A stretch of DNA of 64,000 nucleotides from Microvirga antarctica (GTDB taxonomy: Bacteria > Pseudomonadota > Alphaproteobacteria > Rhizobiales > Beijerinckiaceae): assembly GCF_017921815.1 (NCBI RefSeq), contig NZ_JAGEMM010000001.1, positions 496,001 through 560,000 on the forward strand, given 5' to 3'. The position numbers and the translations under genes were made by a program. The notes below the pieces were generated by a model that searched no databases, was not told the DNA's origin, and saw nothing but the letters and a program-made list of their open reading frames with translations. Shown piece by piece: positions 1-64,000 of this stretch (position 1 is its first letter; each line of letters begins with the position of its first letter).

Positions 1-128
1 GCCGGCACGCCGGCCAGCATCAGATTCACCGGGTCGCCCGGAATCAGCTGGATCACGCCGAACACGATCGTCCACGTAAAGAAGAGAACCGGGATGATGC
101 CGAGAATTCGGCGGATTGCATAATGCAT
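1..128 (-). CDS. ABC transporter permease, DppB type (5' part only)
   Basis: Only the first 42 codons lie in the window; the gene continues beyond base 1. The N-terminus has a short basic stretch (HYAIRR), then one hydrophobic segment, then IQLIPGDPVNLML. The PGDP element after the first membrane helix is typical of the inner-membrane permeases of peptide/nickel-type importers (DppB family). It lies about 100 bases downstream of a family 5 solute-binding protein on the same strand, the usual order in such operons, so it probably forms the membrane channel for that binding protein. No strong ribosome site is visible before the ATG at 128. Confidence 0.8.
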   Translation of the reverse strand, partial: MHYAIRRILGIIPVLFFTWTIVFGVIQLIPGDPVNLMLAGVP

Positions 129-228
129 GGGAGCATTCGATAGAGGAAACTTCGCTCCGCCCATGTGACGGATGAATTGAAGAGTGCGCGTCCCGAAAGT
201 CCACCCGGGACGCGCTAGTTGCGTTACG

Positions 229-1812
229 CTACGAAGCGGGGCGAACGTCGTAGAGGCGCAATTGCCAGTTTCCCGGAGCAAAGCGTGCTCCCGTGATCTT
301 GTTGGTCAAAGCGATCGTTTCAATCTGATCGTGGATAGGCATGAACACGGCTGCATCCATGATCATTTTCTGCGCATCCGCGTACAGTTTAAGCCGGTCC
401 TCAGGCGATGAGGCGGTCGCGGCCGATGCCAGTGTCTTGTCAAGATCGGCGTTCTTCCAGCGCATCCAATTGAACTTGAACTTGCCCGGTTCGGGAATGT
501 TGTTCGAGTCGAACGGAATGCGCAGCACCGCGGGATCATTGTAGACCCACCGAATGCCGCCGACGTCGTAGCCATTGGTGAGAATGAGTTCGTCCTGCTT
601 CGCCTTTGTGACGTTTTCAACCTTGAGGTCGATTCCGACCCTCTTGAGATCGGCCTGAAGAGCGACCGACGTTTCGGGCTCCAGGAGAGTGGGATAGTAG
701 ATCTGGAGAGGCTGACCGTCCTTCTCGCGAATGCCACCGCTACCCATTTTCCAGCCGGCTTCGTCGAGCAATTTCCCGGCCGTGTCGCGGTTGAACTTGT
801 AGTACTCCTCGACGCCTTTCCAATAGGCCGGTGTTGACGGCGCTAGCGGCCCCCAGGCGGCCTTTGCGAAGCCAAAGAACAGGTTCTGTGAAAGGCGCGG
901 GCGGTCAACCGCAGTGATAAACGCCTGCCTGACCTTGATGTCCTGCAGAGCCCCCTTGGAGGTATTGAACATCAACGACAGCGGGACGCCGGCTGCAATG
1001 CCCGTCATCGTCGTGAACTTGCCGGAATCGGCAAGCCGCTTCATGTCCAGTGGTGGGGTCAGGTCCGTGAGCTGAACCTCGCCGGCCTCAAGAGCCGCAA
1101 CCCGCGTACCGGCGTTGGGGATGTAGCGGTGGATGATCCTGGCGACCTTGCTTGGACCCTGTGTGGAGTAAAACGACGCCCCCCATTTATAGTCCGGGTT
1201 GCGCTCAAGCACGACCTGCTTTCCCTTCTCCCAGCTGACAAATTTGAAAGGTCCGGTTCCGACCGGTGCCTGAGCAAAGCCTGTCCCGCCAAGCGTCTTG
1301 ACGGCAGTCGGACTGACAATCGACAGCTCATTCTCGGTAAAGCTGTCGACCGCTGTCGGAAAAGCACGTTTGTAGTTGATGCGGATTTCGTAGGGTCCAA
1401 GGATATCTGCGCCCGCGTACGGACCAATCATGTCGATGGCGCCCTGCGAGCCGGTCGCTGGGTCGACGATCGTATCGAAGGTGAATTTGACCGCCTCGGC
1501 GTTGAACTTGGTGCCGTCATGGAATGTCACGTCGTCGCGCAGGACCAGAGTGACGGAGGTGTTGTCCGGCGCCATCTTCCATGATTTGGCAAGCCCGGGA
1601 TATTGCTTTCCATCCGCATCGCCAACGACCAACTGGTCGAAGATCTGTGCGATGACCTGTTCCTCATGGCGCGATTGCGTGACACGAGGATCGAAGGTCA
1701 CATCGGACGTGCTGTCATCCGCGAACACGATCGTAAAGTCGCTGGACTGGGCATGGGCCAGAATGGGTGCGAGGCTCAACGCCAACGCCGTTGTCATCAT
1801 CAGCTTACGCAT
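229..1812 (-). CDS. Peptide/nickel-type ABC transporter substrate-binding protein (SBP family 5)
   Basis: A 527-residue protein with a clear Sec signal peptide (residues 1-22, MRKLMMTTALALSLAPILAHA, cut before Q/S). The mature chain has SBP_bac_5 features: the early TFDPRVTQSRHEEQVIAQIFD segment, the VTLVLRDDVTFHDGTKFNAEAVKFT block near residue 95, and LFFGFAKAAWGPLAPSTPAYW, where this family describes ligand closure. It would capture a peptide-like or other small ligand in the periplasm and deliver it to the permease beginning at 128. A good ribosome site (AAAGGGAATTC) precedes the ATG. It is the fourth gene of an operon whose first three genes are two SDR dehydrogenases and an amidohydrolase, suggesting an amide or cyclic amide ligand (inference). 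Confidence 0.93.
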   Translation of the reverse strand: MRKLMMTTALALSLAPILAHAQSSDFTIVFADDSTSDVTFDPRVTQSRHEEQVIAQIFDQLVVGDADGKQYPGLAKSWKMAPDNTSVTLVLRDDVTFHDGTKFNAEAVKFTFDTIVDPATGSQGAIDMIGPYAGADILGPYEIRINYKRAFPTAVDSFTENELSIVSPTAVKTLGGTGFAQAPVGTGPFKFVSWEKGKQVVLERNPDYKWGASFYSTQGPSKVARIIHRYIPNAGTRVAALEAGEVQLTDLTPPLDMKRLADSGKFTTMTGIAAGVPLSLMFNTSKGALQDIKVRQAFITAVDRPRLSQNLFFGFAKAAWGPLAPSTPAYWKGVEEYYKFNRDTAGKLLDEAGWKMGSGGIREKDGQPLQIYYPTLLEPETSVALQADLKRVGIDLKVENVTKAKQDELILTNGYDVGGIRWVYNDPAVLRIPFDSNNIPEPGKFKFNWMRWKNADLDKTLASAATASSPEDRLKLYADAQKMIMDAAVFMPIHDQIETIALTNKITGARFAPGNWQLRLYDVRPAS

Positions 1813-1871
1813 TGAATTCCCTTTGTTGTTCCCTGTGGTTGGCCGCCCGGATCTGACGTCGGGTCGTCCGT

Positions 1872-3113
1872 TCAGACACTCGGCGCAAGCACCTCCCGCC
1901 CGCCTTTGAAGACCTGCAGATTCTCCCTCTTCCGCAGGATCGTGATGTCGGCGAGTGGATCGCCAGACACGAGAACGATGTCCGCAAGCTTGCCCATTAT
2001 CAGGCGCCCGGCATCGATTTCCATGAGATCAGCGCCAGTGGCGGTCGCTGCGCAGATTGCCTCGAGCGGCGAGTATCCGCCCTCGACAAGCAATTCGATC
2101 TCGCCCGAGTTAGTAACCCCGTGTGCAAGCATGAACCCGGCATCCGAGCCTGTCGCCACCTTCACGCCCGCTCGCTTGGCACGGGTCAGGCGCTCCCACA
2201 TCGCCTCTTGCGAAAGTTCGGACCAGCGCTTGGAACCCTTCGACATGCTGGGGTCGGAGGCGGCCGTGGCGGACGAGGTATTATTGACCAGAAGGGTCGG
2301 AACCAGATAGGTCCCGCGCTTGACCATAAGCTCAAGCGTTTCGTCATCAATCCAATGGGCATGTTCGACAGTGTCGCAGCCCGCCTCGATCGCCGCGCGC
2401 AGGGGCGGCCCACCCGACGTATGCGCTCCCACATGCACGCCTTGCTCATGGGCCTCCTCGCAGGCGGCTCGGATTTCATCAACGTTCATCTCAAACCGAT
2501 ACGGCTTGGTGTCCGGATCCTTGCGAAAGGACACGCACGGATTAAGCTTGATGAAATCGGCCCCCCGTTTGAGCTGAGCACGAACGCCAGCTCGAAACGC
2601 GATAGGACCGTCGCAGGGATACGTCATGTCACGGAAAGACGCATGATCGCCCCAGCCAGGCTGATCCATATGGCCACCGGTCACCGTCAGCCCGAGCCCG
2701 CACGCCATAACGCGCGGTCCCTCCACATAGCCGGCATTGATCGCATCGCGCAGATCAATAATCGTGCCCCCTGGTGCGTGCATATCGCGCACCGATGTGT
2801 AGCCGTGCAACAACGTATCTCGTGCGTAGGACGCAGCCCGCAGCGCGACGAGTGGATAGGACAGTTCCGCGAGTTCGGCGCGAAACGCGCTCTTGTCGAC
2901 AATTCCGCTATAGGCGAGGTGCACATGAACGTCGACGAGGCCGGGTATCGCTGTTGCGGCGGGGGCATCGATCACTTTCGCCCCTTCGGGCACACCGATA
3001 TCCGCAGCACGACCGACGGCCTCGATTCGGTCACCGTTAATCAGGATCGCGACGTTTTCGATCGGCTTGGCACCGGTCCCGTCAATGAGCGTCCCGACCC
3101 GTATGAGAATCAC
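1872..3113 (-). CDS. Metal-dependent amidohydrolase (imidazolonepropionase/prolidase-like)
   Basis: A 413-residue amidohydrolase-superfamily enzyme. Visible metal ligands are the HxH pair at about residues 63-65 (VDVHVHLAYSG), a lysine in ADFIKLNP (candidate carboxylated bridging Lys), histidines in GVHVGAHTSG and DTVEHAHWID, and the aspartate of ATGSDAGFM. The first strands (LIRVGTLIDGTG) and the C-terminal GKLADIVLVSGDPL form the beta-sandwich lid domain. It should hydrolyse a C-N amide bond in the cytoplasm; the substrate is not predictable. Translation starts with GTG in a 4-base overlap with the stop of the upstream SDR, so the two are translationally coupled. Confidence 0.9.
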   Translation of the reverse strand: MILIRVGTLIDGTGAKPIENVAILINGDRIEAVGRAADIGVPEGAKVIDAPAATAIPGLVDVHVHLAYSGIVDKSAFRAELAELSYPLVALRAASYARDTLLHGYTSVRDMHAPGGTIIDLRDAINAGYVEGPRVMACGLGLTVTGGHMDQPGWGDHASFRDMTYPCDGPIAFRAGVRAQLKRGADFIKLNPCVSFRKDPDTKPYRFEMNVDEIRAACEEAHEQGVHVGAHTSGGPPLRAAIEAGCDTVEHAHWIDDETLELMVKRGTYLVPTLLVNNTSSATAASDPSMSKGSKRWSELSQEAMWERLTRAKRAGVKVATGSDAGFMLAHGVTNSGEIELLVEGGYSPLEAICAATATGADLMEIDAGRLIMGKLADIVLVSGDPLADITILRKRENLQVFKGGREVLAPSV

Positions 3114-3844
3114 GCGTTAGATCCTTTCTTTTGCAGTTCGACCACAAGGTCCCACGCCCGCACATGACGGTCGTTAAGACCGCCTGCATCCTGTCGTGCG
3201 AGGTGGACGAAAGCAGGCGCAAGTTCGCTGGGATCCTTCCAGATCTTTCGCGTCTCAGCGTTATAGGTCGTCTCGCTCATCGCGGTGTGAACGGGATGTC
3301 CTGGCGTGATCGTGTTCACCGAAACATTGTATGGCGCAAACTCGATCGCCAGCGCGCGTGAGAACCCTTCTATCGCAAACTTCGAAGCGCAGTAGGCACT
3401 CTCGTCGTTTCCACCCTTGACGCCTGCATTGCTGGAGACATTGATGATTGCGCCGGCCCTACGCCTTTTCATCCCCGGCGCGACCGCGCGGGTACAGAGA
3501 AAAGGCCCACGCAGATTCACCGCCTGCAATCCGTCCCAGTCCTCGACGCTCGTCTCCTCGATCGGCTTGAAGAAGATGATACCGGCGTTGTTGACAAGAA
3601 TATCGATCCGGCCGGTCTCGGCCTCGATATCCGCGAACGTGGCGGCGACGCTACCGGCGTCTTTGAGATCCATCTGGCGGGCTGTGATGCCTTGAACAGA
3701 CGAGAGCATCGCAACCTCGTCCCCCAGACGGTCGAGCGCGAAGACCTTGGCCCCCTCCGCTGCGAAAGACGTCGCGACCGCCCGTCCGATGCCACGGGCG
3801 GCGCCGGTCACGATCGCTATTTTGCCGCGCAAATGACCGCTCAT
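3110..3844 (-). CDS. SDR-family NAD(P)-dependent oxidoreductase
   Basis: A 244-residue classical short-chain dehydrogenase. It has the cofactor motif TGAARGIG (residues 13-20), NNAG (85-88), catalytic Ser138 in NVSS and the YxxxK pair Tyr151/Lys155 (YCASK). An aspartate at the end of strand 2 (LDR, about residue 38) favours NAD(H). The C-terminus departs from the usual TG-DGG ending (LNDRHVRAWDLVVELQKK), as in a subset of SDRs. It overlaps both neighbours by 4 bases (ATGA with the SDR upstream, GTGA with the amidohydrolase downstream), so it is part of the same transcript. It probably oxidises a hydroxyl on the compound handled by the amidohydrolase or importer (inference). Confidence 0.9.
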   Translation of the reverse strand: MSGHLRGKIAIVTGAARGIGRAVATSFAAEGAKVFALDRLGDEVAMLSSVQGITARQMDLKDAGSVAATFADIEAETGRIDILVNNAGIIFFKPIEETSVEDWDGLQAVNLRGPFLCTRAVAPGMKRRRAGAIINVSSNAGVKGGNDESAYCASKFAIEGFSRALAIEFAPYNVSVNTITPGHPVHTAMSETTYNAETRKIWKDPSELAPAFVHLARQDAGGLNDRHVRAWDLVVELQKKGSNA

Positions 3845-4605
3845 GTCGCTACCCGGCCGCCGTCCACAAGAAGTCCGACGCCCGTGATGAAGGAGGATTG
3901 GGACGACGCCAGGAAGAGCACCGCATCCGCAATTTCATCGCCGGTACCCATCCGACCCAGCGGCGTGATCGAACGCCACCGCTGCTCGATCTCGTCCGCG
4001 TTTGCGGCCAGATCCCGGTTGCGCCGGTTCATATCAGTATCGATAACGCCGGGGTTGATGGCGTTCACGCGGATATTTTTCTTTGCATATTCGATTGCAA
4101 GGACGCGTGTCATGGACATGATAGCACCCTTGGACGCGGCATAAGAGAGGTTACCGCCCACGTTGGCGAATGCGCTGACCGAAGAGTTATTGACGATTGT
4201 CCCGCCGCCAGCGCGTAGCAGCGCCGGGAGCGCGTGCTTGCACCCGAAAAAGACCCCCTTGAGATTGACCGCAATGACTCGATCAAAGAGTTCCTCGGTG
4301 ACATCGGTCGAGGGCGTCACCGGCTGCTCGATCCCCGCATTGTTGAAAATCGTGTCGAGACGCCCGTAGTGCTGCTCTGCCGCCGCAACCAGCGCTTCCA
4401 GGTCGGCTTCACGAGAGACGTCGCAGTGGCGGTAGAGGACTTTGCCATTGAAGGCCTCAGCCTCCGCCACGAGCGAGTTGCCGGCTTCGTCGTTGATATC
4501 GCCGACAACGACGCTCGCGCCCTCGCGAGCGAAAGCAAGGGCTGTCGCACGTCCCATGCCCGCGGCACCGCCCGTCACGATCGCTACTTTGTCATGAAAC
4601 CGCAC
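3841..4605 (-). CDS. SDR-family NAD-dependent oxidoreductase, first gene of operon
   Basis: A 254-residue classical SDR. It has TGGAAGMG at residues 11-18, NNAG 88-91, and the catalytic Tyr155/Lys159 in YAASK. The C-terminus ITGVGLLVDGG is the standard tetramer-forming end. Aspartate in GDIND after strand 2 suggests NAD(H). The start is GTG at 4605, chosen because a perfect GGAGG ribosome site lies 5 bases upstream. It leads the operon SDR, SDR, amidohydrolase, solute-binding protein, permease. The leader contains a TTGT-N3-ACAA palindrome that is repeated in front of hyuA. Confidence 0.92.
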   Translation of the reverse strand: MRFHDKVAIVTGGAAGMGRATALAFAREGASVVVGDINDEAGNSLVAEAEAFNGKVLYRHCDVSREADLEALVAAAEQHYGRLDTIFNNAGIEQPVTPSTDVTEELFDRVIAVNLKGVFFGCKHALPALLRAGGGTIVNNSSVSAFANVGGNLSYAASKGAIMSMTRVLAIEYAKKNIRVNAINPGVIDTDMNRRNRDLAANADEIEQRWRSITPLGRMGTGDEIADAVLFLASSQSSFITGVGLLVDGGRVAT

Positions 4606-4631
4606 GAGACCTCCACAGTCTTTGAGGGGCC

Positions 4632-4661
4632 GACAGTACCACTGTCTACTTGTAATACAAG
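4632..4661. promoter_or_regulatory. Putative operator: nested palindromes, core TTGTAATACAA
   Basis: Upstream of the SDR operon, GACAGT-acc-ACTGTC (4632-4646) is followed by the palindrome CTTGTAATACAAG (4649-4661). The core TTGT-N3-ACAA followed by GAC recurs at 12154-12164 before hyuA. The form resembles operators of FadR-subfamily GntR regulators, but the binding protein is unknown. Confidence 0.55.
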
Positions 4662-4735
4662 ACAGGATTTGTATGATGCAGTCGTCGGCGCGCGCTCCGC
4701 GTTCCGGTCCAGGAATTCACCAATCGATGCTGGGG

Positions 4736-6331
4736 TCAGCCGCCTTGCGCTACAATCTGATCAGCTGCGCGCAGGGCCAATGCCTGGGCCGTGGCGGTCG
4801 GATTGATGGAAGAGGATGTGACGAACACGCTGGCATCGGCGATCACCAGGTTCGGGACGTCGTGACACCGCCCCCATTGGTCGACGACCGAGCGGCGCGG
4901 GTCATCTCCCATCCGTGCGGTTCCCATGAGATGGAAGCCGGTTTCCGTCCGCAACGGCGTGGGGAAAATCTCGATCGCACCTGCCCCTCGCAGGACCTCC
5001 TCGGCTCGCGCCATCCCGAAATCCAGCAGGCGCCGCGAATTGTCGGAAATGCTGTAGATCATCTGCGCGGCGGGCAGTCCGTCGCAATCCACGATCGTGT
5101 CGGAAAGGGCGATCCGGTTATTCTCGTCCGCCAGATCCTCCGCGCAGACGGTAAATCCGCACAAGCAGTCAAACCGCGCCTCGAAAGCGGCATGATGTCC
5201 AGCCCCCCAAGGCAAAGGCTGTCCCACTGTCGCGCCGCGGGCCAAAGCCACGGGCGGCGGCCCGCCAGTCAGTTGGAGCTTCACCCCGCGAACGGTCCCG
5301 TTTTCAGGGCGGGTAGCGAAGAACTCGAACGAGACAAGCCCGGCCTTCTCGCCTGCAGCCCACGCGCCTGTTCGAGCGTCGAACAGGCCATCGATGCGAG
5401 CGTAGGGATGCAGCATGAGGTTGCGCCCGACCAGGCCGGACCGATTGGCGAGGCCCTGGGGATATCTTTCCGAGCGCGACAGGAGCAACAGGCGGGGTGT
5501 CCCCATCCCGTTTGCCGCGAGCACGAACGTCTTTCCGCGAACACGCACCATCCCCTCATCCGTCGCGCAGATCGCTGCTGTGACACGGTCGGTCTCGTCG
5601 TGAACGAGACGCACCACGCGGGTCCGGGTCATCAGTCGCGCGCCGTCAGCAATGGCGTCGGACATATAGGCGCGATCTGCGCCCGAACGGATGCGGCTCG
5701 GGCATCCGAGGTCACAAGGCCCGATGTGATCGCAGTGGGAAGTCTGGGGCTCATCCGCCGCCTGGCCGACCACAAGATCCACCGGCCACCAGTGCCAACC
5801 CAGCGAGTCAAAGGCCCGGGCAATGCGGCGTCCATGCGCGCCAATGGTCGGGAGTGTCAGACCGTGATCCCCGTGCGGCGGGGCCGAGGGGTCACCGACG
5901 GCGAACGCGGTTCCCACACGCCGCTCGTTCAATTCGTAGTAGGGCGCCAGATCGTCATAGCTGATGGGCCAGTCGGCGCCGACTCCGTCTACCGACGCCG
6001 TGCGAAAATCCTCTGGGCGGAACCGCGGAACATGCGCGGACCAGAAGATGGAACTGCCGCCAACCGCATGGCCGACCATCGGTTTGATAGGGCTCAACCG
6101 GTCATCGACAGGCACATCGAATGGGCCGCGGCGCACGTTGGGGTTGGAACTCAGGACCGAGCCGCGACGCAACTCCCAGTCCGGCGCTTCGCGCTTGATT
6201 TGATCATAGGGAAACCAGTCCCCGCGTTCGATGCAAACGACGCTTTGCCCAGCCTTCGCGAGACGCCAAGCCACAGCACTCCCGGTCGGGCCGGCACCCA
6301 CGACGACAACATCCGCACTCACGTCCTTCAT
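4736..6331 (-). CDS. GMC-family FAD-dependent oxidoreductase
   Basis: A 531-residue flavoprotein. The Rossmann FAD motif VVGAGPTGSAVAW starts near residue 10 (Gly12, Gly14, Gly17) and ends in the acidic ribose-binding ERG. The C-terminal GMC signature includes HLMGTARMGDDP and a final SSSINPTATAQAL segment with the conserved Asn-Pro. No signal peptide is present, so it is predicted cytoplasmic or recruited to the membrane by a partner. ATG at 6331 is preferred over an upstream TTG because GGAG sits 6 bases before it. It diverges from a 136-residue gene that looks like the small subunit of a gluconate/fructose dehydrogenase-type complex, with only 46 bases between the two starts. Likely an alcohol, sugar or hydroxyacid dehydrogenase. 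Confidence 0.9.
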   Translation of the reverse strand: MKDVSADVVVVGAGPTGSAVAWRLAKAGQSVVCIERGDWFPYDQIKREAPDWELRRGSVLSSNPNVRRGPFDVPVDDRLSPIKPMVGHAVGGSSIFWSAHVPRFRPEDFRTASVDGVGADWPISYDDLAPYYELNERRVGTAFAVGDPSAPPHGDHGLTLPTIGAHGRRIARAFDSLGWHWWPVDLVVGQAADEPQTSHCDHIGPCDLGCPSRIRSGADRAYMSDAIADGARLMTRTRVVRLVHDETDRVTAAICATDEGMVRVRGKTFVLAANGMGTPRLLLLSRSERYPQGLANRSGLVGRNLMLHPYARIDGLFDARTGAWAAGEKAGLVSFEFFATRPENGTVRGVKLQLTGGPPPVALARGATVGQPLPWGAGHHAAFEARFDCLCGFTVCAEDLADENNRIALSDTIVDCDGLPAAQMIYSISDNSRRLLDFGMARAEEVLRGAGAIEIFPTPLRTETGFHLMGTARMGDDPRRSVVDQWGRCHDVPNLVIADASVFVTSSSINPTATAQALALRAADQIVAQGG

Positions 6332-6357
6332 GAAGAACTCCAATTACGACAGAAGCA

Positions 6358-6367
6358 TCTCATGAGA
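6358..6367. promoter_or_regulatory. Perfect 10-base palindrome in divergent promoter region
   Basis: TCTCATGAGA sits in the 46-base gap between the divergent GMC oxidoreductase and small-subunit genes. Its placement would let one regulator control both. It is short and could be chance. Confidence 0.3.
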
Positions 6368-6377
6368 CACAAAAAAT

Positions 6378-6788
6378 ATGCAAGTTGAAAAGCAACTGCC
6401 CGATGTCAGACGATCTGTATCGATCCTTATCGATACATTGATCCCGGGAGATCAAGATTGGCCGAGTGCGTCGCTTGCCTTAGGAAATGACTTCGCATTT
6501 TTGGAGGCTCTCGACGATGACGTTAAATCGCGGATGCTCTCTCATGCGTCAACGCTGACAGATATGACGGCGCCTCAGCGCCTCTCCGCATTGCGGGATC
6601 TTGAACAGTGTGAGCCAGACGTGTTCGAGCGATTTCTCCTCGCCCTGTATGGCGCCTATTACACGACGCCGCTTGTCGCCGTACGCATTCGCACCATCGC
6701 GACCAGCGGCGAGCCCGAGCCACAGCATTTCGATCCTGCGCTTCTGGCGCAGGTCATCCAGACCCAAGCCGGAAGAAGGAGACTTTGA
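6378..6788 (+). CDS. Putative gluconate 2-dehydrogenase subunit 3-like protein
   Basis: A 136-residue protein. The pattern LIDTLIPGDQDWPSAS near the N-terminus, the central FERFLLALYGAYYTTP, and a proline-rich tail with ALLAQV resemble the small third subunit that accompanies GMC-type gluconate/fructose dehydrogenases. The match is by eye and moderate. Unlike most members it has no twin-arginine leader, consistent with the GMC partner also lacking a signal peptide. It is encoded divergently from that GMC gene rather than next to it in the same operon. Its stop overlaps the next start by one base (TGATG), so it is co-transcribed with the Rid and DegT genes. An exact 8-base inverted repeat lies inside its first 20 codons. 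Confidence 0.6.
   Translation: MQVEKQLPDVRRSVSILIDTLIPGDQDWPSASLALGNDFAFLEALDDDVKSRMLSHASTLTDMTAPQRLSALRDLEQCEPDVFERFLLALYGAYYTTPLVAVRIRTIATSGEPEPQHFDPALLAQVIQTQAGRRRL
6416..6437. promoter_or_regulatory. Intragenic inverted repeat TGTATCGA-N6-TCGATACA
   Basis: Two perfect 8-base arms flank a 6-base spacer, 38 bases into the gene that starts at 6378. The arms could form an mRNA hairpin near the start or be a downstream operator for the divergent promoters. No binding protein is identified. Confidence 0.4.
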
Positions 6789-7198
6789 TGTCCAAGACCG
6801 CCAGCATCCACCTTGCAAGCCCGCCCGACGTTGCCCGCGCATCCTCATACGAACATGCGGCCCGCGCGGGCGATTTCATTTACGTGGCCGGGCAGGTCGC
6901 ACGCGATGAGAACAACCAGTGGGTCGGAATCGATGATGCGGGCGCACAGGCGGAGCAGGTCTACCGCAATATCGGAAGGGTGCTGGCTCACATGGGGGCC
7001 AAGCCGACCGATGTGGTGAAGATCAACACCATCATGGTCGATCGCAACGACCGCGAGGCTGTCACAGCAGCCCGTCTTAAATTCTTCGGTGAGCACCGGC
7101 CTCCCCACACCGGCATCATCGTCTACGGGCTTGGCTCTCCCGAGGTGAAGATCGAGGTCGAAGTGATTGCGTATCTGCCCGCTGAGAAGTCCGCATAA
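6788..7198 (+). CDS. Rid (YjgF/YER057c/UK114) family protein lacking the deaminase arginine
   Basis: A 136-residue Rid-family protein. Family marks are GDFIYVAGQVARDE, the QAEQVYRNIGRVLAHMGA helix, and the C-terminal VKIEVEVIAYLP strand. In archetypal RidA enzymes the sequence PAR(S/T) supplies an arginine that binds the imine or enamine substrate; here the corresponding stretch reads PPHTG, with His in that place. It therefore probably belongs to a non-RidA subgroup with another or unknown activity. ATG at 6788 is preferred, with GGAGAC upstream. Translation is coupled on both sides (TGATG before, TAATG after). The downstream aminotransferase suggests it handles a reactive imine or enamine intermediate (inference). 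Confidence 0.88.
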   Translation: MSKTASIHLASPPDVARASSYEHAARAGDFIYVAGQVARDENNQWVGIDDAGAQAEQVYRNIGRVLAHMGAKPTDVVKINTIMVDRNDREAVTAARLKFFGEHRPPHTGIIVYGLGSPEVKIEVEVIAYLPAEKSA

Positions 7199-8340
7199 TG
7201 GCGGTTCCATTCTACGATCACGCCAAGCTCTATCGCGCCCGTAAGCGAGAGATTGACACAGCCATCCAACGCGTTCTTGAAAGCGGCCGCCTCGACTGGG
7301 GCGACGAGGTCCCTGCCTTCGAACAGGAATTTGCCGCGTGGAACGGCGCCTCGCATGCGGTCACCGTGGGATCTGGCACGGCCGCCCTGAAGATCGCCCT
7401 GCTGGCCCTCGGAATCGGCCCAGGCGATGAAGTCATCACGGTTTCCAACACCGACATCGCAAGTTCGTCCGCTATCCGTCTCACCGGTGCCACTGTCGTC
7501 TGGGTCGACGTGGAGCCCGAGAGCCGGACCATGGATGTGAACGCGCTGGAAGGCGCGATCACGCCGCGCACGCGGGCCATCATGCCAGTCGACCTGTTCG
7601 GACACCCCGCCCGGCTGCACGAGATTCGGGCAATTGCCGATCGCCACGGCCTCGCCATCGTCGAGGATGCGTGCATTGCCCTTGGCGCCACGATCGCCGG
7701 GCAGAAAGTCGGGACCATTGCCGATATCACCTGTTTCAGCTTTGCACCGACGAAACATCTCGGGGCTTACGGCAGCGCCGGCGCGTGCCTGACTGAGAAT
7801 GCCGATCTTGCGGAGAGGCTTCGCAAGATTTCAGGCTACGGTCAGACACGATCCCGTCATCGTGCGATCCATGCAGGTGGGATTCCACAGGGTCTGCATC
7901 ATGAGACCGATGGGACGAACGAACGGCTCGACGAGGTGCAGGCTGCAATCCTGCGTGTGAAGCTGAACGACCTTGATGACACATTGGCAGCGCGCAGGGC
8001 TCAGGCTAGGCGCTATGCGGACGGCCTGCAGGGAAGTTTGGTGGATGTTCCCAAGGTCGCGGATCATGTCGAACATGCCTGGAGGAATTACGTCGTCGAG
8101 GTTTCCGATCGTGACGCCGTCAGGCAGAGGCTGGCCGATGCCGGGATTGGCACCAGCCTCTCCTACGCGCCGCCCATGCATGTCCAGCCGGTTTATGCGG
8201 ATATGGGCCTGAAGCCTGGCACGTTCCCGGTCACGGAACGATCGTGCAGCCGCTTGATCGGCCTTCCGATCGGTCCTCATCTCGACCTTGAACAGATCGA
8301 TGAAGTTGCGCGCGTCCTGCGCGAAAGCGCGCGAGCATGA
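7198..8340 (+). CDS. DegT/DnrJ/EryC1/StrS-type PLP aminotransferase
   Basis: A 380-residue fold-type I PLP enzyme. Key elements are GSGTAALKIALLALGIGPGDEVI (phosphate and cofactor ring contacts), the Asp157 of VEDAC that binds the pyridine nitrogen, and the Schiff-base Lys186 in SFAPTKHLG. DegT members usually transaminate keto-sugars, though some act on other ketones. The gene overlaps the Rid gene by one base (TAATG). It ends 16 bases before the convergent hyuB. It has no nucleotide-sugar neighbours, so a role in a catabolic or modification route with the Rid protein is more likely than O-antigen synthesis (inference). Confidence 0.92.
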   Translation: MAVPFYDHAKLYRARKREIDTAIQRVLESGRLDWGDEVPAFEQEFAAWNGASHAVTVGSGTAALKIALLALGIGPGDEVITVSNTDIASSSAIRLTGATVVWVDVEPESRTMDVNALEGAITPRTRAIMPVDLFGHPARLHEIRAIADRHGLAIVEDACIALGATIAGQKVGTIADITCFSFAPTKHLGAYGSAGACLTENADLAERLRKISGYGQTRSRHRAIHAGGIPQGLHHETDGTNERLDEVQAAILRVKLNDLDDTLAARRAQARRYADGLQGSLVDVPKVADHVEHAWRNYVVEVSDRDAVRQRLADAGIGTSLSYAPPMHVQPVYADMGLKPGTFPVTERSCSRLIGLPIGPHLDLEQIDEVARVLRESARA

Positions 8341-8356
8341 TGGCCTGAAGACGGCG

Positions 8357-10069
8357 TCAACGAGGGACGCGCAGGGCCTGAGCGACCATGTCGACGCCGT
8401 AATCCCGCTCGGCTGCCGCGCGCGTGACCTTATCCTGCCGGAGGTCGCGTCCGAGATCCTCGAGACTGCGCTCTCCCGGAGGGCCGTAGCCGCCGGCCCC
8501 GAGGGTTTCAACGCGGATCGTCTCGCCAGCCTCAAGCGTCAGCCCCGACGCCTTGGAGTGCAGAATCTCCTCGTTCGGCGTCCCGGGATTGCGAGTGATA
8601 CGTGTCACGCTGGAGGGAAGGCCGCCATAGATTCCAGGCGCCGCCACGATATGGGCGTCGGAACGGGCTGAAAAGGTTGTCCCGTCCTCGCGTATGCGGA
8701 TCTGCCGCGCCATCCCCATGCCGCCGCGAAAGCGACCGGCTCCGCCGGAATCCGGCACAAGGCAATATTCTTCGAGGATCAGCGGATATTCGAGCTCAAG
8801 CGCCTCTGCTGGGAGATTGGTAGAATTTACTGTGTGCACATGCACCGCGTCCATTCCGTCCCGATCAGAAAAAGCGCCTGCGCCGCCTCCCATGCTTTCC
8901 GGATAAACGTAGGTTGCCTCCCGCTTGGCGTGCCAACCCGAAACTGAAATGGCCGAGGTGGAATCGTTGCATGACGCCATGCCCGCCTCTGGCGGCATTG
9001 CCTGGTAGAGAGCCCCGAAAACGGCGCCGCATAGGCGATTTGAGGTCACAGCGCGCGCAGCAACGGCCGAAGGGGCGCGCGGATTGACGATCGACCGCTC
9101 AGGCGCCTTGATGACGATCGGATCGATGCTGCCCTGGTTTGGCATAAGCCCCGGGTCAAGCACGGCGCGTACGCAGTAATAGACGGAAGCCTTCAGTGCG
9201 CTGTCAGGCAGGTTGATCGCCCCGCGAGCCTCTGGGCCGGATCCCTCAAAATCCAGCTCGAGGCTATCGCCAGCAACCCGCACCGTGCAGACAATGGGAA
9301 CCGGCGCGCCGGGAAATCCGTCATCGTCCATGGCCCGCTCAAAGCGATAAGAACCGTCGGGCAGGGCCGCGATCCGGTTCTTCAGCCGGCGGCGGGTGTA
9401 GGTGAGGATATCCTCGATCGCCTGGGACACGGAATCCCAGCCCATGCGATCGATCAATTGAAGCAGCATGACCGCGCCGCGCTGATTGGTACCGATCTGC
9501 GTGCGCAGATCGAGCAAGCGCTCTTCCGGATCGCGCGTGTTGCACGCGATCAATTCGAGAAGGTCCTCATCAATCGATCCGCCGCGGGCGATCTTGATCA
9601 CCGGGATCCTGATGCCCTCCTCGAAAATCGAACGCGATACCCCTGAGGTGGAGCCGGGGGTCTTGCCTCCCACATCTGCATGGTGGGCGATGTTGCCGCA
9701 AAAGAAGCGCACGACCCCGTCCTGATGCACCGGGCTGATGATCGAGATGTCGGGGAGGTGACTTCCACCTGCCAGATAGGGATCGTTGGCGATGAAGGCA
9801 TCGCCGGGCGCCATGGAATCGAGCGTGTGACGGGAGAGAATGGTCTCAACCGCCCCCACCATGGCTCCGAGGTGAATGGGAATATGATCGGCCTGCGTAA
9901 TGAGCCGGCCGCAGGCGTCAAACAAAGCCGTCGAACAATCCCGCCGCTCCTTGATATTCGAGGAGAAGGAGGATCGGATCAGGATCGAGCCCATATCCTC
10001 GGCAATTGCCAGAAGACGGTTGGAGAATACGTCCATCTGAACGGGATCGGCGATGCGGTCTGTGCTCAT
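8357..10069 (-). CDS. hyuB: Hydantoinase B / 5-oxoprolinase beta-type subunit
   Basis: A 570-residue HyuB-family protein starting MSTDRIADPVQMDVF. Family hallmarks are FSSNIKERRDCSTALFD, DAFIANDPYLAGGSHLPD (metal or substrate region), FFCGNIAHHADVGG, SGGAGRFRGGMGM near residue 450 and the C-terminal ETLGAGGYGPP. With HyuA it forms ATP-dependent enzymes that open cyclic amides (N-methylhydantoin, 5-oxoproline) or carboxylate ketones; the substrate is not predictable. The start at 10069 gives an ATGA overlap with hyuA and has GAGGA upstream. A longer in-frame start at 10228 would lie inside hyuA and is rejected. Confidence 0.93.
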   Translation of the reverse strand: MSTDRIADPVQMDVFSNRLLAIAEDMGSILIRSSFSSNIKERRDCSTALFDACGRLITQADHIPIHLGAMVGAVETILSRHTLDSMAPGDAFIANDPYLAGGSHLPDISIISPVHQDGVVRFFCGNIAHHADVGGKTPGSTSGVSRSIFEEGIRIPVIKIARGGSIDEDLLELIACNTRDPEERLLDLRTQIGTNQRGAVMLLQLIDRMGWDSVSQAIEDILTYTRRRLKNRIAALPDGSYRFERAMDDDGFPGAPVPIVCTVRVAGDSLELDFEGSGPEARGAINLPDSALKASVYYCVRAVLDPGLMPNQGSIDPIVIKAPERSIVNPRAPSAVAARAVTSNRLCGAVFGALYQAMPPEAGMASCNDSTSAISVSGWHAKREATYVYPESMGGGAGAFSDRDGMDAVHVHTVNSTNLPAEALELEYPLILEEYCLVPDSGGAGRFRGGMGMARQIRIREDGTTFSARSDAHIVAAPGIYGGLPSSVTRITRNPGTPNEEILHSKASGLTLEAGETIRVETLGAGGYGPPGERSLEDLGRDLRQDKVTRAAAERDYGVDMVAQALRVPR

Positions 10070-12120
10070 TGAGAGATCCTCACGATGAGGTTGCCCCAGG
10101 AATCGATCGAGCCGGTTTGGTCCGGAAGGATGATTGTGGTCGAACTCATTTCGTTGACGACGGCAGGCCCTGGAAACGCAACGCCGGAGGGCAGATTCTG
10201 ACGCTGGTAAATCGTCGCCTCGCACCATCCGCGCCGGCGGTCGACATAAACAGGCCGCCGCCCGATCACGGCTGCTTCCAGTGAAGGGCCACCGGCCATC
10301 TCGCTCTGCGGCGCCTTTTCAACGGCCCCGATGGCGGTGACGCGCGCAGAGACGAATTCGACCGGCCGATGACGGATGTCATAGCCATATTCCTTGATAT
10401 GCGCTTCGTGAAATCGCTCGATGGCCTGAGGAAGGTCATCAGCCCCCAACCCATCGCACGCGACCTTGATCTCGAAATTTTGTCCGCGATAGCGCGCGTC
10501 GAGCACCCGGCGGAACCGTCGCTTCTCGGCGGCTACATTCTCCCGGGACAGCCACTGGTCACCCTCCCCCTCCATCGTTTGGAACAGGGCGAGGACCTCG
10601 GTCCAGCGGGAGGGGGTCGCGTCCGAGAAGCAACTGCGGACGTAGTCGGAACTCAGATCGGTGAGGAGCATCCCGCGCGCGCAAACCGTGCCGGGTTCAC
10701 GGGGAACGAGCACGAGGGGAATGCCGCATTCGACAGCGACATCTGCGGCGTGAAGAGGCCCTGCGCCCCCAAAGGCACACAAAGCGAAGTCACCAATGTC
10801 GTAGCCCTTCTCGATCGAGACAGACCGGATGGCACGGCTCATGTTGGCATTGGCAATTTGAAGGATGCCGTGGGCCGCCTCTTCAAGTGACAGTCCGAGG
10901 GGTTCGGCGATCAGGTCACGGATGGCCCGTCGCGAGGCCTCGAGATCAACCTGCATCCGCCCGCCCAGAAGCATGCCTGCGTCGAGACGGCCGAGACAGA
11001 GATTGGCATCCGTGATGGTGGGCTCCGTACCGCCCTTGCCATAGGCGACGGGCCCAGGCGATGCACCGGCGGAGCGAGGCCCCACATTCAGAGCGCCGGA
11101 TTCATCGATAGACGCGATGGAACCACCTCCAGCGCCGATCACGTGAATGTCCAGCATGGGGGTCTTGACCGGGTACCCCGCCACGAGGCGGGCGCTCGTG
11201 AAGGCCGGCATGCTGTTCGCGATCAGGGATACGTCAGTCGATGTTCCGCCCACATCAAAGGTGATGAGGTTCGCAAATCCAGCCACGCGTCCGATTTCCG
11301 CCGCGCCGACAACACCAGCGGCAGGACCGGACACGCAGGTGCGAACAGGACTTTCCTTGACAGTTTCGATGGACATCAGCCCACCATTCGAATGAATCGT
11401 ATAGGGAGCGACCCGAATGCCGACGGCGCGGACGCGCTCCTTGAAGCGTTCCAGATACTGTCCCATCCGTGGCCCGACGAAAGCGTTGACCGCCGTCGTT
11501 GACATCCGTTCGAATTCACGAAACTCCGGCAAGATGTCGGACGAAGCGGTTACATAGGCATCGGGCATCAAGGTGCGAACGAGGGCTTTCGCGCGCTGCT
11601 CATGCTCCGGCCTGCGATAGCTGTGCAGGAAGCAGATCGCGACGCTGTCCACATTCTGCTCTGCCAACGCCGCCACAGCGGAACGCAATGATGTTTCATC
11701 GAGAGGGATGATGATCTCCCCATCGGGGCCGACGCGCTCCGTCACCTCCAATCGCAGATCCCGCTCAATAAGCGGCGGCGGCTTCTGAACGCGATAGTCA
11801 TAGATGGAGGGGCGCGCCTGGCGACCGAGTTCGAGGACGTCGCGGAAGCCCTTTGTCGTCAGGAGACCGGTGCGCGCGCCGCGCCGTTCAATGACGATAT
11901 TGGTCGCCACCGTGGTGCCGTGCCCGAGATAGACCACATCAGCCGCGTCCATGCTGTTCTGGGCCAGCATGAGACGGAGGCCTTCCTCGATCGCCTCAGA
12001 CGGGTCGTGGGGCGTGGATGAGACCTTGAAGAAGTGCACAGCACCATCGCTTTGATCAAGCACGGTGAAATCCGTGAAGGTGCCTCCGACATCGACACCG
12101 ATCCTGTATTTTGACTGCAT
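10066..12120 (-). CDS. hyuA: Hydantoinase A / 5-oxoprolinase alpha-type ATPase subunit
   Basis: A 684-residue HyuA protein. The ASKHA-type phosphate-binding loop DVGGTFTD is at residues 10-17, followed by YLGHGTTVATNIVIERRGA, the second phosphate region TFDVGGTSTDVSLI, and the HVIGAGGGSIASID motif. It activates a cyclic amide or ketone with ATP for the HyuB subunit. The ATG at 12120 has GGAG 8 bases upstream and begins the conserved YRIGVDVGG region; an upstream TTG adds only eight unconserved residues. It overlaps hyuB by ATGA. The leader holds TTGT-N3-ACAA, shared with the SDR-amidohydrolase operon at 4.6 kb, linking two amide-processing units. Confidence 0.94.
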   Translation of the reverse strand: MQSKYRIGVDVGGTFTDFTVLDQSDGAVHFFKVSSTPHDPSEAIEEGLRLMLAQNSMDAADVVYLGHGTTVATNIVIERRGARTGLLTTKGFRDVLELGRQARPSIYDYRVQKPPPLIERDLRLEVTERVGPDGEIIIPLDETSLRSAVAALAEQNVDSVAICFLHSYRRPEHEQRAKALVRTLMPDAYVTASSDILPEFREFERMSTTAVNAFVGPRMGQYLERFKERVRAVGIRVAPYTIHSNGGLMSIETVKESPVRTCVSGPAAGVVGAAEIGRVAGFANLITFDVGGTSTDVSLIANSMPAFTSARLVAGYPVKTPMLDIHVIGAGGGSIASIDESGALNVGPRSAGASPGPVAYGKGGTEPTITDANLCLGRLDAGMLLGGRMQVDLEASRRAIRDLIAEPLGLSLEEAAHGILQIANANMSRAIRSVSIEKGYDIGDFALCAFGGAGPLHAADVAVECGIPLVLVPREPGTVCARGMLLTDLSSDYVRSCFSDATPSRWTEVLALFQTMEGEGDQWLSRENVAAEKRRFRRVLDARYRGQNFEIKVACDGLGADDLPQAIERFHEAHIKEYGYDIRHRPVEFVSARVTAIGAVEKAPQSEMAGGPSLEAAVIGRRPVYVDRRRGWCEATIYQRQNLPSGVAFPGPAVVNEMSSTTIILPDQTGSIDSWGNLIVRISQ

Positions 12121-12153
12121 GACGCTCCAGGGCGGTAAAGCCAATTTGTATTA

Positions 12154-12164
12154 TTGTCTTACAA
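12154..12164. promoter_or_regulatory. Putative operator TTGTCTTACAA upstream of hyuA
   Basis: The palindrome TTGT-N3-ACAA followed by GAC lies 34 bases before the hyuA start. The same pattern with GAC is at 4650-4663. A further TTGTA half-site lies just to its left (12146-12150). Confidence 0.5.
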
Positions 12165-12315
12165 GACTGGCAACCGGGAGATCAAGGCCGCACAGCGGTG
12201 TTTCTTCTCCTCCCGACCCATGCCGACGCTGCGCCGAGTGTCACCCGCCCATCTGCCAAACATTGTCGATGCGGTTGCACTGTTCTATGTGAGGTGCAAG
12301 CTGAAGGGGAATAGA

Positions 12316-12648
12316 ATGCGTATCATCATGACAATCAGTGCGATTGGAGCCGTTGCGCTCTCTCTCGCCGGCTGCCAAACGGCTGAGCAATCGCTGGCGA
12401 GTGCCCAGGCGGTTTGCATGGATGCCGGCTTGCGGCCGGGGACGACAGCCTACGGCCGATGCACGAACGCAACGTATCAGCAGAACGTTGCGAATTCGAA
12501 TGCGACCGCCAACGCTGTTGCCGTCGGGGCGGCCGCCGGGATCATCGGGGGCGCTGTTATCGCGGCGGAGTCGCGGCCCTATTATGGCGGCTATTACCGG
12601 CCCTATGGCTACTACCGTGGCTACTGCAATCGCTGGGGCTGCTACTGA
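12316..12648 (+). CDS. Small glycine/tyrosine-rich lipoprotein, function unknown
   Basis: A 110-residue predicted lipoprotein. A short basic start and hydrophobic core end in the lipobox LAGC near residue 20, so the mature protein is lipid-anchored in the envelope. The middle is Ala/Asn-rich (NSNATANAVAVGAAAGIIGG) and resembles a glycine-zipper membrane segment. The last 25 residues are Tyr/Gly/Arg-rich with three repeats of a GYY/YGYY type. Similar small surface proteins are common in Rhizobiales but unassigned. AAGGGG lies 6 bases before the ATG. It stands alone between hyuA and otsA with a GC hairpin after it. Confidence 0.75.
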   Translation: MRIIMTISAIGAVALSLAGCQTAEQSLASAQAVCMDAGLRPGTTAYGRCTNATYQQNVANSNATANAVAVGAAAGIIGGAVIAAESRPYYGGYYRPYGYYRGYCNRWGCY

Positions 12649-12668
12649 TCGGAAGACCGATTGAATCA

Positions 12669-12693
12669 GGCGGCGCAGCGTGTTCGCGCCGCC
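12669..12693 (+). terminator. GC-rich stem-loop after the lipoprotein gene
   Basis: GGCGGCGC and GCGCCGCC form a perfect 8-base stem with a 9-base loop, 21 bases after the lipoprotein stop. No T-run follows, so it may end transcription inefficiently or protect the mRNA. A smaller ATCGG-aaga-CCGAT hairpin overlaps the stop codon. Confidence 0.5.
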
Positions 12694-12791
12694 ACTATCG
12701 CGAAATAATCTCCGCCGAATCCGTTCGTCAGTCTCGTAGAGGTACATGACGCGGGTAGCTCCGGTTCGATGGAGCAAACAGGAGAACACGA

Positions 12792-14210
12792 TTGTCACGC
12801 CTCGTCGTCGTCTCGAATCGCGTTGCCGTTCCCGATGCCAAGGGGGCTGCAGGAGGCCTTGCTGTCGCCTTGAGGGAAGCCTTTGAGGCCTACCCAGGCC
12901 TGTGGTTCGGCTGGAGCGGAAAGGTCGCGGCACAGCCGGCGGCGCAACCGCGGTTGGTCGACAAGGGGCGCGTCCAATATGCTTTGATGGACCTGACATC
13001 GATCGATCGACAGGAGTATTACAGCGGCTTCGCCAACCGGGCGCTCTGGCCCACGATGCATTATCGCATCGGCCTGGCTGATTTCTCTCGCGCAGATTAT
13101 GCCGGGTATCTCCGAGTCAACCGGACATTCGCCTCGGCTCTCGCGCGTTTGCTCAAGCCCGACGATTTGATCTGGGTTCACGATTATCACTTAATCCCGC
13201 TGGCATCGGAGCTACGCTCGCTCGGCGTGACCAACCGGATCGGATATTTCCACCATATCCCTTGGCCGGCTCCCGAGGTGTTCGCGACCCTTCCCGGCAG
13301 CACCCAGTTGCTGCGAGCGATCATGTCCTACGATCTTGTCGGCGTCCACACCGAGCGCGACGCCGATAATCTGCGGCGTGGACTGGTCCAGGAAATCGGC
13401 GCGGTTCAGCACAAGGGCGATGTCCTCGAGCTTGGCGACCGGCGTGCCCTTGTCAAAGGCTTCCCGATCGGCATTGATCTGGCGGGCTTTCAAGCAGCGG
13501 CGAACCGCTCGAGCACCCACCCTCTCGTCAGGCAGACGATTGCCGGATTGGGCTCCCGCAATCTGATCATCGGCGTCGATCGGCTGGACTATTCCAAGGG
13601 GATTCCGGAGCGCATGGAGTCCTTCGAGCGCTTCCTGATCAGCAATCCGGACCAGCGCGGACGGGTGACGTATTTGCAGATCGCGCCCACCAGTCGGAGC
13701 GAGGTTCCTGAATATGCCGAGCTGAGCCGGGCGGTAAACGATACCCTCGGGCGGATCAACGGATCGCTGGGCGAGCCCGGATGGGTGCCGATCCATTATG
13801 TCACCAGCACCTATCCGCGCCCCGTGCTGGCCGGCCTCTATCGCCTGGCAAAGGTGGGGCTGGTCACGCCGATTCGCGATGGCATGAACCTCGTTGCCAA
13901 GGAATATGTCGCGGCCCAGAACCCGGCAGATCCCGGCGTGCTTGTCCTGTCGAAATTCGCAGGCGCGGCACAGCAGTTGACCGACGCCTTGATCGTCAAC
14001 CCTAACGACAAGTTCGAGGTTGCCGAGGCGATCCAGGTCGCGCTTCACATGAGCCTCGAGGAACGCATTCACCGCTGGTCGCGAATGATGAAGACATTGA
14101 AGTCCCAGGACGTGTCATGGTGGGCCTCGAGCTATCTCAACGCCCTGAAATCACGAAAAGTGCACGGGCCCGCACGGAGTAAAGTGAAGATTGCGGGAAC
14201 GACCCATTAG
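12792..14210 (+). CDS. otsA: Alpha,alpha-trehalose-6-phosphate synthase
   Basis: A 472-residue GT20 enzyme joining UDP-glucose and glucose-6-phosphate, the first step of trehalose synthesis for osmotic or desiccation stress. Diagnostic elements are SRLVVVSNRVAVP with the AAGGLAVAL loop at the N-terminus, WVHDYHLIPLA, GYFHHIPWPAPEVF, GVDRLDYSKGIPER (nucleotide-sugar phosphates), RDGMNLVAKEYVAAQ and LSKFAGAAQQL. The start is TTG with AGGAG 7 bases upstream. No otsB phosphatase is adjacent, so that partner must lie elsewhere. It appears monocistronic, flanked by the lipoprotein and a 348-base non-coding stretch. Confidence 0.96.
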   Translation: MSRLVVVSNRVAVPDAKGAAGGLAVALREAFEAYPGLWFGWSGKVAAQPAAQPRLVDKGRVQYALMDLTSIDRQEYYSGFANRALWPTMHYRIGLADFSRADYAGYLRVNRTFASALARLLKPDDLIWVHDYHLIPLASELRSLGVTNRIGYFHHIPWPAPEVFATLPGSTQLLRAIMSYDLVGVHTERDADNLRRGLVQEIGAVQHKGDVLELGDRRALVKGFPIGIDLAGFQAAANRSSTHPLVRQTIAGLGSRNLIIGVDRLDYSKGIPERMESFERFLISNPDQRGRVTYLQIAPTSRSEVPEYAELSRAVNDTLGRINGSLGEPGWVPIHYVTSTYPRPVLAGLYRLAKVGLVTPIRDGMNLVAKEYVAAQNPADPGVLVLSKFAGAAQQLTDALIVNPNDKFEVAEAIQVALHMSLEERIHRWSRMMKTLKSQDVSWWASSYLNALKSRKVHGPARSKVKIAGTTH

Positions 14211-14373
14211 CCCAGCCCTTCGGGCAAAGAGCTGCCTACTGCATAAAACATGACGCCAACGCTGATAATTCCGGCAGGTCGTGGATGGTTTCGATGCAGC
14301 CGTGATCGATGCCTCCTTTGACGTGATCGTCGCAGGCGTTAGCCTGTGATTGCAGAGCCTCGTGCCCTGCCTC

Positions 14374-14412
14374 CGTCCCGGTCGAGGGACTTCGCTTCCC
14401 TCGGCCGGGACG
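14374..14412. other. 16-base inverted repeat in the otsA-efflux gap (14211-14558)
   Basis: CGTCCCGGTCGAGGGA and TCCCTCGGCCGGGACG form a 16-base stem with one G-T pair around the 7-base loop CTTCGCT. This is the only strong structure in the 348-base gap. It lacks a T-run on either side, so it may be a REP-like palindrome or structured RNA rather than a simple terminator. A weak GCCC-ttc-GGGC hairpin directly follows otsA. No convincing gene was found in the gap. Confidence 0.6.
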
Positions 14413-14558
14413 CCCAAAGGACGAAATCGCGCTGGACGTAGCGACTGCGTTCACCACATCCTTCCAAGAACAACTCAGCTGCATTACCCCCTGATCTCGG
14501 CTAGAACTTTGAGCGTGCGATCAGTCGTCGGGTTTCACCTTGGCTCTTGGAGGTCATT

Positions 14559-15707
14559 ATGACGTTTCTCCAGCTATCTCGCCTTGCAGGGCTTTTGGTA
14601 TTGGGCGCGCTGTGCGCCGGCGGGACGGCCAACGCGCAGTCTTCGCCGCCACCGTCGGTCACGGTTGCCAAGCCGGTCGTTAAAGAGATCACTGAATGGG
14701 ATGATTTCATCGGGCGCTTCGAGGCGATCAACCAAGTGGATATCCGGTCTCGGGTGCCGGGATATCTGGACAAGGTTCACTTCACCGACGGGACCATTGT
14801 GGCCGCAGGCGCGCCGCTCTTCACAATCGATCAGCGACCCTATCGTGCAGCCCTTGAGCAGGCCGAGGCCACGGTCGCGTCAGCCCAGGTGGCCGTGGAT
14901 TTCTCGTCGAATGATTTGGAAAGAGCGGAATCCCTGCGCCGGTCAGGGAATATTTCTGACCAGGTACTCGATCAGCGTCGATCCACCTTTCGGACTGCCC
15001 GCGCCGAACTGGATCGGGCGCAGGCGGCGCTCAGACAGGCCAAGCTTGATCTGGAGTTCACCGAGATCAGGGCGCCAATCGGTGGTCTGATCTCACGCAA
15101 GCTGATTTCTGAGGGAAATCTCATCAACGCCAACCAGACTGTGCTGACCAACATTGTCTCGCTCGATCCAATCCACTTCTATTTCGACGTGGATGAAAGG
15201 TCTTATCTTGCCTATTCGCGTCAAACGGCCGGCGGCACACAAACGTCGACGGCCACGGCACCGAACAATGTTCAGCTGACCATGACTGACGAGGGCGAGG
15301 CGAGACGCTCAGGTCGCCTTGATTTTCTCGACAACCGCCTTGACGCCGCCAGTGGGACGATTCGCGCGCGCGCGATCTTCGACAACAAGGACACCTTTCT
15401 GCGGCCTGGACTTTTCGGGCGCGTCAGCCTCAGAGGCTCCAACCCCTATAAGGGCGTGCTGATTCCCGATGAGGCGATTGCGAGCGATCAGGATCGCCGG
15501 ATCGTCTACCTCGTCTCAGACGACAATTCGATCTCCGCGCGCGTCATCAGGCCAGGCCCAAAAATCGACGGGTATCGGGTGGTTCGCACAGGATTGACGG
15601 GCGACGAGACCGTCGTCGTCAATGGGATCGTGCGGGTGCGACCCGGCGTCAAGGTCACGCCGCAGATGACCACGCTCCCGCCTGTTCGCGAGCGCAACGG
15701 CACCTGA
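14559..15707 (+). CDS. RND efflux periplasmic adaptor (membrane fusion protein)
   Basis: A 382-residue AcrA/MexE-type adaptor. A Sec signal (residues 1-27, ending TANAQ) precedes the barrel-sandwich half-motif INQVDIRSRVPGYLDKVHFTDG. Two helical hairpin arms then run through LEQAEATVASAQVAVDFSSNDLERAESLRRSGNISDQ and the RAQAALRQAKLDLEFTEIRAPIGG lipoyl return. The beta-barrel and membrane-proximal domains follow (RLDFLDNRLDAASGTIRARAIFDN). ATG at 14559 has GGAGG 5 bases upstream. It is followed 25 bases later by its inner-membrane pump. No outer-membrane channel gene or TetR-type repressor is adjacent. Confidence 0.94.
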   Translation: MTFLQLSRLAGLLVLGALCAGGTANAQSSPPPSVTVAKPVVKEITEWDDFIGRFEAINQVDIRSRVPGYLDKVHFTDGTIVAAGAPLFTIDQRPYRAALEQAEATVASAQVAVDFSSNDLERAESLRRSGNISDQVLDQRRSTFRTARAELDRAQAALRQAKLDLEFTEIRAPIGGLISRKLISEGNLINANQTVLTNIVSLDPIHFYFDVDERSYLAYSRQTAGGTQTSTATAPNNVQLTMTDEGEARRSGRLDFLDNRLDAASGTIRARAIFDNKDTFLRPGLFGRVSLRGSNPYKGVLIPDEAIASDQDRRIVYLVSDDNSISARVIRPGPKIDGYRVVRTGLTGDETVVVNGIVRVRPGVKVTPQMTTLPPVRERNGT

Positions 15708-15732
15708 CGCCAGTCACGATCGGAGACCTGCC

Positions 15733-18700
15733 ATGCGGTTTGCTCACTTCTTCGTCGACCGACCGATCTTCGCAACCGTGCTCTCCGTCATCCTCCTCCT
15801 CGTTGGCGGGATCGCCTACACGACCCTTCCGGTCGCGCAGTATCCCGAAATCGCTCCTCCGACGATTGTTGTGCGAGCAAGCTACCCGGGCGCGGACGCT
15901 CAAACGGTTGCCGCGACTGTCGCCACTCCGCTTGAACAGCAGATCAACGGCGTGGAAGACATGCTCTACATGTCGTCGTATTCCACATCCGACGGATCTC
16001 TCTCGCTGACGATTACTTTCAAGCTTGGAACGGACCTCGACCAGGCCCAGGTGCTTGTGCAGAACCGGGTCGCGGTGGCCACGCCCCGATTGCCCCAAGA
16101 GGTGCGGACTCTCGGCGTGACGACCTTGAAGAGCTCGCCCGACTTAATGATGGTCGTTCACATGCTCTCCCCAGACGAGACGTACGATCAGCTCTACGTC
16201 TCGAATTATGCGCGCAACAACGTGCGTGACGTGCTCTTGCGGCTCAACGGTGTCGGCGACCTCATCATCTTTGGCGAGCGGCAATATTCCTTGCGGGTTT
16301 GGCTTGACCCTGAAAAGCTTGCTGCGTTCGGCATGACATCCGGCGACGTGGTGCGCGCCGTCCAGGAGCAAAACGTTCAGGTCTCTGGCGGCGCCCTTGG
16401 CGCGCAGCCCGCGCCGACAGACAACGCCTTTCAGGTTGTCGTGAAGACGCAGGGGCGATTTGAGGATCCGAGGCAGTTTCGCCAGATCATCGTGCGATCG
16501 ACCGGCGACGGCAGGCTCGTCCGCCTGCAGGATGTCGCCCGGGTTGAACTCGGCGCCCAGGACTACGTCACGAATTCCTACCTTAATGGCAAACCCGCCG
16601 TCGCACTCGCCATTTTCCAACGACCAGGCACGAATGCGCTTGCCGCCGCTGACGACATCGTGAGGACAATGGGAGAGCTCAAGCAGAGGTTTCCTCCGGG
16701 GCTGGCCTACGAGATCGTCTACAACCCCACCGAATTCATCGCAGAGAGCGTACACGAGGTGTACAAGACGCTTTTTGAGGCGGTGATCTTGGTCGTCATC
16801 GTGATTTTGGTGTTCCTGCAATCCTGGCGCACCGCGATCATTCCAATCATCGCTATTCCGGTGTCGCTGATCGGCAGCTTCGCCGTGATGGCCGCACTGG
16901 GCTTTTCGATCAACACCCTCACCCTGTTCGGCATGGTCCTGGCCATCGGAATCGTCGTCGATGACGCGATCGTGGTGGTGGAAAATGTCGAGCGCAATAT
17001 CGCGCTGGGGCTCAACCCAAGAGACGCCGCGCACAAGACAATGGACGAGGTCGGCGGCGCAGTCCTGGCCATTGCTCTTGTGCTGGCGGCAGTGTTCATT
17101 CCGACGGCGTTCATCCCTGGCATCACAGGCCAATTCTATAGGCAGTTCGCCCTGACGGTCGCTGTCTCGACGCTGATTTCAGCCTTCAACTCCCTGACCC
17201 TGTCGCCCGCACTTGCGGCACTTCTCCTGAAGCGGCACTCTCATGAACCTCCACGTCATGTGATCGCCCGCGCAGGCAAATGGGCAGCCAACCGTTTCAA
17301 TCGCGGATTCGATTCCATGGCAGGCGGCTATGCTAAGTCGGTGGGCGGTCTTGTGCGGCACAAGCTCATTGTCTGGCCCATCTATCTCGGTCTCCTTGCT
17401 GGCACTTTGTGGGTGGCGAACGCTGTGCCGCGCGGCTTCATTCCGACGCTCGATCAAGGCTATGCGATCGTGGTCGTTCAACTGCCCGACGGATCGTCGC
17501 TGTCGCGCACCGACGCGGTCGTTCAGCGCGCATCCGAAATCCTGCGGGAGACGCCTGGCGTCCAGGACGCCATTGCTTTTGCAGGGTTCTCAGGCGCGAC
17601 CTTCACCAACGCGCCGAATGCCGCTGCCATCTTCGCGCGCTTCAAGCCTTTCGAGGAGCGGATCGCCAATCGCCAATCGGCAAGCGCAATCATCGGTCAG
17701 TTGTTCGGCCGTCTGCAGACGATTCAGGAAGCCTTCATCATCGCGATCCCGCCGCCGCCCGTGAGCGGCCTGGGGAATTCCGGCGGCTTTCGAATGCAGT
17801 TGCAGGAGCGCTCCGGCGATGATCTTGACCGCGTTCTCGCGGCAGCGTTCGAATTGATGGGTCGGGCACGACAGAACCCGAATCTCTCGGGCGTTTTCAC
17901 GACCTTCTCGGCCAGCTCCCCGCAGATCTACCTCGAGATCGACCGCGTGAAGGCGCGCATCCTCAATGTGCCTATCGCGAATATTTTCGAGACATTGCAG
18001 GTCAATCTCGGCACGGCCTACGTGAACGACTTCAATTTTTTGGGACGCATCTGGCAGGTACGAGCCCAGGCTGATCAGCGGTTCCGCGTCGAACAAGCCG
18101 ATATCAATCGCTTGCGGGTGCGCTCGTCCACCGGCGCCCTGGTGCCGCTCGGCACTCTGGTGGAGATGCGGGATGTCGCCGGCCCGGACCTTGTCCAGCG
18201 CTTCAACATGTACACCTCGGTCCCGCTTCAGGGGAACGCTGCGCCCGGCGTGTCGTCGGGAACCGCGCTTGATACGATGGAGACATTGGCCCGCGAGATT
18301 CTTCCTCAAGGGACGAGTTTCGAATGGACTGAACTGGCCTTTCAGGAACGGCAGACTGGCAACACGGCGTCGCTGATCTTTGCACTCTCCGTGCTTTTTG
18401 TGTTTCTCGTCCTCGCCGCTCAGTATGAGAGCTGGTCGCTGCCGATCGCCATCATCCTCGTTGTTCCGATGGCCGTTCTGTCGGCACTGGTGGGCGTGAT
18501 GATACGCGGGATGGACAACAACATCCTGACCCAGATCGGCCTCGTGGTGCTGGTCGGCCTGGCGGCGAAGAACGCGATCCTGATCGTTGAATTTGCCAAG
18601 CAGGCAGAGGATGAGCAGGGTCTCGGACCCATCCCGGCCGTTGTGGAGGCCTGCCGCCTGCGCCTGCGCCCGATCCTGATGACTGCGTTCGCATTCATCC

Positions 18701-18915
18701 TGGGGGTTGTGCCTTTGGTAATCGCAACTGGCCCCGGCTCAGAAATGCGCCAGGCCCTCGGGACTGCCGTGTTCGCTGGAATGCTCGGCGTCACCGTGTT
18801 CGGCCTGTTCCTGACGCCGGTCTTCTACGTCACGATCCGGCAGATCTCGCTCTGGCTCGGCCGGAAGAGCATGTCTGAAACCTCTCACCTGGCGCAGAGC
18901 GAAGCCGCCGAGTAG
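15733..18915 (+). CDS. RND multidrug efflux transporter, HAE-1 family
   Basis: A 1060-residue AcrB/MexF-like proton-driven pump. It has the N-terminal helix FFVDRPIFATVLSVILLLVG, two large periplasmic loops and twelve predicted membrane helices. The proton relay is intact: the paired Asp in GIVVDDAIVVVENVERN (TM4) and the Lys of VGLAAKNAILIVEFAKQ (TM10). Length is normal for the family. It exports amphiphilic or toxic compounds with the upstream adaptor and a tripartite channel encoded elsewhere. Possibly it protects against the island's catabolic intermediates, but its position in a housekeeping-like block argues for a general role. Confidence 0.96.
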   Translation: MRFAHFFVDRPIFATVLSVILLLVGGIAYTTLPVAQYPEIAPPTIVVRASYPGADAQTVAATVATPLEQQINGVEDMLYMSSYSTSDGSLSLTITFKLGTDLDQAQVLVQNRVAVATPRLPQEVRTLGVTTLKSSPDLMMVVHMLSPDETYDQLYVSNYARNNVRDVLLRLNGVGDLIIFGERQYSLRVWLDPEKLAAFGMTSGDVVRAVQEQNVQVSGGALGAQPAPTDNAFQVVVKTQGRFEDPRQFRQIIVRSTGDGRLVRLQDVARVELGAQDYVTNSYLNGKPAVALAIFQRPGTNALAAADDIVRTMGELKQRFPPGLAYEIVYNPTEFIAESVHEVYKTLFEAVILVVIVILVFLQSWRTAIIPIIAIPVSLIGSFAVMAALGFSINTLTLFGMVLAIGIVVDDAIVVVENVERNIALGLNPRDAAHKTMDEVGGAVLAIALVLAAVFIPTAFIPGITGQFYRQFALTVAVSTLISAFNSLTLSPALAALLLKRHSHEPPRHVIARAGKWAANRFNRGFDSMAGGYAKSVGGLVRHKLIVWPIYLGLLAGTLWVANAVPRGFIPTLDQGYAIVVVQLPDGSSLSRTDAVVQRASEILRETPGVQDAIAFAGFSGATFTNAPNAAAIFARFKPFEERIANRQSASAIIGQLFGRLQTIQEAFIIAIPPPPVSGLGNSGGFRMQLQERSGDDLDRVLAAAFELMGRARQNPNLSGVFTTFSASSPQIYLEIDRVKARILNVPIANIFETLQVNLGTAYVNDFNFLGRIWQVRAQADQRFRVEQADINRLRVRSSTGALVPLGTLVEMRDVAGPDLVQRFNMYTSVPLQGNAAPGVSSGTALDTMETLAREILPQGTSFEWTELAFQERQTGNTASLIFALSVLFVFLVLAAQYESWSLPIAIILVVPMAVLSALVGVMIRGMDNNILTQIGLVVLVGLAAKNAILIVEFAKQAEDEQGLGPIPAVVEACRLRLRPILMTAFAFILGVVPLVIATGPGSEMRQALGTAVFAGMLGVTVFGLFLTPVFYVTIRQISLWLGRKSMSETSHLAQSEAAE

Positions 18916-19029
18916 CGTCGCCATGCTGCACTGCAATAACGATCATCTGCTCCAGACGGGTGACAACACCGGTTGCCAATCCATATCATGAGGCTCCGCG
19001 GATTGTTCGATCCGCCGATGAGGTGTTCG

Positions 19030-20151
19030 ATGTTGATCGGTGTTCCGTCAGAAATCAAAGACAACGAAGCTCGCGTCGGGCTTATTCCGACCTCTGTCCA
19101 CGAACTGGTGCACCATGGCCATCGCGTGATGGTGCAATCGGGCGCCGGGCTCGGCGCAGGGCTTACGGATTCAGACTATATCCACGCCGGGGCAGAGATC
19201 GTCGACGGACCGGATCGGATCTTCGCCGATTCCGATATGATCGTGAAGGTCAAGGAACCGCTCTCCGAGGAGCGCAAGCGCCTTCGTCCCGGACAGGTCC
19301 TGTTCACCTATCTGCATCTGGCGCCGGATCCGGAACAGACCCGCGACCTCATCGCATCCGGCGCCATCTGCATCGCCTATGAAACCGTCACGTCGCCGTC
19401 CGGCGCCCTGCCCCTCTTGACCCCCATGTCCGAAGTCGCCGGGCGGCTGGCGCCCCAGGTGGGCGCGCACGCCTTGGAGAAATCACAGGGCGGCCGGGGA
19501 ATTCTTCTCGGCGGTGTGCCCGGAGTGCCCGCAGCCTCGGTGGTGATCATCGGGGGCGGCGTTTCCGGCACCCATGCGGCGACCATCGCCATCGGCATGG
19601 GCGCGCGCGTCACGGTCGTCGATCGATCCGCGGACGCGCTCAAGCGCCTTTCGGCGCAGTTCGGCAGCGCGATTTCGACGGTCTACTCGACCCGCAGCGC
19701 CATCGCCGATCTTCTCAAGGAGGCTGATCTGGTGATCGGTGCCGTCCTGATCCCCGGTGCTGCCGCGCCCAAGCTTGTCACCCGCGAGATGATTGGGTCG
19801 ATGAAAAAGGGGGCTGTTGTCGTAGACATCGCCATCGACCAGGGAGGCTGCTTCGAGACATCGCACGCCACGACGCATTCCAACCCGACCTATCTGGTGG
19901 ACGGTGTGGTTCACTACTGCGTTGCCAATATGCCAGGAGCAGTCGCGCGCACATCGACCTTCGCTCTCAACAACGCGACGCTGCCGTTCGTCCTCGCCCT
20001 GGCCGATCTCGGCTGGCAGGAAGCGCTCCTGCGCGATCGTCACCTGCTCGCCGGCCTGAATGTGTGCAGAGGTGAGCTGACATGCGAACCTGTGGCTGAG
20101 ACTCAGGGACTGGTGTTCGTCGATCCCCTTCTCGCCGTCCAGCGAGGGTAA
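19030..20151 (+). CDS. ald: Alanine dehydrogenase
   Basis: A 373-residue NAD-dependent L-alanine dehydrogenase, interconverting alanine with pyruvate and ammonia. Length and motifs match the family: MLIGVPSEIKDNEARVGL at the start (substrate Arg), VKVKEPL (Lys near residue 75), LFTYLHLAPD (catalytic His near 96), and the Rossmann loop IIGGGVSGTHAATIA followed by VVD, whose aspartate selects NAD. ATG at 19030 has GAGG about 7 bases upstream. An in-frame upstream extension adds 19 unconserved residues and is rejected. It stands alone after the efflux pair and could return nitrogen or carbon released by amino-acid-like substrates. Confidence 0.95.
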   Translation: MLIGVPSEIKDNEARVGLIPTSVHELVHHGHRVMVQSGAGLGAGLTDSDYIHAGAEIVDGPDRIFADSDMIVKVKEPLSEERKRLRPGQVLFTYLHLAPDPEQTRDLIASGAICIAYETVTSPSGALPLLTPMSEVAGRLAPQVGAHALEKSQGGRGILLGGVPGVPAASVVIIGGGVSGTHAATIAIGMGARVTVVDRSADALKRLSAQFGSAISTVYSTRSAIADLLKEADLVIGAVLIPGAAAPKLVTREMIGSMKKGAVVVDIAIDQGGCFETSHATTHSNPTYLVDGVVHYCVANMPGAVARTSTFALNNATLPFVLALADLGWQEALLRDRHLLAGLNVCRGELTCEPVAETQGLVFVDPLLAVQRG

Positions 20152-20331
20152 CCGAGCGGGCGTGGAAACTGCATTCGGTTTCAACGCGAGAAAACATCAC
20201 GCCCTCCACGGCCTGTTGTTTCTGAGAGCGCCATCAACATTCTGAAAAGAGACGGCTTTTTGGGAATATCTGGCTTGTCCGCCTGTGGAAGGCGCTCTCC
20301 TGCAGCGCTTGCTGTGAGCATCTGCAATATA

Positions 20332-20345
20332 TTTTAAGCTTGAAG
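20332..20345. promoter_or_regulatory. Shared operator, copy 1 (TTTTAAGCTTGAAG), in the gap 20152-20477
   Basis: The 14-base imperfect palindrome is centred on AAGCTT inside an AT-rich patch, in a 326-base gene-free gap otherwise without strong structure. It lies 132 bases before the peptide-type importer operon. The same motif occurs at 37996, 45846, 51482 and 52309. Confidence 0.7.
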
Positions 20346-20477
20346 TGTATTCTGTCGCGTGCTTCCCTTTCGTCGTCAGTCAGGTCCTGATCCAAAAATG
20401 ATCACGGGCGGCTGCCAGGTCGCGCTTCGACGTTCCAGGACGGGCAACGTTCACACGACGCATCACAGGGGATGAGC

Positions 20478-22073
20478 ATGCACCGCTTCACTTCACCCAA
20501 GGCAGTTGGCGCGGCAGCAACTGCCGCCCTCCTCTCGGCCACCCTCGCCAGCGCGGCACACGCCGCCAATATGAGCTTTGCCACACCGGGCGATGCTTAC
20601 ACGCTCGATCCGCATGCCATCAACAATACCTTCGTGCTCTCGATTCTCGGAAACGTTTACGAGCCGCTGGTCCGTCGCGCCGGTGACCTGTCCCTTGAGC
20701 CTGCACTCGCAAGCGCGTGGAAGCAGACAGATCCCTCCACGTGGCGTTTCGATTTGCGCCGTGGCGTGAAGTTCCAGGACGGTTCCGAATTCAACGCCGA
20801 TGATGTGGTCTTCTCGTTCGATCGCGCCCGCGCGGGCGGTGTGAAGAACATGCTGACGACGATCGATTCCCTGACGAAAGTCGACGACTACACCATCGAT
20901 ATCAAGACAAAGGGTCCGGATCCGATCCTGCCCCAGGAATTGACCAGCTGGTACATCATGGATTCCGGCTGGGCCGAGAAGAACAACGCGGCAAAGCCTG
21001 GATCCGCCGACAATAAGACAGAGACGTTTGCCAGTCGGAATACAAACGGCACCGGGCCTTTCAAGGTGGTCGAACGCGATCCCAGCGTGAAAACCATCTT
21101 CGAGAAGAACGCAACCTGGTGGGACAAGCCCGTCCACAACCTAGACAAGGTGACATTCTTCGTCATTCCGAATGCGGCAACCCGGGTTTCTGCCCTCGTC
21201 TCGGGCGAGGTCGATCTCATTGACGGGCTTCCGCCCCAGGATGCCGAGCGCATCAAGACGGCCGAGAGCCTGAAAGTCGTCTCCGGTCCCGATCTGCGGG
21301 TCATCTACCTGCAGCCAGACATGGCGCGTGACGAACTCCAATACAGCAGCGTGAAGGGAAAGAACCCGTTCAAGGATGTCCGCGTGCGGCAGGCCATGCA
21401 ACTGGCGGTCGACGTGGTGGCGATCCAGCAGAAGGTCATGCGTGGTTTCTCGGTCCCGACCGGCACGTTGATCGCCAAGGAAGTCAACGGTTACGATGCC
21501 GAATCCGGCGCCGTGATCAAACCTGATGTCGCCAAGGCCAAAGCCCTGCTTACAGAGGCTGGTTATCCTGACGGCTTCTCTGTAACACTGGACTGCACCA
21601 ACGATCGCTTCATGAACGATGAGGCCATCTGCATTGGTGTCTCGGGCTCTCTGGCGCGCATCGGCATCAAGGTGGAACCACGGGCACAGACAGTCGGAAA
21701 ATGGGCCCAGCAGATCAACCCGCCCGGCTACAATACCAGCTTCTCTCTCGTGGGATATACGCCCGCCACTTATGACGCCCACAACTTCCTCCAGACAATT
21801 GCGGGAAGCCGCAACGCAGAGGCGGGACGGGGCGTGTTTAACATCGGTGGCTACTCGAACCCAAAGGTGGATGAACTGATCGCGCAGATTCAGATCGAGA
21901 CCGACACAACCAAACGGTTGGCCGCGATCAAGCAGGCATTTCAGATCATCAAAGCAGACGCGGGCTTCATTCCCGTTCATCAGCAGATGATCATCTGGGG
22001 CGTCAAGAAGAACATCGACGTGGTACAACCTGCCGACGGCAGTCTCCCGCTTCGCCTCGTCACCGTGAAGTAA
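20478..22073 (+). CDS. Peptide/nickel-type ABC transporter substrate-binding protein (SBP family 5)
   Basis: A 531-residue secreted binding protein. A Sec signal of about 30 residues ends ASAAHAA. The family core follows: TPGDAYTLDPHAINNTFVLSILGNVYEPLV and WRFDLRRGVKFQDGSEFNADDVVFS. ATG at 20478 is chosen over 20472 because the AGGGG ribosome site is 6 bases before it. It starts a seven-gene operon: binding protein, M20 deacylase, two permeases, two ATPases and a DMT exporter. The enclosed deacylase suggests an N-acyl amino acid or dipeptide ligand (inference). Confidence 0.94.
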   Translation: MHRFTSPKAVGAAATAALLSATLASAAHAANMSFATPGDAYTLDPHAINNTFVLSILGNVYEPLVRRAGDLSLEPALASAWKQTDPSTWRFDLRRGVKFQDGSEFNADDVVFSFDRARAGGVKNMLTTIDSLTKVDDYTIDIKTKGPDPILPQELTSWYIMDSGWAEKNNAAKPGSADNKTETFASRNTNGTGPFKVVERDPSVKTIFEKNATWWDKPVHNLDKVTFFVIPNAATRVSALVSGEVDLIDGLPPQDAERIKTAESLKVVSGPDLRVIYLQPDMARDELQYSSVKGKNPFKDVRVRQAMQLAVDVVAIQQKVMRGFSVPTGTLIAKEVNGYDAESGAVIKPDVAKAKALLTEAGYPDGFSVTLDCTNDRFMNDEAICIGVSGSLARIGIKVEPRAQTVGKWAQQINPPGYNTSFSLVGYTPATYDAHNFLQTIAGSRNAEAGRGVFNIGGYSNPKVDELIAQIQIETDTTKRLAAIKQAFQIIKADAGFIPVHQQMIIWGVKKNIDVVQPADGSLPLRLVTVK

Positions 22074-22082
22074 GGGCGGTTC

Positions 22083-23231
22083 ATGGTCGCCGAGACAGCC
22101 GACATTCTCGCTCGCCTGGTCGGCTTCCCGACTATCAGTGCTGCATCCAACCTCAGCCTTCTCGACTATGTCGAGGAGGAGGTGACTCGGTTCGGTGCCC
22201 GGGTGAGGCGTTTTCCGAACGCGGAGGGCGACAAGGCCAACCTCCTCGTGTCCGTCGGGCCGGACGAGCCTGGCGGGATCGTCCTGTCGGGTCACACCGA
22301 TGTTGTGCCGACCGATGGGCAGATCTGGACCGGCAATCCCTTTGAGCTTCGCCGACAGAATGACCGGCTGATCGGCCGCGGTGCCACGGACATGAAAGGC
22401 TTTCTCGCCTGCTGTCTTGCCGCATTGCCGACGATTTCCGCGCAAGGGCTGCGTCGGCCGGTCCATTTCGCCTTCTCGTACGATGAGGAGGTTGGCTGCA
22501 CCGGCGTCGGGCCGATGGCCGAATGGATCGGATCCTCGGCGCTTGCGCCCAAATTCGCCGTCATTGGTGAACCGTCATCCATGGAGTTCGTCAGCGCTCA
22601 TAAGGGCGGCCTCATCGGATGGGCGACCGTTAAGGGCAAGCCGGGCCATTCATCGCAACCAGATCGCTACGTGAATGCGGTCATGGTGGCATCGCAATTG
22701 GTGGCGTTCATCGAGACCCTTCGCGTTGGGATGCGCGACGGCCCATTCTTTGAAGGCCTCGATCCTCCCTATTCGACCATCCAAGTGAACCAGATTGCGG
22801 GCGGCAGCCACGGCAACATCGTCGCAGAGACCTGTCGGTTCTTCTGGGAGATGCGGATCATCCCGGGCCAAAGTCCCGATGCGGTCTTCGACACCATCAA
22901 GCGCTATGCTCACGATGTGCTCGAACCCGCGATGCACCGCGTCGATCCGGGAACCGGCATCATGTTTGAGGTACAGGCTTCCATCCCCGCACTCGCGCCC
23001 AACGACGACACCGATCTCGAACGGGACATTCTCGCCCTGCTCGGAAAATCGCAAACCTTGCGTGTTCCCTACGGGTCTGAGGCGGGCATCTTCCAGCAGG
23101 CCGGCATCCCCTCGATGATCATTGGACCCGGCGACATCGCCGATGCCCATCAGCCAGACGAGTCCATCGGGGTTCTGGAACTGTCCGATTGCGTGGAATT
23201 TCTGACCCGTCTGACGCGCACCTATTGCTGA
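22083..23231 (+). CDS. M20 metallopeptidase, ArgE/acetylornithine deacetylase-like
   Basis: A 382-residue zinc-dependent amidohydrolase of the M20A group, cytoplasmic. Metal and catalytic residues are in place: His71 and Asp73 of SGHTDVVP, bridging Asp103 in ATDMKG, and the Glu135/Glu136 pair in SYDEEVG. The dimerisation lid begins around AHKGGLIGWATVKGKPGHSS, where its His aligns with the substrate carboxylate-binding histidine. Length fits ArgE. Because it sits between the binding protein and permeases, it more likely removes an acyl group from the imported compound than serves arginine biosynthesis. It begins 9 bases after the preceding stop. Confidence 0.92.
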   Translation: MVAETADILARLVGFPTISAASNLSLLDYVEEEVTRFGARVRRFPNAEGDKANLLVSVGPDEPGGIVLSGHTDVVPTDGQIWTGNPFELRRQNDRLIGRGATDMKGFLACCLAALPTISAQGLRRPVHFAFSYDEEVGCTGVGPMAEWIGSSALAPKFAVIGEPSSMEFVSAHKGGLIGWATVKGKPGHSSQPDRYVNAVMVASQLVAFIETLRVGMRDGPFFEGLDPPYSTIQVNQIAGGSHGNIVAETCRFFWEMRIIPGQSPDAVFDTIKRYAHDVLEPAMHRVDPGTGIMFEVQASIPALAPNDDTDLERDILALLGKSQTLRVPYGSEAGIFQQAGIPSMIIGPGDIADAHQPDESIGVLELSDCVEFLTRLTRTYC

Positions 23232-23245
23232 GGACAATCTGACTC

Positions 23246-24214
23246 ATGCTTCGCTATTTCGCGTCACGGACGTTCCAGGCGGTGATCGTGCTGTTCATCA
23301 TCAGCCTGATCGGCTTTGCACTCGTGGCAAATCTCGGCGATCCGCTGGCGGCCTTGCTCAGTCCCGATGCAACGGAGGCGCAGCGTGCCGAACTGGCGGC
23401 GTCGCTGAACCTGAACGCGTCATTTGCGGAGCGTTTCCTGAGCTTTTTCGGCGGATTGTGGCGGGGCGATTTCGGCATCTCCTATCGCACTCATGAACCC
23501 GTCGCCCATCTCATCTGGGATCGTCTCCCCGCGACGATCGAGCTGGCTTTTGCGAGCCTCATCCTCACGCTCGTGATCGGAATTCCGGCGGGCGTTCATT
23601 GCGGCGTGCATCCAAAATCGATGCTGTCACGGGCCATCATGTTCTCGTCGATCATCGGCGTGACATTACCAACTTTCGTTGCCGGAATTCTTCTCATCCT
23701 TGTCTTCGCGGTGAAACTCGCGTGGCTGCCATCCTTCGGGCGCGGCGGGGTCGTCGATCTCGGGTTCTGGAAGACCGGACTTCTGACAGCATCGGGATGG
23801 CGTGCGCTGATCCTGCCCGCCATCACGCTATCGCTGTTTCAGGTCACCTTCATCATCCGAATGATCCGCACCCAGTTGCTGGAGGTTGGCCAAACCGAAT
23901 ATATCCGTTTCGCGCGCGCGCGCGGCCTCACCGAAAGCCGGGTCTGGTATCTGCACGCCTTGAAGAACACGCTCCTACCCGTGGTCACAATCATCGGCCT
24001 TCAACTCGGAAACATCATCGCGTTTTCAGTGGTCACCGAGAGCGTCTTCGCTTGGCCGGGGGTCGGCCTTCTCTTCCTGCAATCAATCCAGTCTGCCGAT
24101 ATCCCTGTGATCTCGATCTATCTCATCCTCATCGGCGCGATATTCATCATCATCAACCTCATCGTGGAGCTGACCTACCCGGTCATCGATCCGCGGGTTC
24201 TCAGGAGCCGGTGA
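23246..24214 (+). CDS. Peptide-type ABC transporter permease (DppB-like)
   Basis: A 322-residue inner-membrane protein with about six helices, starting MLRYFASRTFQAVIVLFIISLIGFAL. Its EAA loop, contacting the ATPase, is QTEYIRFARARGLTESRVWYLHALKNTLLPVVTIIGLQ. The FAWPGVGLLFLQSIQSADIPVI ending is typical of DppB. It forms a heterodimer with the next gene, whose ATG overlaps its stop. It belongs to the 20478-28065 operon. Confidence 0.94.
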   Translation: MLRYFASRTFQAVIVLFIISLIGFALVANLGDPLAALLSPDATEAQRAELAASLNLNASFAERFLSFFGGLWRGDFGISYRTHEPVAHLIWDRLPATIELAFASLILTLVIGIPAGVHCGVHPKSMLSRAIMFSSIIGVTLPTFVAGILLILVFAVKLAWLPSFGRGGVVDLGFWKTGLLTASGWRALILPAITLSLFQVTFIIRMIRTQLLEVGQTEYIRFARARGLTESRVWYLHALKNTLLPVVTIIGLQLGNIIAFSVVTESVFAWPGVGLLFLQSIQSADIPVISIYLILIGAIFIIINLIVELTYPVIDPRVLRSR

Positions 24215-25161
24215 TGTCGATCGCGACTGAAACACTCTCTCACCGCAATCGCGCCATCCAAGGTTTGGAATGGCTATGGCAGTCCGTCCGCACGGCCCCG
24301 GGGCCGAGCCTCGCAGGGCTCATTGCTCTGTCTCTGGTGCTGTTTGCTTTCGTCGTTCCGCTCGTGATCAGCAGTTCCCCATTCGATCCTGCAAATGCCG
24401 ATCTGCTCAACTCTTTGAACCCACCCTTCTGGTCCGAAGGGGGGAGCATGGTGTTTCCCCTTGGCACGGACGATCAGGGACGGGATCTTCTGACGGCTTT
24501 GGCCTTCGGCCTCAGGACATCACTGATCGTCGGCATCCTGTCCGTCATCATCGGCCTGGTCATCGGCGTCTCGTTGGGGCTTATCTCGGGATTTGCCGGA
24601 GGCGCTGTCGACACAATCATCATGCGGGCTGCCGACGTGCAACTCGCCTACCCCGCCCTGCTCCTGGCCATGATCATCGATGGCGCCATGCGTCAGGCGC
24701 TCGGGACGTCGCGCGATACCAACACGGCCATTGCCATCGTCGTGGTGTCGATCGGCATTTCGTTCTGGGTCCAGTATGCCAGGACAATCCGCGCATCCGT
24801 CCTTGTGGAGAGGGAGCAGGACTACGTGGCCGCCGCGCGGGTTACCGGTCGGAGCCGGCTCGCGATCATCGCCCTTCACATTCTTCCCAACATCATGGCA
24901 CCGGTTCTCGTCATTGCCACGATCAATCTCGCCATCGCGATCATCACGGAGGCGACGTTGAGCTTTCTGGGCATCGGCATTCCGCTCACGCAGCCATCGC
25001 TCGGAACACTGATCCGTAACGGCAACAATTTCCTGCAATCCGGCGAATGGTGGATCGTCGCGTGGCCTTGCGCGGTGCTCATGCTCTTCGTGTTCTCCGT
25101 CAACGTGTTCGGAGACCACTTGCGCGATGTCTTCAACCCGCGCCTCAGAACGAGGCGCTGA
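24214..25161 (+). CDS. Peptide-type ABC transporter permease (DppC-like)
   Basis: A 315-residue DppC-family permease. An N-terminal cytoplasmic segment precedes the first helix (AGLIALSLVLFAFVVPLVI). The diagnostic LGTDDQGRDLLTALAFGLRTSLIVG appears after the first periplasmic loop, and the EAA loop is EQDYVAAARVTGRSRLAIIALHILPN. The start ATG at 24214 overlaps the DppB-like stop (TGATG). It pairs with that protein to form the channel. Confidence 0.94.
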   Translation: MSIATETLSHRNRAIQGLEWLWQSVRTAPGPSLAGLIALSLVLFAFVVPLVISSSPFDPANADLLNSLNPPFWSEGGSMVFPLGTDDQGRDLLTALAFGLRTSLIVGILSVIIGLVIGVSLGLISGFAGGAVDTIIMRAADVQLAYPALLLAMIIDGAMRQALGTSRDTNTAIAIVVVSIGISFWVQYARTIRASVLVEREQDYVAAARVTGRSRLAIIALHILPNIMAPVLVIATINLAIAIITEATLSFLGIGIPLTQPSLGTLIRNGNNFLQSGEWWIVAWPCAVLMLFVFSVNVFGDHLRDVFNPRLRTRR

Positions 25162-25163
25162 GG

Positions 25164-26138
25164 ATGACACCCATTCTTGAGGTCAATGACCTCACCGTCA
25201 CCATGAAGCGCCCCTTCAGGACGCTGACAGCTCTGGACCGTGTAACGCTCACTATCGGCAAGGGCGAGGTCCTGGGGCTCGTGGGCGAGTCGGGAGCCGG
25301 AAAGTCGCTGACCGGTGCGGCGATCGTGAACCTCCTCGTCCCGCCCCTGCGGCAGACAGGCGGCTCCATCGCTCTCGCCGGGAGGCGCATCGACACGCTA
25401 TCGCGCGACGACATGCGCAAGGTTCGCGGGAGAGAGATCGGTTTCATCTTCCAGGATCCCTCGACCAGTCTCAATCCGGTTCTCTCCATCGGGCACCAAC
25501 TCATTGAAACGATGATGACCCACCTTCCGATCGGTCGCGACGAGGCACGCCGCCGTGCCATCGCGTGGATCGACCGGATCGGGATTCCGGAAGCCGAGCG
25601 GCGGCTCGACCAGTATCCCCACGAATTCTCCGGTGGCATGCGCCAGCGCATCGTGATCGCGCTCGCGCTTTGCGCCGAACCCTCCCTCGTGATCGCGGAC
25701 GAACCGACGACGGCTTTGGATGTGTCGGTTCAGGCGCGGGTGCTGCAGTTGCTGAAAGACCTGCATGGGGAGACGGGCGTTGCCATGCTGCTGATCACCC
25801 ACGATCTCGGTGTCATCGCGAAGATGGCTGACAGGGTCGCGGTTCTGTACACGGGTCGCGTGGTTGAGATCGGCCCCACATCCGCAATCCTCAACAGCCC
25901 TCATCACCACTACACGCACGGCCTGATGAAGGCGACGCCGACACCGAACATGCAGACCCAGAGGCTCGATGCCATACCGGGTTCCATGCCCAATCTCGCG
26001 GCGATTCCGAGCGGGTGCTCATTCCATCCCCGGTGCCCGCGCAGCGACGCGACCTGCCGTGATCATCTTCCGCGGCTGTCCGGGGTTGAAAGCGGATTTG
26101 CGTGCTGGCACCCCCTGTCTGCTGGAGGCACCTCATGA
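25164..26138 (+). CDS. Peptide-type ABC transporter ATP-binding protein (DppD-like)
   Basis: A 324-residue ATPase. Walker A is GESGAGKS near residue 42, the Q-loop lies in GFIFQDPSTSLNPVL, the signature is FSGGMRQRI, and Walker B is LVIADEPTTALD with the H-loop ITHDLGV. The C-terminal oligopeptide extension carries cysteines (GCSFHPRCPRSDATC), matching the four-cysteine region seen in Dpp/Opp ATPases. It begins two bases after the DppC-like stop and overlaps the next ATPase by ATGA. Confidence 0.94.
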   Translation: MTPILEVNDLTVTMKRPFRTLTALDRVTLTIGKGEVLGLVGESGAGKSLTGAAIVNLLVPPLRQTGGSIALAGRRIDTLSRDDMRKVRGREIGFIFQDPSTSLNPVLSIGHQLIETMMTHLPIGRDEARRRAIAWIDRIGIPEAERRLDQYPHEFSGGMRQRIVIALALCAEPSLVIADEPTTALDVSVQARVLQLLKDLHGETGVAMLLITHDLGVIAKMADRVAVLYTGRVVEIGPTSAILNSPHHHYTHGLMKATPTPNMQTQRLDAIPGSMPNLAAIPSGCSFHPRCPRSDATCRDHLPRLSGVESGFACWHPLSAGGTS

Positions 26139-27127
26139 CGCGGGATGATCTCCTCGCCCTTGACGGCGTCAGTCGTACCTTTGGCGGCCAACCGACGTTT
26201 CTCTCCGGTCTTCTTGGCCAGAGCAATCAGGGAACCCGCGCGGTCGATTCGGTCAGCCTGACGATTCGACGCGGCGAAACGCTGGGGCTCGTCGGAGAGA
26301 GCGGTTGCGGAAAATCAACGCTCGCGCGGATCGTCGCCGGTTTGATCAAGCCTGACCGCGGAACGATCACGTTCAAGGGTCGACCCAGCGCATCCGCGGC
26401 GTCAGCACGGCCTCGGGTTCAGATGATCTTTCAGGATCCCTTTTCATCGCTGAATGGACGCTGGACCGTCGGGCGCATCGTTGCCGAACCCATTCGCGTT
26501 CACAACCTGCGCAAGGGTTCGGCTGTCCGCGATCGCGTGGCGGAATTGCTTGAGCAGGTTGGTCTCTCAGCGGCCGATGTGGTCAAGTATCCGCATGAAT
26601 TTTCGGGCGGCCAGCGCCAGCGTATCGCTATTGCACGCTCACTGGCCGGAGAGCCCGATTTTCTCATTCTGGACGAGCCGACAAGCGCCCTCGACGTCTC
26701 CGTTCAGGCGCAGATCCTGAATCTCCTGAAGGATCTGCAACGGGACTTGGACCTGACTTACTTCTTCATCACGCACAATCTCGGCGTCGTCCGGGTGATC
26801 GCGGACAGGATCGGCGTGATGTATCTGGGCCAGATCGTGGAGATTGCCGACAATCCCACGCTCTTCGAGGCGCCGCGCCACCCCTATACCCGTCTGCTCC
26901 TCGATGCAGCCCTCGATCTGGATACCTCGGACCTGTCGCTCCATCCCATTCCTGGCGAATTGCCCAGCCCGCAGTTTCCGCCACCCGGCTGTCGGTTTCA
27001 GTCCCGCTGTCCGCGAATGAAGCAGATTTGCATCGACGTTGAGCCGGTGCTGACTTACGAGGGAGAGAGCGCCGTTCGCTGCCACTTTCCACTATTGTCG
27101 GACAGACAGGCATCCTTCCCGGCGTAG
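26135..27127 (+). CDS. Peptide-type ABC transporter ATP-binding protein (DppF-like)
   Basis: A 330-residue ATPase partnering the DppD-like protein. Walker A is GESGCGKST, the Q-loop is MIFQDPFSSLN, the signature is FSGGQRQRIAIARSL, Walker B is FLILDEPTSALD and the switch is ITHNLGVV. The C-terminal Cys region is PGCRFQSRCPRMKQIC. Translation starts within the previous gene's stop (ATGA). It completes the binding protein, B, C, D, F set required for a functional importer. Confidence 0.94.
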   Translation: MTRDDLLALDGVSRTFGGQPTFLSGLLGQSNQGTRAVDSVSLTIRRGETLGLVGESGCGKSTLARIVAGLIKPDRGTITFKGRPSASAASARPRVQMIFQDPFSSLNGRWTVGRIVAEPIRVHNLRKGSAVRDRVAELLEQVGLSAADVVKYPHEFSGGQRQRIAIARSLAGEPDFLILDEPTSALDVSVQAQILNLLKDLQRDLDLTYFFITHNLGVVRVIADRIGVMYLGQIVEIADNPTLFEAPRHPYTRLLLDAALDLDTSDLSLHPIPGELPSPQFPPPGCRFQSRCPRMKQICIDVEPVLTYEGESAVRCHFPLLSDRQASFPA

Positions 27128-27186
27128 TGGTCTGCTGGTCAGCGGCATCACGGCTTCTGTCGCGTTTGCGAAGGTTAAAGATCCTC

Positions 27187-28065
27187 ATGCGCCGATCTCT
27201 TGATACGCTCGCCATCTGTACGGTGCTGGTTCTGTGCGCAAGTTGGGGACTGCAGCAGGTCACCGTCAAGCTGGCCCTGCCGACATTTCCCCCGATGACT
27301 CAGATGACGATCCGCTCCGTAGGCGCAGGCGCGATGGTTCTGGTCTGGTGCATGTTCACGGGACGCGGGAAGCTGCTGGCGCGCGACGGCAGCCTGTTTT
27401 GGGGTCTGTTCGCCGGATCCCTCTTCGCCATCGAGTTCATGATGATCTATACCGGCCTGCAATGGACCGAGGCGAGCCGCGGCACCGTGTTCATGTACAC
27501 CGCGCCGTTCTTCGTCGCACTTGGCGCCATGTGGCTTCTGCCCGAGGAACGATTAACTCCCATCCAATGGGTGGGCCTTCTCCTCTCGTTTCTGGGCGTC
27601 GTGCTCGCGCTTGGCATGCCGAGTCTCGCGCGTTCTCCCCTCGCCTTCTCAGGCGACCTCCTGATCCTCATGGGCGGCGCCTTGTGGGGAGCAACCACGC
27701 TTGCCATCAAGGCAAGCCCCCTGCGCGCAATCTCGCCGGAAAAAGTCCTTCTGTATCAGCTCGGCATGGGGGCGGTTGCGGGCGTCATCGGCATGCTGGT
27801 CCTGGGAGAAAGGCTCGGAGCGCCGACGACAGCAGCCGTCTGGGCGATGATCTATCAGACGGTCTGGGTCGCTGGCATCACGTTCCTGCTGTGGTTCAAG
27901 CTGCTGGCCATCTATCCGGCCAGCAGATTGCAGGCGGGCACATCCCTGTCGCCCTTGTTCGGGGTACTTGGGGCTTTCGTCATTCTCGGTGAACCGTTAT
28001 CGATCAGCCTCGTGCTGGCTGCCCTGCTTGTCGTGTCCGGCGTCATTCTGGTCAATCGACGATAA
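27187..28065 (+). CDS. DMT-superfamily (EamA) transporter
   Basis: A 292-residue protein with about ten hydrophobic helices in two EamA repeats. The first begins LAICTVLVLCASWGLQQVTVKLAL; the second starts near SGDLLILMGGALWGATTLAIKAS and ends with SPLFGVLGAFVILGEPLSISLVLAALLVVSGVILVN. Such proteins export or exchange amino acids and other metabolites. ATG at 27187 is used; an overlapping GTG at the previous stop would add 20 polar residues. As the last gene of the importer operon it may export an excess product. It ends 14 bases before the convergent FadR-type regulator. Confidence 0.88.
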   Translation: MRRSLDTLAICTVLVLCASWGLQQVTVKLALPTFPPMTQMTIRSVGAGAMVLVWCMFTGRGKLLARDGSLFWGLFAGSLFAIEFMMIYTGLQWTEASRGTVFMYTAPFFVALGAMWLLPEERLTPIQWVGLLLSFLGVVLALGMPSLARSPLAFSGDLLILMGGALWGATTLAIKASPLRAISPEKVLLYQLGMGAVAGVIGMLVLGERLGAPTTAAVWAMIYQTVWVAGITFLLWFKLLAIYPASRLQAGTSLSPLFGVLGAFVILGEPLSISLVLAALLVVSGVILVNRR

Positions 28066-28078
28066 GGACAAAAGACAA

Positions 28079-28858
28079 TCAAACGGTCGCGGGACGCCGC
28101 CGGCGAAGCCGCCGCCCCGTCTGCTCTTCGAGCGCCGTTTCCAGAATGATGAGTCTCTGCTCGGTAATCTCGGTGATCCTGGCAGGGTCGCCATTCTCGA
28201 TCGCCTGCATCATCCTCTCGACGAGTTCGATCGCGAGCGCGAGGTCCGCCCTCGTATGCAGCGTCTTGTAGCGAAGCGGCTCCACCCAGTGCAGGAGGAG
28301 ATCCATCAATCGGACAATCAGACTGTTGCGTGTCGCGCGCGCAATCGCCAGATCGAACCGCATCGTGGCGATGATGGTCGAATGGACGTGATCCGGAGTA
28401 ATGGTTTTTGCCGACGGCTTTGGCAACGATCCCAAACCGAACGCAATCGCCTCGCGCATCAGGTCGTAGTCGTCATCTTCCGCATATTGCGACGCAATCT
28501 GGGTCACCCAGGGAAGAATCAGGCGGCGAACTTCGAGCGCTTCGTCGATCTCACCGGGGCGCATTTCGGGCGACACGGCAATAAACCCGAGCGGCACGAT
28601 CTCGCTCGTGACGAAAGTGCCGCCCCCGGCACCGGGCCTCACCGTCAGGATATTCGCCTCAACGAGCAGCTTCACGGCTTCGCGAACCGTCGGGCGGCTG
28701 ACCTGCATCTGCTCGGCCAGGCTGCGCTCGGAGGGAAGACGCGAGCCGATGCGGAAGAACCCTGTCCTTACGGCATCCGCAAGCCGCCGGGCCACCTCTT
28801 CACTGGGAAGGGTGACACGCACCGGCTCGAAATGCCTGATCGCGGCTTCGTTCTTCAT
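28079..28858 (-). CDS. FadR-subfamily GntR transcriptional regulator
   Basis: About 259 residues. The N-terminal winged helix-turn-helix is clear: VARRLADAVRTGFFRIGSRLPSERSLAEQMQVSRPTVREAVKLLVEANIL, then the wing VRPGAGGGTFV. The all-helical C-terminal ligand domain is FCD-like. ATG at 28858 is one option; an in-frame GTG at 28879 would add seven residues. It sits at the end of the HAAT importer operon, 51 bases after the last ATPase, and may be transcribed with it. It is a reasonable candidate for the AATTGGT-N11-ACCAAT sites at 33452 and 36173, because PdhR/LldR-type relatives use AATTGGT half-sites. That link is inference. Confidence 0.88.
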   Translation of the reverse strand: MKNEAAIRHFEPVRVTLPSEEVARRLADAVRTGFFRIGSRLPSERSLAEQMQVSRPTVREAVKLLVEANILTVRPGAGGGTFVTSEIVPLGFIAVSPEMRPGEIDEALEVRRLILPWVTQIASQYAEDDDYDLMREAIAFGLGSLPKPSAKTITPDHVHSTIIATMRFDLAIARATRNSLIVRLMDLLLHWVEPLRYKTLHTRADLALAIELVERMMQAIENGDPARITEITEQRLIILETALEEQTGRRLRRRRPATV

Positions 28859-28909
28859 AATACCCGTTCGTCGATCCACTCACACTGAGGCCCCACGGCC
28901 GCAACCCTG

Positions 28910-29623
28910 TCACGCCCCCAGATAGGCTTTTTCGATTGCCGGATCACGTGAAATTTCAGTTGGTGTGCCCTGCGCAACTATACGCCCCAGCTCCATGACA
29001 TAGACATAGTCAGCAACCCGGAGCGCTTGCTCGGCATTCTGCTCGACAACGAGGAACGTCGTGCCCTCACGCCTTCTGATTTCAAGAATTGCCGAGAACA
29101 GTGCCTCGAAGATCAACGGCGCGAGCCCGAGCGAAGGCTCATCGAGCAGGATCAGCTTCGGGCGCGCCACCAGGGCACGGGAAACAGCCAGCATTTGTTG
29201 CTCGCCTCCCGATAGCGACCAGCCCAATTGATCCTTTCGCTCCTTCAGGCGCGGAAAAAGCTCGTGAACCTGCGCAAGCGCGGCATCCCAGCCGCCGGGA
29301 GCCTTCCGGGTGGCGGCGGTGCGCGCAACCATCAGGTTTTCCTGCACGGTCAGGCCCGGAAACACGCGTCGGCCCTGGGGAACATGGCTGATTCCCCTGG
29401 CGACGATGGACTCGGCAAGCATGTTCTGAATGGGCTGCCCCTCGAAGAGGACTTCGCCAGACATCGCCCGCAGCAGGCCGGAGAGTGTATTCATGAGCGT
29501 TGTCTTGCCGGCGCCATTGGCGCCCAGCACAGCAACGATCTGGCCAGGCTCGACCTTCAGAGACATGCCATGCAGGACGGCGATCTCGTTGTACCCGGCG
29601 TGGAGGTTGTCAATGGTGAGCAT
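28910..29623 (-). CDS. HAAT-type ABC transporter ATP-binding protein (LivF-like)
   Basis: A 237-residue LivF-family ATPase. Walker A is GANGAGKTT, the Q-loop region is ISHVPQGRRVFPGLTVQENL, the signature is LSGGEQQMLAVSRAL, and Walker B is LILLDEPSLGLAP. The C-terminal VEQNAEQALRVADYVYVMELGRIV is typical. ATG at 29623 lies inside the 3' end of the LivG-like gene (14-base overlap). It couples ATP hydrolysis to uptake of an amino acid or related carboxylate with the LivH/M-like permeases upstream. Confidence 0.93.
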   Translation of the reverse strand: MLTIDNLHAGYNEIAVLHGMSLKVEPGQIVAVLGANGAGKTTLMNTLSGLLRAMSGEVLFEGQPIQNMLAESIVARGISHVPQGRRVFPGLTVQENLMVARTAATRKAPGGWDAALAQVHELFPRLKERKDQLGWSLSGGEQQMLAVSRALVARPKLILLDEPSLGLAPLIFEALFSAILEIRRREGTTFLVVEQNAEQALRVADYVYVMELGRIVAQGTPTEISRDPAIEKAYLGA

Positions 29624-30386
29624 GGCGCTTCCGACCGAGATAGGCGGCGATGACGTCTTCGTTCTCGCGGATGGAGCGGGGATCACCCTCGGCAATCTTG
29701 CGTCCGAAATTGAGCGCGACGATGCGGTCCACGAGGCCCATCACGAACCGCATATTGTGCTCGATGACGATGACAGCGATACCTGAGGCCTTCAAAGTTC
29801 GGATGAACACCGCCAGTTCCTCGGCTTCGCCCTGTGACAGCCCGGCGCAAGGCTCGTCCAGCATCAAGACGGACGGCTCTGACGCGAGAGCACGCGCCAC
29901 CTCGAGAAGCCTGCGCTGGCCGTAAGAGAGGCTCGAAGGCTCGGCGTCCATATAGCGGGCGATGCCGACCCGTTCGAGAAGCGAGCGAGCGCGCTCCCGC
30001 GACTCTCGTTCTTCTCGCCGAGCAAAGGGCGAGCCCAGAATGCTGCCGAAAAGGGTGGAGCGCATGCGACAGGTTCGACCGACCAGGACATTCTGCCCGA
30101 CGCTCATGCCCTGGAAGATCTGCAGGTTCTGGAATGTCCGGGCAAGGCCGGCCGACGCAATGGCGTTTGGAGGCAGGCCGGTGAGCGTGCGCCCACGATG
30201 GACAACCGTGCCGCCATCGGACGCGTAGACGCCGGAGAGGATATTCAGCATCGTCGATTTGCCGGAACCGTTGGGCCCGACAAGACCGAGAATCTGGCCT
30301 TCCTCCAGTGTGAAGCTCACACCATCGACCGCCGTGAGCCCGCCGAAGACTTTGCTGACGTTGTTGACTTCAAGAAGCGCGCTCAT
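29610..30386 (-). CDS. HAAT-type ABC transporter ATP-binding protein (LivG-like)
   Basis: A 258-residue LivG-family ATPase starting MSALLEVNNVSKVFGGLTAVDGVSF. Walker A is GPNGSGKST, the signature is LSYGQRRLLEVARAL (the Y variant is common in LivG), Walker B is VLMLDEPCAGLS, and IEHNMRFVMGLVDRI contains the switch histidine. The 5' end overlaps the LivM-like stop by 4 bases. The long in-frame extension upstream, which runs inside LivM, is not coding. Confidence 0.93.
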   Translation of the reverse strand: MSALLEVNNVSKVFGGLTAVDGVSFTLEEGQILGLVGPNGSGKSTMLNILSGVYASDGGTVVHRGRTLTGLPPNAIASAGLARTFQNLQIFQGMSVGQNVLVGRTCRMRSTLFGSILGSPFARREERESRERARSLLERVGIARYMDAEPSSLSYGQRRLLEVARALASEPSVLMLDEPCAGLSQGEAEELAVFIRTLKASGIAVIVIEHNMRFVMGLVDRIVALNFGRKIAEGDPRSIRENEDVIAAYLGRKRHAHH

Positions 30387-31351
30387 GCGATCAGCCGTGC
30401 TCGTTTGAGGAGACGACGCCCGAGACCCGCAAGCCCATCCGGCATGCCGATGACGCAGAGCCAGATGGCGATCCCGAAGACGATGAGATAGTAGTCCTTC
30501 ACGAAGCGGAGCGCCTCGGGCAGGACGATCAGGAGCGCAGCCCCGACCACCGGGCCGACGACCGTCCCGCGGCCACCGATCAACACCATGGCCAGCAACG
30601 TTGTCGTCAGCCCCAGACCGAAGAATTCCGGGCTGATGAACCGCATCGTGTGTGCGTAGAGGCTGCCGGCGATGCCCGCCAGGACGGCGCTGATCGCAAA
30701 CGACATCATCTTCATGGCCGACGTATTGACGCCGCACACTTCCGCTCCAATCTCGGCATCGCGGATCGACATGAAAGCGCGTCCAAACCGCGAAATCTTG
30801 AGGCGCCACACGAACAGGATGGCGAGAACCGCAAAGAACAGAAGCAAGTAGTAGAGCGGCGTCGCCTGTCTGAACGAGTAACCGAAGATGTCAGGCCGCG
30901 GAATCCCCGACAACCCGGACGAGCCATGGGTGAGGCTATCCGCGCTGCGGATGACCAAGCGGATGACCTCGCCCAAGGCCAGCGTCAGCAGGGTGAGATA
31001 GTGACCCTTGATCCGCAGCGCCGGAATCGCGATGAGGAAGCCGATAAATCCGGTGAGAACAGCAGCCCCCAGAAGACCGACGAGAAACGGCGCGCCCGTC
31101 GACATGACAAGGATCGCGCTCGTATAGGCCCCGATTGCGAAAAGCCCGATATGGCCGAATGACAGCAGGCCCGTGAAGCCGAGCAGAACGTCATATCCCA
31201 ATGCCAGGATGATGAAGATGAGAGCTTGATGGGCAATGCCGAGTTGGTAATTGCTCTTCAGGACGAGCGGAAGCAGAATTGCAATGACAAGCAGCACGAC
31301 GAGCGCGAGCGCCTTGTAGAGGCGAGACCTTGCGCGAACGGTATCGACCAT
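30383..31351 (-). CDS. HAAT-type ABC transporter permease (LivM-like)
   Basis: A 322-residue LivM-family permease. Helices start at LVVLLVIAILLPLVL. The conserved region GYDVLLGFTGLLSFGHIGLFAIGAYTSAIL follows, with LRIKGHYLTLLTLALGEVIRLV and the cytoplasmic ATPase-contact loop GRAFMSIRDAEIGAEVCGVN. ATG at 31351 overlaps the LivH-like stop by one base (TGATG). It forms the membrane channel with LivH. Confidence 0.93.
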   Translation of the reverse strand: MVDTVRARSRLYKALALVVLLVIAILLPLVLKSNYQLGIAHQALIFIILALGYDVLLGFTGLLSFGHIGLFAIGAYTSAILVMSTGAPFLVGLLGAAVLTGFIGFLIAIPALRIKGHYLTLLTLALGEVIRLVIRSADSLTHGSSGLSGIPRPDIFGYSFRQATPLYYLLLFFAVLAILFVWRLKISRFGRAFMSIRDAEIGAEVCGVNTSAMKMMSFAISAVLAGIAGSLYAHTMRFISPEFFGLGLTTTLLAMVLIGGRGTVVGPVVGAALLIVLPEALRFVKDYYLIVFGIAIWLCVIGMPDGLAGLGRRLLKRARLIA

Positions 31352-32226
31352 CACAGCTTCTCCGCAATCCGCTCGGGAAAGAGACCGCGCGGCCGCCACA
31401 GCAGGACCGCGATGATGATGACGAACGAGATACCATCCTTGTATTCGGACGACACGTAGGACGCCCCCAGCGCCTCGACGATTCCAATGATGAGCCCGCC
31501 GAAAACCGCGCCCTTCAGGCTTCCCCAGCCACCGACGATCGTGGCGGCCAATCCCTTCAGCATCAGACCGAAGCCCATGGTGGTCGTGACAACGAAAAGC
31601 GGCGCCACGAGAAAGCCCGCGAGACCCGCCAGGGCCGCTGAGAGGCAATAGGCGAAGGTTCGCATGTGCCGGATGCGGATGCCCATCAGTCGCGCGGCCG
31701 TGGGATCCTGCGCTGTCGCCTGCAGGCGAAGGCCCATATCGGTCCCGGTCAGCCAGATCTGCAATCCGCCAATCAGGATGACAGCGGCTGCGATGATCAG
31801 CATGTTGTGCGGGAAGACGGAGATCCCGCCGATATCGATCACCCCGGTCCCGAAGAAGGTGGGAAGCGTCAGCGCATACGGTCCCCAGATGAGGGTCGCC
31901 AAGGCCTGCATCGTCACGGCAATGCCGATGGTCGCCGTCACCGTGGTCAGGAAGTGCTTGCCTTCAAGAGGCGTGAACACGATCCATTGGAAGAGGTAAC
32001 CCATCGCGGTGCAGATCAGCACGGTGAGAAGAAGCGCCAGCCAGAGCGGCAAGCCGAAGACGCTGACCAGCGTCACCCCGATGAACCCCCCATAGGTGAC
32101 CCATTCGCTATAGGCGAAGTTGACGACGCCGGCGGCGGCGATCGTCAGCGTGAAACCGAGCGCCACGAAGGCATAAATGCAGCCCATCGTGACGCCGCTC
32201 AGGGCAACTTGGAGGAAAGTGTCCAT
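31351..32226 (-). CDS. HAAT-type ABC transporter permease (LivH-like)
   Basis: A 291-residue LivH-family permease. It starts MDTFLQVALSGVTMGCIYAFVALGFTLTIAAAGVVNFAYSEWVTYGGFIG, a standard LivH N-terminus. It continues with GLRLQATAQDPTAARLMGIRIRHMRT as the ATPase-contact loop and GGWGSLKGAVFGGLIIGIVEALG near the end. It starts 16 bases after the binding-protein gene stops, in the order binding protein, H, M, G, F, regulator. Confidence 0.94.
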   Translation of the reverse strand: MDTFLQVALSGVTMGCIYAFVALGFTLTIAAAGVVNFAYSEWVTYGGFIGVTLVSVFGLPLWLALLLTVLICTAMGYLFQWIVFTPLEGKHFLTTVTATIGIAVTMQALATLIWGPYALTLPTFFGTGVIDIGGISVFPHNMLIIAAAVILIGGLQIWLTGTDMGLRLQATAQDPTAARLMGIRIRHMRTFAYCLSAALAGLAGFLVAPLFVVTTTMGFGLMLKGLAATIVGGWGSLKGAVFGGLIIGIVEALGASYVSSEYKDGISFVIIIAVLLWRPRGLFPERIAEKL

Positions 32227-32242
32227 CGGGAGATCGCGGCTG

Positions 32243-33364
32243 CTATTTCACGTTTGCTGCAAGCTTCAGCTTACCGTTCTCGATCTGGACGATGGCAACG
32301 CTTTCGCCGCCGTCTCCCTTGTCCGCATAGGTGTAGGTGTTGCCGATGCCCTTGTAGTCCTTGACGGTCCGCAACTCCTTCACCAGCGCGTCCTTGTCGG
32401 TGCCGACCTTGGCAATCGCGGCCGCCACCATCATGACGCCGTCATAGTATTCAGCTGCCGAGTAGTCAGGCTCAAGGTTGAAGGTCTTGCGGTACCGATC
32501 AGCCCAATCCTTGTGAGCCGGGTCGTCGGCGGGCAGTGAATCCACGGTCCCGTAGATCCCGTTCGAGGCATCCGGCTGGTAGAGCTTGAGGGTCGTGGGC
32601 AGCACGCCGGCATTCGACAGGATGACCTTCATGGTGAGGCCAAGCTGCTTGATCTGTTGAACGGCGACGACAAAGTTCGGGGGATCACCCGACACAATGA
32701 GAACATCGGCATTGGCATTCTTGATGCGCAACAATTGCGGCGTCAGATCGCGATCGGCGCCCTCGAAAGTCTCGACGATAGCGGGCTTCATGTTGAGCGA
32801 CTTCAGCGTATCTTCAATCGCGATCCGCCAGCCATTGCCGTATTCATTGCTCGAGCGCAGCACGGCGATGTTTTTTGCCCCAAGGTCTTTGACGGCGAAT
32901 CGCACGGCTGCGGCAGGAACGCGAACGTCGCTCGTCCGAATGCGGAACAAGGGGGGCACACCCTTCTTGTCGAGGGCGAGCTGCGCCGATGCTGCGCCGG
33001 TGAGCGTCGGAATATTCTCGTCCTGGATGGTGCCGATCTGCGAGAGCACGAATCCACTCAATGTGGTGTTCATGATCGCAACAGGATCCTGGCCGATGAT
33101 GCGGTTGAAGGCATTCACTGCGCCGGTCTGCTCGCTACCCGTGTCCTCAATGACGAGGTTGATCTTCTTGCCGCCGATCCCGCCCTTGGCATTCAGGTCC
33201 TCAACCGCGAGCTTTGTCCCGTTGACGAGCGGTGCCTCTCCGCCCGCGAAGGCACCGGTGGTTCCCACCACCATGCCAAGTGTCAACGTGGATTGGGCGG
33301 ATGCCGAAGTGAGCATGCCAGCCGTCAGAAGGGCGGCGGCGACCGACCTTGAAATCATTCGCAT
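32243..33364 (-). CDS. HAAT-type ABC transporter substrate-binding protein (Peripla_BP_6)
   Basis: A 373-residue periplasmic type I binding protein. The Sec signal is residues 1-23 (ends TSASA). The mature chain begins TLTLGMVVGTTGAFAGGEAPLVNGTKLAVEDLN, followed by KINLVIEDTGSEQTGAVNAFNRII and a hinge near NIAVLRSSNEYGNGWRIAIED. Relatives bind branched-chain amino acids, aromatic acids or urea; the ligand here is not determinable. It is the first gene of the importer operon. Its leader contains the AATTGGT-type palindrome that is also found in front of the neighbouring SDR and hydroxyacid oxidase genes, suggesting a hydroxyacid-like ligand (inference). Confidence 0.93.
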   Translation of the reverse strand: MRMISRSVAAALLTAGMLTSASAQSTLTLGMVVGTTGAFAGGEAPLVNGTKLAVEDLNAKGGIGGKKINLVIEDTGSEQTGAVNAFNRIIGQDPVAIMNTTLSGFVLSQIGTIQDENIPTLTGAASAQLALDKKGVPPLFRIRTSDVRVPAAAVRFAVKDLGAKNIAVLRSSNEYGNGWRIAIEDTLKSLNMKPAIVETFEGADRDLTPQLLRIKNANADVLIVSGDPPNFVVAVQQIKQLGLTMKVILSNAGVLPTTLKLYQPDASNGIYGTVDSLPADDPAHKDWADRYRKTFNLEPDYSAAEYYDGVMMVAAAIAKVGTDKDALVKELRTVKDYKGIGNTYTYADKGDGGESVAIVQIENGKLKLAANVK

Positions 33365-33451
33365 GGTATTCCCTCTTGTTTCTGCAGGGCGGCATGGCTG
33401 CCCCGGATAGACCCATCGGCGCGGCTCGTCGCGGCCGCTTTCCCGTTAGCT

Positions 33452-33475
33452 AATGGTATACTCAACTAACCAATT
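33452..33475. promoter_or_regulatory. Putative operator AATGGT-N11-ACCAATT upstream of the HAAT operon
   Basis: The inverted repeat AATGGT / ACCAATT with an 11-base spacer lies between the hydroxyacid oxidase stop (33483) and the binding-protein start (33364). It matches 36173-36196 in half-site and spacing. Half-sites resemble those of PdhR/LldR-type GntR regulators. Confidence 0.55.
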
Positions 33476-33482
33476 AAGGCTG

Positions 33483-34697
33483 TCAAACTAACCTTTCGGC
33501 TTTTTCGTATTGCGCCATCCGGTTGGCGTCCGCCCGATACAAGCATGTCGGATCAAGCTGAGCGATCGAGGGCCGTCCGAGGAGCGCCAACGCTCTGGCG
33601 AATTCTTCGCCGAGCGTGTCGATGGCCTTCCTGACGCCGGCCTCGCCGCCGGCAGCGAGCCCATAAAGAACGGGTCGGCCGAGCAGGACGCCGTCCGCCC
33701 CTAGCGCAATCGCCTTGACGATATCGGTCCCCCGCCGAAAACCGCTATCGATCAGGATCGTCATGTCACCACCGAACCGACTTGCGATTTCGGGCAACAC
33801 TGTCATGGGCGAGATGGCCCCGTCGAGCTGGCGGCCGCCGTGATTGCTGAGCACCACGCCGTCGACTCCGATCCCGAGCGCCTGTTTCACATCCACGGGC
33901 GCAAGCAACCCCTTCAACACAAGCTTGCGCGGCCACAACGACCGCAACCAGGAAACGCGCTCCCAATCAAGATCGGGATCGACCTCCCGCCGCGACCACG
34001 TTGCCGATGCTGCGAGAGTCTGCTGGTCCGGCGGCAGGACTTCCAGAAGGTTCTGGAAGGCTGGAATTCCGCGCAGCACGACGTCGCGCATCCACCGGGG
34101 GTGAAGCAGGACGTCGACTTTGTTTCGAAAGGTCGGTTCGGTTGCCCTCCGATAGTTGCGCCGGTCCCATTCACGGTTGCCAAAAACCGACGCATCAGTG
34201 GTGATCACAAGGGCTTCACAATTGGCCGCAAGGGCCCGCGCGACCAGTCGTTCCATGAACGGCCGAGAGCGGAAAACATACAGCTGCATCCAGTGGCGAA
34301 GACCCGGAACCGCTGCGATGTCCTCAATCGATGCGTTGGAGACAGTGCTCTGAATAAAGGGGATGCCGGCAGCCGATGCGGCGCGCGCGAGCGAGACATC
34401 GCCACGATGGGAGAACAGGCCGCAAAATCCCATCGGGGCGATCATGAGCGGCAATTTCGCCGGCTGATCGAAAATTGTACGCGTGGTGTCGACGGCTCCG
34501 GCTTTGACCAACGTCGTCGGAACAAACGCAAGGTCCTCGAACACGGCGCGATTGCGCCGAAGCGTTACCTCGTCTTCCGCACCGCCCTCAAGATATTCAA
34601 AAACGAAGGACGGCAAGCGACATTGCGCCATCGCGCGCAGATCCGCGATCGAACAGGCCCTTGCCACATCACCGCTCGCCCGAAGCCGGCGTTTCAT
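33483..34697 (-). CDS. FMN-dependent alpha-hydroxy-acid oxidase/dehydrogenase
   Basis: A 404-residue TIM-barrel flavoprotein of the L-lactate/mandelate dehydrogenase and glycolate oxidase family. Visible elements are LPSFVFEYLEGGAEDEVTLRRN (N-terminal Tyr near the active site), LMIAPMGFCGLFS, and the FMN-binding Lys in LVLKGLLAPVD. Also present are the catalytic His/Arg loop VVLSNHGGRQLDGAIS and the phosphate site DSGFRRGTDIVKAIALGADGVLLGRP. It oxidises an L-2-hydroxyacid to the 2-oxoacid. It lies 6 bases after the FAD oxidase gene and is its operon partner; together they would cover both stereoisomers (inference). Confidence 0.94.
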   Translation of the reverse strand: MKRRLRASGDVARACSIADLRAMAQCRLPSFVFEYLEGGAEDEVTLRRNRAVFEDLAFVPTTLVKAGAVDTTRTIFDQPAKLPLMIAPMGFCGLFSHRGDVSLARAASAAGIPFIQSTVSNASIEDIAAVPGLRHWMQLYVFRSRPFMERLVARALAANCEALVITTDASVFGNREWDRRNYRRATEPTFRNKVDVLLHPRWMRDVVLRGIPAFQNLLEVLPPDQQTLAASATWSRREVDPDLDWERVSWLRSLWPRKLVLKGLLAPVDVKQALGIGVDGVVLSNHGGRQLDGAISPMTVLPEIASRFGGDMTILIDSGFRRGTDIVKAIALGADGVLLGRPVLYGLAAGGEAGVRKAIDTLGEEFARALALLGRPSIAQLDPTCLYRADANRMAQYEKAERLV

Positions 34698-34703
34698 GGC
34701 GGA

Positions 34704-36104
34704 TCACGCTTCCCGAAGGGTGAGAACTTTGCCGGTGTTGAGAATATTGTTGGGATCGAGCGCGAGCTTGATCCGGTTCATCAGCGCCAGTTCCTCGACG
34801 GATCTTGAATAGCCAAGATACGGCTTCTTCAGCAATCCAATCCCGTGCTCGGCCGAGATGGTCCCGCCCGCGCGGCCGACCGCACCATAGACCAGCTCGG
34901 CAATCTCGTCATGGGGCTGATGATCGCCCTCTGAGGGAATGTTTGACACCAGATGGAGATTGCTGTCGCCCACATGGCCGTAGCAGAGCACGATCGCATC
35001 CGGCCAGCGGCGCTTAAAGGCATCCTCGATTGCGGTCACGAAGGCGCCCATCTCGCTCGTGGGGAGGCCGAGGTCGAAGGCTGTCAGCGGCCCCATGAGC
35101 CGGCCATACTCCGAGACACTCTCGCGGACAGCCCAGAGATCCTTCGAATCCTGATCCGACACGGCAACCACCGCATCAGAGACGCAGCCCTCTTCGAGGC
35201 AGTCAGCCAGGACGCTCTGAAGAAGATCATTGTTTTGCTCCGCGTCGAGCCCGCTCGCCTCGATGAGGACATAACATCCGTGCGGGGCGGCGAAAGGACG
35301 GCGGAGATGCGGCAGCCCGGCTGTCATAAAGTCATAAAAACTCGGCCACATGACTTCGAAGGACGTCAGGGACGATCCCAGCCTCGCCCGCGCGGCTTTC
35401 AGAAGCCCGAGCACCGCGTCGAAGTCGCGGCAGCCGCAGAAGGCGCTCGCCATCGCACCGGGTTTTGCCTGCAGCCGCAGCACAGCCCGTGTCACGACGC
35501 CAAGGGTGCCCTCGGAGCCGATAAACAGCTGCTTGAGGTCATAGCCGGCGTTGTTCTTCAGCATCTTGTTCAGCGAGCGGACAATCGTCCCGTCGGCCAG
35601 GACGACCTCGATGCCGAGGACATGCTCGCGCGCCATCCCATAGCGAATGACCCTGTTGCCGCCGGCATTGGTCGCGAGGTTGCCGCCAATCGTACAGGAA
35701 TCGCGCGCGCCAAGATCGAGTCCGAAGAAGAGCCCGACTTCGTCAGCAGCGGCCTGGATCGTGGCAAGGGGCGTGCCGGCGAGCACCGTCATGGTCGCCA
35801 TCACGGCGTCGATCTCCTCGATGCCGCTCATCCGATCCAGAGACAGCGCAACGCCGTCGCTGACTGGTTGCGCGCCACCGGCAAGGCCTGTCAGCCCTCC
35901 TTGGGGCACAACCGGCACCTCATATTGATTGCAGATCTTGAGAACAGCCGCCACACCCTCCGTACTGCGCGGCCGGGCGAGTGCGAGCGGGCGAACGGGA
36001 TCGAGCCCACTCCAATCCGCGTGAAATCGCGGCGCAATCGCATCCCCAAAAACAACATCTGCGCCGAGGGCGGCGCCCAGCGCGCCAATAAATTCATCCG
36101 TCAT
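34704..36104 (-). CDS. FAD-linked D-2-hydroxyacid dehydrogenase (GlcD/D-lactate dehydrogenase type)
   Basis: A 466-residue VAO/PCMH-family flavoprotein. The FAD-binding domain is shown by VRPLALARPRSTEGVAAVLKI, PVVPQGGLTGLAGGAQPVSDGVALSLDRM, DSCTIGGNLATNAGGNRVIRYG and GSEGTLGVVTRAVLRL. The C-terminal domain ends with SAEHGIGLLKKPYLG and LDPNNILNTGKVL, as in D-lactate and D-2-hydroxyglutarate dehydrogenases. ATG at 36104 has AAGG upstream and is preferred to a 96-residue-longer frame crossing the promoter region. It diverges from an SDR gene at 36217 across a shared putative operator. Confidence 0.93.
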   Translation of the reverse strand: MTDEFIGALGAALGADVVFGDAIAPRFHADWSGLDPVRPLALARPRSTEGVAAVLKICNQYEVPVVPQGGLTGLAGGAQPVSDGVALSLDRMSGIEEIDAVMATMTVLAGTPLATIQAAADEVGLFFGLDLGARDSCTIGGNLATNAGGNRVIRYGMAREHVLGIEVVLADGTIVRSLNKMLKNNAGYDLKQLFIGSEGTLGVVTRAVLRLQAKPGAMASAFCGCRDFDAVLGLLKAARARLGSSLTSFEVMWPSFYDFMTAGLPHLRRPFAAPHGCYVLIEASGLDAEQNNDLLQSVLADCLEEGCVSDAVVAVSDQDSKDLWAVRESVSEYGRLMGPLTAFDLGLPTSEMGAFVTAIEDAFKRRWPDAIVLCYGHVGDSNLHLVSNIPSEGDHQPHDEIAELVYGAVGRAGGTISAEHGIGLLKKPYLGYSRSVEELALMNRIKLALDPNNILNTGKVLTLREA

Positions 36105-36172
36105 AGCAACCGACCTTCGGCGCAAAACAGGCGCGCCTCTCAAATTTCTTGCATGGATAGTTTGACGGCCAC

Positions 36173-36196
36173 AATTGGTAATGTAAACATACCAAT
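36173..36196. promoter_or_regulatory. Putative operator AATTGGT-N11-ACCAAT between divergent genes
   Basis: A near-perfect inverted repeat with an 11-base spacer sits between the divergent FAD oxidase and SDR genes, 20 bases before the SDR ATG. The same half-sites and spacing occur at 33452-33475. A TTGACG at 36162 could be the SDR -35 element, placing the palindrome over the promoter. Confidence 0.6.
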
Positions 36197-36216
36197 AAGT
36201 AAAAGGGAGCGAATTG

Positions 36217-36978
36217 ATGGCAAATATCTCAGACGGACGTCTTGCGGGCAAAATGGCCTTGGTGACCGGTGCGGCCCAGGGACTGGGCCTCGCGATTGCA
36301 CGATCGTTTCTCGAAGCGGGGGCAACGGTTGCACTGACCGACGTCAACGAGCAGGTCAGTGCCGTGGCACGCGAACTCGATCCGACTGGCAAGCGGGCTT
36401 CCGGCTACGTCCTCGACGTTCGGAGCGAATCGGCCTGGACAGCAGTCTACGACAAGGTTGGCGCGGCGCTGGGCCCGATCGACATTCTGGTCAACAACGC
36501 CGCCATGACGATCTCGAAATCGGTTTGGGATATCCCCGCCGACGAGTGGGACGACGTCATGGCCGTCAACCTGAGAGGCGTGTTTTTTGGCTGCCGTGTC
36601 GCTGGCCGACACATGCGTGAACGCGGAAAGGGCCGCATCATCAATCTTTCATCGCTTGCGGGCCAGCGCGGCGGCGTGGTGGCCGGCGCCCATTACTCGG
36701 CGTCAAAGGCCGGCATCATCGTCCTGACCAAGTGCTTTGCACAGGAGCTCGCCGGCAAGGGCGTCACGGTCAATGCCATCGCGCCGGCGGCAATCGAAGG
36801 CCCGATGACGAAGGAAATGCCGGCCGAAAAAGTTCAGGGCCTCGCAAAGACGATCCCGGTTGGACGCCTCGGAAGCGATACCGAAGTCGGCGCCGCCGCA
36901 GTCTACCTCGCAGCCGACGATGCCGGCTTCGTCACAGGCGCCACCCTCGACGTGAATGGCGGCGTCTTCATGCGCTAA
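36217..36978 (+). CDS. SDR-family NAD(P)-dependent oxidoreductase
   Basis: A 253-residue classical SDR. TGAAQGLG is at residues 17-24, with Asp in LTDVNE after strand 2 (NAD preference). NNAA is at 93-96 in place of NNAG, and Ser146, Tyr160 and Lys164 (YSASK) form the active site. The C-terminus VTGATLDVNGGVFMR is standard. ATG at 36217 has GGGAG upstream. It is divergent from the D-hydroxyacid oxidase and co-directional with the small protein at 37025, and it likely acts on a related hydroxy or keto compound. Confidence 0.93.
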   Translation: MANISDGRLAGKMALVTGAAQGLGLAIARSFLEAGATVALTDVNEQVSAVARELDPTGKRASGYVLDVRSESAWTAVYDKVGAALGPIDILVNNAAMTISKSVWDIPADEWDDVMAVNLRGVFFGCRVAGRHMRERGKGRIINLSSLAGQRGGVVAGAHYSASKAGIIVLTKCFAQELAGKGVTVNAIAPAAIEGPMTKEMPAEKVQGLAKTIPVGRLGSDTEVGAAAVYLAADDAGFVTGATLDVNGGVFMR

Positions 36979-37024
36979 CCGTTTCTACTCCTGTCACTGT
37001 ATCCTCTTGCGAAAGGCAAAGCCC

Positions 37025-37405
37025 ATGGCTGTCGAGTTCGTTGTGCCTGAAGTTCCGAAACCCTATCGCGTCATTCTGCTGGGCGCCGCCACCAACGGTT
37101 GGTTTGAGGCGACCGACGAGGAGCGCCGCGAGAAGGTTCTGCCGCGATTCAAGGAAATGATCGCCGAATGGACCGAGATGGGCGCCAAGGTTCTGGCCAC
37201 CGTCGATGACGACCTGTTCATGGTGGGTCAGCCGGGGGCACCCGATTTCACCTGGTACCTGATCTTCGAGATTCCATCCCTCGAGACCTTGGCGGCGATG
37301 ATCCATTGCGTTCGCCGCACCTCCAACGGCGTGCGGCTCGATCGCTATATCCGCATCGAAGGCCGCATCGGACGGCCATTCTTCCTCCTTGAAGGAAAGC
37401 ACTGA
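37025..37405 (+). CDS. Small conserved-looking protein, possibly Darcynin-like; function unknown
   Basis: A 126-residue soluble protein with no signal peptide. Pattern: a strand (YRVILLGA), then WFEATDEERREKVLPRFKEMIAEWTEMGAKVLATVDDDLFM, a WYLIFEIPSLETLAAMIHCVRRTSNG stretch and a final strand. The strand-helix-strand layout with an ERR helix and a late helix resembles small ferredoxin-like alpha/beta proteins (Darcynin or EthD-like size class), but I do not recognise it firmly. It begins 46 bases after the SDR and is probably on the same transcript. Confidence 0.65.
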   Translation: MAVEFVVPEVPKPYRVILLGAATNGWFEATDEERREKVLPRFKEMIAEWTEMGAKVLATVDDDLFMVGQPGAPDFTWYLIFEIPSLETLAAMIHCVRRTSNGVRLDRYIRIEGRIGRPFFLLEGKH

Positions 37406-37428
37406 GTCCGCAGGAACCGGTGATGCAT

Positions 37429-37448
37429 GGCGGATGGATCAGTCCGCC
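37429..37448. terminator. Short stem-loop between convergent genes
   Basis: GGCGGA-N8-TCCGCC lies between the stop at 37405 and the convergent gene, overlapping the latter's stop codon (37439-37441). It could act as a weak bidirectional terminator. No T-run is present. Confidence 0.35.
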
Positions 37449-37888
37449 GTGCTCTCTCGGTATTCCTTTTCGATCTGCGCCTTGATCAACCAGATCTCTG
37501 CCTCGTGAGACGCGCAAAGCCGCTCCCACCGCGCATCGTCCATCGCCGTGGGTCGCCAGGCGCTCAGCATCACCAGACAGGTTTCGGCGCTATAGCCGAT
37601 TGTTTCCCCGGCGACGATCCGCGCAGCAATCCGCACGCCCAGCGTATCGGGCGTACCCACCGCATAGTCGATGAGCAGCCGCGAAGGGTCTGGATCAATG
37701 CGATACCAACCCTGGGCTCCATCGAACAGCGAAAGACCAGTGTGGATGCCGCTCATCTCATCGCGCCACGTCGCAAAGCATCCGAGCGACCATCGACCCA
37801 GTTTGATCGGATCGCTGAGATAGAGAAAGGCATGACTGGAGGGCGCCTCGACGGTTCGTGTCACCAAATGGCCCAGTGGGGATGTCAT
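37439..37888 (-). CDS. Small SRPBCC-like protein, function unknown
   Basis: A 149-residue soluble protein starting MTSPLGHLVTRTVEAPSSHAFLYLSDPIKLGRWSLG. The early EAPSSHAFLYLSDP-LGRWSLG pattern resembles the first strand and helices of SRPBCC/START-type domains that bind small hydrophobic ligands. It is followed by several strands and a C-terminal helix (ARWERLCASHEAEIWLIKAQIEKEY). Assignment is tentative. The start at 37888 has AGGAG upstream; a longer frame to 37969 would be unconserved. It diverges from the second HAAT importer across the shared operator at 37996. Confidence 0.6.
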   Translation of the reverse strand: MTSPLGHLVTRTVEAPSSHAFLYLSDPIKLGRWSLGCFATWRDEMSGIHTGLSLFDGAQGWYRIDPDPSRLLIDYAVGTPDTLGVRIAARIVAGETIGYSAETCLVMLSAWRPTAMDDARWERLCASHEAEIWLIKAQIEKEYRESTAD

Positions 37889-37995
37889 GGGATCTCCTGC
37901 GTGTCGCGGGTCGGCATGTTTCAGTGTGGCGCTGCCGCGTGAAGAAGCAAAGCTGCCTGCAATTTGCAACGCTGCTGCTCAAAATCGAGAATATA

Positions 37996-38009
37996 TTTTA
38001 AACTTAAAC
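37996..38009. promoter_or_regulatory. Shared operator, copy 2 (TTTTAAACTTAAAC)
   Basis: The 14-base motif is preceded by AATATA, as in copy 1. It lies 36 bases before the importer ATG at 38046 and 107 bases from the divergent SRPBCC-like start, so it could control both. Confidence 0.7.
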
Positions 38010-38029
38010 CTTTTCAGAGACAAATGGCC

Positions 38030-38045
38030 GTGATCTTATGATCAC
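38030..38045 (+). promoter_or_regulatory. Inverted repeat GTGATC-ttat-GATCAC abutting a start codon
   Basis: A perfect 6-base stem with a 4-base loop ends one base before the ATG of the LivG-like gene, where a ribosome site is expected; none is visible. It contains TATGAT (38037-38042), a good -10 element that would give a leaderless or near-leaderless transcript. Confidence 0.4.
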
Positions 38046-38816
38046 ATGAGCAACCCCATTCTCCAGGTGCGCGACCTTGCGCGCAGCTTTGGCGCCCTTC
38101 GCGCCGTCGATGGAATCAACCTGTCCGTTCAACCTGCGACGATGACGGGCCTGATCGGCCCGAATGGCGCGGGAAAATCCACGCTGTTCGGGTTGATTGC
38201 TGGTGCGCTGAAACCCGATACGGGTGAAATCGTCTTTGCCGACCATCGAATCGACGGACTCTCACCGGATCGCATTTTCCGGACAGGCCTTGCCCGAACG
38301 TTCCAGATTCCCCGCCCCTTTCCGAAGATGACGGTCCTCGACAACGTCATGCTGGCAGCGCTCGATCAGGCCGGTGAGAAATTCTGGAACAATTGGTTTG
38401 CGCTCGGCACGGTGCGCAAGCAGGAAAAGCTCATTCGAGACCGCGCCATGGAGGTTCTCGGTTTTACGGGTCTGGCCGCGAAGGTGAACGATTTTGCCGG
38501 GCAGTTGTCGGGCGGGCAGCAAAAGCTGCTTGAACTGGCGCGTGTCCTCATGACCGACCCCCAATTGATCCTGCTCGACGAACCGGCCGCCGGCGTGAAC
38601 CCGGCGCTGCTCGACACGCTGATTGACAAGATCATCGCATTGCACGCGCGGGGAGTAGGCTTCCTGATCATCGAGCACAACATGGACATGGTCATGAGCA
38701 TCTGTAACCCGATCGTGGTGATGGCTCAGGGGCGTGTAATTTTCGAGGGGGACGCCGACGGCGTTCGCGCCGACCAGCGGGTTCTCGACGCCTATCTCGG
38801 AGGTGTCGAGCCATGA
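38046..38816 (+). CDS. HAAT-type ABC transporter ATP-binding protein (LivG-like)
   Basis: A 256-residue LivG-family ATPase starting MSNPILQVRDLARSFGALRAVDGINL. Walker A is GPNGAGKST, the signature LSGGQQKLLELARVL, Walker B LILLDEPAAGVNP and the switch IEHNMDMVMSIC. It leads a five-gene importer operon in the order ATPase, ATPase, permease, permease, binding protein, the reverse of the importer at 28.9-33.4 kb. No ribosome site is visible before its ATG. It overlaps the next gene by ATGA. Confidence 0.93.
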   Translation: MSNPILQVRDLARSFGALRAVDGINLSVQPATMTGLIGPNGAGKSTLFGLIAGALKPDTGEIVFADHRIDGLSPDRIFRTGLARTFQIPRPFPKMTVLDNVMLAALDQAGEKFWNNWFALGTVRKQEKLIRDRAMEVLGFTGLAAKVNDFAGQLSGGQQKLLELARVLMTDPQLILLDEPAAGVNPALLDTLIDKIIALHARGVGFLIIEHNMDMVMSICNPIVVMAQGRVIFEGDADGVRADQRVLDAYLGGVEP

Positions 38817-39544
38817 GCGAGCCTGTCCTCATCGCCCGCGACGTCGTCGCGGGCTACGTTCCCGGAATGCCGATTTGCCACGGCGTGTCTATCGATGTCC
38901 GTCCCGGTGAGATCGTGACTATCATTGGTCCCAACGGAGCAGGCAAATCGACCTTCCTGAAGGCACTGGCGGGCCTGGTGCTGTTCGAAAGCGGCACGGT
39001 GCACTGCCTCGGACAGGACGTCTCGGGACGCCCCTCGCACGAACTGATTCAACTCGGCCTCGGATTTGTACCGCAGACCGGGAACGTCTTTACCGGGCTG
39101 ACCATCCACGAGAACCTCGTCATGGGCGGCCATACGCTCTCGGCGGCCGAGCTCAAGACCCGCCTCGCGCGGACCTACGAGCAATTTCCTCTGCTGGCCG
39201 AGCGGCGATCGGCCACCGGCGGCGTGCTTTCGGGCGGACAACGCCAGACCCTTGCCGTGGCCCGGGCGTTGATGACGGACCCGCGGGTGATCATGCTGGA
39301 TGAGCCGACCGCAGGCCTCTCCCCGCGCGTGGTCGGCGAAGTGTTTGCAAGCCTGCGCGGCCTCGCCCAAGAAGGCGTGGCGGTGCTGATGGTGGAACAG
39401 AACGCGAAAGCGGCCCTGCGCATTTCAGACCGGGGTTATGTCCTGGCCGAAGGGCGGAACCGCATGGCGGCGTCGGCCGCCGATCTCCTCGTCGATCCAG
39501 CGGTCGGTGAAGCGTTTCTCGGTGGAAAAAGGCACGCACGATGA
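38813..39544 (+). CDS. HAAT-type ABC transporter ATP-binding protein (LivF-like)
   Basis: A 243-residue LivF-family ATPase. Walker A is GPNGAGKST, the Q-loop region LGFVPQTGNVFTGLTIHENLVMGG, the signature LSGGQRQTLAVARAL, and Walker B VIMLDEPTAGLSP. It is coupled to both neighbours by ATGA overlaps. It pairs with the preceding LivG-like protein to power the LivH/M-like channel. Confidence 0.93.
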   Translation: MSEPVLIARDVVAGYVPGMPICHGVSIDVRPGEIVTIIGPNGAGKSTFLKALAGLVLFESGTVHCLGQDVSGRPSHELIQLGLGFVPQTGNVFTGLTIHENLVMGGHTLSAAELKTRLARTYEQFPLLAERRSATGGVLSGGQRQTLAVARALMTDPRVIMLDEPTAGLSPRVVGEVFASLRGLAQEGVAVLMVEQNAKAALRISDRGYVLAEGRNRMAASAADLLVDPAVGEAFLGGKRHAR

Positions 39545-40443
39545 TCGGTCAAGCCATCGCGGACGGGTTTCTCACAGGTGGCATCCTGGCGCTCGGCGCC
39601 ATCGGCGTGTCCTTGAGCTCGCAGATTCTGAAATTCGCCAACTTCTCTCATTCGGAATTGCTGACCTGGGGGGCGTATATCGCGCTCACCTTCACGATGT
39701 TCGCGACGGCCGGCGCCCCGATTGGACCCCTCTCTTTTGGGTGGTCGTTGCTGTTTGCGGTTCTTCTCGCCGGCGTTCTTACAGGGGTGCTGGCGATCAT
39801 CGTCGATCGCCTGGTCTTTCGCCGCCTGCGCTCGCGTCATGCGAACAGTCTGACCATGGTGTTCGCGAGTTTCGGCGTCGCACTGATCCTGCGCAATCTG
39901 GTGCTTCTCATCTGGGGGCCGGAGGCGCAATATTACACAAGCGAGCTCCAGATCGCGACCGAAATCCTCCCCGGCATTCGCCTCCTGCCCGATCAGGTTT
40001 TCGTCCTCGGCCTCACCATCGTTCTGGTGATCGGCCTGCACCTCATTCTCAAGTACAGCCGCCTGGGCATGTCGATGCGGGCCATGGCGGAAAGCCCCGC
40101 GCTGGCACGCGTCTGCGGGGTCAAGATTGAAACGGTCGTGCGTTGGACCTGGGTGGTCGCGGGCATGCTTGCGGCAATCGCGGGCATCTTCTCGGGCCTC
40201 ACCGTTCAGTTGCGACCGGAAATGGGCTTCAATCTCTTGCTTGCCATTTTGACAGCGGCGATTCTCGGTGGGTCCGGGAGCCTGTTCGGCGCCGTCATCG
40301 GTGGCCTCGTCGTTGGGCTGGCCGAGAACCTTTCGGTGCTCGTGATCCCGGCCAACTTCAAGGCCGCCGTCCCTTTCATGATCCTGATCCTCGTTCTGTA
40401 CTTTCGTCCGCAGGGTCTCCTCGGCAAGTCGGAGACAAAGTGA
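39541..40443 (+). CDS. HAAT-type ABC transporter permease (LivH-like)
   Basis: A 300-residue LivH-family permease. It starts MIGQAIADGFLTGGILALGAIGVSLSSQILKFANFSHSELLTWGAYIAL. The ATPase-contact loop is RLGMSMRAMAESPALARVCGVKIE, followed by GGSGSLFGAVIGGLVVGLAENLSVLV and the terminal LYFRPQGLLG. The start overlaps the LivF-like stop by 4 bases and it is followed 3 bases later by LivM. Confidence 0.94.
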   Translation: MIGQAIADGFLTGGILALGAIGVSLSSQILKFANFSHSELLTWGAYIALTFTMFATAGAPIGPLSFGWSLLFAVLLAGVLTGVLAIIVDRLVFRRLRSRHANSLTMVFASFGVALILRNLVLLIWGPEAQYYTSELQIATEILPGIRLLPDQVFVLGLTIVLVIGLHLILKYSRLGMSMRAMAESPALARVCGVKIETVVRWTWVVAGMLAAIAGIFSGLTVQLRPEMGFNLLLAILTAAILGGSGSLFGAVIGGLVVGLAENLSVLVIPANFKAAVPFMILILVLYFRPQGLLGKSETK

Positions 40444-40446
40444 GCC

Positions 40447-41388
40447 ATGGGTATCGTCTCGTATCTCATCTTCTTTGCCATCGTCGTCTCGATCCTGAGC
40501 ATCATTACGCTTGGGCTCAATCTCCAATGGGGCTCCACCGGCGTCTTCAACGCGGGGGTCGTCGGCTTCTATGCCGTCGGCGGCTACACCTACGCCATCC
40601 TGACCGCTCCCGGGCGCCCTGAACTGCTCGTCAATCTCGAACTGCCTTGGATTCTGGGCGTGGTCGGCGCGCTCATTGCCTCGGCCATTGCAGCCCTGCT
40701 CGTGGGCCTGGCCACGATGAAGTTGCGAGGCGATTACCTTGCGATTGCGACCTTCGGCATCGCCGTCACCATCCAACTCATCGCCCTGAACTGGGAAGGC
40801 CTCACCGGAGGCAGTCTCGGCATGACCTCCGTCCCACGTCCGTTGAGCGGGTTCTTTGAGACGCCATTCACCTACAACGTGTTCTACCTCTGCCTGTCTG
40901 CGGGATTCTGCCTTCTGACGTATTGGGCGCTCGAACGCATCGTTCGCTCTCCCTGGGGGCGCGTGCTGCGGGCCATTCGCGAAGACGAGGGCGCGGCGAT
41001 CGCTCTTGGCAAGGACGCCGCGACTCTGCGACTTCAGGCCTTCGTGCTCGGGTCGACGGTCATGGGTCTCGCTGGCGCGCTCTACGTGGGTTTCATCGGC
41101 TTTGTGAGCCCGTTCGATTTCGTGCCGATCATCACCTTCCAGATCTGGACGATGCTGATTGTCGGCGGCAGCGGAAACAACAAGGGCGCGGTGCTCGGCA
41201 CACTGGTCGTCTGGGGGTTGTGGAGCGCGAGCGGCACCCTCATCTCCAAGATTCTGCCGGCGGCTTTCCAGACGCAGGGCGGCGCCGTTCAAACCATTCT
41301 TATCGGTCTCGTCCTCGTGCTGACCCTTTTGTTCAAGCCGGGCGGCCTGATCGGCGAAGAGCCGACGACCTCACGTCACGCGGGGTAG
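40447..41388 (+). CDS. HAAT-type ABC transporter permease (LivM-like)
   Basis: A 313-residue LivM-family permease. It starts MGIVSYLIFFAIVVSILSIITLGLNLQWGSTGVFNAGVVGFYAVGGYTYAIL. It then has MKLRGDYLAIATFGIAVTIQLIALN, the contact loop GRVLRAIREDEGAAIALGKDAATLRL and GGSGNNKGAVLGTLVVWGLW. The long antisense open frame over this gene is a GC-bias shadow. It precedes the binding-protein gene by 59 bases. Confidence 0.93.
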   Translation: MGIVSYLIFFAIVVSILSIITLGLNLQWGSTGVFNAGVVGFYAVGGYTYAILTAPGRPELLVNLELPWILGVVGALIASAIAALLVGLATMKLRGDYLAIATFGIAVTIQLIALNWEGLTGGSLGMTSVPRPLSGFFETPFTYNVFYLCLSAGFCLLTYWALERIVRSPWGRVLRAIREDEGAAIALGKDAATLRLQAFVLGSTVMGLAGALYVGFIGFVSPFDFVPIITFQIWTMLIVGGSGNNKGAVLGTLVVWGLWSASGTLISKILPAAFQTQGGAVQTILIGLVLVLTLLFKPGGLIGEEPTTSRHAG

Positions 41389-41447
41389 TGTCGGCCGACA
41401 GAGTTGGCTTGCGAGTGCCGAAAACTCGCCAAAAGAGGGAGAGCAGG

Positions 41448-42725
41448 ATGAAACGATCGATCGGATTACTGGCGGGAGCGGTGCTGGTTTCAGCATGGAT
41501 GCCGGCCCAGAACGCACAGGCGCAGAATGCAGTGTCCTGCCCGGTAAAACTCGGCGGCATCCTGCCGTTGACCGGCTCGATGGGTCCTGTGGGCAAGCGC
41601 ATCTCGGACAGCGCGCAGCTTGCCGTGAAGCACATCAATGAGGGCGGCGGCATCAAGGGATGTCCGGTGGAATTCATTCTTCGCGATGACCAAGGTCAAC
41701 CGACCGTCGGTGTCGACGCGGCCAAATACCTGGTTGAAGTCGAGCGCGTCCCCGCGATCACAGGGTCGGTTTCGAGCGGCGTGACGCTGCCCATCCTCAC
41801 CTCGGTGACAGTCCCCTCCAAGGTCCCGGTGGTGAGCTGCTGCTCGACGGCCGCGACTTTCACGACCCTCGCCCAGGAAGGCAAGACCGGCGGCTTCTTC
41901 TTCCGCACGCTGCCGACTGTGAAGACGCAGGCCTACGCTTCCGCAAAGGTGGCGGCCGATCGCGGCTTCAAGCGCGTCACGATGATCTACATCAATACCG
42001 ATTTCGGAACCGGCATGGTGAAGGACTTCACCAAGGCGTTCAACAAGCTCGGTGGCCAGGTCCTGAAGACAGTTGCCTACAACGAGAACCAGCCGTCCTA
42101 TCGGGCCGAGGTGAACAGCGCGCTGTCCGACAAGCCAGACGCCGTGTTCCTCGTCGCTTTCCCGCAGGACGGGGCGACGATGACACGCGAGTGGATTTCG
42201 CTCGGCGGCACCCAGAATCTGATCCTGAACAACGCGCTGCGCACCCCGGAATACGTCAAGGCGGTGGGTGGCAAGTTCCTGCAAAATGCGTTCGGGATGG
42301 ATAATGCATCGACGTCCGGACCGACGGTGGAATCCTTCAAGCAGAGCTTCCAGGCCGCCTACAATGCGAGCCCGGACGGACCCGGCATCTATAACCAGTA
42401 CGATGCCGTCATGATCCTGGGTCTTGCCATGAACCTCGCGCCCGATCTCAGCGGCACGGCCATCCGCGACGCCATGCGCAAACTTCAGTCGCCGGACGCC
42501 ACCGTGGTTGGCACCGGCCCGGAGGAGTTCAAGAAGGCCATCGCACTGATCAAGGACGGAAAGGCCATCCGGTATTCGGGCGCAACCGGCCCGCTCGAAT
42601 TCGACGCCAACGGCGATGTGAGCGGTGCGGCGTTGATCTGGAATGTCAAGGGCGACCAGCTCGGCACAGACCAGACGCTGACCGTCGAGGAGATGAGCAA
42701 GCTGATCAAGCAGATCGACGGCTGA
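41448..42725 (+). CDS. HAAT-type ABC transporter substrate-binding protein (Peripla_BP_6)
   Basis: A 425-residue periplasmic type I binding protein. The Sec signal is about residues 1-27 (ends NAQAQ). The mature chain begins VKLGGILPLTGSMGPVGKRISDSAQLAVKHIN, with VEFILRDDQGQPTVGVDAAKYLVE, the SGVTLPILTSVTVPSKVPVVSCCSTAATFT ligand region and QYDAVMILGLAMNLAPD near the end. Paired cysteines (VSCCST) are unusual and could form a disulphide with Cys in SCPVKL or KGCPVEF. It closes the importer operon and a stem-loop follows its stop. Confidence 0.93.
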   Translation: MKRSIGLLAGAVLVSAWMPAQNAQAQNAVSCPVKLGGILPLTGSMGPVGKRISDSAQLAVKHINEGGGIKGCPVEFILRDDQGQPTVGVDAAKYLVEVERVPAITGSVSSGVTLPILTSVTVPSKVPVVSCCSTAATFTTLAQEGKTGGFFFRTLPTVKTQAYASAKVAADRGFKRVTMIYINTDFGTGMVKDFTKAFNKLGGQVLKTVAYNENQPSYRAEVNSALSDKPDAVFLVAFPQDGATMTREWISLGGTQNLILNNALRTPEYVKAVGGKFLQNAFGMDNASTSGPTVESFKQSFQAAYNASPDGPGIYNQYDAVMILGLAMNLAPDLSGTAIRDAMRKLQSPDATVVGTGPEEFKKAIALIKDGKAIRYSGATGPLEFDANGDVSGAALIWNVKGDQLGTDQTLTVEEMSKLIKQIDG

Positions 42726-42742
42726 TCACCATCACGACCCTC

Positions 42743-42772
42743 GCATGCCTGGCGCGTTGGCGTCAGGCATGC
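42743..42772 (+). terminator. Stem-loop after the HAAT binding-protein gene
   Basis: GCATGCCTG / CAGGCATGC is a perfect 9-base stem, extended by CGC-gttg-GCG above one mismatch, 18 bases after the stop. It separates the importer from the GntR gene at 42812. There is no T-run, so it may partly terminate or stabilise the abundant binding-protein mRNA. Confidence 0.65.
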
Positions 42773-42811
42773 ACCCCTCAACGTCGACACGGCATACGAC
42801 ACAGGACGTCG

Positions 42812-43561
42812 ATGACAGATCTCAGGCTGGAACCCGTCTCCTCGCGCACGACGATCCAGGACGGCGTTTACAACCGGCTGCGCCATGCGCTCATGACCGG
42901 GTTCTTCGATCCCGGCCAGACCCTCACCATTGCGGCCCTGGCCGAAGCGTTCGGCACCAGTCACATGCCCGTGCGCGAAGCGTTGCGTCGCCTCGGCGCC
43001 GAGAACGCGCTCGATGTCGCGCCCAACGGCTCGACCCATGTCCCGCCGGTCAACACCGCCCGTCTCGACGACCTTTGTATCGCCCGCATTGCTGTCGAGG
43101 GCACGGCCATCGCCCTTTGCACGCCCCATGTCGAGCCAGAGACGGTGCGCTATCTGGAGGCAAACATCCGCGACCATGTGCTGAAAGGCCGTGACGGCGA
43201 TGTTTTCGGGATGCTCGCGAACAACCAGGATTTTCACTTCACCCTCTATCGTGCATCGGGATCGGATGTCCTTATGCAGCTGATCGAAACGCTCTGGCTC
43301 CGCTTCGGGCCTTATATGCGGTTGCTGACCCAACGCATGGAGCCGTTGCTGAAATCCGGCGACCTCGGTTCCGACCCCGTTCACCATCGCAGCATTCTCG
43401 ACGCGGTGAAGCGTGACGACGGAGCGGCCGCGCGCCAGGCATTGGTCGAGGATATCCACGCCACGCAATCTCTTCTGCGCACCATTTGCCCCCTCGACGA
43501 CGATTTCATGGCCGCAGGAACCGCAAACCGATTCCCGTCCAGCACAGGAGTTGCCCGATGA
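42812..43561 (+). CDS. GntR-family transcriptional regulator with FCD domain
   Basis: A 249-residue regulator. The N-terminal winged helix is IQDGVYNRLRHALMTGFFDPGQTLTIAALAEAFGTSHMPVREALRRLGAENALDV. The FCD ligand domain shows the metal-binding pattern Asp-x-x-His in NNQDFHFTLY and the later His pair in DPVHHRSILDAVKRDDGAAARQAL. It is coupled to the downstream alpha/beta hydrolase by an ATGA overlap, so it probably controls the degradation of the hydrolase's substrate and its own transcript. Confidence 0.92.
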   Translation: MTDLRLEPVSSRTTIQDGVYNRLRHALMTGFFDPGQTLTIAALAEAFGTSHMPVREALRRLGAENALDVAPNGSTHVPPVNTARLDDLCIARIAVEGTAIALCTPHVEPETVRYLEANIRDHVLKGRDGDVFGMLANNQDFHFTLYRASGSDVLMQLIETLWLRFGPYMRLLTQRMEPLLKSGDLGSDPVHHRSILDAVKRDDGAAARQALVEDIHATQSLLRTICPLDDDFMAAGTANRFPSSTGVAR

Positions 43562-44436
43562 CGTCCAACCTCAACATCACCGGCGGGCTTTCCCAGGCCG
43601 CTTATGACGCACAATTCTCGCTCGATTCCATTCCGGACATGCCACCACTCGTCGCGCGACGCACAGCGGCGGCCGACGCGGGTCTGGCGCAGTTCCGCGC
43701 AATCCGCGACATCGCCTACGGAGACCGTCCGGACGAGACGCTCAATCTTTTCCCGCCCCTATCGGCCGAGGGCCCTGCCCCGCTCCACATTTTCATCCAC
43801 GGGGGCTTCTGGCGCTCCATGGAAGCGGCGCAGTTCAGCTTTCTGGCGCGCGGCTTCGTACCGTTCGGGGCCGCGCTCGCGGTGATCGATTATCCCCTCA
43901 TGCCGCACGTTCGGCTCGCCGATATCGTAAGCTCATGCCGCAAGGCGATCGCCTGGGCCTACCGTCATGGATCGGATTACGATCTCGATCCGGATCGCAT
44001 CTACATCTCGGGCAATTCGGCGGGAGGCCATCTTGTGGCCGAAATGCTCGACCGCAGCTGGCTCGGCGCCAGTGGACTGCCGTCCGACGTGATCAAGGGT
44101 GGCACCGCGATCAGCGGGGTCTACGACCTGGCGAGGGTCGCCGCCTCGTTTCAGAACGATAGCCTGCAACTGACCCAGTCCGAGATCACCGATTTCAGCC
44201 CCCTACACAGGCCTCTCGACATCGGCGTTCCAGTCATCGCGACCGTCGGCGGAGATGAAACGGACGAGTTTCGCCGCCAGACTGCCGATTTTGCCGAGAA
44301 GCTGCGCGTCGCCGGCGTCCCTGTCACGCACATGGTCGTTCCCGGAACGGATCACATCACGGTCGTTCTGGATGCGCTCGCCGACCCGTCGGAGAGCCTC
44401 AACAAAGCGGTGCGCGCGCAGATGCGGCTCACCTGA
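43558..44436 (+). CDS. Alpha/beta hydrolase, kynurenine formamidase/BD-FAE-like
   Basis: A 292-residue serine hydrolase. The oxyanion motif HGGFWRS follows IFIHGGFW; the nucleophile elbow is SGNSAGGHL (Gly-x-Ser-x-Gly); the acid is likely the Asp of VGGDETDEF and the base the His of PGTDHITVV. HGGxW with GNSAGGH is characteristic of kynurenine formamidase-like and feruloyl-esterase-like arylformamidases. It hydrolyses an amide or ester in the cytoplasm. The start at 43558 overlaps the GntR stop. It ends 15 bases before a convergent FAD oxidase. Confidence 0.9.
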   Translation: MTSNLNITGGLSQAAYDAQFSLDSIPDMPPLVARRTAAADAGLAQFRAIRDIAYGDRPDETLNLFPPLSAEGPAPLHIFIHGGFWRSMEAAQFSFLARGFVPFGAALAVIDYPLMPHVRLADIVSSCRKAIAWAYRHGSDYDLDPDRIYISGNSAGGHLVAEMLDRSWLGASGLPSDVIKGGTAISGVYDLARVAASFQNDSLQLTQSEITDFSPLHRPLDIGVPVIATVGGDETDEFRRQTADFAEKLRVAGVPVTHMVVPGTDHITVVLDALADPSESLNKAVRAQMRLT

Positions 44437-44451
44437 CGCGCGGAGCCGCAC

Positions 44452-45831
44452 TCATCGCCGGGCGCGCCAATCCTGCCATCGCGCCTGCGCGATGGCGAAT
44501 GACGGCGCCGCCTGTGCGAAGGTGTGGAACGGAATCGCGCGCGCAGGGGCCTGAGGCACGGGCAGCGCGGAGAGCGGGGTTCCGAGGGCTGCATTCGCCA
44601 TAACCTCGCCCAACATCGCCGTCATCGCGACGCCGCGACCATTGCAGCCGATGCCGCCGATGAAGCCTGGACCGAATTCGTAGAGATGGGGCAGAAAATC
44701 GGTGGTCATCGCAGCCACCCCGCGCCAGACATGTTCCACCTTCGGTACGAAGCCGAGGGAGAGTTCCTCGGCGAGGCGATCCACAATCCCACTTGCCATG
44801 CGCTCATGGGCTCCGATGGGAAAGAGCGACATGCCGCCGCTGATCAGACGATCGTCCCGGTCAAGCCGGTAGGTGAACAGGTTTGAACGCGTGTCGGAGA
44901 CGGGATGCCGTTGCGGCGAAAAACGCGCAACGACGTCCTTCGGCAGGGGCGCGGTGGCAATCTGGTAGACGGACAACGGAACAATGGCGCGATAGAGCCG
45001 ACGCGCGATTCCAACCTTACCCGCATTGGTGCAGAGCAGGACTCGCCGCGCCGTGATCCGACCGCCGGCCGTTTGCAGAACCCAGTTGTCGCCCATTCGC
45101 TCGACGGACATGACAGGAGCGTCTTCCTTGATCAGCGCGCCAGCCGCAAGAGCTGCCCGCGCGAGACCATAGGCATAGCTCAACGGATGGATCGTGCCGC
45201 CCGTTGGATCGAACAGGGCGCCACGATAGCCGCGGACACCGGTGAGTGAGGCCGTCTCGGCTGCATCGAGATATCGCAAGGGCCGACCAAGCGCCTGCCA
45301 GCTTGCCACGCGGGCTTTCAGCGCCCCGGCCATCTGGTCCGAATGGGCCGGCTGCAGCCACCCGGTCTGCGCCGCATCGCAATCGATCTTGTTGTCGCGG
45401 GCAGTGGAGAACACGCGCTCCCCACCTTGGCTGACCAGATCGAGCAACGCGCGGCCGCGTTCCGCCCCAAGCTTCCGATTGACGGTGTCGGGATCGGCCT
45501 TGGCGAAATTGGGAACGACAAAGCCTGCGTTGAAGCCGCTGGCGCCACTGCCAATTGCCTCGGCCTCCAGCACCATGACCGACGATCCGCTGCGCGCGAT
45601 ATGAAGCGCCGCCGTCAAGCCGGTGAAGCCCGCGCCGATCACAGCCACGTCGACCGACCGATCGCCAGCGATCGTCGGGAGAGTCGGCTTCGGCGTCGAC
45701 GTCTGCCACCAGAGTGTCCGCTGATGCTCCTGCATTCCGCCCGGCATGGTGATGAATCCGCTTCGGTCATGGTCTGGATCAGGCACAAACCGCGAGACCG
45801 CTTGTCCGATCATGCCGCAATCTTTATGCAT
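44452..45831 (-). CDS. FAD-dependent amine/amino acid oxidoreductase (DAO family)
   Basis: A 459-residue DadA/PuuB-like oxidase. The dinucleotide motif is VDVAVIGAGFTGLTAALHIARSGSSVMVLEA near residue 60. SGASGFNAGFVVPNF is the conserved GASGRN-like flavin segment, and a C-terminal FIGGIGCNGRGVAMTAMLGEVMA binds FAD. It oxidises a secondary or primary amine. The start is uncertain: in-frame ATGs exist at 45831, 45813 and further in, and none has a strong ribosome site. It diverges from the Rid protein gene only 36 bases away across a shared operator, which fits an oxidase whose imine product the Rid protein handles. Confidence 0.9.
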   Translation of the reverse strand: MHKDCGMIGQAVSRFVPDPDHDRSGFITMPGGMQEHQRTLWWQTSTPKPTLPTIAGDRSVDVAVIGAGFTGLTAALHIARSGSSVMVLEAEAIGSGASGFNAGFVVPNFAKADPDTVNRKLGAERGRALLDLVSQGGERVFSTARDNKIDCDAAQTGWLQPAHSDQMAGALKARVASWQALGRPLRYLDAAETASLTGVRGYRGALFDPTGGTIHPLSYAYGLARAALAAGALIKEDAPVMSVERMGDNWVLQTAGGRITARRVLLCTNAGKVGIARRLYRAIVPLSVYQIATAPLPKDVVARFSPQRHPVSDTRSNLFTYRLDRDDRLISGGMSLFPIGAHERMASGIVDRLAEELSLGFVPKVEHVWRGVAAMTTDFLPHLYEFGPGFIGGIGCNGRGVAMTAMLGEVMANAALGTPLSALPVPQAPARAIPFHTFAQAAPSFAIAQARWQDWRARR

Positions 45832-45845
45832 AGGGCGTCGATTTA

Positions 45846-45859
45846 TTTCAAGATTAAAG
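45846..45859. promoter_or_regulatory. Shared operator, copy 3 (TTTCAAGATTAAAG)
   Basis: The motif sits in the 36-base gap between the divergent FAD oxidase and Rid genes. Its right edge runs into the Rid ribosome site (AAAGGAAA), so a bound protein would cover promoter and leader of both genes. Confidence 0.65.
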
Positions 45860-45867
45860 GAAATTCC

Positions 45868-46251
45868 ATGGCTCGCTGGACCATTTCATCAGGCTCGAAG
45901 TTCGAAGAGCTGGCCGGCTATTCCCGCGCCGTCGTGGACGGAGAATGGATCTTCGTCTCGGGCACAGCCGGCTACGACTTCGCCTCGAACACCATCTCGG
46001 ACGACGCTGCCGAGCAGACCCGCCAATGTTTGGCGACTATCTCGGCGACCTTGGAGAAGGCGCACGCGTCGTTGAAGGATGTGGTGCGGGTGCGCGTTTA
46101 TGTGGCCGCGCGCGAGGACGTCATGGCCGTATCAAGGGTTCTGGGAGCGGCCTTCTCAGACCCGCGGCCCACCAACACCACAATCGTGTGCGGATTTGCC
46201 ATGGAGGAGATGAAGGTCGAACTCGAAGTCACTGCTCTCAAGCGCGCCTGA
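45868..46251 (+). CDS. Rid family protein lacking the deaminase arginine
   Basis: A 127-residue Rid-family protein. It starts MARWTISSGSKFEELAGYSRAVVDGEWIFVSGTAGYD, followed by AAEQTRQCLATISATLEKAHASLKDVVRVRVYV and the ending MKVELEVTALKRA. The segment aligned to PAR(S/T) in RidA reads RPTNTT, with Asn at the arginine position, so the classical imine deaminase activity is doubtful. The ribosome site AAAGGA precedes ATG at 45868. It is followed by the ornithine-cyclodeaminase homologue and diverges from an amine oxidase, a context of imine chemistry. Confidence 0.88.
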   Translation: MARWTISSGSKFEELAGYSRAVVDGEWIFVSGTAGYDFASNTISDDAAEQTRQCLATISATLEKAHASLKDVVRVRVYVAAREDVMAVSRVLGAAFSDPRPTNTTIVCGFAMEEMKVELEVTALKRA

Positions 46252-46283
46252 TCGCGGCGGGTCGAACAGTCCGGGAGTTGTCG

Positions 46284-47246
46284 ATGCTGATCCTGAATGG
46301 AAACGATGTCAGAGCCGTGCTCACGATGGCCGATTGCATCTGCGTCATGGACGATGTCCTGCGCGGCCTGGCCGACGGCACTTACTGGCAACCGCCCCGC
46401 GCGCAGATCCAGTTCGACGGCGCATCCTCTTTGATGGGCCTGATGCCGGCGTTTCGAAGCGGGCCAGACCCACTTTGGGGTTTCAAACACATCATCGTCG
46501 CGCCGGGCAATCGCGCGCGCGGTCTGGACTCCCATCAAGGCGCCGTGCTGCTCAACGACGGAGAGACAGGGCAATTGATGGCAGTTGTCGACGCCACCGC
46601 CATCACGTCGATTCGGACGGCGGCAGTGTCTGCAGTCGCAACCCGGGCGCTGGCACGGCCAGATGCCGCGCAAATTGCCATCATCGGGACGGGACATCAG
46701 GCGTCAGCCCATGTGGAGGCCATGCGGCACATCTTGCCGAACGCCGGAATCGTGATTGGCGCGCGTTCACCCGAGAGCGCCCGGGCCTTTGCCGACGCAA
46801 CCGGCACAGTGGCCGCCCATTCGATTGAAGACGCGGTTGCCGAGGCCGACGTGATCTGCACGCTCACCACTGCCAAGACGCCTATCCTGAAGTGCTCATG
46901 GATCAAGCCGGGATGCCATGTGAATGCGGTCGGAACCAGCCAGCCCAGCGCTCGCGAGATTGACGGCGAATTGCTGTCGGCCGCGGCGGTTTTTGTGGAT
47001 TCCCGCGCCCAGGCTGACATTGAATGCGGAGAGTATCTGCTCGCGCTGAATGAGGGGTCATACCCGGCTGACCGCGGCCTCACGGAACTCGGAGACGTCC
47101 TGACGGGTCGCCAGCCGGGACGCCCCCATGACGAGAGCATCACGCTGTTCAAATCGCTGGGGCTTGCGGTTGAAGACCTGGCCGCCGCCGAATTTGCGGT
47201 CAGGCGCGCGACCGAGCGACAGATCGGCAGTGTCGTTGCCTGGTAA
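46284..47246 (+). CDS. Ornithine cyclodeaminase/mu-crystallin family protein
   Basis: A 320-residue NAD(P)-binding enzyme. It has the N-terminal LILNGNDVRAVLTMADCICVMDD, a substrate-side Lys in WGFKHIIVAPGN, TAITSIRTAAVSAVATRALARPDA, and the Rossmann motif IAIIGTGHQASAHVEAM. HVNAVGTSQPSAREID follows near the C-terminus. Members act as ornithine cyclodeaminase, alanine dehydrogenase or ketimine/imine reductases. With an adjacent Rid protein and amine oxidase, ketimine reduction is a good alternative to cyclodeamination (inference). It ends 12 bases before a convergent gene. Confidence 0.92.
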   Translation: MLILNGNDVRAVLTMADCICVMDDVLRGLADGTYWQPPRAQIQFDGASSLMGLMPAFRSGPDPLWGFKHIIVAPGNRARGLDSHQGAVLLNDGETGQLMAVVDATAITSIRTAAVSAVATRALARPDAAQIAIIGTGHQASAHVEAMRHILPNAGIVIGARSPESARAFADATGTVAAHSIEDAVAEADVICTLTTAKTPILKCSWIKPGCHVNAVGTSQPSAREIDGELLSAAAVFVDSRAQADIECGEYLLALNEGSYPADRGLTELGDVLTGRQPGRPHDESITLFKSLGLAVEDLAAAEFAVRRATERQIGSVVAW

Positions 47247-47258
47247 CGAATTGTCGGC

Positions 47259-48803
47259 TTAGCCTTCCGGCGTCGTCAGCGGGACGCCAAGCATCGCTCG
47301 CCGCTTGAGCCACGGGCTGGCCCGGTAGCGCGGGTCGCCATAGAACGCGTGGCAGGCGGCGAGAATATCGAGAATGCGCCGCGGGCCCAGCTCGTCACCG
47401 AACCGCAACGACCCACGCGGATAGCCGAGCGCGATCTCGGTGGCACGGTTGATATCCTCAGGCGCGCCGATCCGCTGCTGGGCGATGTCGGCGCCGATAT
47501 TGACGATGCAAGCCACGATGCGCTGAGCGATGAAGCCCGGGCTGTCATGGATGACCGTCACGGGGGTGCCGTCGGCGGCGAGAAGCGCTTGCGCGGTGAA
47601 AAGCACAGCGGGCTTTGTCACCGGGGTTCGCATCAACGTGCGCCGCCGGTCCAGGCCAAGCAGACAATCGACAGCAACAGACCGCGTCGGATCCAGCCCC
47701 TCGGCGAGGGATGCCGTCGTTGTGTCCTCCCCAAAGGGCGTCAGCATGATGACAGCCTCGTCCGACGGACGGGGCGTCGTCTCAACCGTTGCGCCGGCAC
47801 GCGCCAGTCGGTCTCGCAGGTCTCCTGCAACATCGGGAAACCGGCCAGACACCCAAACCGCAGGCGCGCCTTCGACCGGTGCAACACTGAGTTCAGCTGG
47901 CTTTTCGGCTTTGCCGTCCCGATAGGTGTAGAAACCACCGCCGGACTTGCGCCCGTACAGACCTGCGGCGACCCGCTGCGTCGTGAGAGCATTGGGACGA
48001 TAGCGTGGCTCGTCGTAATACTGCCGGTAGATCGACTCCATCACCAGGCTCGAGACATCGAGGCCGGTAAGGTCGAACAACTCGAAGGGGCCCATGCGAA
48101 AGCCGGCGCTGTCCGTCATCACCCGGTCGATATCGGCAAAACTGGCGATGCCCTCCGAGGCAATCCTCAGCGCCTCCGTACCAAAACCACGGCCGGCGTG
48201 ATTGACAAGAAAGCCGGGTGTGTCGGTGGCGCGCACGGGCAGATGCCCCATCCGGTTCGCCAGAGCCGTCAGCCTGACGAGCGCGTCCTCGTCAGTCCTC
48301 GCACCGCCGATCACCTCGACCAGTCGCATGAGCGGGACCGGGTTGAAGAAGTGAAAGCCTGCGATGCGTTGCGGCCGGCGGGCCTTTGCCGCAATGGCTG
48401 TGACGGACAAGGACGAGGTGTTGGTGGCAAGAACGCAGTCGTCCCGCACCACGGCTTCGAGACAGTCCATCACCCGATGTTTCACATCGAGACTTTCCGC
48501 CACGGCCTCGATCACGACGTCGCATGCCGAGAAGCCGGCGAATGCTGTGCCGGATCCCACACCGGCCGCGACGATCCTGCCAATCGCGGCCTCGGCTTCG
48601 GCGAGCGAGAGCGTTCCCTTCGTAGCCTTGCGCCGCAGCATGTCGGCGCAGAATTGAAGCGCCTCCGCCACCGCCTCGGGGCTTTGATCCGTGAGGATGA
48701 CTTGGATGCCCGCTTCGGCAGCCACCTGCGCGATGCCCCTGCCCATCAGGCCGGCGCCGACCACGCCCAGAATCAACTCAGGCGCGGGAATGGGTGAGGT
48801 CAT
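47259..48803 (-). CDS. 3-hydroxyacyl-CoA dehydrogenase (PaaH/PaaC-like, long form)
   Basis: A 514-residue protein. The N-terminal NAD domain has GVVGAGLMGRGIAQVAAEAG and the conserved LATNTSSLSVTAIA with FHFFNPVPLMRLVEVI, whose His is catalytic. The first 3HCDH C-terminal domain follows (DTPGFLVNHAGRGFGTEALRI) and a second 3HCDH domain near residues 420-510 (DSPGFIAQRIVACIVNIGAD). This two-C-domain layout and length fit phenylacetate-pathway and related long enzymes. It oxidises a 3-hydroxyacyl-CoA to the 3-oxo form, linking the island to CoA-ester breakdown. It is a separate unit behind a strong terminator. Confidence 0.94.
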   Translation of the reverse strand: MTSPIPAPELILGVVGAGLMGRGIAQVAAEAGIQVILTDQSPEAVAEALQFCADMLRRKATKGTLSLAEAEAAIGRIVAAGVGSGTAFAGFSACDVVIEAVAESLDVKHRVMDCLEAVVRDDCVLATNTSSLSVTAIAAKARRPQRIAGFHFFNPVPLMRLVEVIGGARTDEDALVRLTALANRMGHLPVRATDTPGFLVNHAGRGFGTEALRIASEGIASFADIDRVMTDSAGFRMGPFELFDLTGLDVSSLVMESIYRQYYDEPRYRPNALTTQRVAAGLYGRKSGGGFYTYRDGKAEKPAELSVAPVEGAPAVWVSGRFPDVAGDLRDRLARAGATVETTPRPSDEAVIMLTPFGEDTTTASLAEGLDPTRSVAVDCLLGLDRRRTLMRTPVTKPAVLFTAQALLAADGTPVTVIHDSPGFIAQRIVACIVNIGADIAQQRIGAPEDINRATEIALGYPRGSLRFGDELGPRRILDILAACHAFYGDPRYRASPWLKRRAMLGVPLTTPEG

Positions 48804-48836
48804 GGCAGATGTCCATCATCATGGGCTCTCAAAAGT

Positions 48837-48869
48837 CCGGGCGCTGCGCGTGAGACGCGCAGCGCCCGG
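48837..48869 (-). terminator. Rho-independent terminator of the aldolase-cyclase unit
   Basis: A perfect 15-base stem (left arm CCGGGCGCTGCGCGT) with a 3-base loop lies 25 bases past the minus-strand stop at 48894. On the minus strand the stem is followed by ACTTTTGA, a short U-run. It separates this unit from the 3-hydroxyacyl-CoA dehydrogenase gene. Confidence 0.85.
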
Positions 48870-48893
48870 CTGACCATGTCGGCGTGAGAATGA

Positions 48894-50480
48894 TCAGGAC
48901 GCCACGAGGGCGAGAACGCGCAGCGGGCTGCCGGAACCCTTCTCGATCTTCAGCGGCGGGGTCACGAGGATGGCGCCGGTCGGCGGAAGCTGATCGAGAT
49001 TGCATAGGCTGGCGAGGCCGAACTTGTTGGCACCGTGCATCAGGTTATGGGCCGGGAATGCCGGTTCAAAGGCGAAGCCCTGGCCGGCATCGGTGCCGAC
49101 AGCCTCCACACCCCAGCCATTCACGTTGCGCTGTTCGACGAGGAACTTGATCGCAGCCGCGCTCGGACCGGGCGTATGCGGCCCGTCTTCCTTGTTGTTC
49201 ATGAAGGCTGCCGGATCCTCGCGCTTGGACCAATCGGTGCGCATGAGAACCCATGATCCATCGGGGATACGGCCATGTTGCTTCTCCCAGGCTTCAATAT
49301 GCGAGGGCTCGAGCGTGAACAGGTCATTGGCGGCTGCTTCCTTGGAGCAGTCGATGACGACGGCCGGCGCAATCAGGCGCTGAACGGGGATCGTATCGGT
49401 AAAACCGTCGGCGTGATGCTGGCCCGTGACCCAATGGACAGGGGCATCAAAATGTGTGCCCGTGTGCTCGCCGCAGGCAATATTGTTCCAATACCATCCG
49501 GGACCGCGCTCGTCGTATTTCGAAATCTCCAGCATCCGGAACGGATTGGAGGGAGCGAATTCCGGCGGCAACTGGATGACCGGCGTTGAGGGTCGCAGGG
49601 TCTGGGTGAGATCGACCACGCGGATGCGGCCATCGGCGATGCCGGCTGCGAATTCGACCAGAAGATTGCTGCTCATGCTTGCGCTCCTTGCGGCTGCGGC
49701 CTGTTGGCCTTTGCGGATTGCGGCTGTTTCGGTAGAAAACTGCGTCATGGACGTCGAGAAGCCTCGCGCCGCCACGTCGATGTCATTGGCAACGACGACG
49801 AGCGCATAGCCCTCCTTCGTGCGTTTTGCCGCCGCCTCGGCGCTGGGCGTGAAAATTCCACAGGGGACGCCGGCATTGCGGCAGGCCTGGAACACCGTAC
49901 GACACGCGTCCTCGTGCCGCGAGTCGATCTTGGGGAAGCAACCGAGCGACAGGGCGAGGTCACCCGTGCCGATCAGGACAAAATCGATGCCGGGGGTGTT
50001 GGCGATGGCAGCGGCATTGCGCACGCCGCGTTCGGTCTCGATCATGACGCCGACGACCGTGCGGGCATTGGCATTGGCGTGATAGGCCGCAAAATCGCCC
50101 TTCAGCGGACGCACACCGCCGCCGGAACGGTGGCCATGGGGCGGAAAGCGTGAGGCTGCCACGGCCTGGGCTGCTTGTTCGTCAGTCTCGATGAGAGGAA
50201 CGAGAACCCCTTCTGCCCCGGTGTCGAGAGCCTGGCTGATCGACGAATGAGCATTGTCAGCGGTGCGGATCAAGACCGGCGTCCGGCCGACGGCCGCGAC
50301 CGCGTGCTCGATCGTGCCCCGATCCCAGAGGCCATGCTGCGCATCGATGACCATGGCGTCCGGACGAGCCTCATCCGATATCTCGACCAGCGCGCTGGAA
50401 CCGACAGCGAACCAGAAAACGCCGATGGGCCCGCCCTGTTTCAGTCGCGCCCGCAATGTCAGGCCATCACGCTCATACAT
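48894..50480 (-). CDS. HpcH/HpaI-type aldolase fused in frame to a putative cyclase (KynB-like)
   Basis: A 528-residue frame with two recognisable enzymes. Residues 1-268 are an HpaI-type class II aldolase: DAMVIDAQHGLWD (metal or substrate region, with Gln where Glu is usual), EGVLVPLIETDEQAAQAV, VVGVMIETERGV and DFVLIGTGDLALSLG. Residues 269-528 are a cyclase/KynB-like metal hydrolase: IRVVDLTQTLRPSTPV then GEHTGTHFDAPVHW (HxGTHxDxPxH), with a late GVDT-like region GVEAVGTDAG. At the junction AAGGAG stands 8 bases before an in-frame ATG (49676), so the cyclase may also be made alone. Probable roles: retro-aldol cleavage of a hydroxy-oxoacid and hydrolysis of an amide or lactone. The GntR gene upstream likely regulates it. 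Confidence 0.88.
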   Translation of the reverse strand: MYERDGLTLRARLKQGGPIGVFWFAVGSSALVEISDEARPDAMVIDAQHGLWDRGTIEHAVAAVGRTPVLIRTADNAHSSISQALDTGAEGVLVPLIETDEQAAQAVAASRFPPHGHRSGGGVRPLKGDFAAYHANANARTVVGVMIETERGVRNAAAIANTPGIDFVLIGTGDLALSLGCFPKIDSRHEDACRTVFQACRNAGVPCGIFTPSAEAAAKRTKEGYALVVVANDIDVAARGFSTSMTQFSTETAAIRKGQQAAAARSASMSSNLLVEFAAGIADGRIRVVDLTQTLRPSTPVIQLPPEFAPSNPFRMLEISKYDERGPGWYWNNIACGEHTGTHFDAPVHWVTGQHHADGFTDTIPVQRLIAPAVVIDCSKEAAANDLFTLEPSHIEAWEKQHGRIPDGSWVLMRTDWSKREDPAAFMNNKEDGPHTPGPSAAAIKFLVEQRNVNGWGVEAVGTDAGQGFAFEPAFPAHNLMHGANKFGLASLCNLDQLPPTGAILVTPPLKIEKGSGSPLRVLALVAS

Positions 50481-50541
50481 GCTTTACTCCCTTACGCTGA
50501 ACCGTTGGTGTCTTGGCTGTGGACGGCGATGCCGTCTTGTC

Positions 50542-51210
50542 CTAATGCTTCAGGAAGAAACTCTTCTCAGCCTCGGCGATGAACACGACCATGTGGTCCT
50601 GGGCGGCGATGGCATCTCGGCGCAGGAAGGCGTCGTAGAGTTTGGCCATGCCATTGATCACGATCGGTTGGGTCGACGGATCGCGCAGGGTGCCGAAGCG
50701 AACAACCTGCACATGATCGGCGAAGCGGGAGATGGTGGCTGCCAGGCGCGCGTTGCGCACTGCGCCAAGCCACGTTTCGCGAAACGCCACATTGGCGACC
50801 GAAAGCTCGATGGCATCACTCGCCGCGAGAGCCGCGCGCGCCCGCTCAAGTGCATCCTTCAGGAGCTCATCGCCCTGCGCGTCGAGGTCTCGCGCCGCAT
50901 TGGCGGCGGCCCGCGGCTCCAGCAGCTTGCGGACTTCGAAGATGTCTGTGATGTCGGCAAGCGTGAGACGTGGAAGCGCGAAGCCCCGCGTGGTGCCGAC
51001 GACGTAGCCCTCGTTCATCAACTGCAGGAGAGCTTCGCGGACAGGCATCCGGGACACGCCCATCGCCTCGGCGATGTTCACGTCGATCAGGCGCTCGTCA
51101 GGTCCCACCTCGCCTCTCTGCAACCGGCCGCGGAGGTCAAGGTAGATCTGTTGGCGAAGGCTGTCGGGGCGTCCCGCAAAACGCCCAGCTGGTTCAGATT
51201 GCGCCGTCAT
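50542..51210 (-). CDS. GntR-family transcriptional regulator with FCD domain
   Basis: A 222-residue regulator. The winged helix is LRQQIYLDLRGRLQRGEVGPDERLIDVNIAEAMGVSRMPVREALLQLMNEGYVV. The FCD domain includes IFEVRKLLEPRAAANAARDLDAQ and a helix beginning VANVAFRETWLGAVRN. ATG at 51210 has GAGGAG upstream; an upstream in-frame ATG lies in the promoter palindrome. It precedes the aldolase-cyclase gene by 61 bases on the same strand. It closely resembles the GntR at 60.9 kb in length and domain wording (IFEVRKL/IFDVRSL), and both leaders share GAATACAGTTTA. Confidence 0.92.
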   Translation of the reverse strand: MTAQSEPAGRFAGRPDSLRQQIYLDLRGRLQRGEVGPDERLIDVNIAEAMGVSRMPVREALLQLMNEGYVVGTTRGFALPRLTLADITDIFEVRKLLEPRAAANAARDLDAQGDELLKDALERARAALAASDAIELSVANVAFRETWLGAVRNARLAATISRFADHVQVVRFGTLRDPSTQPIVINGMAKLYDAFLRRDAIAAQDHMVVFIAEAEKSFFLKH

Positions 51211-51225
51211 GGCCCAGGCTCCTCT

Positions 51226-51245
51226 TAAACTGTATTCAATATACA
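51226..51245. promoter_or_regulatory. Putative GntR autoregulatory operator TGTAT-N5-ATACA
   Basis: TGTAT-N5-ATACA (51231-51245) lies just upstream of the GntR ribosome site. Reading toward the gene it includes GAATACAGTTTA, which recurs at 61672-61683 next to the related GntR. Self-binding is inferred from position. Confidence 0.45.
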
Positions 51246-51481
51246 TTTTGAGAAGCCCGCAAGGAATTCGTTTACCTTTTGGCTGCCGCTGCGGAGTCTC
51301 GACCGATAACGGGAGCTCTAAGCCATTGTTTTAATAAACGTTAATCATATGCGAACGATGGTCCACCCACAGGCCCGCGCGCCGGCTGGCCCTCATCCGG
51401 GCCGTGGGGACCCTTTCTGTCAGGCAGTTGGGAGGGAGCGCCGAGTCATAGCGCTTGACGGCGGGCACGGAACACGAAACA

Positions 51482-51495
51482 TTTTAAACTTAAAG
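51482..51495. promoter_or_regulatory. Shared operator, copy 4 (TTTTAAACTTAAAG), in the gap 51211-51538
   Basis: This lies 43 bases before the EthD-like gene and is nearly identical to copy 2. The 328-base gap otherwise holds only the GntR promoter repeat at its left end; no gene was found in it. Confidence 0.7.
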
Positions 51496-51538
51496 CATAT
51501 CGTTTGGGTCTCCCGGCGATCAGCAGTGAGGAAACCCC

Positions 51539-52243
51539 ATGTCGTGGATCTGCGAAATTGCCGTCACGGGGAGCACAGACCTTCGATCCGGACTGCGCGA
51601 CTGGCAGGCCAACAACGAGCGACGCTTTGCCGAGTTACCGGGCCTGTCGGCCGCCGATTTCTACATTCCAACTGAACAGGCCAGTCAAGATCCGTTCAAT
51701 CACGAAGTCGCTGGGCCGCTGCTGATCGTCATGCTCGAATTCGCGAGCGAAACTGCCCTGCGCGCTGCTTTGGCCGAGGCGACAATCGCGAGCGGTCTTG
51801 CCACGCTGCCGCCCGGACTTGCGGCCACCGCCAGTGTCTTCGAACGCGCCTTCTATCCCGTTGCCGATGACGAAACCGCAGCACCCCTGAAAGCACCCGT
51901 CTCCTACGTGGTGCGCTATCATTTGCCCGCAGACGATGAGGCCGCTTTCATCAGGAATTACGTCGACAGCCATCCGCCGACACAGGCAAAGCTGCCCGGC
52001 ATTCGCGCGATCATGTGCTACTTTCCCCGTCCGGACATCACGGTGCTCGGCGTGGCGGCCGTCGATTATCTCGTCGGCAACGAGGTCGTGTTCGACACCG
52101 TGCAGGATTTCAACGCAGCCATGAAATCGCCCGTCCGCCACGAATTGCGCGCCCATTTCAAGGAGTTTCCTCCTTTTTCCGGCGCGAACACTCACTTCCT
52201 GATGCATCGCCGCCGTCTTCTGCCGCTGACACCCGCCATCTGA
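51539..52243 (+). CDS. EthD-like tandem dimeric alpha/beta-barrel protein, function unknown
   Basis: A 234-residue soluble protein that looks like two ferredoxin-like halves. The second half (YVVRYHLPADDEAAFIRNYVDSHPPTQAKLPGIRAIMCYFPRP) has the Y-x-H-P-x(6)-LPGIR pattern of EthD-type proteins. The first half has a weaker match around WICEIAVTG and AGPLLIVMLEFASETALRAAL. EthD-like proteins accompany oxidative catabolic gene clusters; their reaction is often unknown. GTGAGGAAA supplies the ribosome site for the ATG at 51539. It carries a copy of the shared operator and appears monocistronic. Confidence 0.65.
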   Translation: MSWICEIAVTGSTDLRSGLRDWQANNERRFAELPGLSAADFYIPTEQASQDPFNHEVAGPLLIVMLEFASETALRAALAEATIASGLATLPPGLAATASVFERAFYPVADDETAAPLKAPVSYVVRYHLPADDEAAFIRNYVDSHPPTQAKLPGIRAIMCYFPRPDITVLGVAAVDYLVGNEVVFDTVQDFNAAMKSPVRHELRAHFKEFPPFSGANTHFLMHRRRLLPLTPAI

Positions 52244-52308
52244 TGCTTCCCTGCGCAGCGTTCGCCCAAAGATACCCCATCGGCGCTGTTGCGGCCGAAG
52301 AGAATTCA

Positions 52309-52322
52309 TTTTAGGCTTGAAG
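52309..52322. promoter_or_regulatory. Shared operator, copy 5 (TTTTAGGCTTGAAG)
   Basis: This is in the 248-base gap before the third peptide-type importer, 169 bases from its ATG. Its right half CTTGAAG is identical to copy 1, which also precedes a family 5 binding protein. Confidence 0.65.
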
Positions 52323-52491
52323 TAATTTCCAGACGAGAACGGTGCCCGCGGCAACCGGGTTCGCGTCGCCCCGCACGGGACGCGAAAACGAATTCCCAGC
52401 CGAAGGCCGGGAAGCCCGCAGAGGCTCCGCAAAAGACGACGCCTCATCGAGCCGTCCGGCCTTCGATCAGGCTCATCAACAGAGGGTCGAC

Positions 52492-54027
52492 ATGACAAGC
52501 GATATCAAGCGGAGAGACGTCCTTCAGATGCTCGCGTTCGGCGTGGCGAGCGGCGCCCTCATGGTCCACGCGACGCCCGTGCTGGCGCAGACGTCGGACA
52601 GCGTCACCATCGGCTGGCCAAGCGACGTGCCGTCTTGGGACCCGAACCAGCGGTTCACGCCTGACGCGCAGCCCATCTACAAAATGGTTTTCGACCAGCC
52701 CCTCGACCAGAGCCCGACACTCGAAATCATTCCCAGTCTCGTGACCAAATGGGAACTTGCCGCCGACGGGCTCAGCATGCCCATCGAGCTGCGCGACGAC
52801 GTCTTTTTTCACAACGGCGACAAGATGACGATGGAGGATTTCCGATATTCCTTCTTCGAGCGCATCAAGGCCGGCCACAAGCTCGATACCGCCAATTCCT
52901 GGCGCCATGTGTCCGACATCGAGATCCTGTCGCCCACGAAGGGCGTGATGCGTTTCAGCTCACCGGCTCCGACGGCCCCCCAGTGGCTGACATTCCTCGG
53001 CAGCTACATCGTACCGAAGAAATACATGGAATCCATCGGGCCGGACGCGTTTCGCGAAAAGCCTATCGGCACCGGGCCCTATAAGCTCGTCGAGCATCAG
53101 CTCAACTCGCGCATCGTGCTGGAGCGCAACGAGGCCTATTGGGGACCGAAGCCCAAGATGCGGCGCGTGACGTTCGACATCATCAAGGACCCGTCGGCGC
53201 GCATCGCGGCGATCCAGTCTGGCCAGGTCGATCTCGTGACGAGCGTCCCCGTCCGCGAAGTCGAACGCCTGCAGAAGGATCCCAATCTGGCGGCCGAAAT
53301 TAACCCGTTCACCCGCGTCATTCTCCTGCAGGTGCGCAACGATCTCGGCTTCTCGGACAGCAATGTGCGTCTGGCAGCCCACTACGCCATCGACAAGGCT
53401 GCGCTCTCGAAGGCCTTCTACGGCGGCGCGGCCGTCCCGCTATCTGTCGTGGCAACGCCGGGGACGGCGGCCTATCTCAAGGACTTCAAGTTCGATTTCG
53501 ACGTCGAGAAAGCAAAGGCCCTGCTGGCGAAATCCGGCTTCAGCGTCGACAAGCCCGCCAAAATCCGCTTCGCCGCCACCAACGGCCAGTTCCCGAGCGA
53601 CTACGACATCGCCCGCGCCCTCGTGCAGATGTGGAAGAAAGTCGGCATCGAGGCCGAGCTTGAGACCATCGAATACGCCAAGTATTTCGAACTGAACCGG
53701 GGTGGAAAGCTGCCGGAGGCGACGCTCTACAGCTTCGACAACGCCACCGGCGATCCGGAGATTTTCGCCGGGTACCTGCTCAATCCAAAGATGCCGTTCG
53801 GCACCTGGAAGGGCATGGAAATCGGCGAGAAGGTGCTCGCGCTGTTCAGCGAGCCCGTCTACGACAAGCGCATCGCCGGCTACCGTTCGCTCAATCAGGA
53901 GGCCGTCGAGGCAGGCGCCACGATCCCGCTGCTGCAGAGCGTGCAGACGGTGGTTCGCAAAAAGAACCTCAACTACGTCAAGTATGGCAACGCCTGGATT
54001 CTGGCCAACAAGATGTCCTGGTCCTGA
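52492..54027 (+). CDS. Peptide-type ABC substrate-binding protein (SBP family 5), Tat-like signal
   Basis: A 511-residue binding protein. The N-terminus DIKRRDVLQMLAFGVASGALMVHATPVLAQ has a twin arginine and a moderately hydrophobic core, so export by Tat is likely, unlike the two Sec-type family 5 proteins at 0.2 and 20.5 kb. The mature part has VPSWDPNQRFTPDAQPIYKMVFDQPLDQ, LRDDVFFHNGDKMTMEDFRYSF and TGPYKLVEHQLNSRIVLERNEAYWG. ATG at 52492 has AGAGGG upstream. It heads a five-gene operon with two permeases, a fused ATPase and a quinone oxidoreductase. Confidence 0.93.
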   Translation: MTSDIKRRDVLQMLAFGVASGALMVHATPVLAQTSDSVTIGWPSDVPSWDPNQRFTPDAQPIYKMVFDQPLDQSPTLEIIPSLVTKWELAADGLSMPIELRDDVFFHNGDKMTMEDFRYSFFERIKAGHKLDTANSWRHVSDIEILSPTKGVMRFSSPAPTAPQWLTFLGSYIVPKKYMESIGPDAFREKPIGTGPYKLVEHQLNSRIVLERNEAYWGPKPKMRRVTFDIIKDPSARIAAIQSGQVDLVTSVPVREVERLQKDPNLAAEINPFTRVILLQVRNDLGFSDSNVRLAAHYAIDKAALSKAFYGGAAVPLSVVATPGTAAYLKDFKFDFDVEKAKALLAKSGFSVDKPAKIRFAATNGQFPSDYDIARALVQMWKKVGIEAELETIEYAKYFELNRGGKLPEATLYSFDNATGDPEIFAGYLLNPKMPFGTWKGMEIGEKVLALFSEPVYDKRIAGYRSLNQEAVEAGATIPLLQSVQTVVRKKNLNYVKYGNAWILANKMSWS

Positions 54028-54055
54028 TCGCTCGAACAACGCCGTTTCGCCAGAG

Positions 54056-54080
54056 GAGCCCGGCAGATCCTGCCGGGTTC
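54056..54080 (+). terminator. Stem-loop between binding-protein and permease genes
   Basis: CCCGGCAG-atc-CTGCCGGG extended by weaker pairs starts 29 bases after the binding-protein stop, followed by TTCTCGATTT. It lies inside the operon, so it is probably an attenuator or mRNA-stabilising hairpin keeping binding protein in excess of permease. Confidence 0.6.
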
Positions 54081-54115
54081 TCGATTTCCGCTTCCTGAAA
54101 CGGAAAGGATACGAG

Positions 54116-55132
54116 ATGTTCGCGACCATCGCCAAGTTGCTCATGAAGCGGCTGATCGTGGCGATTCCGATTCTGCTGGTCGTCTCGGCGTTGCTGTTTA
54201 TCATCCTGCGCATTCTGCCCGTCGACCCCGCCGCCATGTCCCTGCCGCCGAACGCGACGTTGGCCGAGATCGAAGCCAAGCGGCTTGAGATGGGACTTCA
54301 CCTGCCGCTGATCCAGCAATATGGAATTTGGCTCGCGCAGGTCCTTCACGGTAATTTCGGTACCTCCATCCATTTCCGGCGCGATGTGGCGTCTCTGGTC
54401 ATGACCACCCTGCCGTCAACGATCGAGCTTGCGGTCTTCGCCATGCTGATCGCGTCAATCATCGGCATTGCGGGCGGGCTGATCCTTTTCCACGTCCGCG
54501 GCACCCGCAAGGAGGCCGGCCTTGATTTCGGTTCGATCCTGCTGCTGTCGCTGCCGGAATTTCTCTGGAGCCTCTTTCTCATCCTGCTGTTCGGCGTCGC
54601 GCTCGAATGGCTGCCGTTCACCGGAAGGCTCAGCCCCGGCGTGGAACGCCCGACGATCACCGGTTTTCTGCTTCTCGACTCGCTGCTCGCCGGCAAGCCC
54701 GCCGTGTTCTGGAATGCGGTGCAGCACATGCTCCTGCCGTGCTTCGCGCTCGGCATCTCATTCTCGCCGTCCATCATGCGGGTGCTGCGCTCGAGTCTCC
54801 TCGACGTCTACCAGGACGACTACATCCACCAGGCGCGCCTGCGCGGGTTGTCGGAGCGGCGCATCCTCATCCGCCATGGACTTAAGAACGCCATACTGCC
54901 CACCCTCAGCCTCATGGGCGTGCAGTTCGGCTTCCTGTTCGGCGGCACCCTGCTCGTCGAGGTGATCTACTCCTATCCCGGTATGGGAAACCTCATGGTG
55001 GATGCCATCCGCAACGCGGATCTGCCGATCATCCAGGCCGTGGGTCTGACCTATTGCATCGTCGTGCTGGTCATCAGCATCGCGGTGGACAGCCTGTACC
55101 TGATCCTCAACCCGAAGCTGAGGGTCCGATGA
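54116..55132 (+). CDS. Peptide-type ABC transporter permease (DppB-like)
   Basis: A 338-residue permease starting MFATIAKLLMKRLIVAIPILLVVSALLFIILRILPVDP. The P-V-D-P replaces the usual PGDP after helix 1. EAA loop: QDDYIHQARLRGLSERRILIRHGLKNAILPTLSLMGVQ, then YSYPGMGNLMVDAIRNADLPII. ATG at 54116 has AAAGGA upstream; the long frame further upstream lies over the binding protein. It overlaps the next permease by ATGA. Confidence 0.93.
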   Translation: MFATIAKLLMKRLIVAIPILLVVSALLFIILRILPVDPAAMSLPPNATLAEIEAKRLEMGLHLPLIQQYGIWLAQVLHGNFGTSIHFRRDVASLVMTTLPSTIELAVFAMLIASIIGIAGGLILFHVRGTRKEAGLDFGSILLLSLPEFLWSLFLILLFGVALEWLPFTGRLSPGVERPTITGFLLLDSLLAGKPAVFWNAVQHMLLPCFALGISFSPSIMRVLRSSLLDVYQDDYIHQARLRGLSERRILIRHGLKNAILPTLSLMGVQFGFLFGGTLLVEVIYSYPGMGNLMVDAIRNADLPIIQAVGLTYCIVVLVISIAVDSLYLILNPKLRVR

Positions 55133-55986
55133 CATCCCTTCCCGCCTGGCTGAAATCCGGCCGTGTCCTCATCGGGTTGACGATCATCACGATTGTGGCG
55201 GTCTGCGCGATCTTCGCGCCCTATCTCGCACCACACGACCCCTCGGAGCAGGATCTTCTGGCCATGCTGCTTCCGCCCGCATGGGCCCAAGGGGGCGATG
55301 CGGCCTATCCGCTGGGCACCGACAGCCTCGGCCGTTGCGTCCTCTCACGTCTCATCTTCGGCGCGCGGGTGGCCCTCACGGTGGCGTTTCTCGCATCGAT
55401 GGGCGCGATGATCCTCGGGGCCGTTCTTGCCCATGTGGCTGGTTATTTCGGCGGCTGGATCGACTGGTTCATCGGACGCATCGTCGACGTATGGATGTCG
55501 TTCCCGCCGGTCATCCTGTCGCTGATCCTCATGGTCGGGCTTGGAACCGGCTTGAGAAACGTCATCCTGGCGATCATCCTCGTGGACTGGACACGGTTCT
55601 GTCGTGTGCTTCGCAGCGAAGTGCTCGTCGTCACGCGACGCGATTACGTGGCCGCGGCCCGTCTGCTCGGCTTCTCGCATTGGCGCACCATTACCCGGGA
55701 GATCGCGCCCGCCACCTTGCCGCTTCTCATCACGCTCATGAGCCTCGAAATGGGCGTTGCGGTAATCGTGGAGGCCATCCTCTCGTTTGTCGGTCTCAGC
55801 GTCGGCGCGCAGACGCCGGCATGGGGACAGATGATCGCCGATGCCCGTCAGAATATCTATCAGGCACCGTGGAATTTGATCTGCCCGATCCTCGCCATCT
55901 TCTTCACCGTCTTCGGGTTCAACGTCCTGGGCGATGGCCTGCGGCGCACGCTCGACACGCGCCTGAGCGAAACGGAGCGCGCCTGA
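55129..55986 (+). CDS. Peptide-type ABC transporter permease (DppC-like)
   Basis: A 285-residue DppC-family permease, shorter than its 24.2 kb paralogue because the N-terminal cytoplasmic part is brief. It has the hallmark PLGTDSLGRCVLSRLIFGARVALTV and EAA loop RRDYVAAARLLGFSHWRTITREIAPATLPLL. SFVGLSVGAQTPAWGQMIADARQNIY near the end is typical. It begins in the DppB-like stop (ATGA). Confidence 0.93.
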   Translation: MTSLPAWLKSGRVLIGLTIITIVAVCAIFAPYLAPHDPSEQDLLAMLLPPAWAQGGDAAYPLGTDSLGRCVLSRLIFGARVALTVAFLASMGAMILGAVLAHVAGYFGGWIDWFIGRIVDVWMSFPPVILSLILMVGLGTGLRNVILAIILVDWTRFCRVLRSEVLVVTRRDYVAAARLLGFSHWRTITREIAPATLPLLITLMSLEMGVAVIVEAILSFVGLSVGAQTPAWGQMIADARQNIYQAPWNLICPILAIFFTVFGFNVLGDGLRRTLDTRLSETERA

Positions 55987-55987
55987 C

Positions 55988-57847
55988 ATGAGCCTTCTCA
56001 CTGCGCGCAATCTGTCAGTCGGGGCATCGACCCGCAGCGGCGATTTCCCGGTCATCAGCGACCTGAATTTCTCACTCGCCCCGGGCAAGATCCTCGGGCT
56101 CGTCGGCGAATCCGGCGCCGGCAAATCGATGATCGGGCGGACCATCGCCCAGTTTCTCCCCACCGGCTTCTCGGTCACCGGCGGAACGCTGGAATTCGAC
56201 GGCGACAACCTTGTCACGATGGATTCGCACAAGCGGCGAAACCTGCTCGGCCGCGATATCGTGTTCATCCCCCAGGAGCCGCTTTCGGCTCTCAATCCGG
56301 TTCTCACCGTCGGCCAACAGATGCGTGAGCATCTGCTGCGCATTGGCCATACTGACCAAGCGCCCTGGCGTGAACGGGCGCTTGCCGCATTCGAGTCGGT
56401 GCATCTGCCCCACGGTGCCGGGCTCCTGGACAAATATCCGCACCAGTTGTCCGGCGGCATGTGCCAGCGGGTGCTGATTGCCATGGCGTTCGCCAGCAGG
56501 CCGCGCCTGGTGATTGCCGACGAGCCGACGACAGCGCTCGACGTCACCATCCAGGCCCGGATCGTCAAGCTGATCGCCGAGATGCAGAAGCGAGACGGGA
56601 CGTCCGTCATCTTCATCACGCACGATCTGAAGCTTGCCGCACAGATCTGCGACGAGATCCTGGTGCTCTATGCCGGCAGGCCGGCGGAGCGGGGACCGGC
56701 CCGCGCGTTGTTCTCTCAGCCAGCCCATCCCTATACGCGCTGCCTGCAGCTGGCCAATCCCAGCATGAGCGGCGAAAGGCGCGGATTGTTCACCCTGCCG
56801 GAGCGCATGCCGGGGCTGCGCGCCATCAAGGACCTGACCGGCTGCCGCTTTGCCTCCCGCTGCCCGGCGGTCATCCCGGCCTGCCGGGAGGCCGAACCAC
56901 CTTTCCTCGAGATCGGACCTGATCACGTGGCGGCCTGCATCCGCCCCGAAATCGCCGCGACCATCATGCCGCCGCCGCCTTTGCCCATGCCGGAAACGGC
57001 GAGCGGCGAGCCGCTGCTGTCGGTCGACAAGGTCACGAAGTCATTCGTCACCAGCTGGAGCCTGCTGCGCAAGACAACGGAGTTTCGCGCCGTCAACGAG
57101 GTCAGTTTCGCGCTCGGCGAGAATGAATTCGTGGGCATCGTCGGCGAGAGCGGCAGCGGCAAGAGCACGCTCGCGCGCCTCGTGGTCGGCCTCGATCAAC
57201 CGAGCGGCGGCCGCGTGGTGATGGCGGGCCGCGATGTCACCGCCAATCGCCGCGACGACAAGGCCTTCCGCCGCGAGCACGTCCAAATGGTCTTCCAGGA
57301 TCCGCAATCCGCCCTGAACCCCCGCCGCAGGGTCGCCAGCATCGTCACCCAGGCCATCGAAGCGGCCGGTAAGCGAGGCGACAACACGGCCCGTCTCGAT
57401 CGCGCCCGTCAGCTCCTCGCGGAGATCGGCCTTCCGCCCGAGGCCGCGTTGCGCTTCCCCTCGCAGCTCTCGGGTGGACAGAAGCAGCGGGTGAACATCG
57501 CCCGGGCCTTGTGCGCGGTGCCGCGAATCCTTGTGGCCGACGAGATCGTCTCCGGTCTCGACGTGTCGGTGCAGGCGCAGTTGCTCGACCTTCTGCTGCG
57601 TCTCCGGCAGGAGCGCGGCTTTGCGATGCTGTTCATTTCGCACGATCTCTCCGTCGTCCGCTATCTGTGCGATCGGGTGCTGGTGATGTATCGCGGCGAG
57701 GTGGTCGAAAGCGGTCGGACCGAAGAGGTCTTCTCGGCTCCCCGCCATGCCTATACCCGCACGCTGCTGTCCTCGGTGCCGCCTGACGATGCGCAACTTG
57801 ACTGGTCTCCCGATACCGTCGGCGACGTGGCCGCAGGAGTAAGATGA
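55988..57847 (+). CDS. Fused DppD-DppF-type ABC transporter ATPase
   Basis: A 619-residue protein carrying two complete ATPase domains. Domain 1 (about 1-330): Walker A GESGAGKS, Q-loop IPQEPLSALNP, signature LSGGMCQRV, Walker B LVIADEPTTALD, Cys region GCRFASRCPAVIPAC. Domain 2 (about 340-619): GESGSGKST, VFQDPQSALNPRRR, LSGGQKQRVNIARAL, ILVADEIVSGLD. In domain 2 Walker B ends DEI rather than DEP, but the catalytic Glu is kept. The domain order follows fused peptide-importer ATPases such as GsiA. It serves the permease pair just upstream and begins one base after the DppC-like stop. Confidence 0.94.
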   Translation: MSLLTARNLSVGASTRSGDFPVISDLNFSLAPGKILGLVGESGAGKSMIGRTIAQFLPTGFSVTGGTLEFDGDNLVTMDSHKRRNLLGRDIVFIPQEPLSALNPVLTVGQQMREHLLRIGHTDQAPWRERALAAFESVHLPHGAGLLDKYPHQLSGGMCQRVLIAMAFASRPRLVIADEPTTALDVTIQARIVKLIAEMQKRDGTSVIFITHDLKLAAQICDEILVLYAGRPAERGPARALFSQPAHPYTRCLQLANPSMSGERRGLFTLPERMPGLRAIKDLTGCRFASRCPAVIPACREAEPPFLEIGPDHVAACIRPEIAATIMPPPPLPMPETASGEPLLSVDKVTKSFVTSWSLLRKTTEFRAVNEVSFALGENEFVGIVGESGSGKSTLARLVVGLDQPSGGRVVMAGRDVTANRRDDKAFRREHVQMVFQDPQSALNPRRRVASIVTQAIEAAGKRGDNTARLDRARQLLAEIGLPPEAALRFPSQLSGGQKQRVNIARALCAVPRILVADEIVSGLDVSVQAQLLDLLLRLRQERGFAMLFISHDLSVVRYLCDRVLVMYRGEVVESGRTEEVFSAPRHAYTRTLLSSVPPDDAQLDWSPDTVGDVAAGVR

Positions 57848-58779
57848 TGAGAGCTGTTGAATATGCCGCTTATGGCGGCCCAGAGGTTCTTCAACTCGCG
57901 AGCGTCCCGTCTCCCCATTGCGGCCCCGGCGAGGTGCTGGTCGAGATGCACGCGGCAAGCGTCAATCCGGTCGATGGGAAAATCCGCGCCGGTCTGCTGA
58001 AGCCTGCACCCGGGCCGTTTCCGGCGCGAACGGGGCGCGACGGCGCCGGTTTCGTACGCGCGCTCGGAGAAGGCGTCTCACCGGAATGGCTCGGCCGGCG
58101 TGTCTGTTTCGTAGCTCCGCGCGGACAAGGCACGTGGGCTGAGGAGGTGGTGATGCCAGCCTCCCTCATTGCCCCCATTCCCGACACGCTCGCGTTTACC
58201 GACGCCGCGGCGCTCTCGCTTGCCGGCATCAGCGCCTGGATCGCCCTTGTCGAGACGACACGCATCACACCGGGCATGCGGGTTCTTGTCCATGCGGGTG
58301 CGGGTGGCGTCGGCGGCATGGCGGTCCAACTCGCCCATGGGCTGGGCGCCACCGTGATCGCCACCTGCTCGCGCCGCAACGCCGATTACGTGCGCAAGCT
58401 GGGAGCGTCCGAGACCATTGCGTATGACGAGGTGGCGTTTGAGACAAAGGTGCAGGACCTCGACGTCGTTCTCGACCTCATGGGTGGGGACGTGCACAGG
58501 CGAAGCTACGCGACCCTCAAAAAGGGCGGCACTTTGGTCTATCTCAACGCCCAACCCATCGAGGATCGCGGCGCGGAATTCGGCGTCGACGTCGTGATGG
58601 CGCAGATCCTGCCACATCAAGCGGCTCTGGCCGCCATTGTGGCGCGGGTGGCCGACGGTACGATGGTCTCGACGCTATCGCGCGCGCTGCCCTTCGATGC
58701 GTTTGCGGAGGCCCATCGTTTGTCCGACAGCGGGCATGCACGCGGCAAGATCGTGCTGGCGATCCGGCCGCCGGACTAG
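57847..58779 (+). CDS. Zinc-independent quinone oxidoreductase-type alcohol dehydrogenase (MDR family)
   Basis: A 310-residue medium-chain reductase. It starts MRAVEYAAYGGPEVLQLASVPSPHCGPGEVLVEMHAASVNPVDGKIRAG. The NAD(P)H loop is VLVHAGAGGVGGMAVQLAHGLGATVIATCS, and YDEVAFETKVQDLDVVLDLMGGDVHRRS follows. The zinc-binding cysteines of true alcohol dehydrogenases are absent, so it belongs with QOR-type enoyl or quinone reductases. Tandem ATGs at 57844/57847 overlap the ATPase stop; the second has better spacing to GGAG. Its stop shares the bases CTAG with the convergent flavin reductase stop. Confidence 0.92.
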   Translation: MRAVEYAAYGGPEVLQLASVPSPHCGPGEVLVEMHAASVNPVDGKIRAGLLKPAPGPFPARTGRDGAGFVRALGEGVSPEWLGRRVCFVAPRGQGTWAEEVVMPASLIAPIPDTLAFTDAAALSLAGISAWIALVETTRITPGMRVLVHAGAGGVGGMAVQLAHGLGATVIATCSRRNADYVRKLGASETIAYDEVAFETKVQDLDVVLDLMGGDVHRRSYATLKKGGTLVYLNAQPIEDRGAEFGVDVVMAQILPHQAALAAIVARVADGTMVSTLSRALPFDAFAEAHRLSDSGHARGKIVLAIRPPD

Positions 58780-59741
58780 CTGCCGTCGCGTTTGGCAAGG
58801 GCCAGGAGAACCCGCCGCGTCGCTGCCACATCGTTAACGTCGAGACCGGCCAGATGCTGCTCCTCGAACGCGTGAGCACGGGCCGTGATCCGGTTGAGAC
58901 GGTCGAGCCCCTCCTGCGTGATGGCAAGCGCTCCCGGCGGCCGTGGCGCGACACAGCCCATGCCGACGAGCTTGGCGATCGCATCCTCAACGGCCGAAAC
59001 CCCGAGGAAGGCAAGCCGGGCGATTACTTCCGCCGATGCGCCCGAGCGTGTCGCGAGGAACGCAAGAACCCGCGTCTGGTTTGTGTCCAGGCCTTCAGTG
59101 TCGCGATGCTCGTCGAATGCGCCGGAGAGATAGGAATAGGCCCGCACCAGCAACGGCAGAAAGAAATCATCGCGCGGATGGGCGGCCGCATCGACGGTGA
59201 GGTCCGATGGCGCGGACGGGTGGTCGAGCGCCAACGCATAGCGCCCCTGCGCGAACAGCAGACTCGCGCGATCGAACCAGCGGTAGCGCTCCACATGACC
59301 GATGAAGATCATATGATCGCCGCCATCGTGTGCAGACACATGGCGACACTCGAATTGCGCCGCCACTCCTGCGAAGAGCGGGCATCCGCCCAGTCCGGGA
59401 ATCCAGTCGCAGTTGCCGAACTTGTCGTCGGTCGAACGCGAGAAGCGGTTGGACAACGCAATCTGATCGGCTGCCAGAACATTGATGGCAAAATGCGGCG
59501 CTCCCTGGACCGCCGGAAGGTTTCGCGATTGTTTACGCAGCGACCACAGCACCAGAGGCGGGTCGAGAGAGACCGACGAGAAGGAATTGGCCGTAATGGC
59601 GACCGGCCCGTCAGCGGTGGCGGTGGTGATGACCGTCACGCCGGTGGCGAATTGCCCCAGCGCGCGCCTGAAGGCGCGCGGATCGAGCGCCGGATCGCCC
59701 TCGTCCAGCAATTGAGGATCGGCAGGGTGCTTGTTTTCCAT
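58776..59741 (-). CDS. Flavin reductase with C-terminal MarR-like domain (C1-HPAH type)
   Basis: A 321-residue two-domain protein. Residues about 20-185 form an HpaC/RutF-type FMN reductase: FRRALGQFATGVTVITT, ITANSFSSVSLDPPLVLWSLRKQSRNLPA, FAINVLAADQIALSNRFS and HMIFIGHVERYRW. The C-terminal part, residues about 210-321, is a MarR-like winged helix (LVRAYSYLSGAFDEH, NQTRVLAFLATRSGASAEVIARLAFLGVSAVEDAIAKLVGMGCV). The reductase C1 of Acinetobacter 4-hydroxyphenylacetate hydroxylase has this architecture; there the tail binds substrate and restrains the reductase. It supplies reduced flavin to the monooxygenase encoded just upstream (TGACATG junction). Confidence 0.93.
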   Translation of the reverse strand: MENKHPADPQLLDEGDPALDPRAFRRALGQFATGVTVITTATADGPVAITANSFSSVSLDPPLVLWSLRKQSRNLPAVQGAPHFAINVLAADQIALSNRFSRSTDDKFGNCDWIPGLGGCPLFAGVAAQFECRHVSAHDGGDHMIFIGHVERYRWFDRASLLFAQGRYALALDHPSAPSDLTVDAAAHPRDDFFLPLLVRAYSYLSGAFDEHRDTEGLDTNQTRVLAFLATRSGASAEVIARLAFLGVSAVEDAIAKLVGMGCVAPRPPGALAITQEGLDRLNRITARAHAFEEQHLAGLDVNDVAATRRVLLALAKRDGS

Positions 59742-59742
59742 G

Positions 59743-60840
59743 TCAGACACGCAGGCCCGCTTCGCGCAGGAGCGGCAGAACGTTGTCGAGGAAATAGGGC
59801 AACTCGTCCTTGAAATTGACGAACGACACCGTGGTCCCCGCAAAGCCGGCCTCGCTCATGCGCACCATCTCGGACGCGATATGCTGCGGCGTTCCGATCA
59901 GCGGATAGGTTCCAGCGCCGCCTGCAAACCGTTTGCGATGCAGACGGTAGGCATCGGCCTCGTGGGAGGTCGAGAATTTTTCCTTCTGGCCCATGTAATG
60001 ATCGACGCTGACCTGATCGGCCTCAGTCGAGGCATAGAGTTCGTAGTAATCCTCCGCCTCCGCCTGGCTCGGCCGGCAGACCACGTGGCAGGTGGTGAAG
60101 ACCCCCACATCGCGACCCTGCTCGGCCGCACGGCGCTTCATGTCCTCGATATGCTCGCGACCCTTGTCGACCTCCGTGAAGGTGGTGAACAGGAAATCGG
60201 CGGCCCGCGCCGCAAAATCCCGGCCGGGGGGCGAGAATCCGGCGTTGAGCGTAACCGGGCGCGGCGTCTGGATCGGACGCGGCAGACCCGACACGCCCTT
60301 CAGCTTGTAGAACTGTCCGTCATAGTCGAACGGTCGCGTCTCTGTGTAGATGCGGCGGATGATATCGAACCATTCGAGACCCTGCTCATAACGGTTCTCG
60401 ATGAGGTTGAGACCGAACATGCCGAACTCTTCGGGATTCCAGCCGCAGACGATGTTAAGGCCGGCACGACCGTTGGACGCATGGTCGATGGTGGCCAGCG
60501 CCTTGGCGGCGAAAACCGGGTGAACCATCGGCACATGCACTGTCGAGAACACCGCGATGCGCTCCGTGATCCCGGCCAAGGCAGCCGCGAAGGTCAGCGT
60601 CTCGTAGGACCATTCGCGGCTGTTCATGTCGCCGCCGAAGCCCTTCCAGCGCGCGATCGGCAGGAGGAATTCGAGACCCGCCTTGTCGGCCATGCGGGCG
60701 ACCTCCGCGATCTCGCTCCAGATCGCGGGCCAGCGCTCCGGCACCTTCGTCAGCGTCAATCCGCCATCGGCGTTGAGCGAGAAGACGCCGATCTTGAACT
60801 TGTTCGGGCCGTGCATGGGATGCGGGAGATGGGACGTCAT
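59743..60840 (-). CDS. LLM-class flavin-dependent monooxygenase, RutA-like
   Basis: A 365-residue luciferase-like TIM-barrel oxygenase. The N-terminal FKIGVFSLNADGGLTLTK and LEFLLPIARWKGFGGD (the K/RGFGG loop) match pyrimidine oxygenase RutA and related enzymes. So do SYETLTFAAALAGITERIAVFSTVHVP and ATIDHASNGRAGLNIVCGWNPEEF. It uses reduced flavin and O2, probably supplied by the adjacent flavin reductase, to oxidise or open an organic substrate, perhaps an N-heterocycle, amide or alkyl group (inference). It is the second gene of GntR, oxygenase, reductase; gaps are 23 bases and 1 base. Confidence 0.92.
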   Translation of the reverse strand: MTSHLPHPMHGPNKFKIGVFSLNADGGLTLTKVPERWPAIWSEIAEVARMADKAGLEFLLPIARWKGFGGDMNSREWSYETLTFAAALAGITERIAVFSTVHVPMVHPVFAAKALATIDHASNGRAGLNIVCGWNPEEFGMFGLNLIENRYEQGLEWFDIIRRIYTETRPFDYDGQFYKLKGVSGLPRPIQTPRPVTLNAGFSPPGRDFAARAADFLFTTFTEVDKGREHIEDMKRRAAEQGRDVGVFTTCHVVCRPSQAEAEDYYELYASTEADQVSVDHYMGQKEKFSTSHEADAYRLHRKRFAGGAGTYPLIGTPQHIASEMVRMSEAGFAGTTVSFVNFKDELPYFLDNVLPLLREAGLRV

Positions 60841-60863
60841 GGCGTGCTCCAGAGGCGGAAGGT

Positions 60864-61613
60864 CTAGGATGCGGAAAGTTTGGCAGACGACATCCGGGCG
60901 ACGGGTGCCTTCTGCGGCCGGACGGGTGACGAGGCAGAAGCCAGCACCTTGCGTGCCGCAAGATCGCGATAATAGCGCGCAGCCGCCTGGATGAATGACA
61001 ACGCGCAGGCACCGGATGCAGCGGCATTCCCGTCATGGAACGCCTGCGCCCACGCCTGCAGCAGCGCCAGCGCATCGGAACGCGCCTTCGGCAGCACCAG
61101 TGTCGCCCGACGCACAAGCCCGGCTTGATCGTCGAACCGCAAAATCGTTTCGCGCAGTCGCGCGTTGGGCACGCAGGCGATCCAGGCGGCGCGAAAGGCA
61201 TAGTTCGCCGCGAGGAAGCGCGCCTCATCACCTTCGTCCTCCGCCGCGCGCGCATCGACAAGCGCGGCAGTGAGCGCGGCGCGCGCATCCTCGTCGAGGG
61301 CAAGCGTGGCGCGCTCAGCCGCGACCGGCTCAATCAGACTGCGGACATCAAAAATCTCGTCCATCGCGGCAAGGCTGGGATTGGGGATCTGGAATCCGCC
61401 CTCGCCGGTCTCGAGCAGCCCATCTGCGACAAGCCGCGCCAGCGCCTCGCGCACCGGCGTGCGCGACACAGCCATCGCCTTCGCGAGTGAGGAATCGACA
61501 AGCCGGTCGCCGACGTTGAAGGCGCCCGACCGGAGTTGCCCGCGCAAGGTCGCGTAGATCTGATCGGCGAGCGGGGGCGCACGGCGGACAGTGTCGAAAA
61601 CGAGTTTGCTCAT
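60864..61613 (-). CDS. GntR-family transcriptional regulator with FCD domain
   Basis: A 249-residue regulator. Winged helix: LADQIYATLRGQLRSGAFNVGDRLVDSSLAKAMAVSRTPVREALARLVADGLLE. FCD domain: MDEIFDVRSLIEPVAAERATLALDEDARAAL and FLAANYAFRAAWIACVPNARLRETILRFD. ATG at 61613 is preferred; 13 upstream residues are unconserved. It leads the oxygenase-reductase operon and diverges from the acyl-CoA ligase, so it may control both. Sequence and layout resemble the GntR at 50.5-51.2 kb, suggesting duplication. Confidence 0.92.
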   Translation of the reverse strand: MSKLVFDTVRRAPPLADQIYATLRGQLRSGAFNVGDRLVDSSLAKAMAVSRTPVREALARLVADGLLETGEGGFQIPNPSLAAMDEIFDVRSLIEPVAAERATLALDEDARAALTAALVDARAAEDEGDEARFLAANYAFRAAWIACVPNARLRETILRFDDQAGLVRRATLVLPKARSDALALLQAWAQAFHDGNAAASGACALSFIQAAARYYRDLAARKVLASASSPVRPQKAPVARMSSAKLSAS

Positions 61614-61671
61614 GGACCGCTCCGCTGAGGTGTCAGGCGGAAAGCCTTGCAAACCTCGTCGACCGTCGACA

Positions 61672-61683
61672 GAATACAGTTTA
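61672..61683. promoter_or_regulatory. Shared GntR-leader element GAATACAGTTTA
   Basis: These 12 bases are identical (in the other orientation) to 51226-51237 before the related GntR gene. They lie between the divergent GntR and acyl-CoA ligase and are flanked by three GTCGAC hexamers. A complete inverted repeat is not evident here. Confidence 0.4.
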
Positions 61684-61737
61684 GGGAAAGTCGACCCGGC
61701 GCGTCAAGCGGCGCGTCGAGAGGATGGAAGGGACCGG

Positions 61738-63363
61738 ATGCCAACCCCATACGCATCATTCGCGCGCACCGTCGTCGCAAGCCCCGGCACCATATTCCTG
61801 CGCGCGCCCGCCTCCGCGCAACTCGCCTACGCGCCGGAAGGGTTCGAGATCAGCTATGAGGAGGCCGCCCGGGCCGTCGAGGCGGTCCGGCTGTCCTACG
61901 CGGCCGCGGGCTACGGCCACGGCGTCACCGTGGCGCTTCTGCTTGAGAACCGGCCTGTCTTCTTCTGGCATTGGCTTGCGCTCAATGCATTGGGCGTGGC
62001 GATCCTGCCGATCAACCCGGATCTGCGCGCCGATGACCTGGCCTATCAATTCACCATCGCCGAGCCTGATCTCGTCGTGGCGCTGCCTGAGCGGGAACCC
62101 TTTATCCGCTCCACAGGCATGGACGCGACACGGATTGTCGGGCCGGATGGGCCATTCCCAACCTGTCGCCTGACGACCGTGAGAAGCACCGGAGGGCCGG
62201 ACGATGCCTGCGCGCTGCTCTTCACCTCGGGCACCACCGGCAACCCGAAATGCTGCGTGCTGTCGAACGATTACTTCATGCAGCTCGCCCGATGGTATGT
62301 GGGCCAGGGCGGCATCGCCGAGATGAAGCTGGGCAAGGAGGTGATCCTGACGCCCCTTCCCTTCTTTCACATGAATGCGCTGGGCTGCTCCGCCCTCGGC
62401 GCCATTCTGATGCAAGCCACCTTGGTGCCGCTCGACCGCTTCCATGCCAGCACCTGGTGGCGGGCGGTTGCCGATTCCCACGCGACGGTGATGCATTATC
62501 TCGGCGTCATGCCGGCGATCCTGCTCAAGCTTGCGACCACCGACACGGAGCGTTCTCACCGTGTGCGTTTTGCCTTTGGGGCGGGCGTCGACCCGCGGCA
62601 CCAGGCGATCTTCGAAGAGCGGTTCGGCATCCCCCTTGTGGAAGCCTGGGCCATGACCGAGACCGGCGGTGGCGCCGTCACCTCCACGGCCGGAGGCGAG
62701 CGCCATGTGGGCGAGCGTTGCATCGGTTATCCGCGAGCCAGCATGAACTTTCGCATCGTAAACGAGAACGGCGAGGACGCCTCTGCCGGCGAGGCTGGCG
62801 AGTTGCTCGTGCGGAGCGCCGGCGCCGCGCCCCGGAAGGGGTTCTTCACCCAGTACCTCAAGGACCCCCTAGCGACGGCGCAGGCATGGGCCGGTGGCTG
62901 GTTCCAGACCGGCGACGTGGTGCGCCAAGGCGCCGATGGGGCCTTGTTCTTCGTCGATCGCAAGAAGAATATCGTCCGGCGCAGCGGAGAGAACATCGCG
63001 GTGGTCGAAGTCGAAGGCGTCTTGCAGAACCTTGAGCCGGTGGCGGGCGTGGCGGTGGCGCCCGTCCCCGACGACATTCGCGGCGAGGAGGTTTTTGCGC
63101 TCGTCAAACTCCACGACGGAAAGCCCGCGACTCTGGAGGATGCCAACCGCACGGCCGAAGCGCTCGCACGCGCCTGCGGCGAGCAACTTGCCTATTACAA
63201 GGTCCCGGGCTTTATCGCCTTCGTCGACCATCTCCCGATCACCGCGACGCAAAAATTGCAGCGTGCCGAAATCCGGCGGCTGGCGGAAGGAGCCCTTGGC
63301 GATTCTGGCACGGTGGATCTGCGCACCCTCAAGGCGCAACTGCGCCTCACGGCGTCGGCTTGA
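61738..63363 (+). CDS. AMP-dependent acyl-CoA synthetase/ligase
   Basis: A 541-residue ANL-superfamily enzyme that adenylates a carboxylic acid and transfers it to CoA. Motifs: LLFTSGTTGNPKCCVLSN (phosphate loop; Cys follows PK where a Gly often stands), LVEAWAMTETGGG, WFQTGDVVRQGADGALFFVDRKKNIVRRSGENIAVVEVE, and the C-terminal catalytic Lys in ITATQKLQRAEI. It resembles crotonobetaine/carnitine-CoA ligase-like members. ATG at 61738 has GGAAGGGA upstream. The thiolase-like gene follows directly, forming a CoA-ester activation and processing unit divergent from the monooxygenase operon. Confidence 0.93.
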   Translation: MPTPYASFARTVVASPGTIFLRAPASAQLAYAPEGFEISYEEAARAVEAVRLSYAAAGYGHGVTVALLLENRPVFFWHWLALNALGVAILPINPDLRADDLAYQFTIAEPDLVVALPEREPFIRSTGMDATRIVGPDGPFPTCRLTTVRSTGGPDDACALLFTSGTTGNPKCCVLSNDYFMQLARWYVGQGGIAEMKLGKEVILTPLPFFHMNALGCSALGAILMQATLVPLDRFHASTWWRAVADSHATVMHYLGVMPAILLKLATTDTERSHRVRFAFGAGVDPRHQAIFEERFGIPLVEAWAMTETGGGAVTSTAGGERHVGERCIGYPRASMNFRIVNENGEDASAGEAGELLVRSAGAAPRKGFFTQYLKDPLATAQAWAGGWFQTGDVVRQGADGALFFVDRKKNIVRRSGENIAVVEVEGVLQNLEPVAGVAVAPVPDDIRGEEVFALVKLHDGKPATLEDANRTAEALARACGEQLAYYKVPGFIAFVDHLPITATQKLQRAEIRRLAEGALGDSGTVDLRTLKAQLRLTASA

Positions 63364-63368
63364 GCCCG

Positions 63369-64000
63369 GTGAGCGCATCCTACAATGGCGTCGTCGTCGT
63401 GGCGCCGGTGACGATCCCGTATCGACGCTACGCCCAGCACGATGCCCATTGGTTTCTCGCCAAGGCGGTTGCGGGGTTGCGCGACGCCGCAGGCCTTGCA
63501 ACCGACGACATCGACGGCCTGGCCGTCTCCAGCTTCACGCTTTTCCCCGACACCGCTGTCGGGCTGACACAGCATCTGGGGTTGACGCCGCGCTTTCTCG
63601 AGCATGTGCCGATGGGCGGTGCGAGCGCCGTGGTGCAATTGCGGCGGGCGGCCCGCGCGGTGCAGGCGGGCGATGCGTCGATCGTGGCCTGTGTGGCGGG
63701 CGACACCAACCGGGTCGATTCATTCCGCCAGAATCTCGCCAATTTCAGCCGCTTCGCGCGCGATGCGGTCTACCCCGTGGGCGCAGGCGGCCCAAATGCG
63801 AGCTTCGCCCTTCTGACCGCTTACTACATGCGGGTCTACGGAGCGAAGGCGGCAGATTTCGGCAAGCTTTGCGTGGCGCAGCGCGACAATGCGCAGACCT
63901 ATCCATATGCCCTCATCCGCAAACCCCTCACGCTCGACGAGTATCTGACAGCCCGGCTCGTTGCCGACCCGCTGCGCCTGTTCGACTGCGTCATGCCTTG
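63369..64000 (+). CDS. Thiolase-family protein (SCP2-thiolase-like), 3' end outside window
   Basis: About 210 codons are present and the gene runs past base 64000. The start is GTG at 63369, or TTG at 63360 overlapping the ligase stop. The translated part reads VSASYNGVVVVAPVTIPYRRYAQHD, LATDDIDGLAVSSFTLFP, MGGASAVVQLRRAARAVQAGDASIVACVAGD and ends PLRLFDCVMP. These are the usual order of SCP2/lipid-transfer-type thiolases. At the N-terminal nucleophile position, where true thiolases have Cys, the segment reads GGASA, so it may not be a classical ketothiolase. Such proteins often need a small zinc-ribbon (DUF35/OB) partner, which would be looked for beyond the window. Confidence 0.85.
   Translation, partial: MSASYNGVVVVAPVTIPYRRYAQHDAHWFLAKAVAGLRDAAGLATDDIDGLAVSSFTLFPDTAVGLTQHLGLTPRFLEHVPMGGASAVVQLRRAARAVQAGDASIVACVAGDTNRVDSFRQNLANFSRFARDAVYPVGAGGPNASFALLTAYYMRVYGAKAADFGKLCVAQRDNAQTYPYALIRKPLTLDEYLTARLVADPLRLFDCVMP

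Follow-up and report, generated by a model that had tools for sequence, protein, structure and literature searches.

PdhR and LldR of E. coli, two GntR regulators of the FadR subfamily, control pyruvate and lactate genes. Their boxes are AATTGGT-N3-ACCAATT and AAnTGGTCnGACCAnTT, compared with N11 at the locus described here. The original prediction for this locus had assigned PdhR and LldR a spacer of about 3, which the papers on the two regulators bear out. According to the available part of PMC4494728, sites of the FadR subfamily typically follow TKGT/ACMA with 3 nt (2 nt in some groups) between GT and AC, NanR and BioR being the exceptions, and weak extra boxes have been reported 7-12 nt from the centre. 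E. coli NanR resembles the present case in being an FCD-type GntR repressor with GGT-containing half-sites and several dimers per promoter; the other head of each dimer rests on poor sequence (PMC8012715, available sections). DhdR of Achromobacter denitrificans is a D-2-hydroxyglutarate sensor encoded beside the D-2-hydroxyglutarate dehydrogenase gene, which it represses until it is released by D-2-hydroxyglutarate (PMC8651671, available sections).

The window, by which we mean the whole 64,000-nt stretch of DNA analysed, contains a cluster of importer, oxidase and regulator genes, as follows.

28079..28858, minus strand: GntR-family regulator with an FCD domain; last gene, after livF; proposed binder of both sites
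28910..29623, minus strand: livF-type ATPase of the importer (longer ORF scanned)
29610..30383, minus strand: livG-type ATPase of the importer (longer stretch scanned)
30383..31351, minus strand: livM-type permease (longer ORF scanned)
31351..32226, minus strand: livH-type permease
32243..33364, minus strand: substrate-binding protein SBP (Peripla_BP_6); first gene behind site 1
33483..34697, minus strand: FMN-dependent 2-hydroxyacid dehydrogenase; nearest solved relative (S)-mandelate dehydrogenase
34704..36104, minus strand: FAD-linked oxidase, GlcD / D-2-hydroxyglutarate dehydrogenase-like
36217..36978, plus strand: SDR oxidoreductase; first gene behind site 2
37025..37405, plus strand: small IacB-like protein; second gene behind site 2

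A pattern scan of the window allowing up to two mismatches found AATTGGT-N11-ACCAAT exactly at 36173-36196 (site 2) and, with one mismatch, as AATTGGT-N11-ACCATT at 33452-33475 on the minus strand (site 1). The two sites lie where they had been placed, site 1 ahead of the HAAT-type importer and site 2 between the divergent FAD oxidase and SDR genes. They had also been described as sharing their half-site sequence at an exact N11 spacing; the spacing stood, but full half-site identity did not, since the mismatch in site 1 means that the sites differ by a letter and that the half-sites are not both identical. The four matches in the window (two places, each on both strands) compare with 0.37 expected, and none of 100 shuffles reached four. 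Across the whole genome the simple pattern showed no enrichment, either at up to one mismatch (45 places versus 58 for the control) or in a second scan (16 places versus 65). The pattern alone is therefore weak evidence, and a regulon cannot be defined from it; the case is carried by a longer element and its conservation, and not by the bare pattern.

Conservation of the paired sites was looked for in related loci and was present. Scanning genome contigs with the FAD oxidase yielded 80 loci, ten of which contained an ortholog of the window regulator (L005-L010, L016, L020, L022 and L053). Testing covered the 79 loci that offered 150 bp or more of sequence upstream of their FAD oxidase gene; L020 starts inside the oxidase gene, which left nine of the ten regulator loci testable. 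The motif taken from the window, TTGGTA-N9-TACCAA with up to three mismatches and up to 250 bp upstream of the oxidase, was present in 9/9 loci with the regulator ortholog versus 6/70 without it (Fisher p 2.4e-8, computed as if the loci were independent, although six of them, from Neorhizobium/Rhizobium, are closely related). At up to three mismatches no other spacing between N0 and N25 was comparable, the next being N13 (3/9 versus 0/70), and the GGT-N3-ACC form was found in 2/9 regulator loci compared with 9/9 for the GGT-N11-ACC form. At a loose cut-off of four mismatches the canonical N3 was also above background (8/9 versus 16/70), as were several other spacings. One of the six motif loci without the regulator, L031, carries the full element described below on a contig that terminates within the oxidase gene; the remaining five do not resemble one another.

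Searches with the regulator only yielded four loci with more flank, one of which (L087) is the same contig as L053. In all three loci obtained from regulator homology alone (L086, a plasmid of Terrarubrum flagellatum, L088 and L089), the motif occurred at exactly N9 between divergent genes. The L088 site lies between SDR and FMN dehydrogenase genes, and the 18 kb retrieved for this locus yielded no FAD oxidase, so the motif tracks the regulator rather than the oxidase.

Judged from sequence, the real element is longer than the palindrome noted earlier, at about 45 bp. It runs in the order AWGGWnA, TTGACN, RCC, four bases, TTGGTAA, a -10-like A and T, and TACCAAW. TTGGT-N11-ACC brackets a -10-like hexamer (xAnnnT), the spacer to the -35-like TTGACN is 17 bp, and this TTGACN is itself enclosed by a second, weaker pair, GGW-N10-RCC. 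The parts lie at the two sites as follows.

36153..36197, plus strand: full element, site 2, 45 bp
36174..36196, plus strand: main palindrome of site 2, ATTGGTA-N9-TACCAAT (GGT-N11-ACC); precedes the SDR gene
Parts of site 2: GGA 36155-36157; -35-like TTGACG 36162-36167; GCC 36168-36170; -10-like AAACAT 36185-36190
33451..33495, minus strand: full element, site 1, 45 bp
33452..33474, minus strand: main palindrome of site 1, ATTGGT-N11-ACCATT; precedes the SBP gene of the importer operon
Parts of site 1: GGT 33493-33491; -35-like TTGACA 33486-33481; GCC 33480-33478; -10-like GAGTAT 33463-33458

By its coordinates, the FMN dehydrogenase gene reaches into site 1, where its stop codon sits within the TTGACA and its end overlaps the upstream pair. 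Site 1 also carries AACTAACC twice, 22 bp apart, as a literal repeat. The flank columns played no part in site selection, and their conservation was counted over 11 representatives: C-4 was present in 11/11, T-12, T-11, C-5 and G-18 in 10/11 each, and A-21, A-9 and G-19 in 9/11 each. GG[TA] occurred in at least 4/11 representatives at two positions only, -19 (8/11) and +3 (11/11), and [AG]CC likewise at -6 (9/11) and +17 (11/11); it is this recurrence that points to the weaker pair besides the main one. With the window excluded from training, a weight matrix of 45 columns built from nine related sites ranked the two window sites first (54.7 and 41.8 bits); the next match was site 1 reversed (10.8), and the best unrelated place in the 64 kb scored -0.4.

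The promoter-like layout faces the SDR gene at window site 2 and in L053, L088 (where the upstream half of the element is displaced by one base) and L089. It faces the SBP gene at window site 1, at the second site of L016, and in L022 and L086. L016 repeats the window arrangement in kind, with one site before the oxidase and another before the SBP gene. Behind the outward-facing promoter of L031 and of the Neorhizobium loci no gene was recognised, suggesting that the element acts on the oxidase gene there or that the promoter is vestigial. A sigma-70 promoter scan of 33360-36230 returned no site accepted by the rules of the scanner, from which we take the -10-like hexamers to be poor; the putative promoter assignment rests on conservation and not on a generic promoter scan. 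Because TTGACN, the 17-bp spacer and xAnnnT all belong to the conserved block, the conserved letters might be mostly promoter and the palindrome incidental. This is extremely improbable, however, as the letters of GGT, ACC and the outer GGW/RCC do not belong to a sigma-70 promoter and yet are among the most constant, and as the block is missing from loci without the regulator, L031 excepted.

A model of the element was built from 12 sites, including both window sites. We used it to look for a wider regulon across the whole genome, where 150 of 569 candidates were scored, and found the two places in the window cluster and none beyond them. Over 84 sequence sources the model returned 16 sites, all in the window, in regulator-bearing loci or in L031, before the next match at E 0.086; 12 of the 16 were training sites, and the N11 spacing was exact in 16/16. 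Among 199 genomes of the family, the model matched all four that have the regulator, with best E values between 1.1e-8 and 1.45e-3, and gave weak matches in three that lack it (E 0.011-0.046). The ORFs were read in two of these three regulator-free neighbourhoods, and no regulator was seen. One such match, L097:1501-1544 (E 0.011), is an element-like GGT-N11-ACC in a congeneric genome that lacks the regulator; it lies near an ORF with, by eye, RTX-like repeats.

The proposed link between the regulator 28079-28858 and the sites was upheld by the co-occurrence, by the loci found from the regulator only, by the uniqueness of the model matches in the genome and by a comparison of 254 window ORFs, each of at least 80 codons. 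In this comparison the regulator was the sole ORF with a relative at least 45% identical in all seven element-bearing loci compared. LysR-type regulators recognize T-N11-A, which GGT-N11-ACC formally fits, and Terrarubrum has a LysR gene a few genes off; another regulator, for example of LysR type, might read the sites, with the GntR gene no more than a companion of the cluster. We consider this very unlikely in view of the 254-ORF result, which stands against it, and of the position of the site over the promoter core, as suits a repressor. The binder comparison covered the regulators encoded in the window and in the fetched loci, and the window's other GntR gene (42812-43561), which has no match in any element-bearing locus, was rejected as the binder. 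The regulator 28079-28858 is a well-supported candidate, and by far the best one, for the protein that would bind both sites.

As had been predicted, a FadR-type (FCD) regulator closes the importer operon: the gene at 28079-28858 (minus strand) follows livF and encodes an N-terminal GntR winged helix (PF00392, 65.1 bits versus a cut-off of 27), beginning at residue 19, and a C-terminal FCD domain (PF07729, 46.4 bits versus 24.3), with six C-terminal helices in the predicted model. Among 25 of the 26 NCBIfam models matched, none reached its cut-off; the regulator scored 69.7 bits against the LldR equivalog model (cut-off 311), 63.0 against that of PdhR (cut-off 330) and 65.0 against the NanR model (cut-off 260). 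Its structure model had a mean pLDDT of 81, and the top Foldseek matches were solved FCD regulators, the best by E-value being DhdR (9jpj, 2.8e-9, 26% identity in the structural alignment). The TM-scores were about 0.4-0.5, perhaps low because the two domains are seated differently. All aligned orthologs carry RFD at a position that we take to be where FCD regulators usually have a metal-binding histidine. The metal-binding histidines have likely been lost in this lineage, and with RFD in place of histidine the ligand pocket may be metal-free.

Four things can be read in the DNA itself: the element, the fact that it is conserved, its presence alongside the regulator and its promoter-like layout. 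From these we infer binding, repression and ligand release: the regulator 28079-28858 is predicted to bind both sites, to repress two promoters and to be released by a ligand, with a probability of roughly 0.8. The regulator would occupy the -35 and -10 regions of both promoters and exclude RNA polymerase. Since the half-sites flank the -10-like hexamer, occupancy should block the polymerase, and the position of the element would suit a repressor. The promoter at site 2 would drive the SDR and IacB-like genes, and the one at site 1 the importer operon, whose last gene encodes the regulator; release would come from a substrate or product of the 2-hydroxyacid oxidases, an arrangement that would combine negative autoregulation with induction.

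The N11 spacing had been read as one helical turn, but GGT and ACC lie 14 bp from each other, centre to centre, and the shift relative to the usual N3 is 8 bp. With less certainty than for binding and repression, and on the basis of base counting, each strong GGT half-site may anchor one dimer, such that GGT-N11-ACC would hold two dimers in a NanR-like manner. The pseudo-dyads of the two dimers would be offset by 8 bp, the amount by which the spacer of 11 exceeds the usual 3; a step of this size also occurs between the repeats of the E. coli NanR operator, which start 9 and 8 bp apart as read from the genome. The weaker upstream GGW-N10-RCC pair would add a second two-dimer unit about two helical turns away.

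Alternatively, a single regulator dimer could spread its heads to span both half-sites of GGT-N11-ACC. The exact spacing in every site and the near symmetry of the main pair are consistent with such a dimer, and residues 71-100, between the DNA-binding and FCD domains, are weakly predicted in the monomer model (block pLDDT 57-59), raising the possibility of a flexible linker. However, the half-site centres would be 14 bp apart compared with 6 bp for N3, and solved FadR-type complexes keep their DNA-binding heads close together, which counts against a single spread dimer; we regard it as rather unlikely. Returning to two dimers on the main pair, we tentatively propose, at somewhat less than even odds, a small lineage of FCD/GntR repressors with a four-half-site operator around -35 and -10 (GGW-N10-RCC, then GGT-N11-ACC about 22 bp on) and one asymmetrically bound dimer per strong half-site. 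If this reading is true, the spacing rule would be 3 plus one 8-bp dimer step, with no fixed palindrome.

The nearest relatives of the FAD oxidase were the putative oxidoreductase 3pm9 and D-2-hydroxyglutarate dehydrogenase (it is also D-lactate dehydrogenase-like), and that of the FMN enzyme was (S)-mandelate dehydrogenase. These relatives would fit a 2-hydroxyacid without naming one; the inducer may, at a fair guess, be a 2-hydroxyacid that is imported, perhaps an aromatic one. The protein encoded at 37025-37405 had no Pfam or NCBIfam match, and its structure model has the strand/helix order E-H-H-E-E-H-E. It is 88, 85 and 79% identical to its counterparts in three other SDR-bearing loci, exceeding the conservation of its neighbours, and shares about 30-38% identity with proteins encoded on 12 plasmids, among them one annotated as IacB in a cluster with an SDR. 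That IacB and SDR are paired here outside an iac cluster may be a hint to the substrate.

Directly downstream, at 38046-43561 (plus strand), lies a second HAAT-type importer operon followed by the GntR-like gene 42812-43561. Further along, an ORF run at 52342-57847 (plus strand) is 70-83% identical to L016 (Rhizobium populisoli), in which transporter genes lie just upstream of an FMN dehydrogenase of the window's kind; the two modules may travel together.

With the window genome counted each time, regulator orthologs were found in 4/199 genomes of the family, 2/397 of the order, 1/385 of the class and 1/398 of the phylum; elsewhere they occurred in genus g20 (2/2), in another family (1/8) and in one plasmid record. 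This sparseness indicates that the cluster is rare and patchy. Within its own genus the regulator was present in 1/48 genomes, the window's own, so the cluster 28079-36978 looks acquired.

Searches for FadR-subfamily sites typically use TKGT-N2-3-ACMA, which an N11 operator with the same half-site would escape, and N11 operators could explain regulators of this large family for which no site has been recognised. The locus also offers a two-promoter regulon that comprises an uncharacterised importer, D- and L-2-hydroxyacid oxidases, an SDR and an IacB-like protein.

Searches of open-licence papers brought up, among the papers listed, no description of GntR operators with a wide spacer (N11, 11 bp) or with two dimers on overlapping half-sites. 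As counted from sequence, the spacing of 11 in all sites here differs from the 2-3 described for the FadR subfamily. The NanR operator consists of direct GGTATA repeats, whereas the main pair here is inverted, and NanR cooperativity requires a 32-residue N-terminal extension (PMC8012715, available sections), compared with a GntR domain that starts at residue 19 in the window regulator. The DhdR operator, GTTATCAGATAAC, is by eye unlike both window sites, and the DhdR operon, unlike the window cluster, is without an importer, as far as the available sections of PMC8651671 describe it; in the same sections, the repressor overlaps the -35 region, which resembles the layout in the window. The likeness to E. 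coli PdhR and LldR extends to the half-site TTGGT/ACCAA, the combination of wHTH and FCD domains, and the association with 2-hydroxy- and 2-oxoacid genes.
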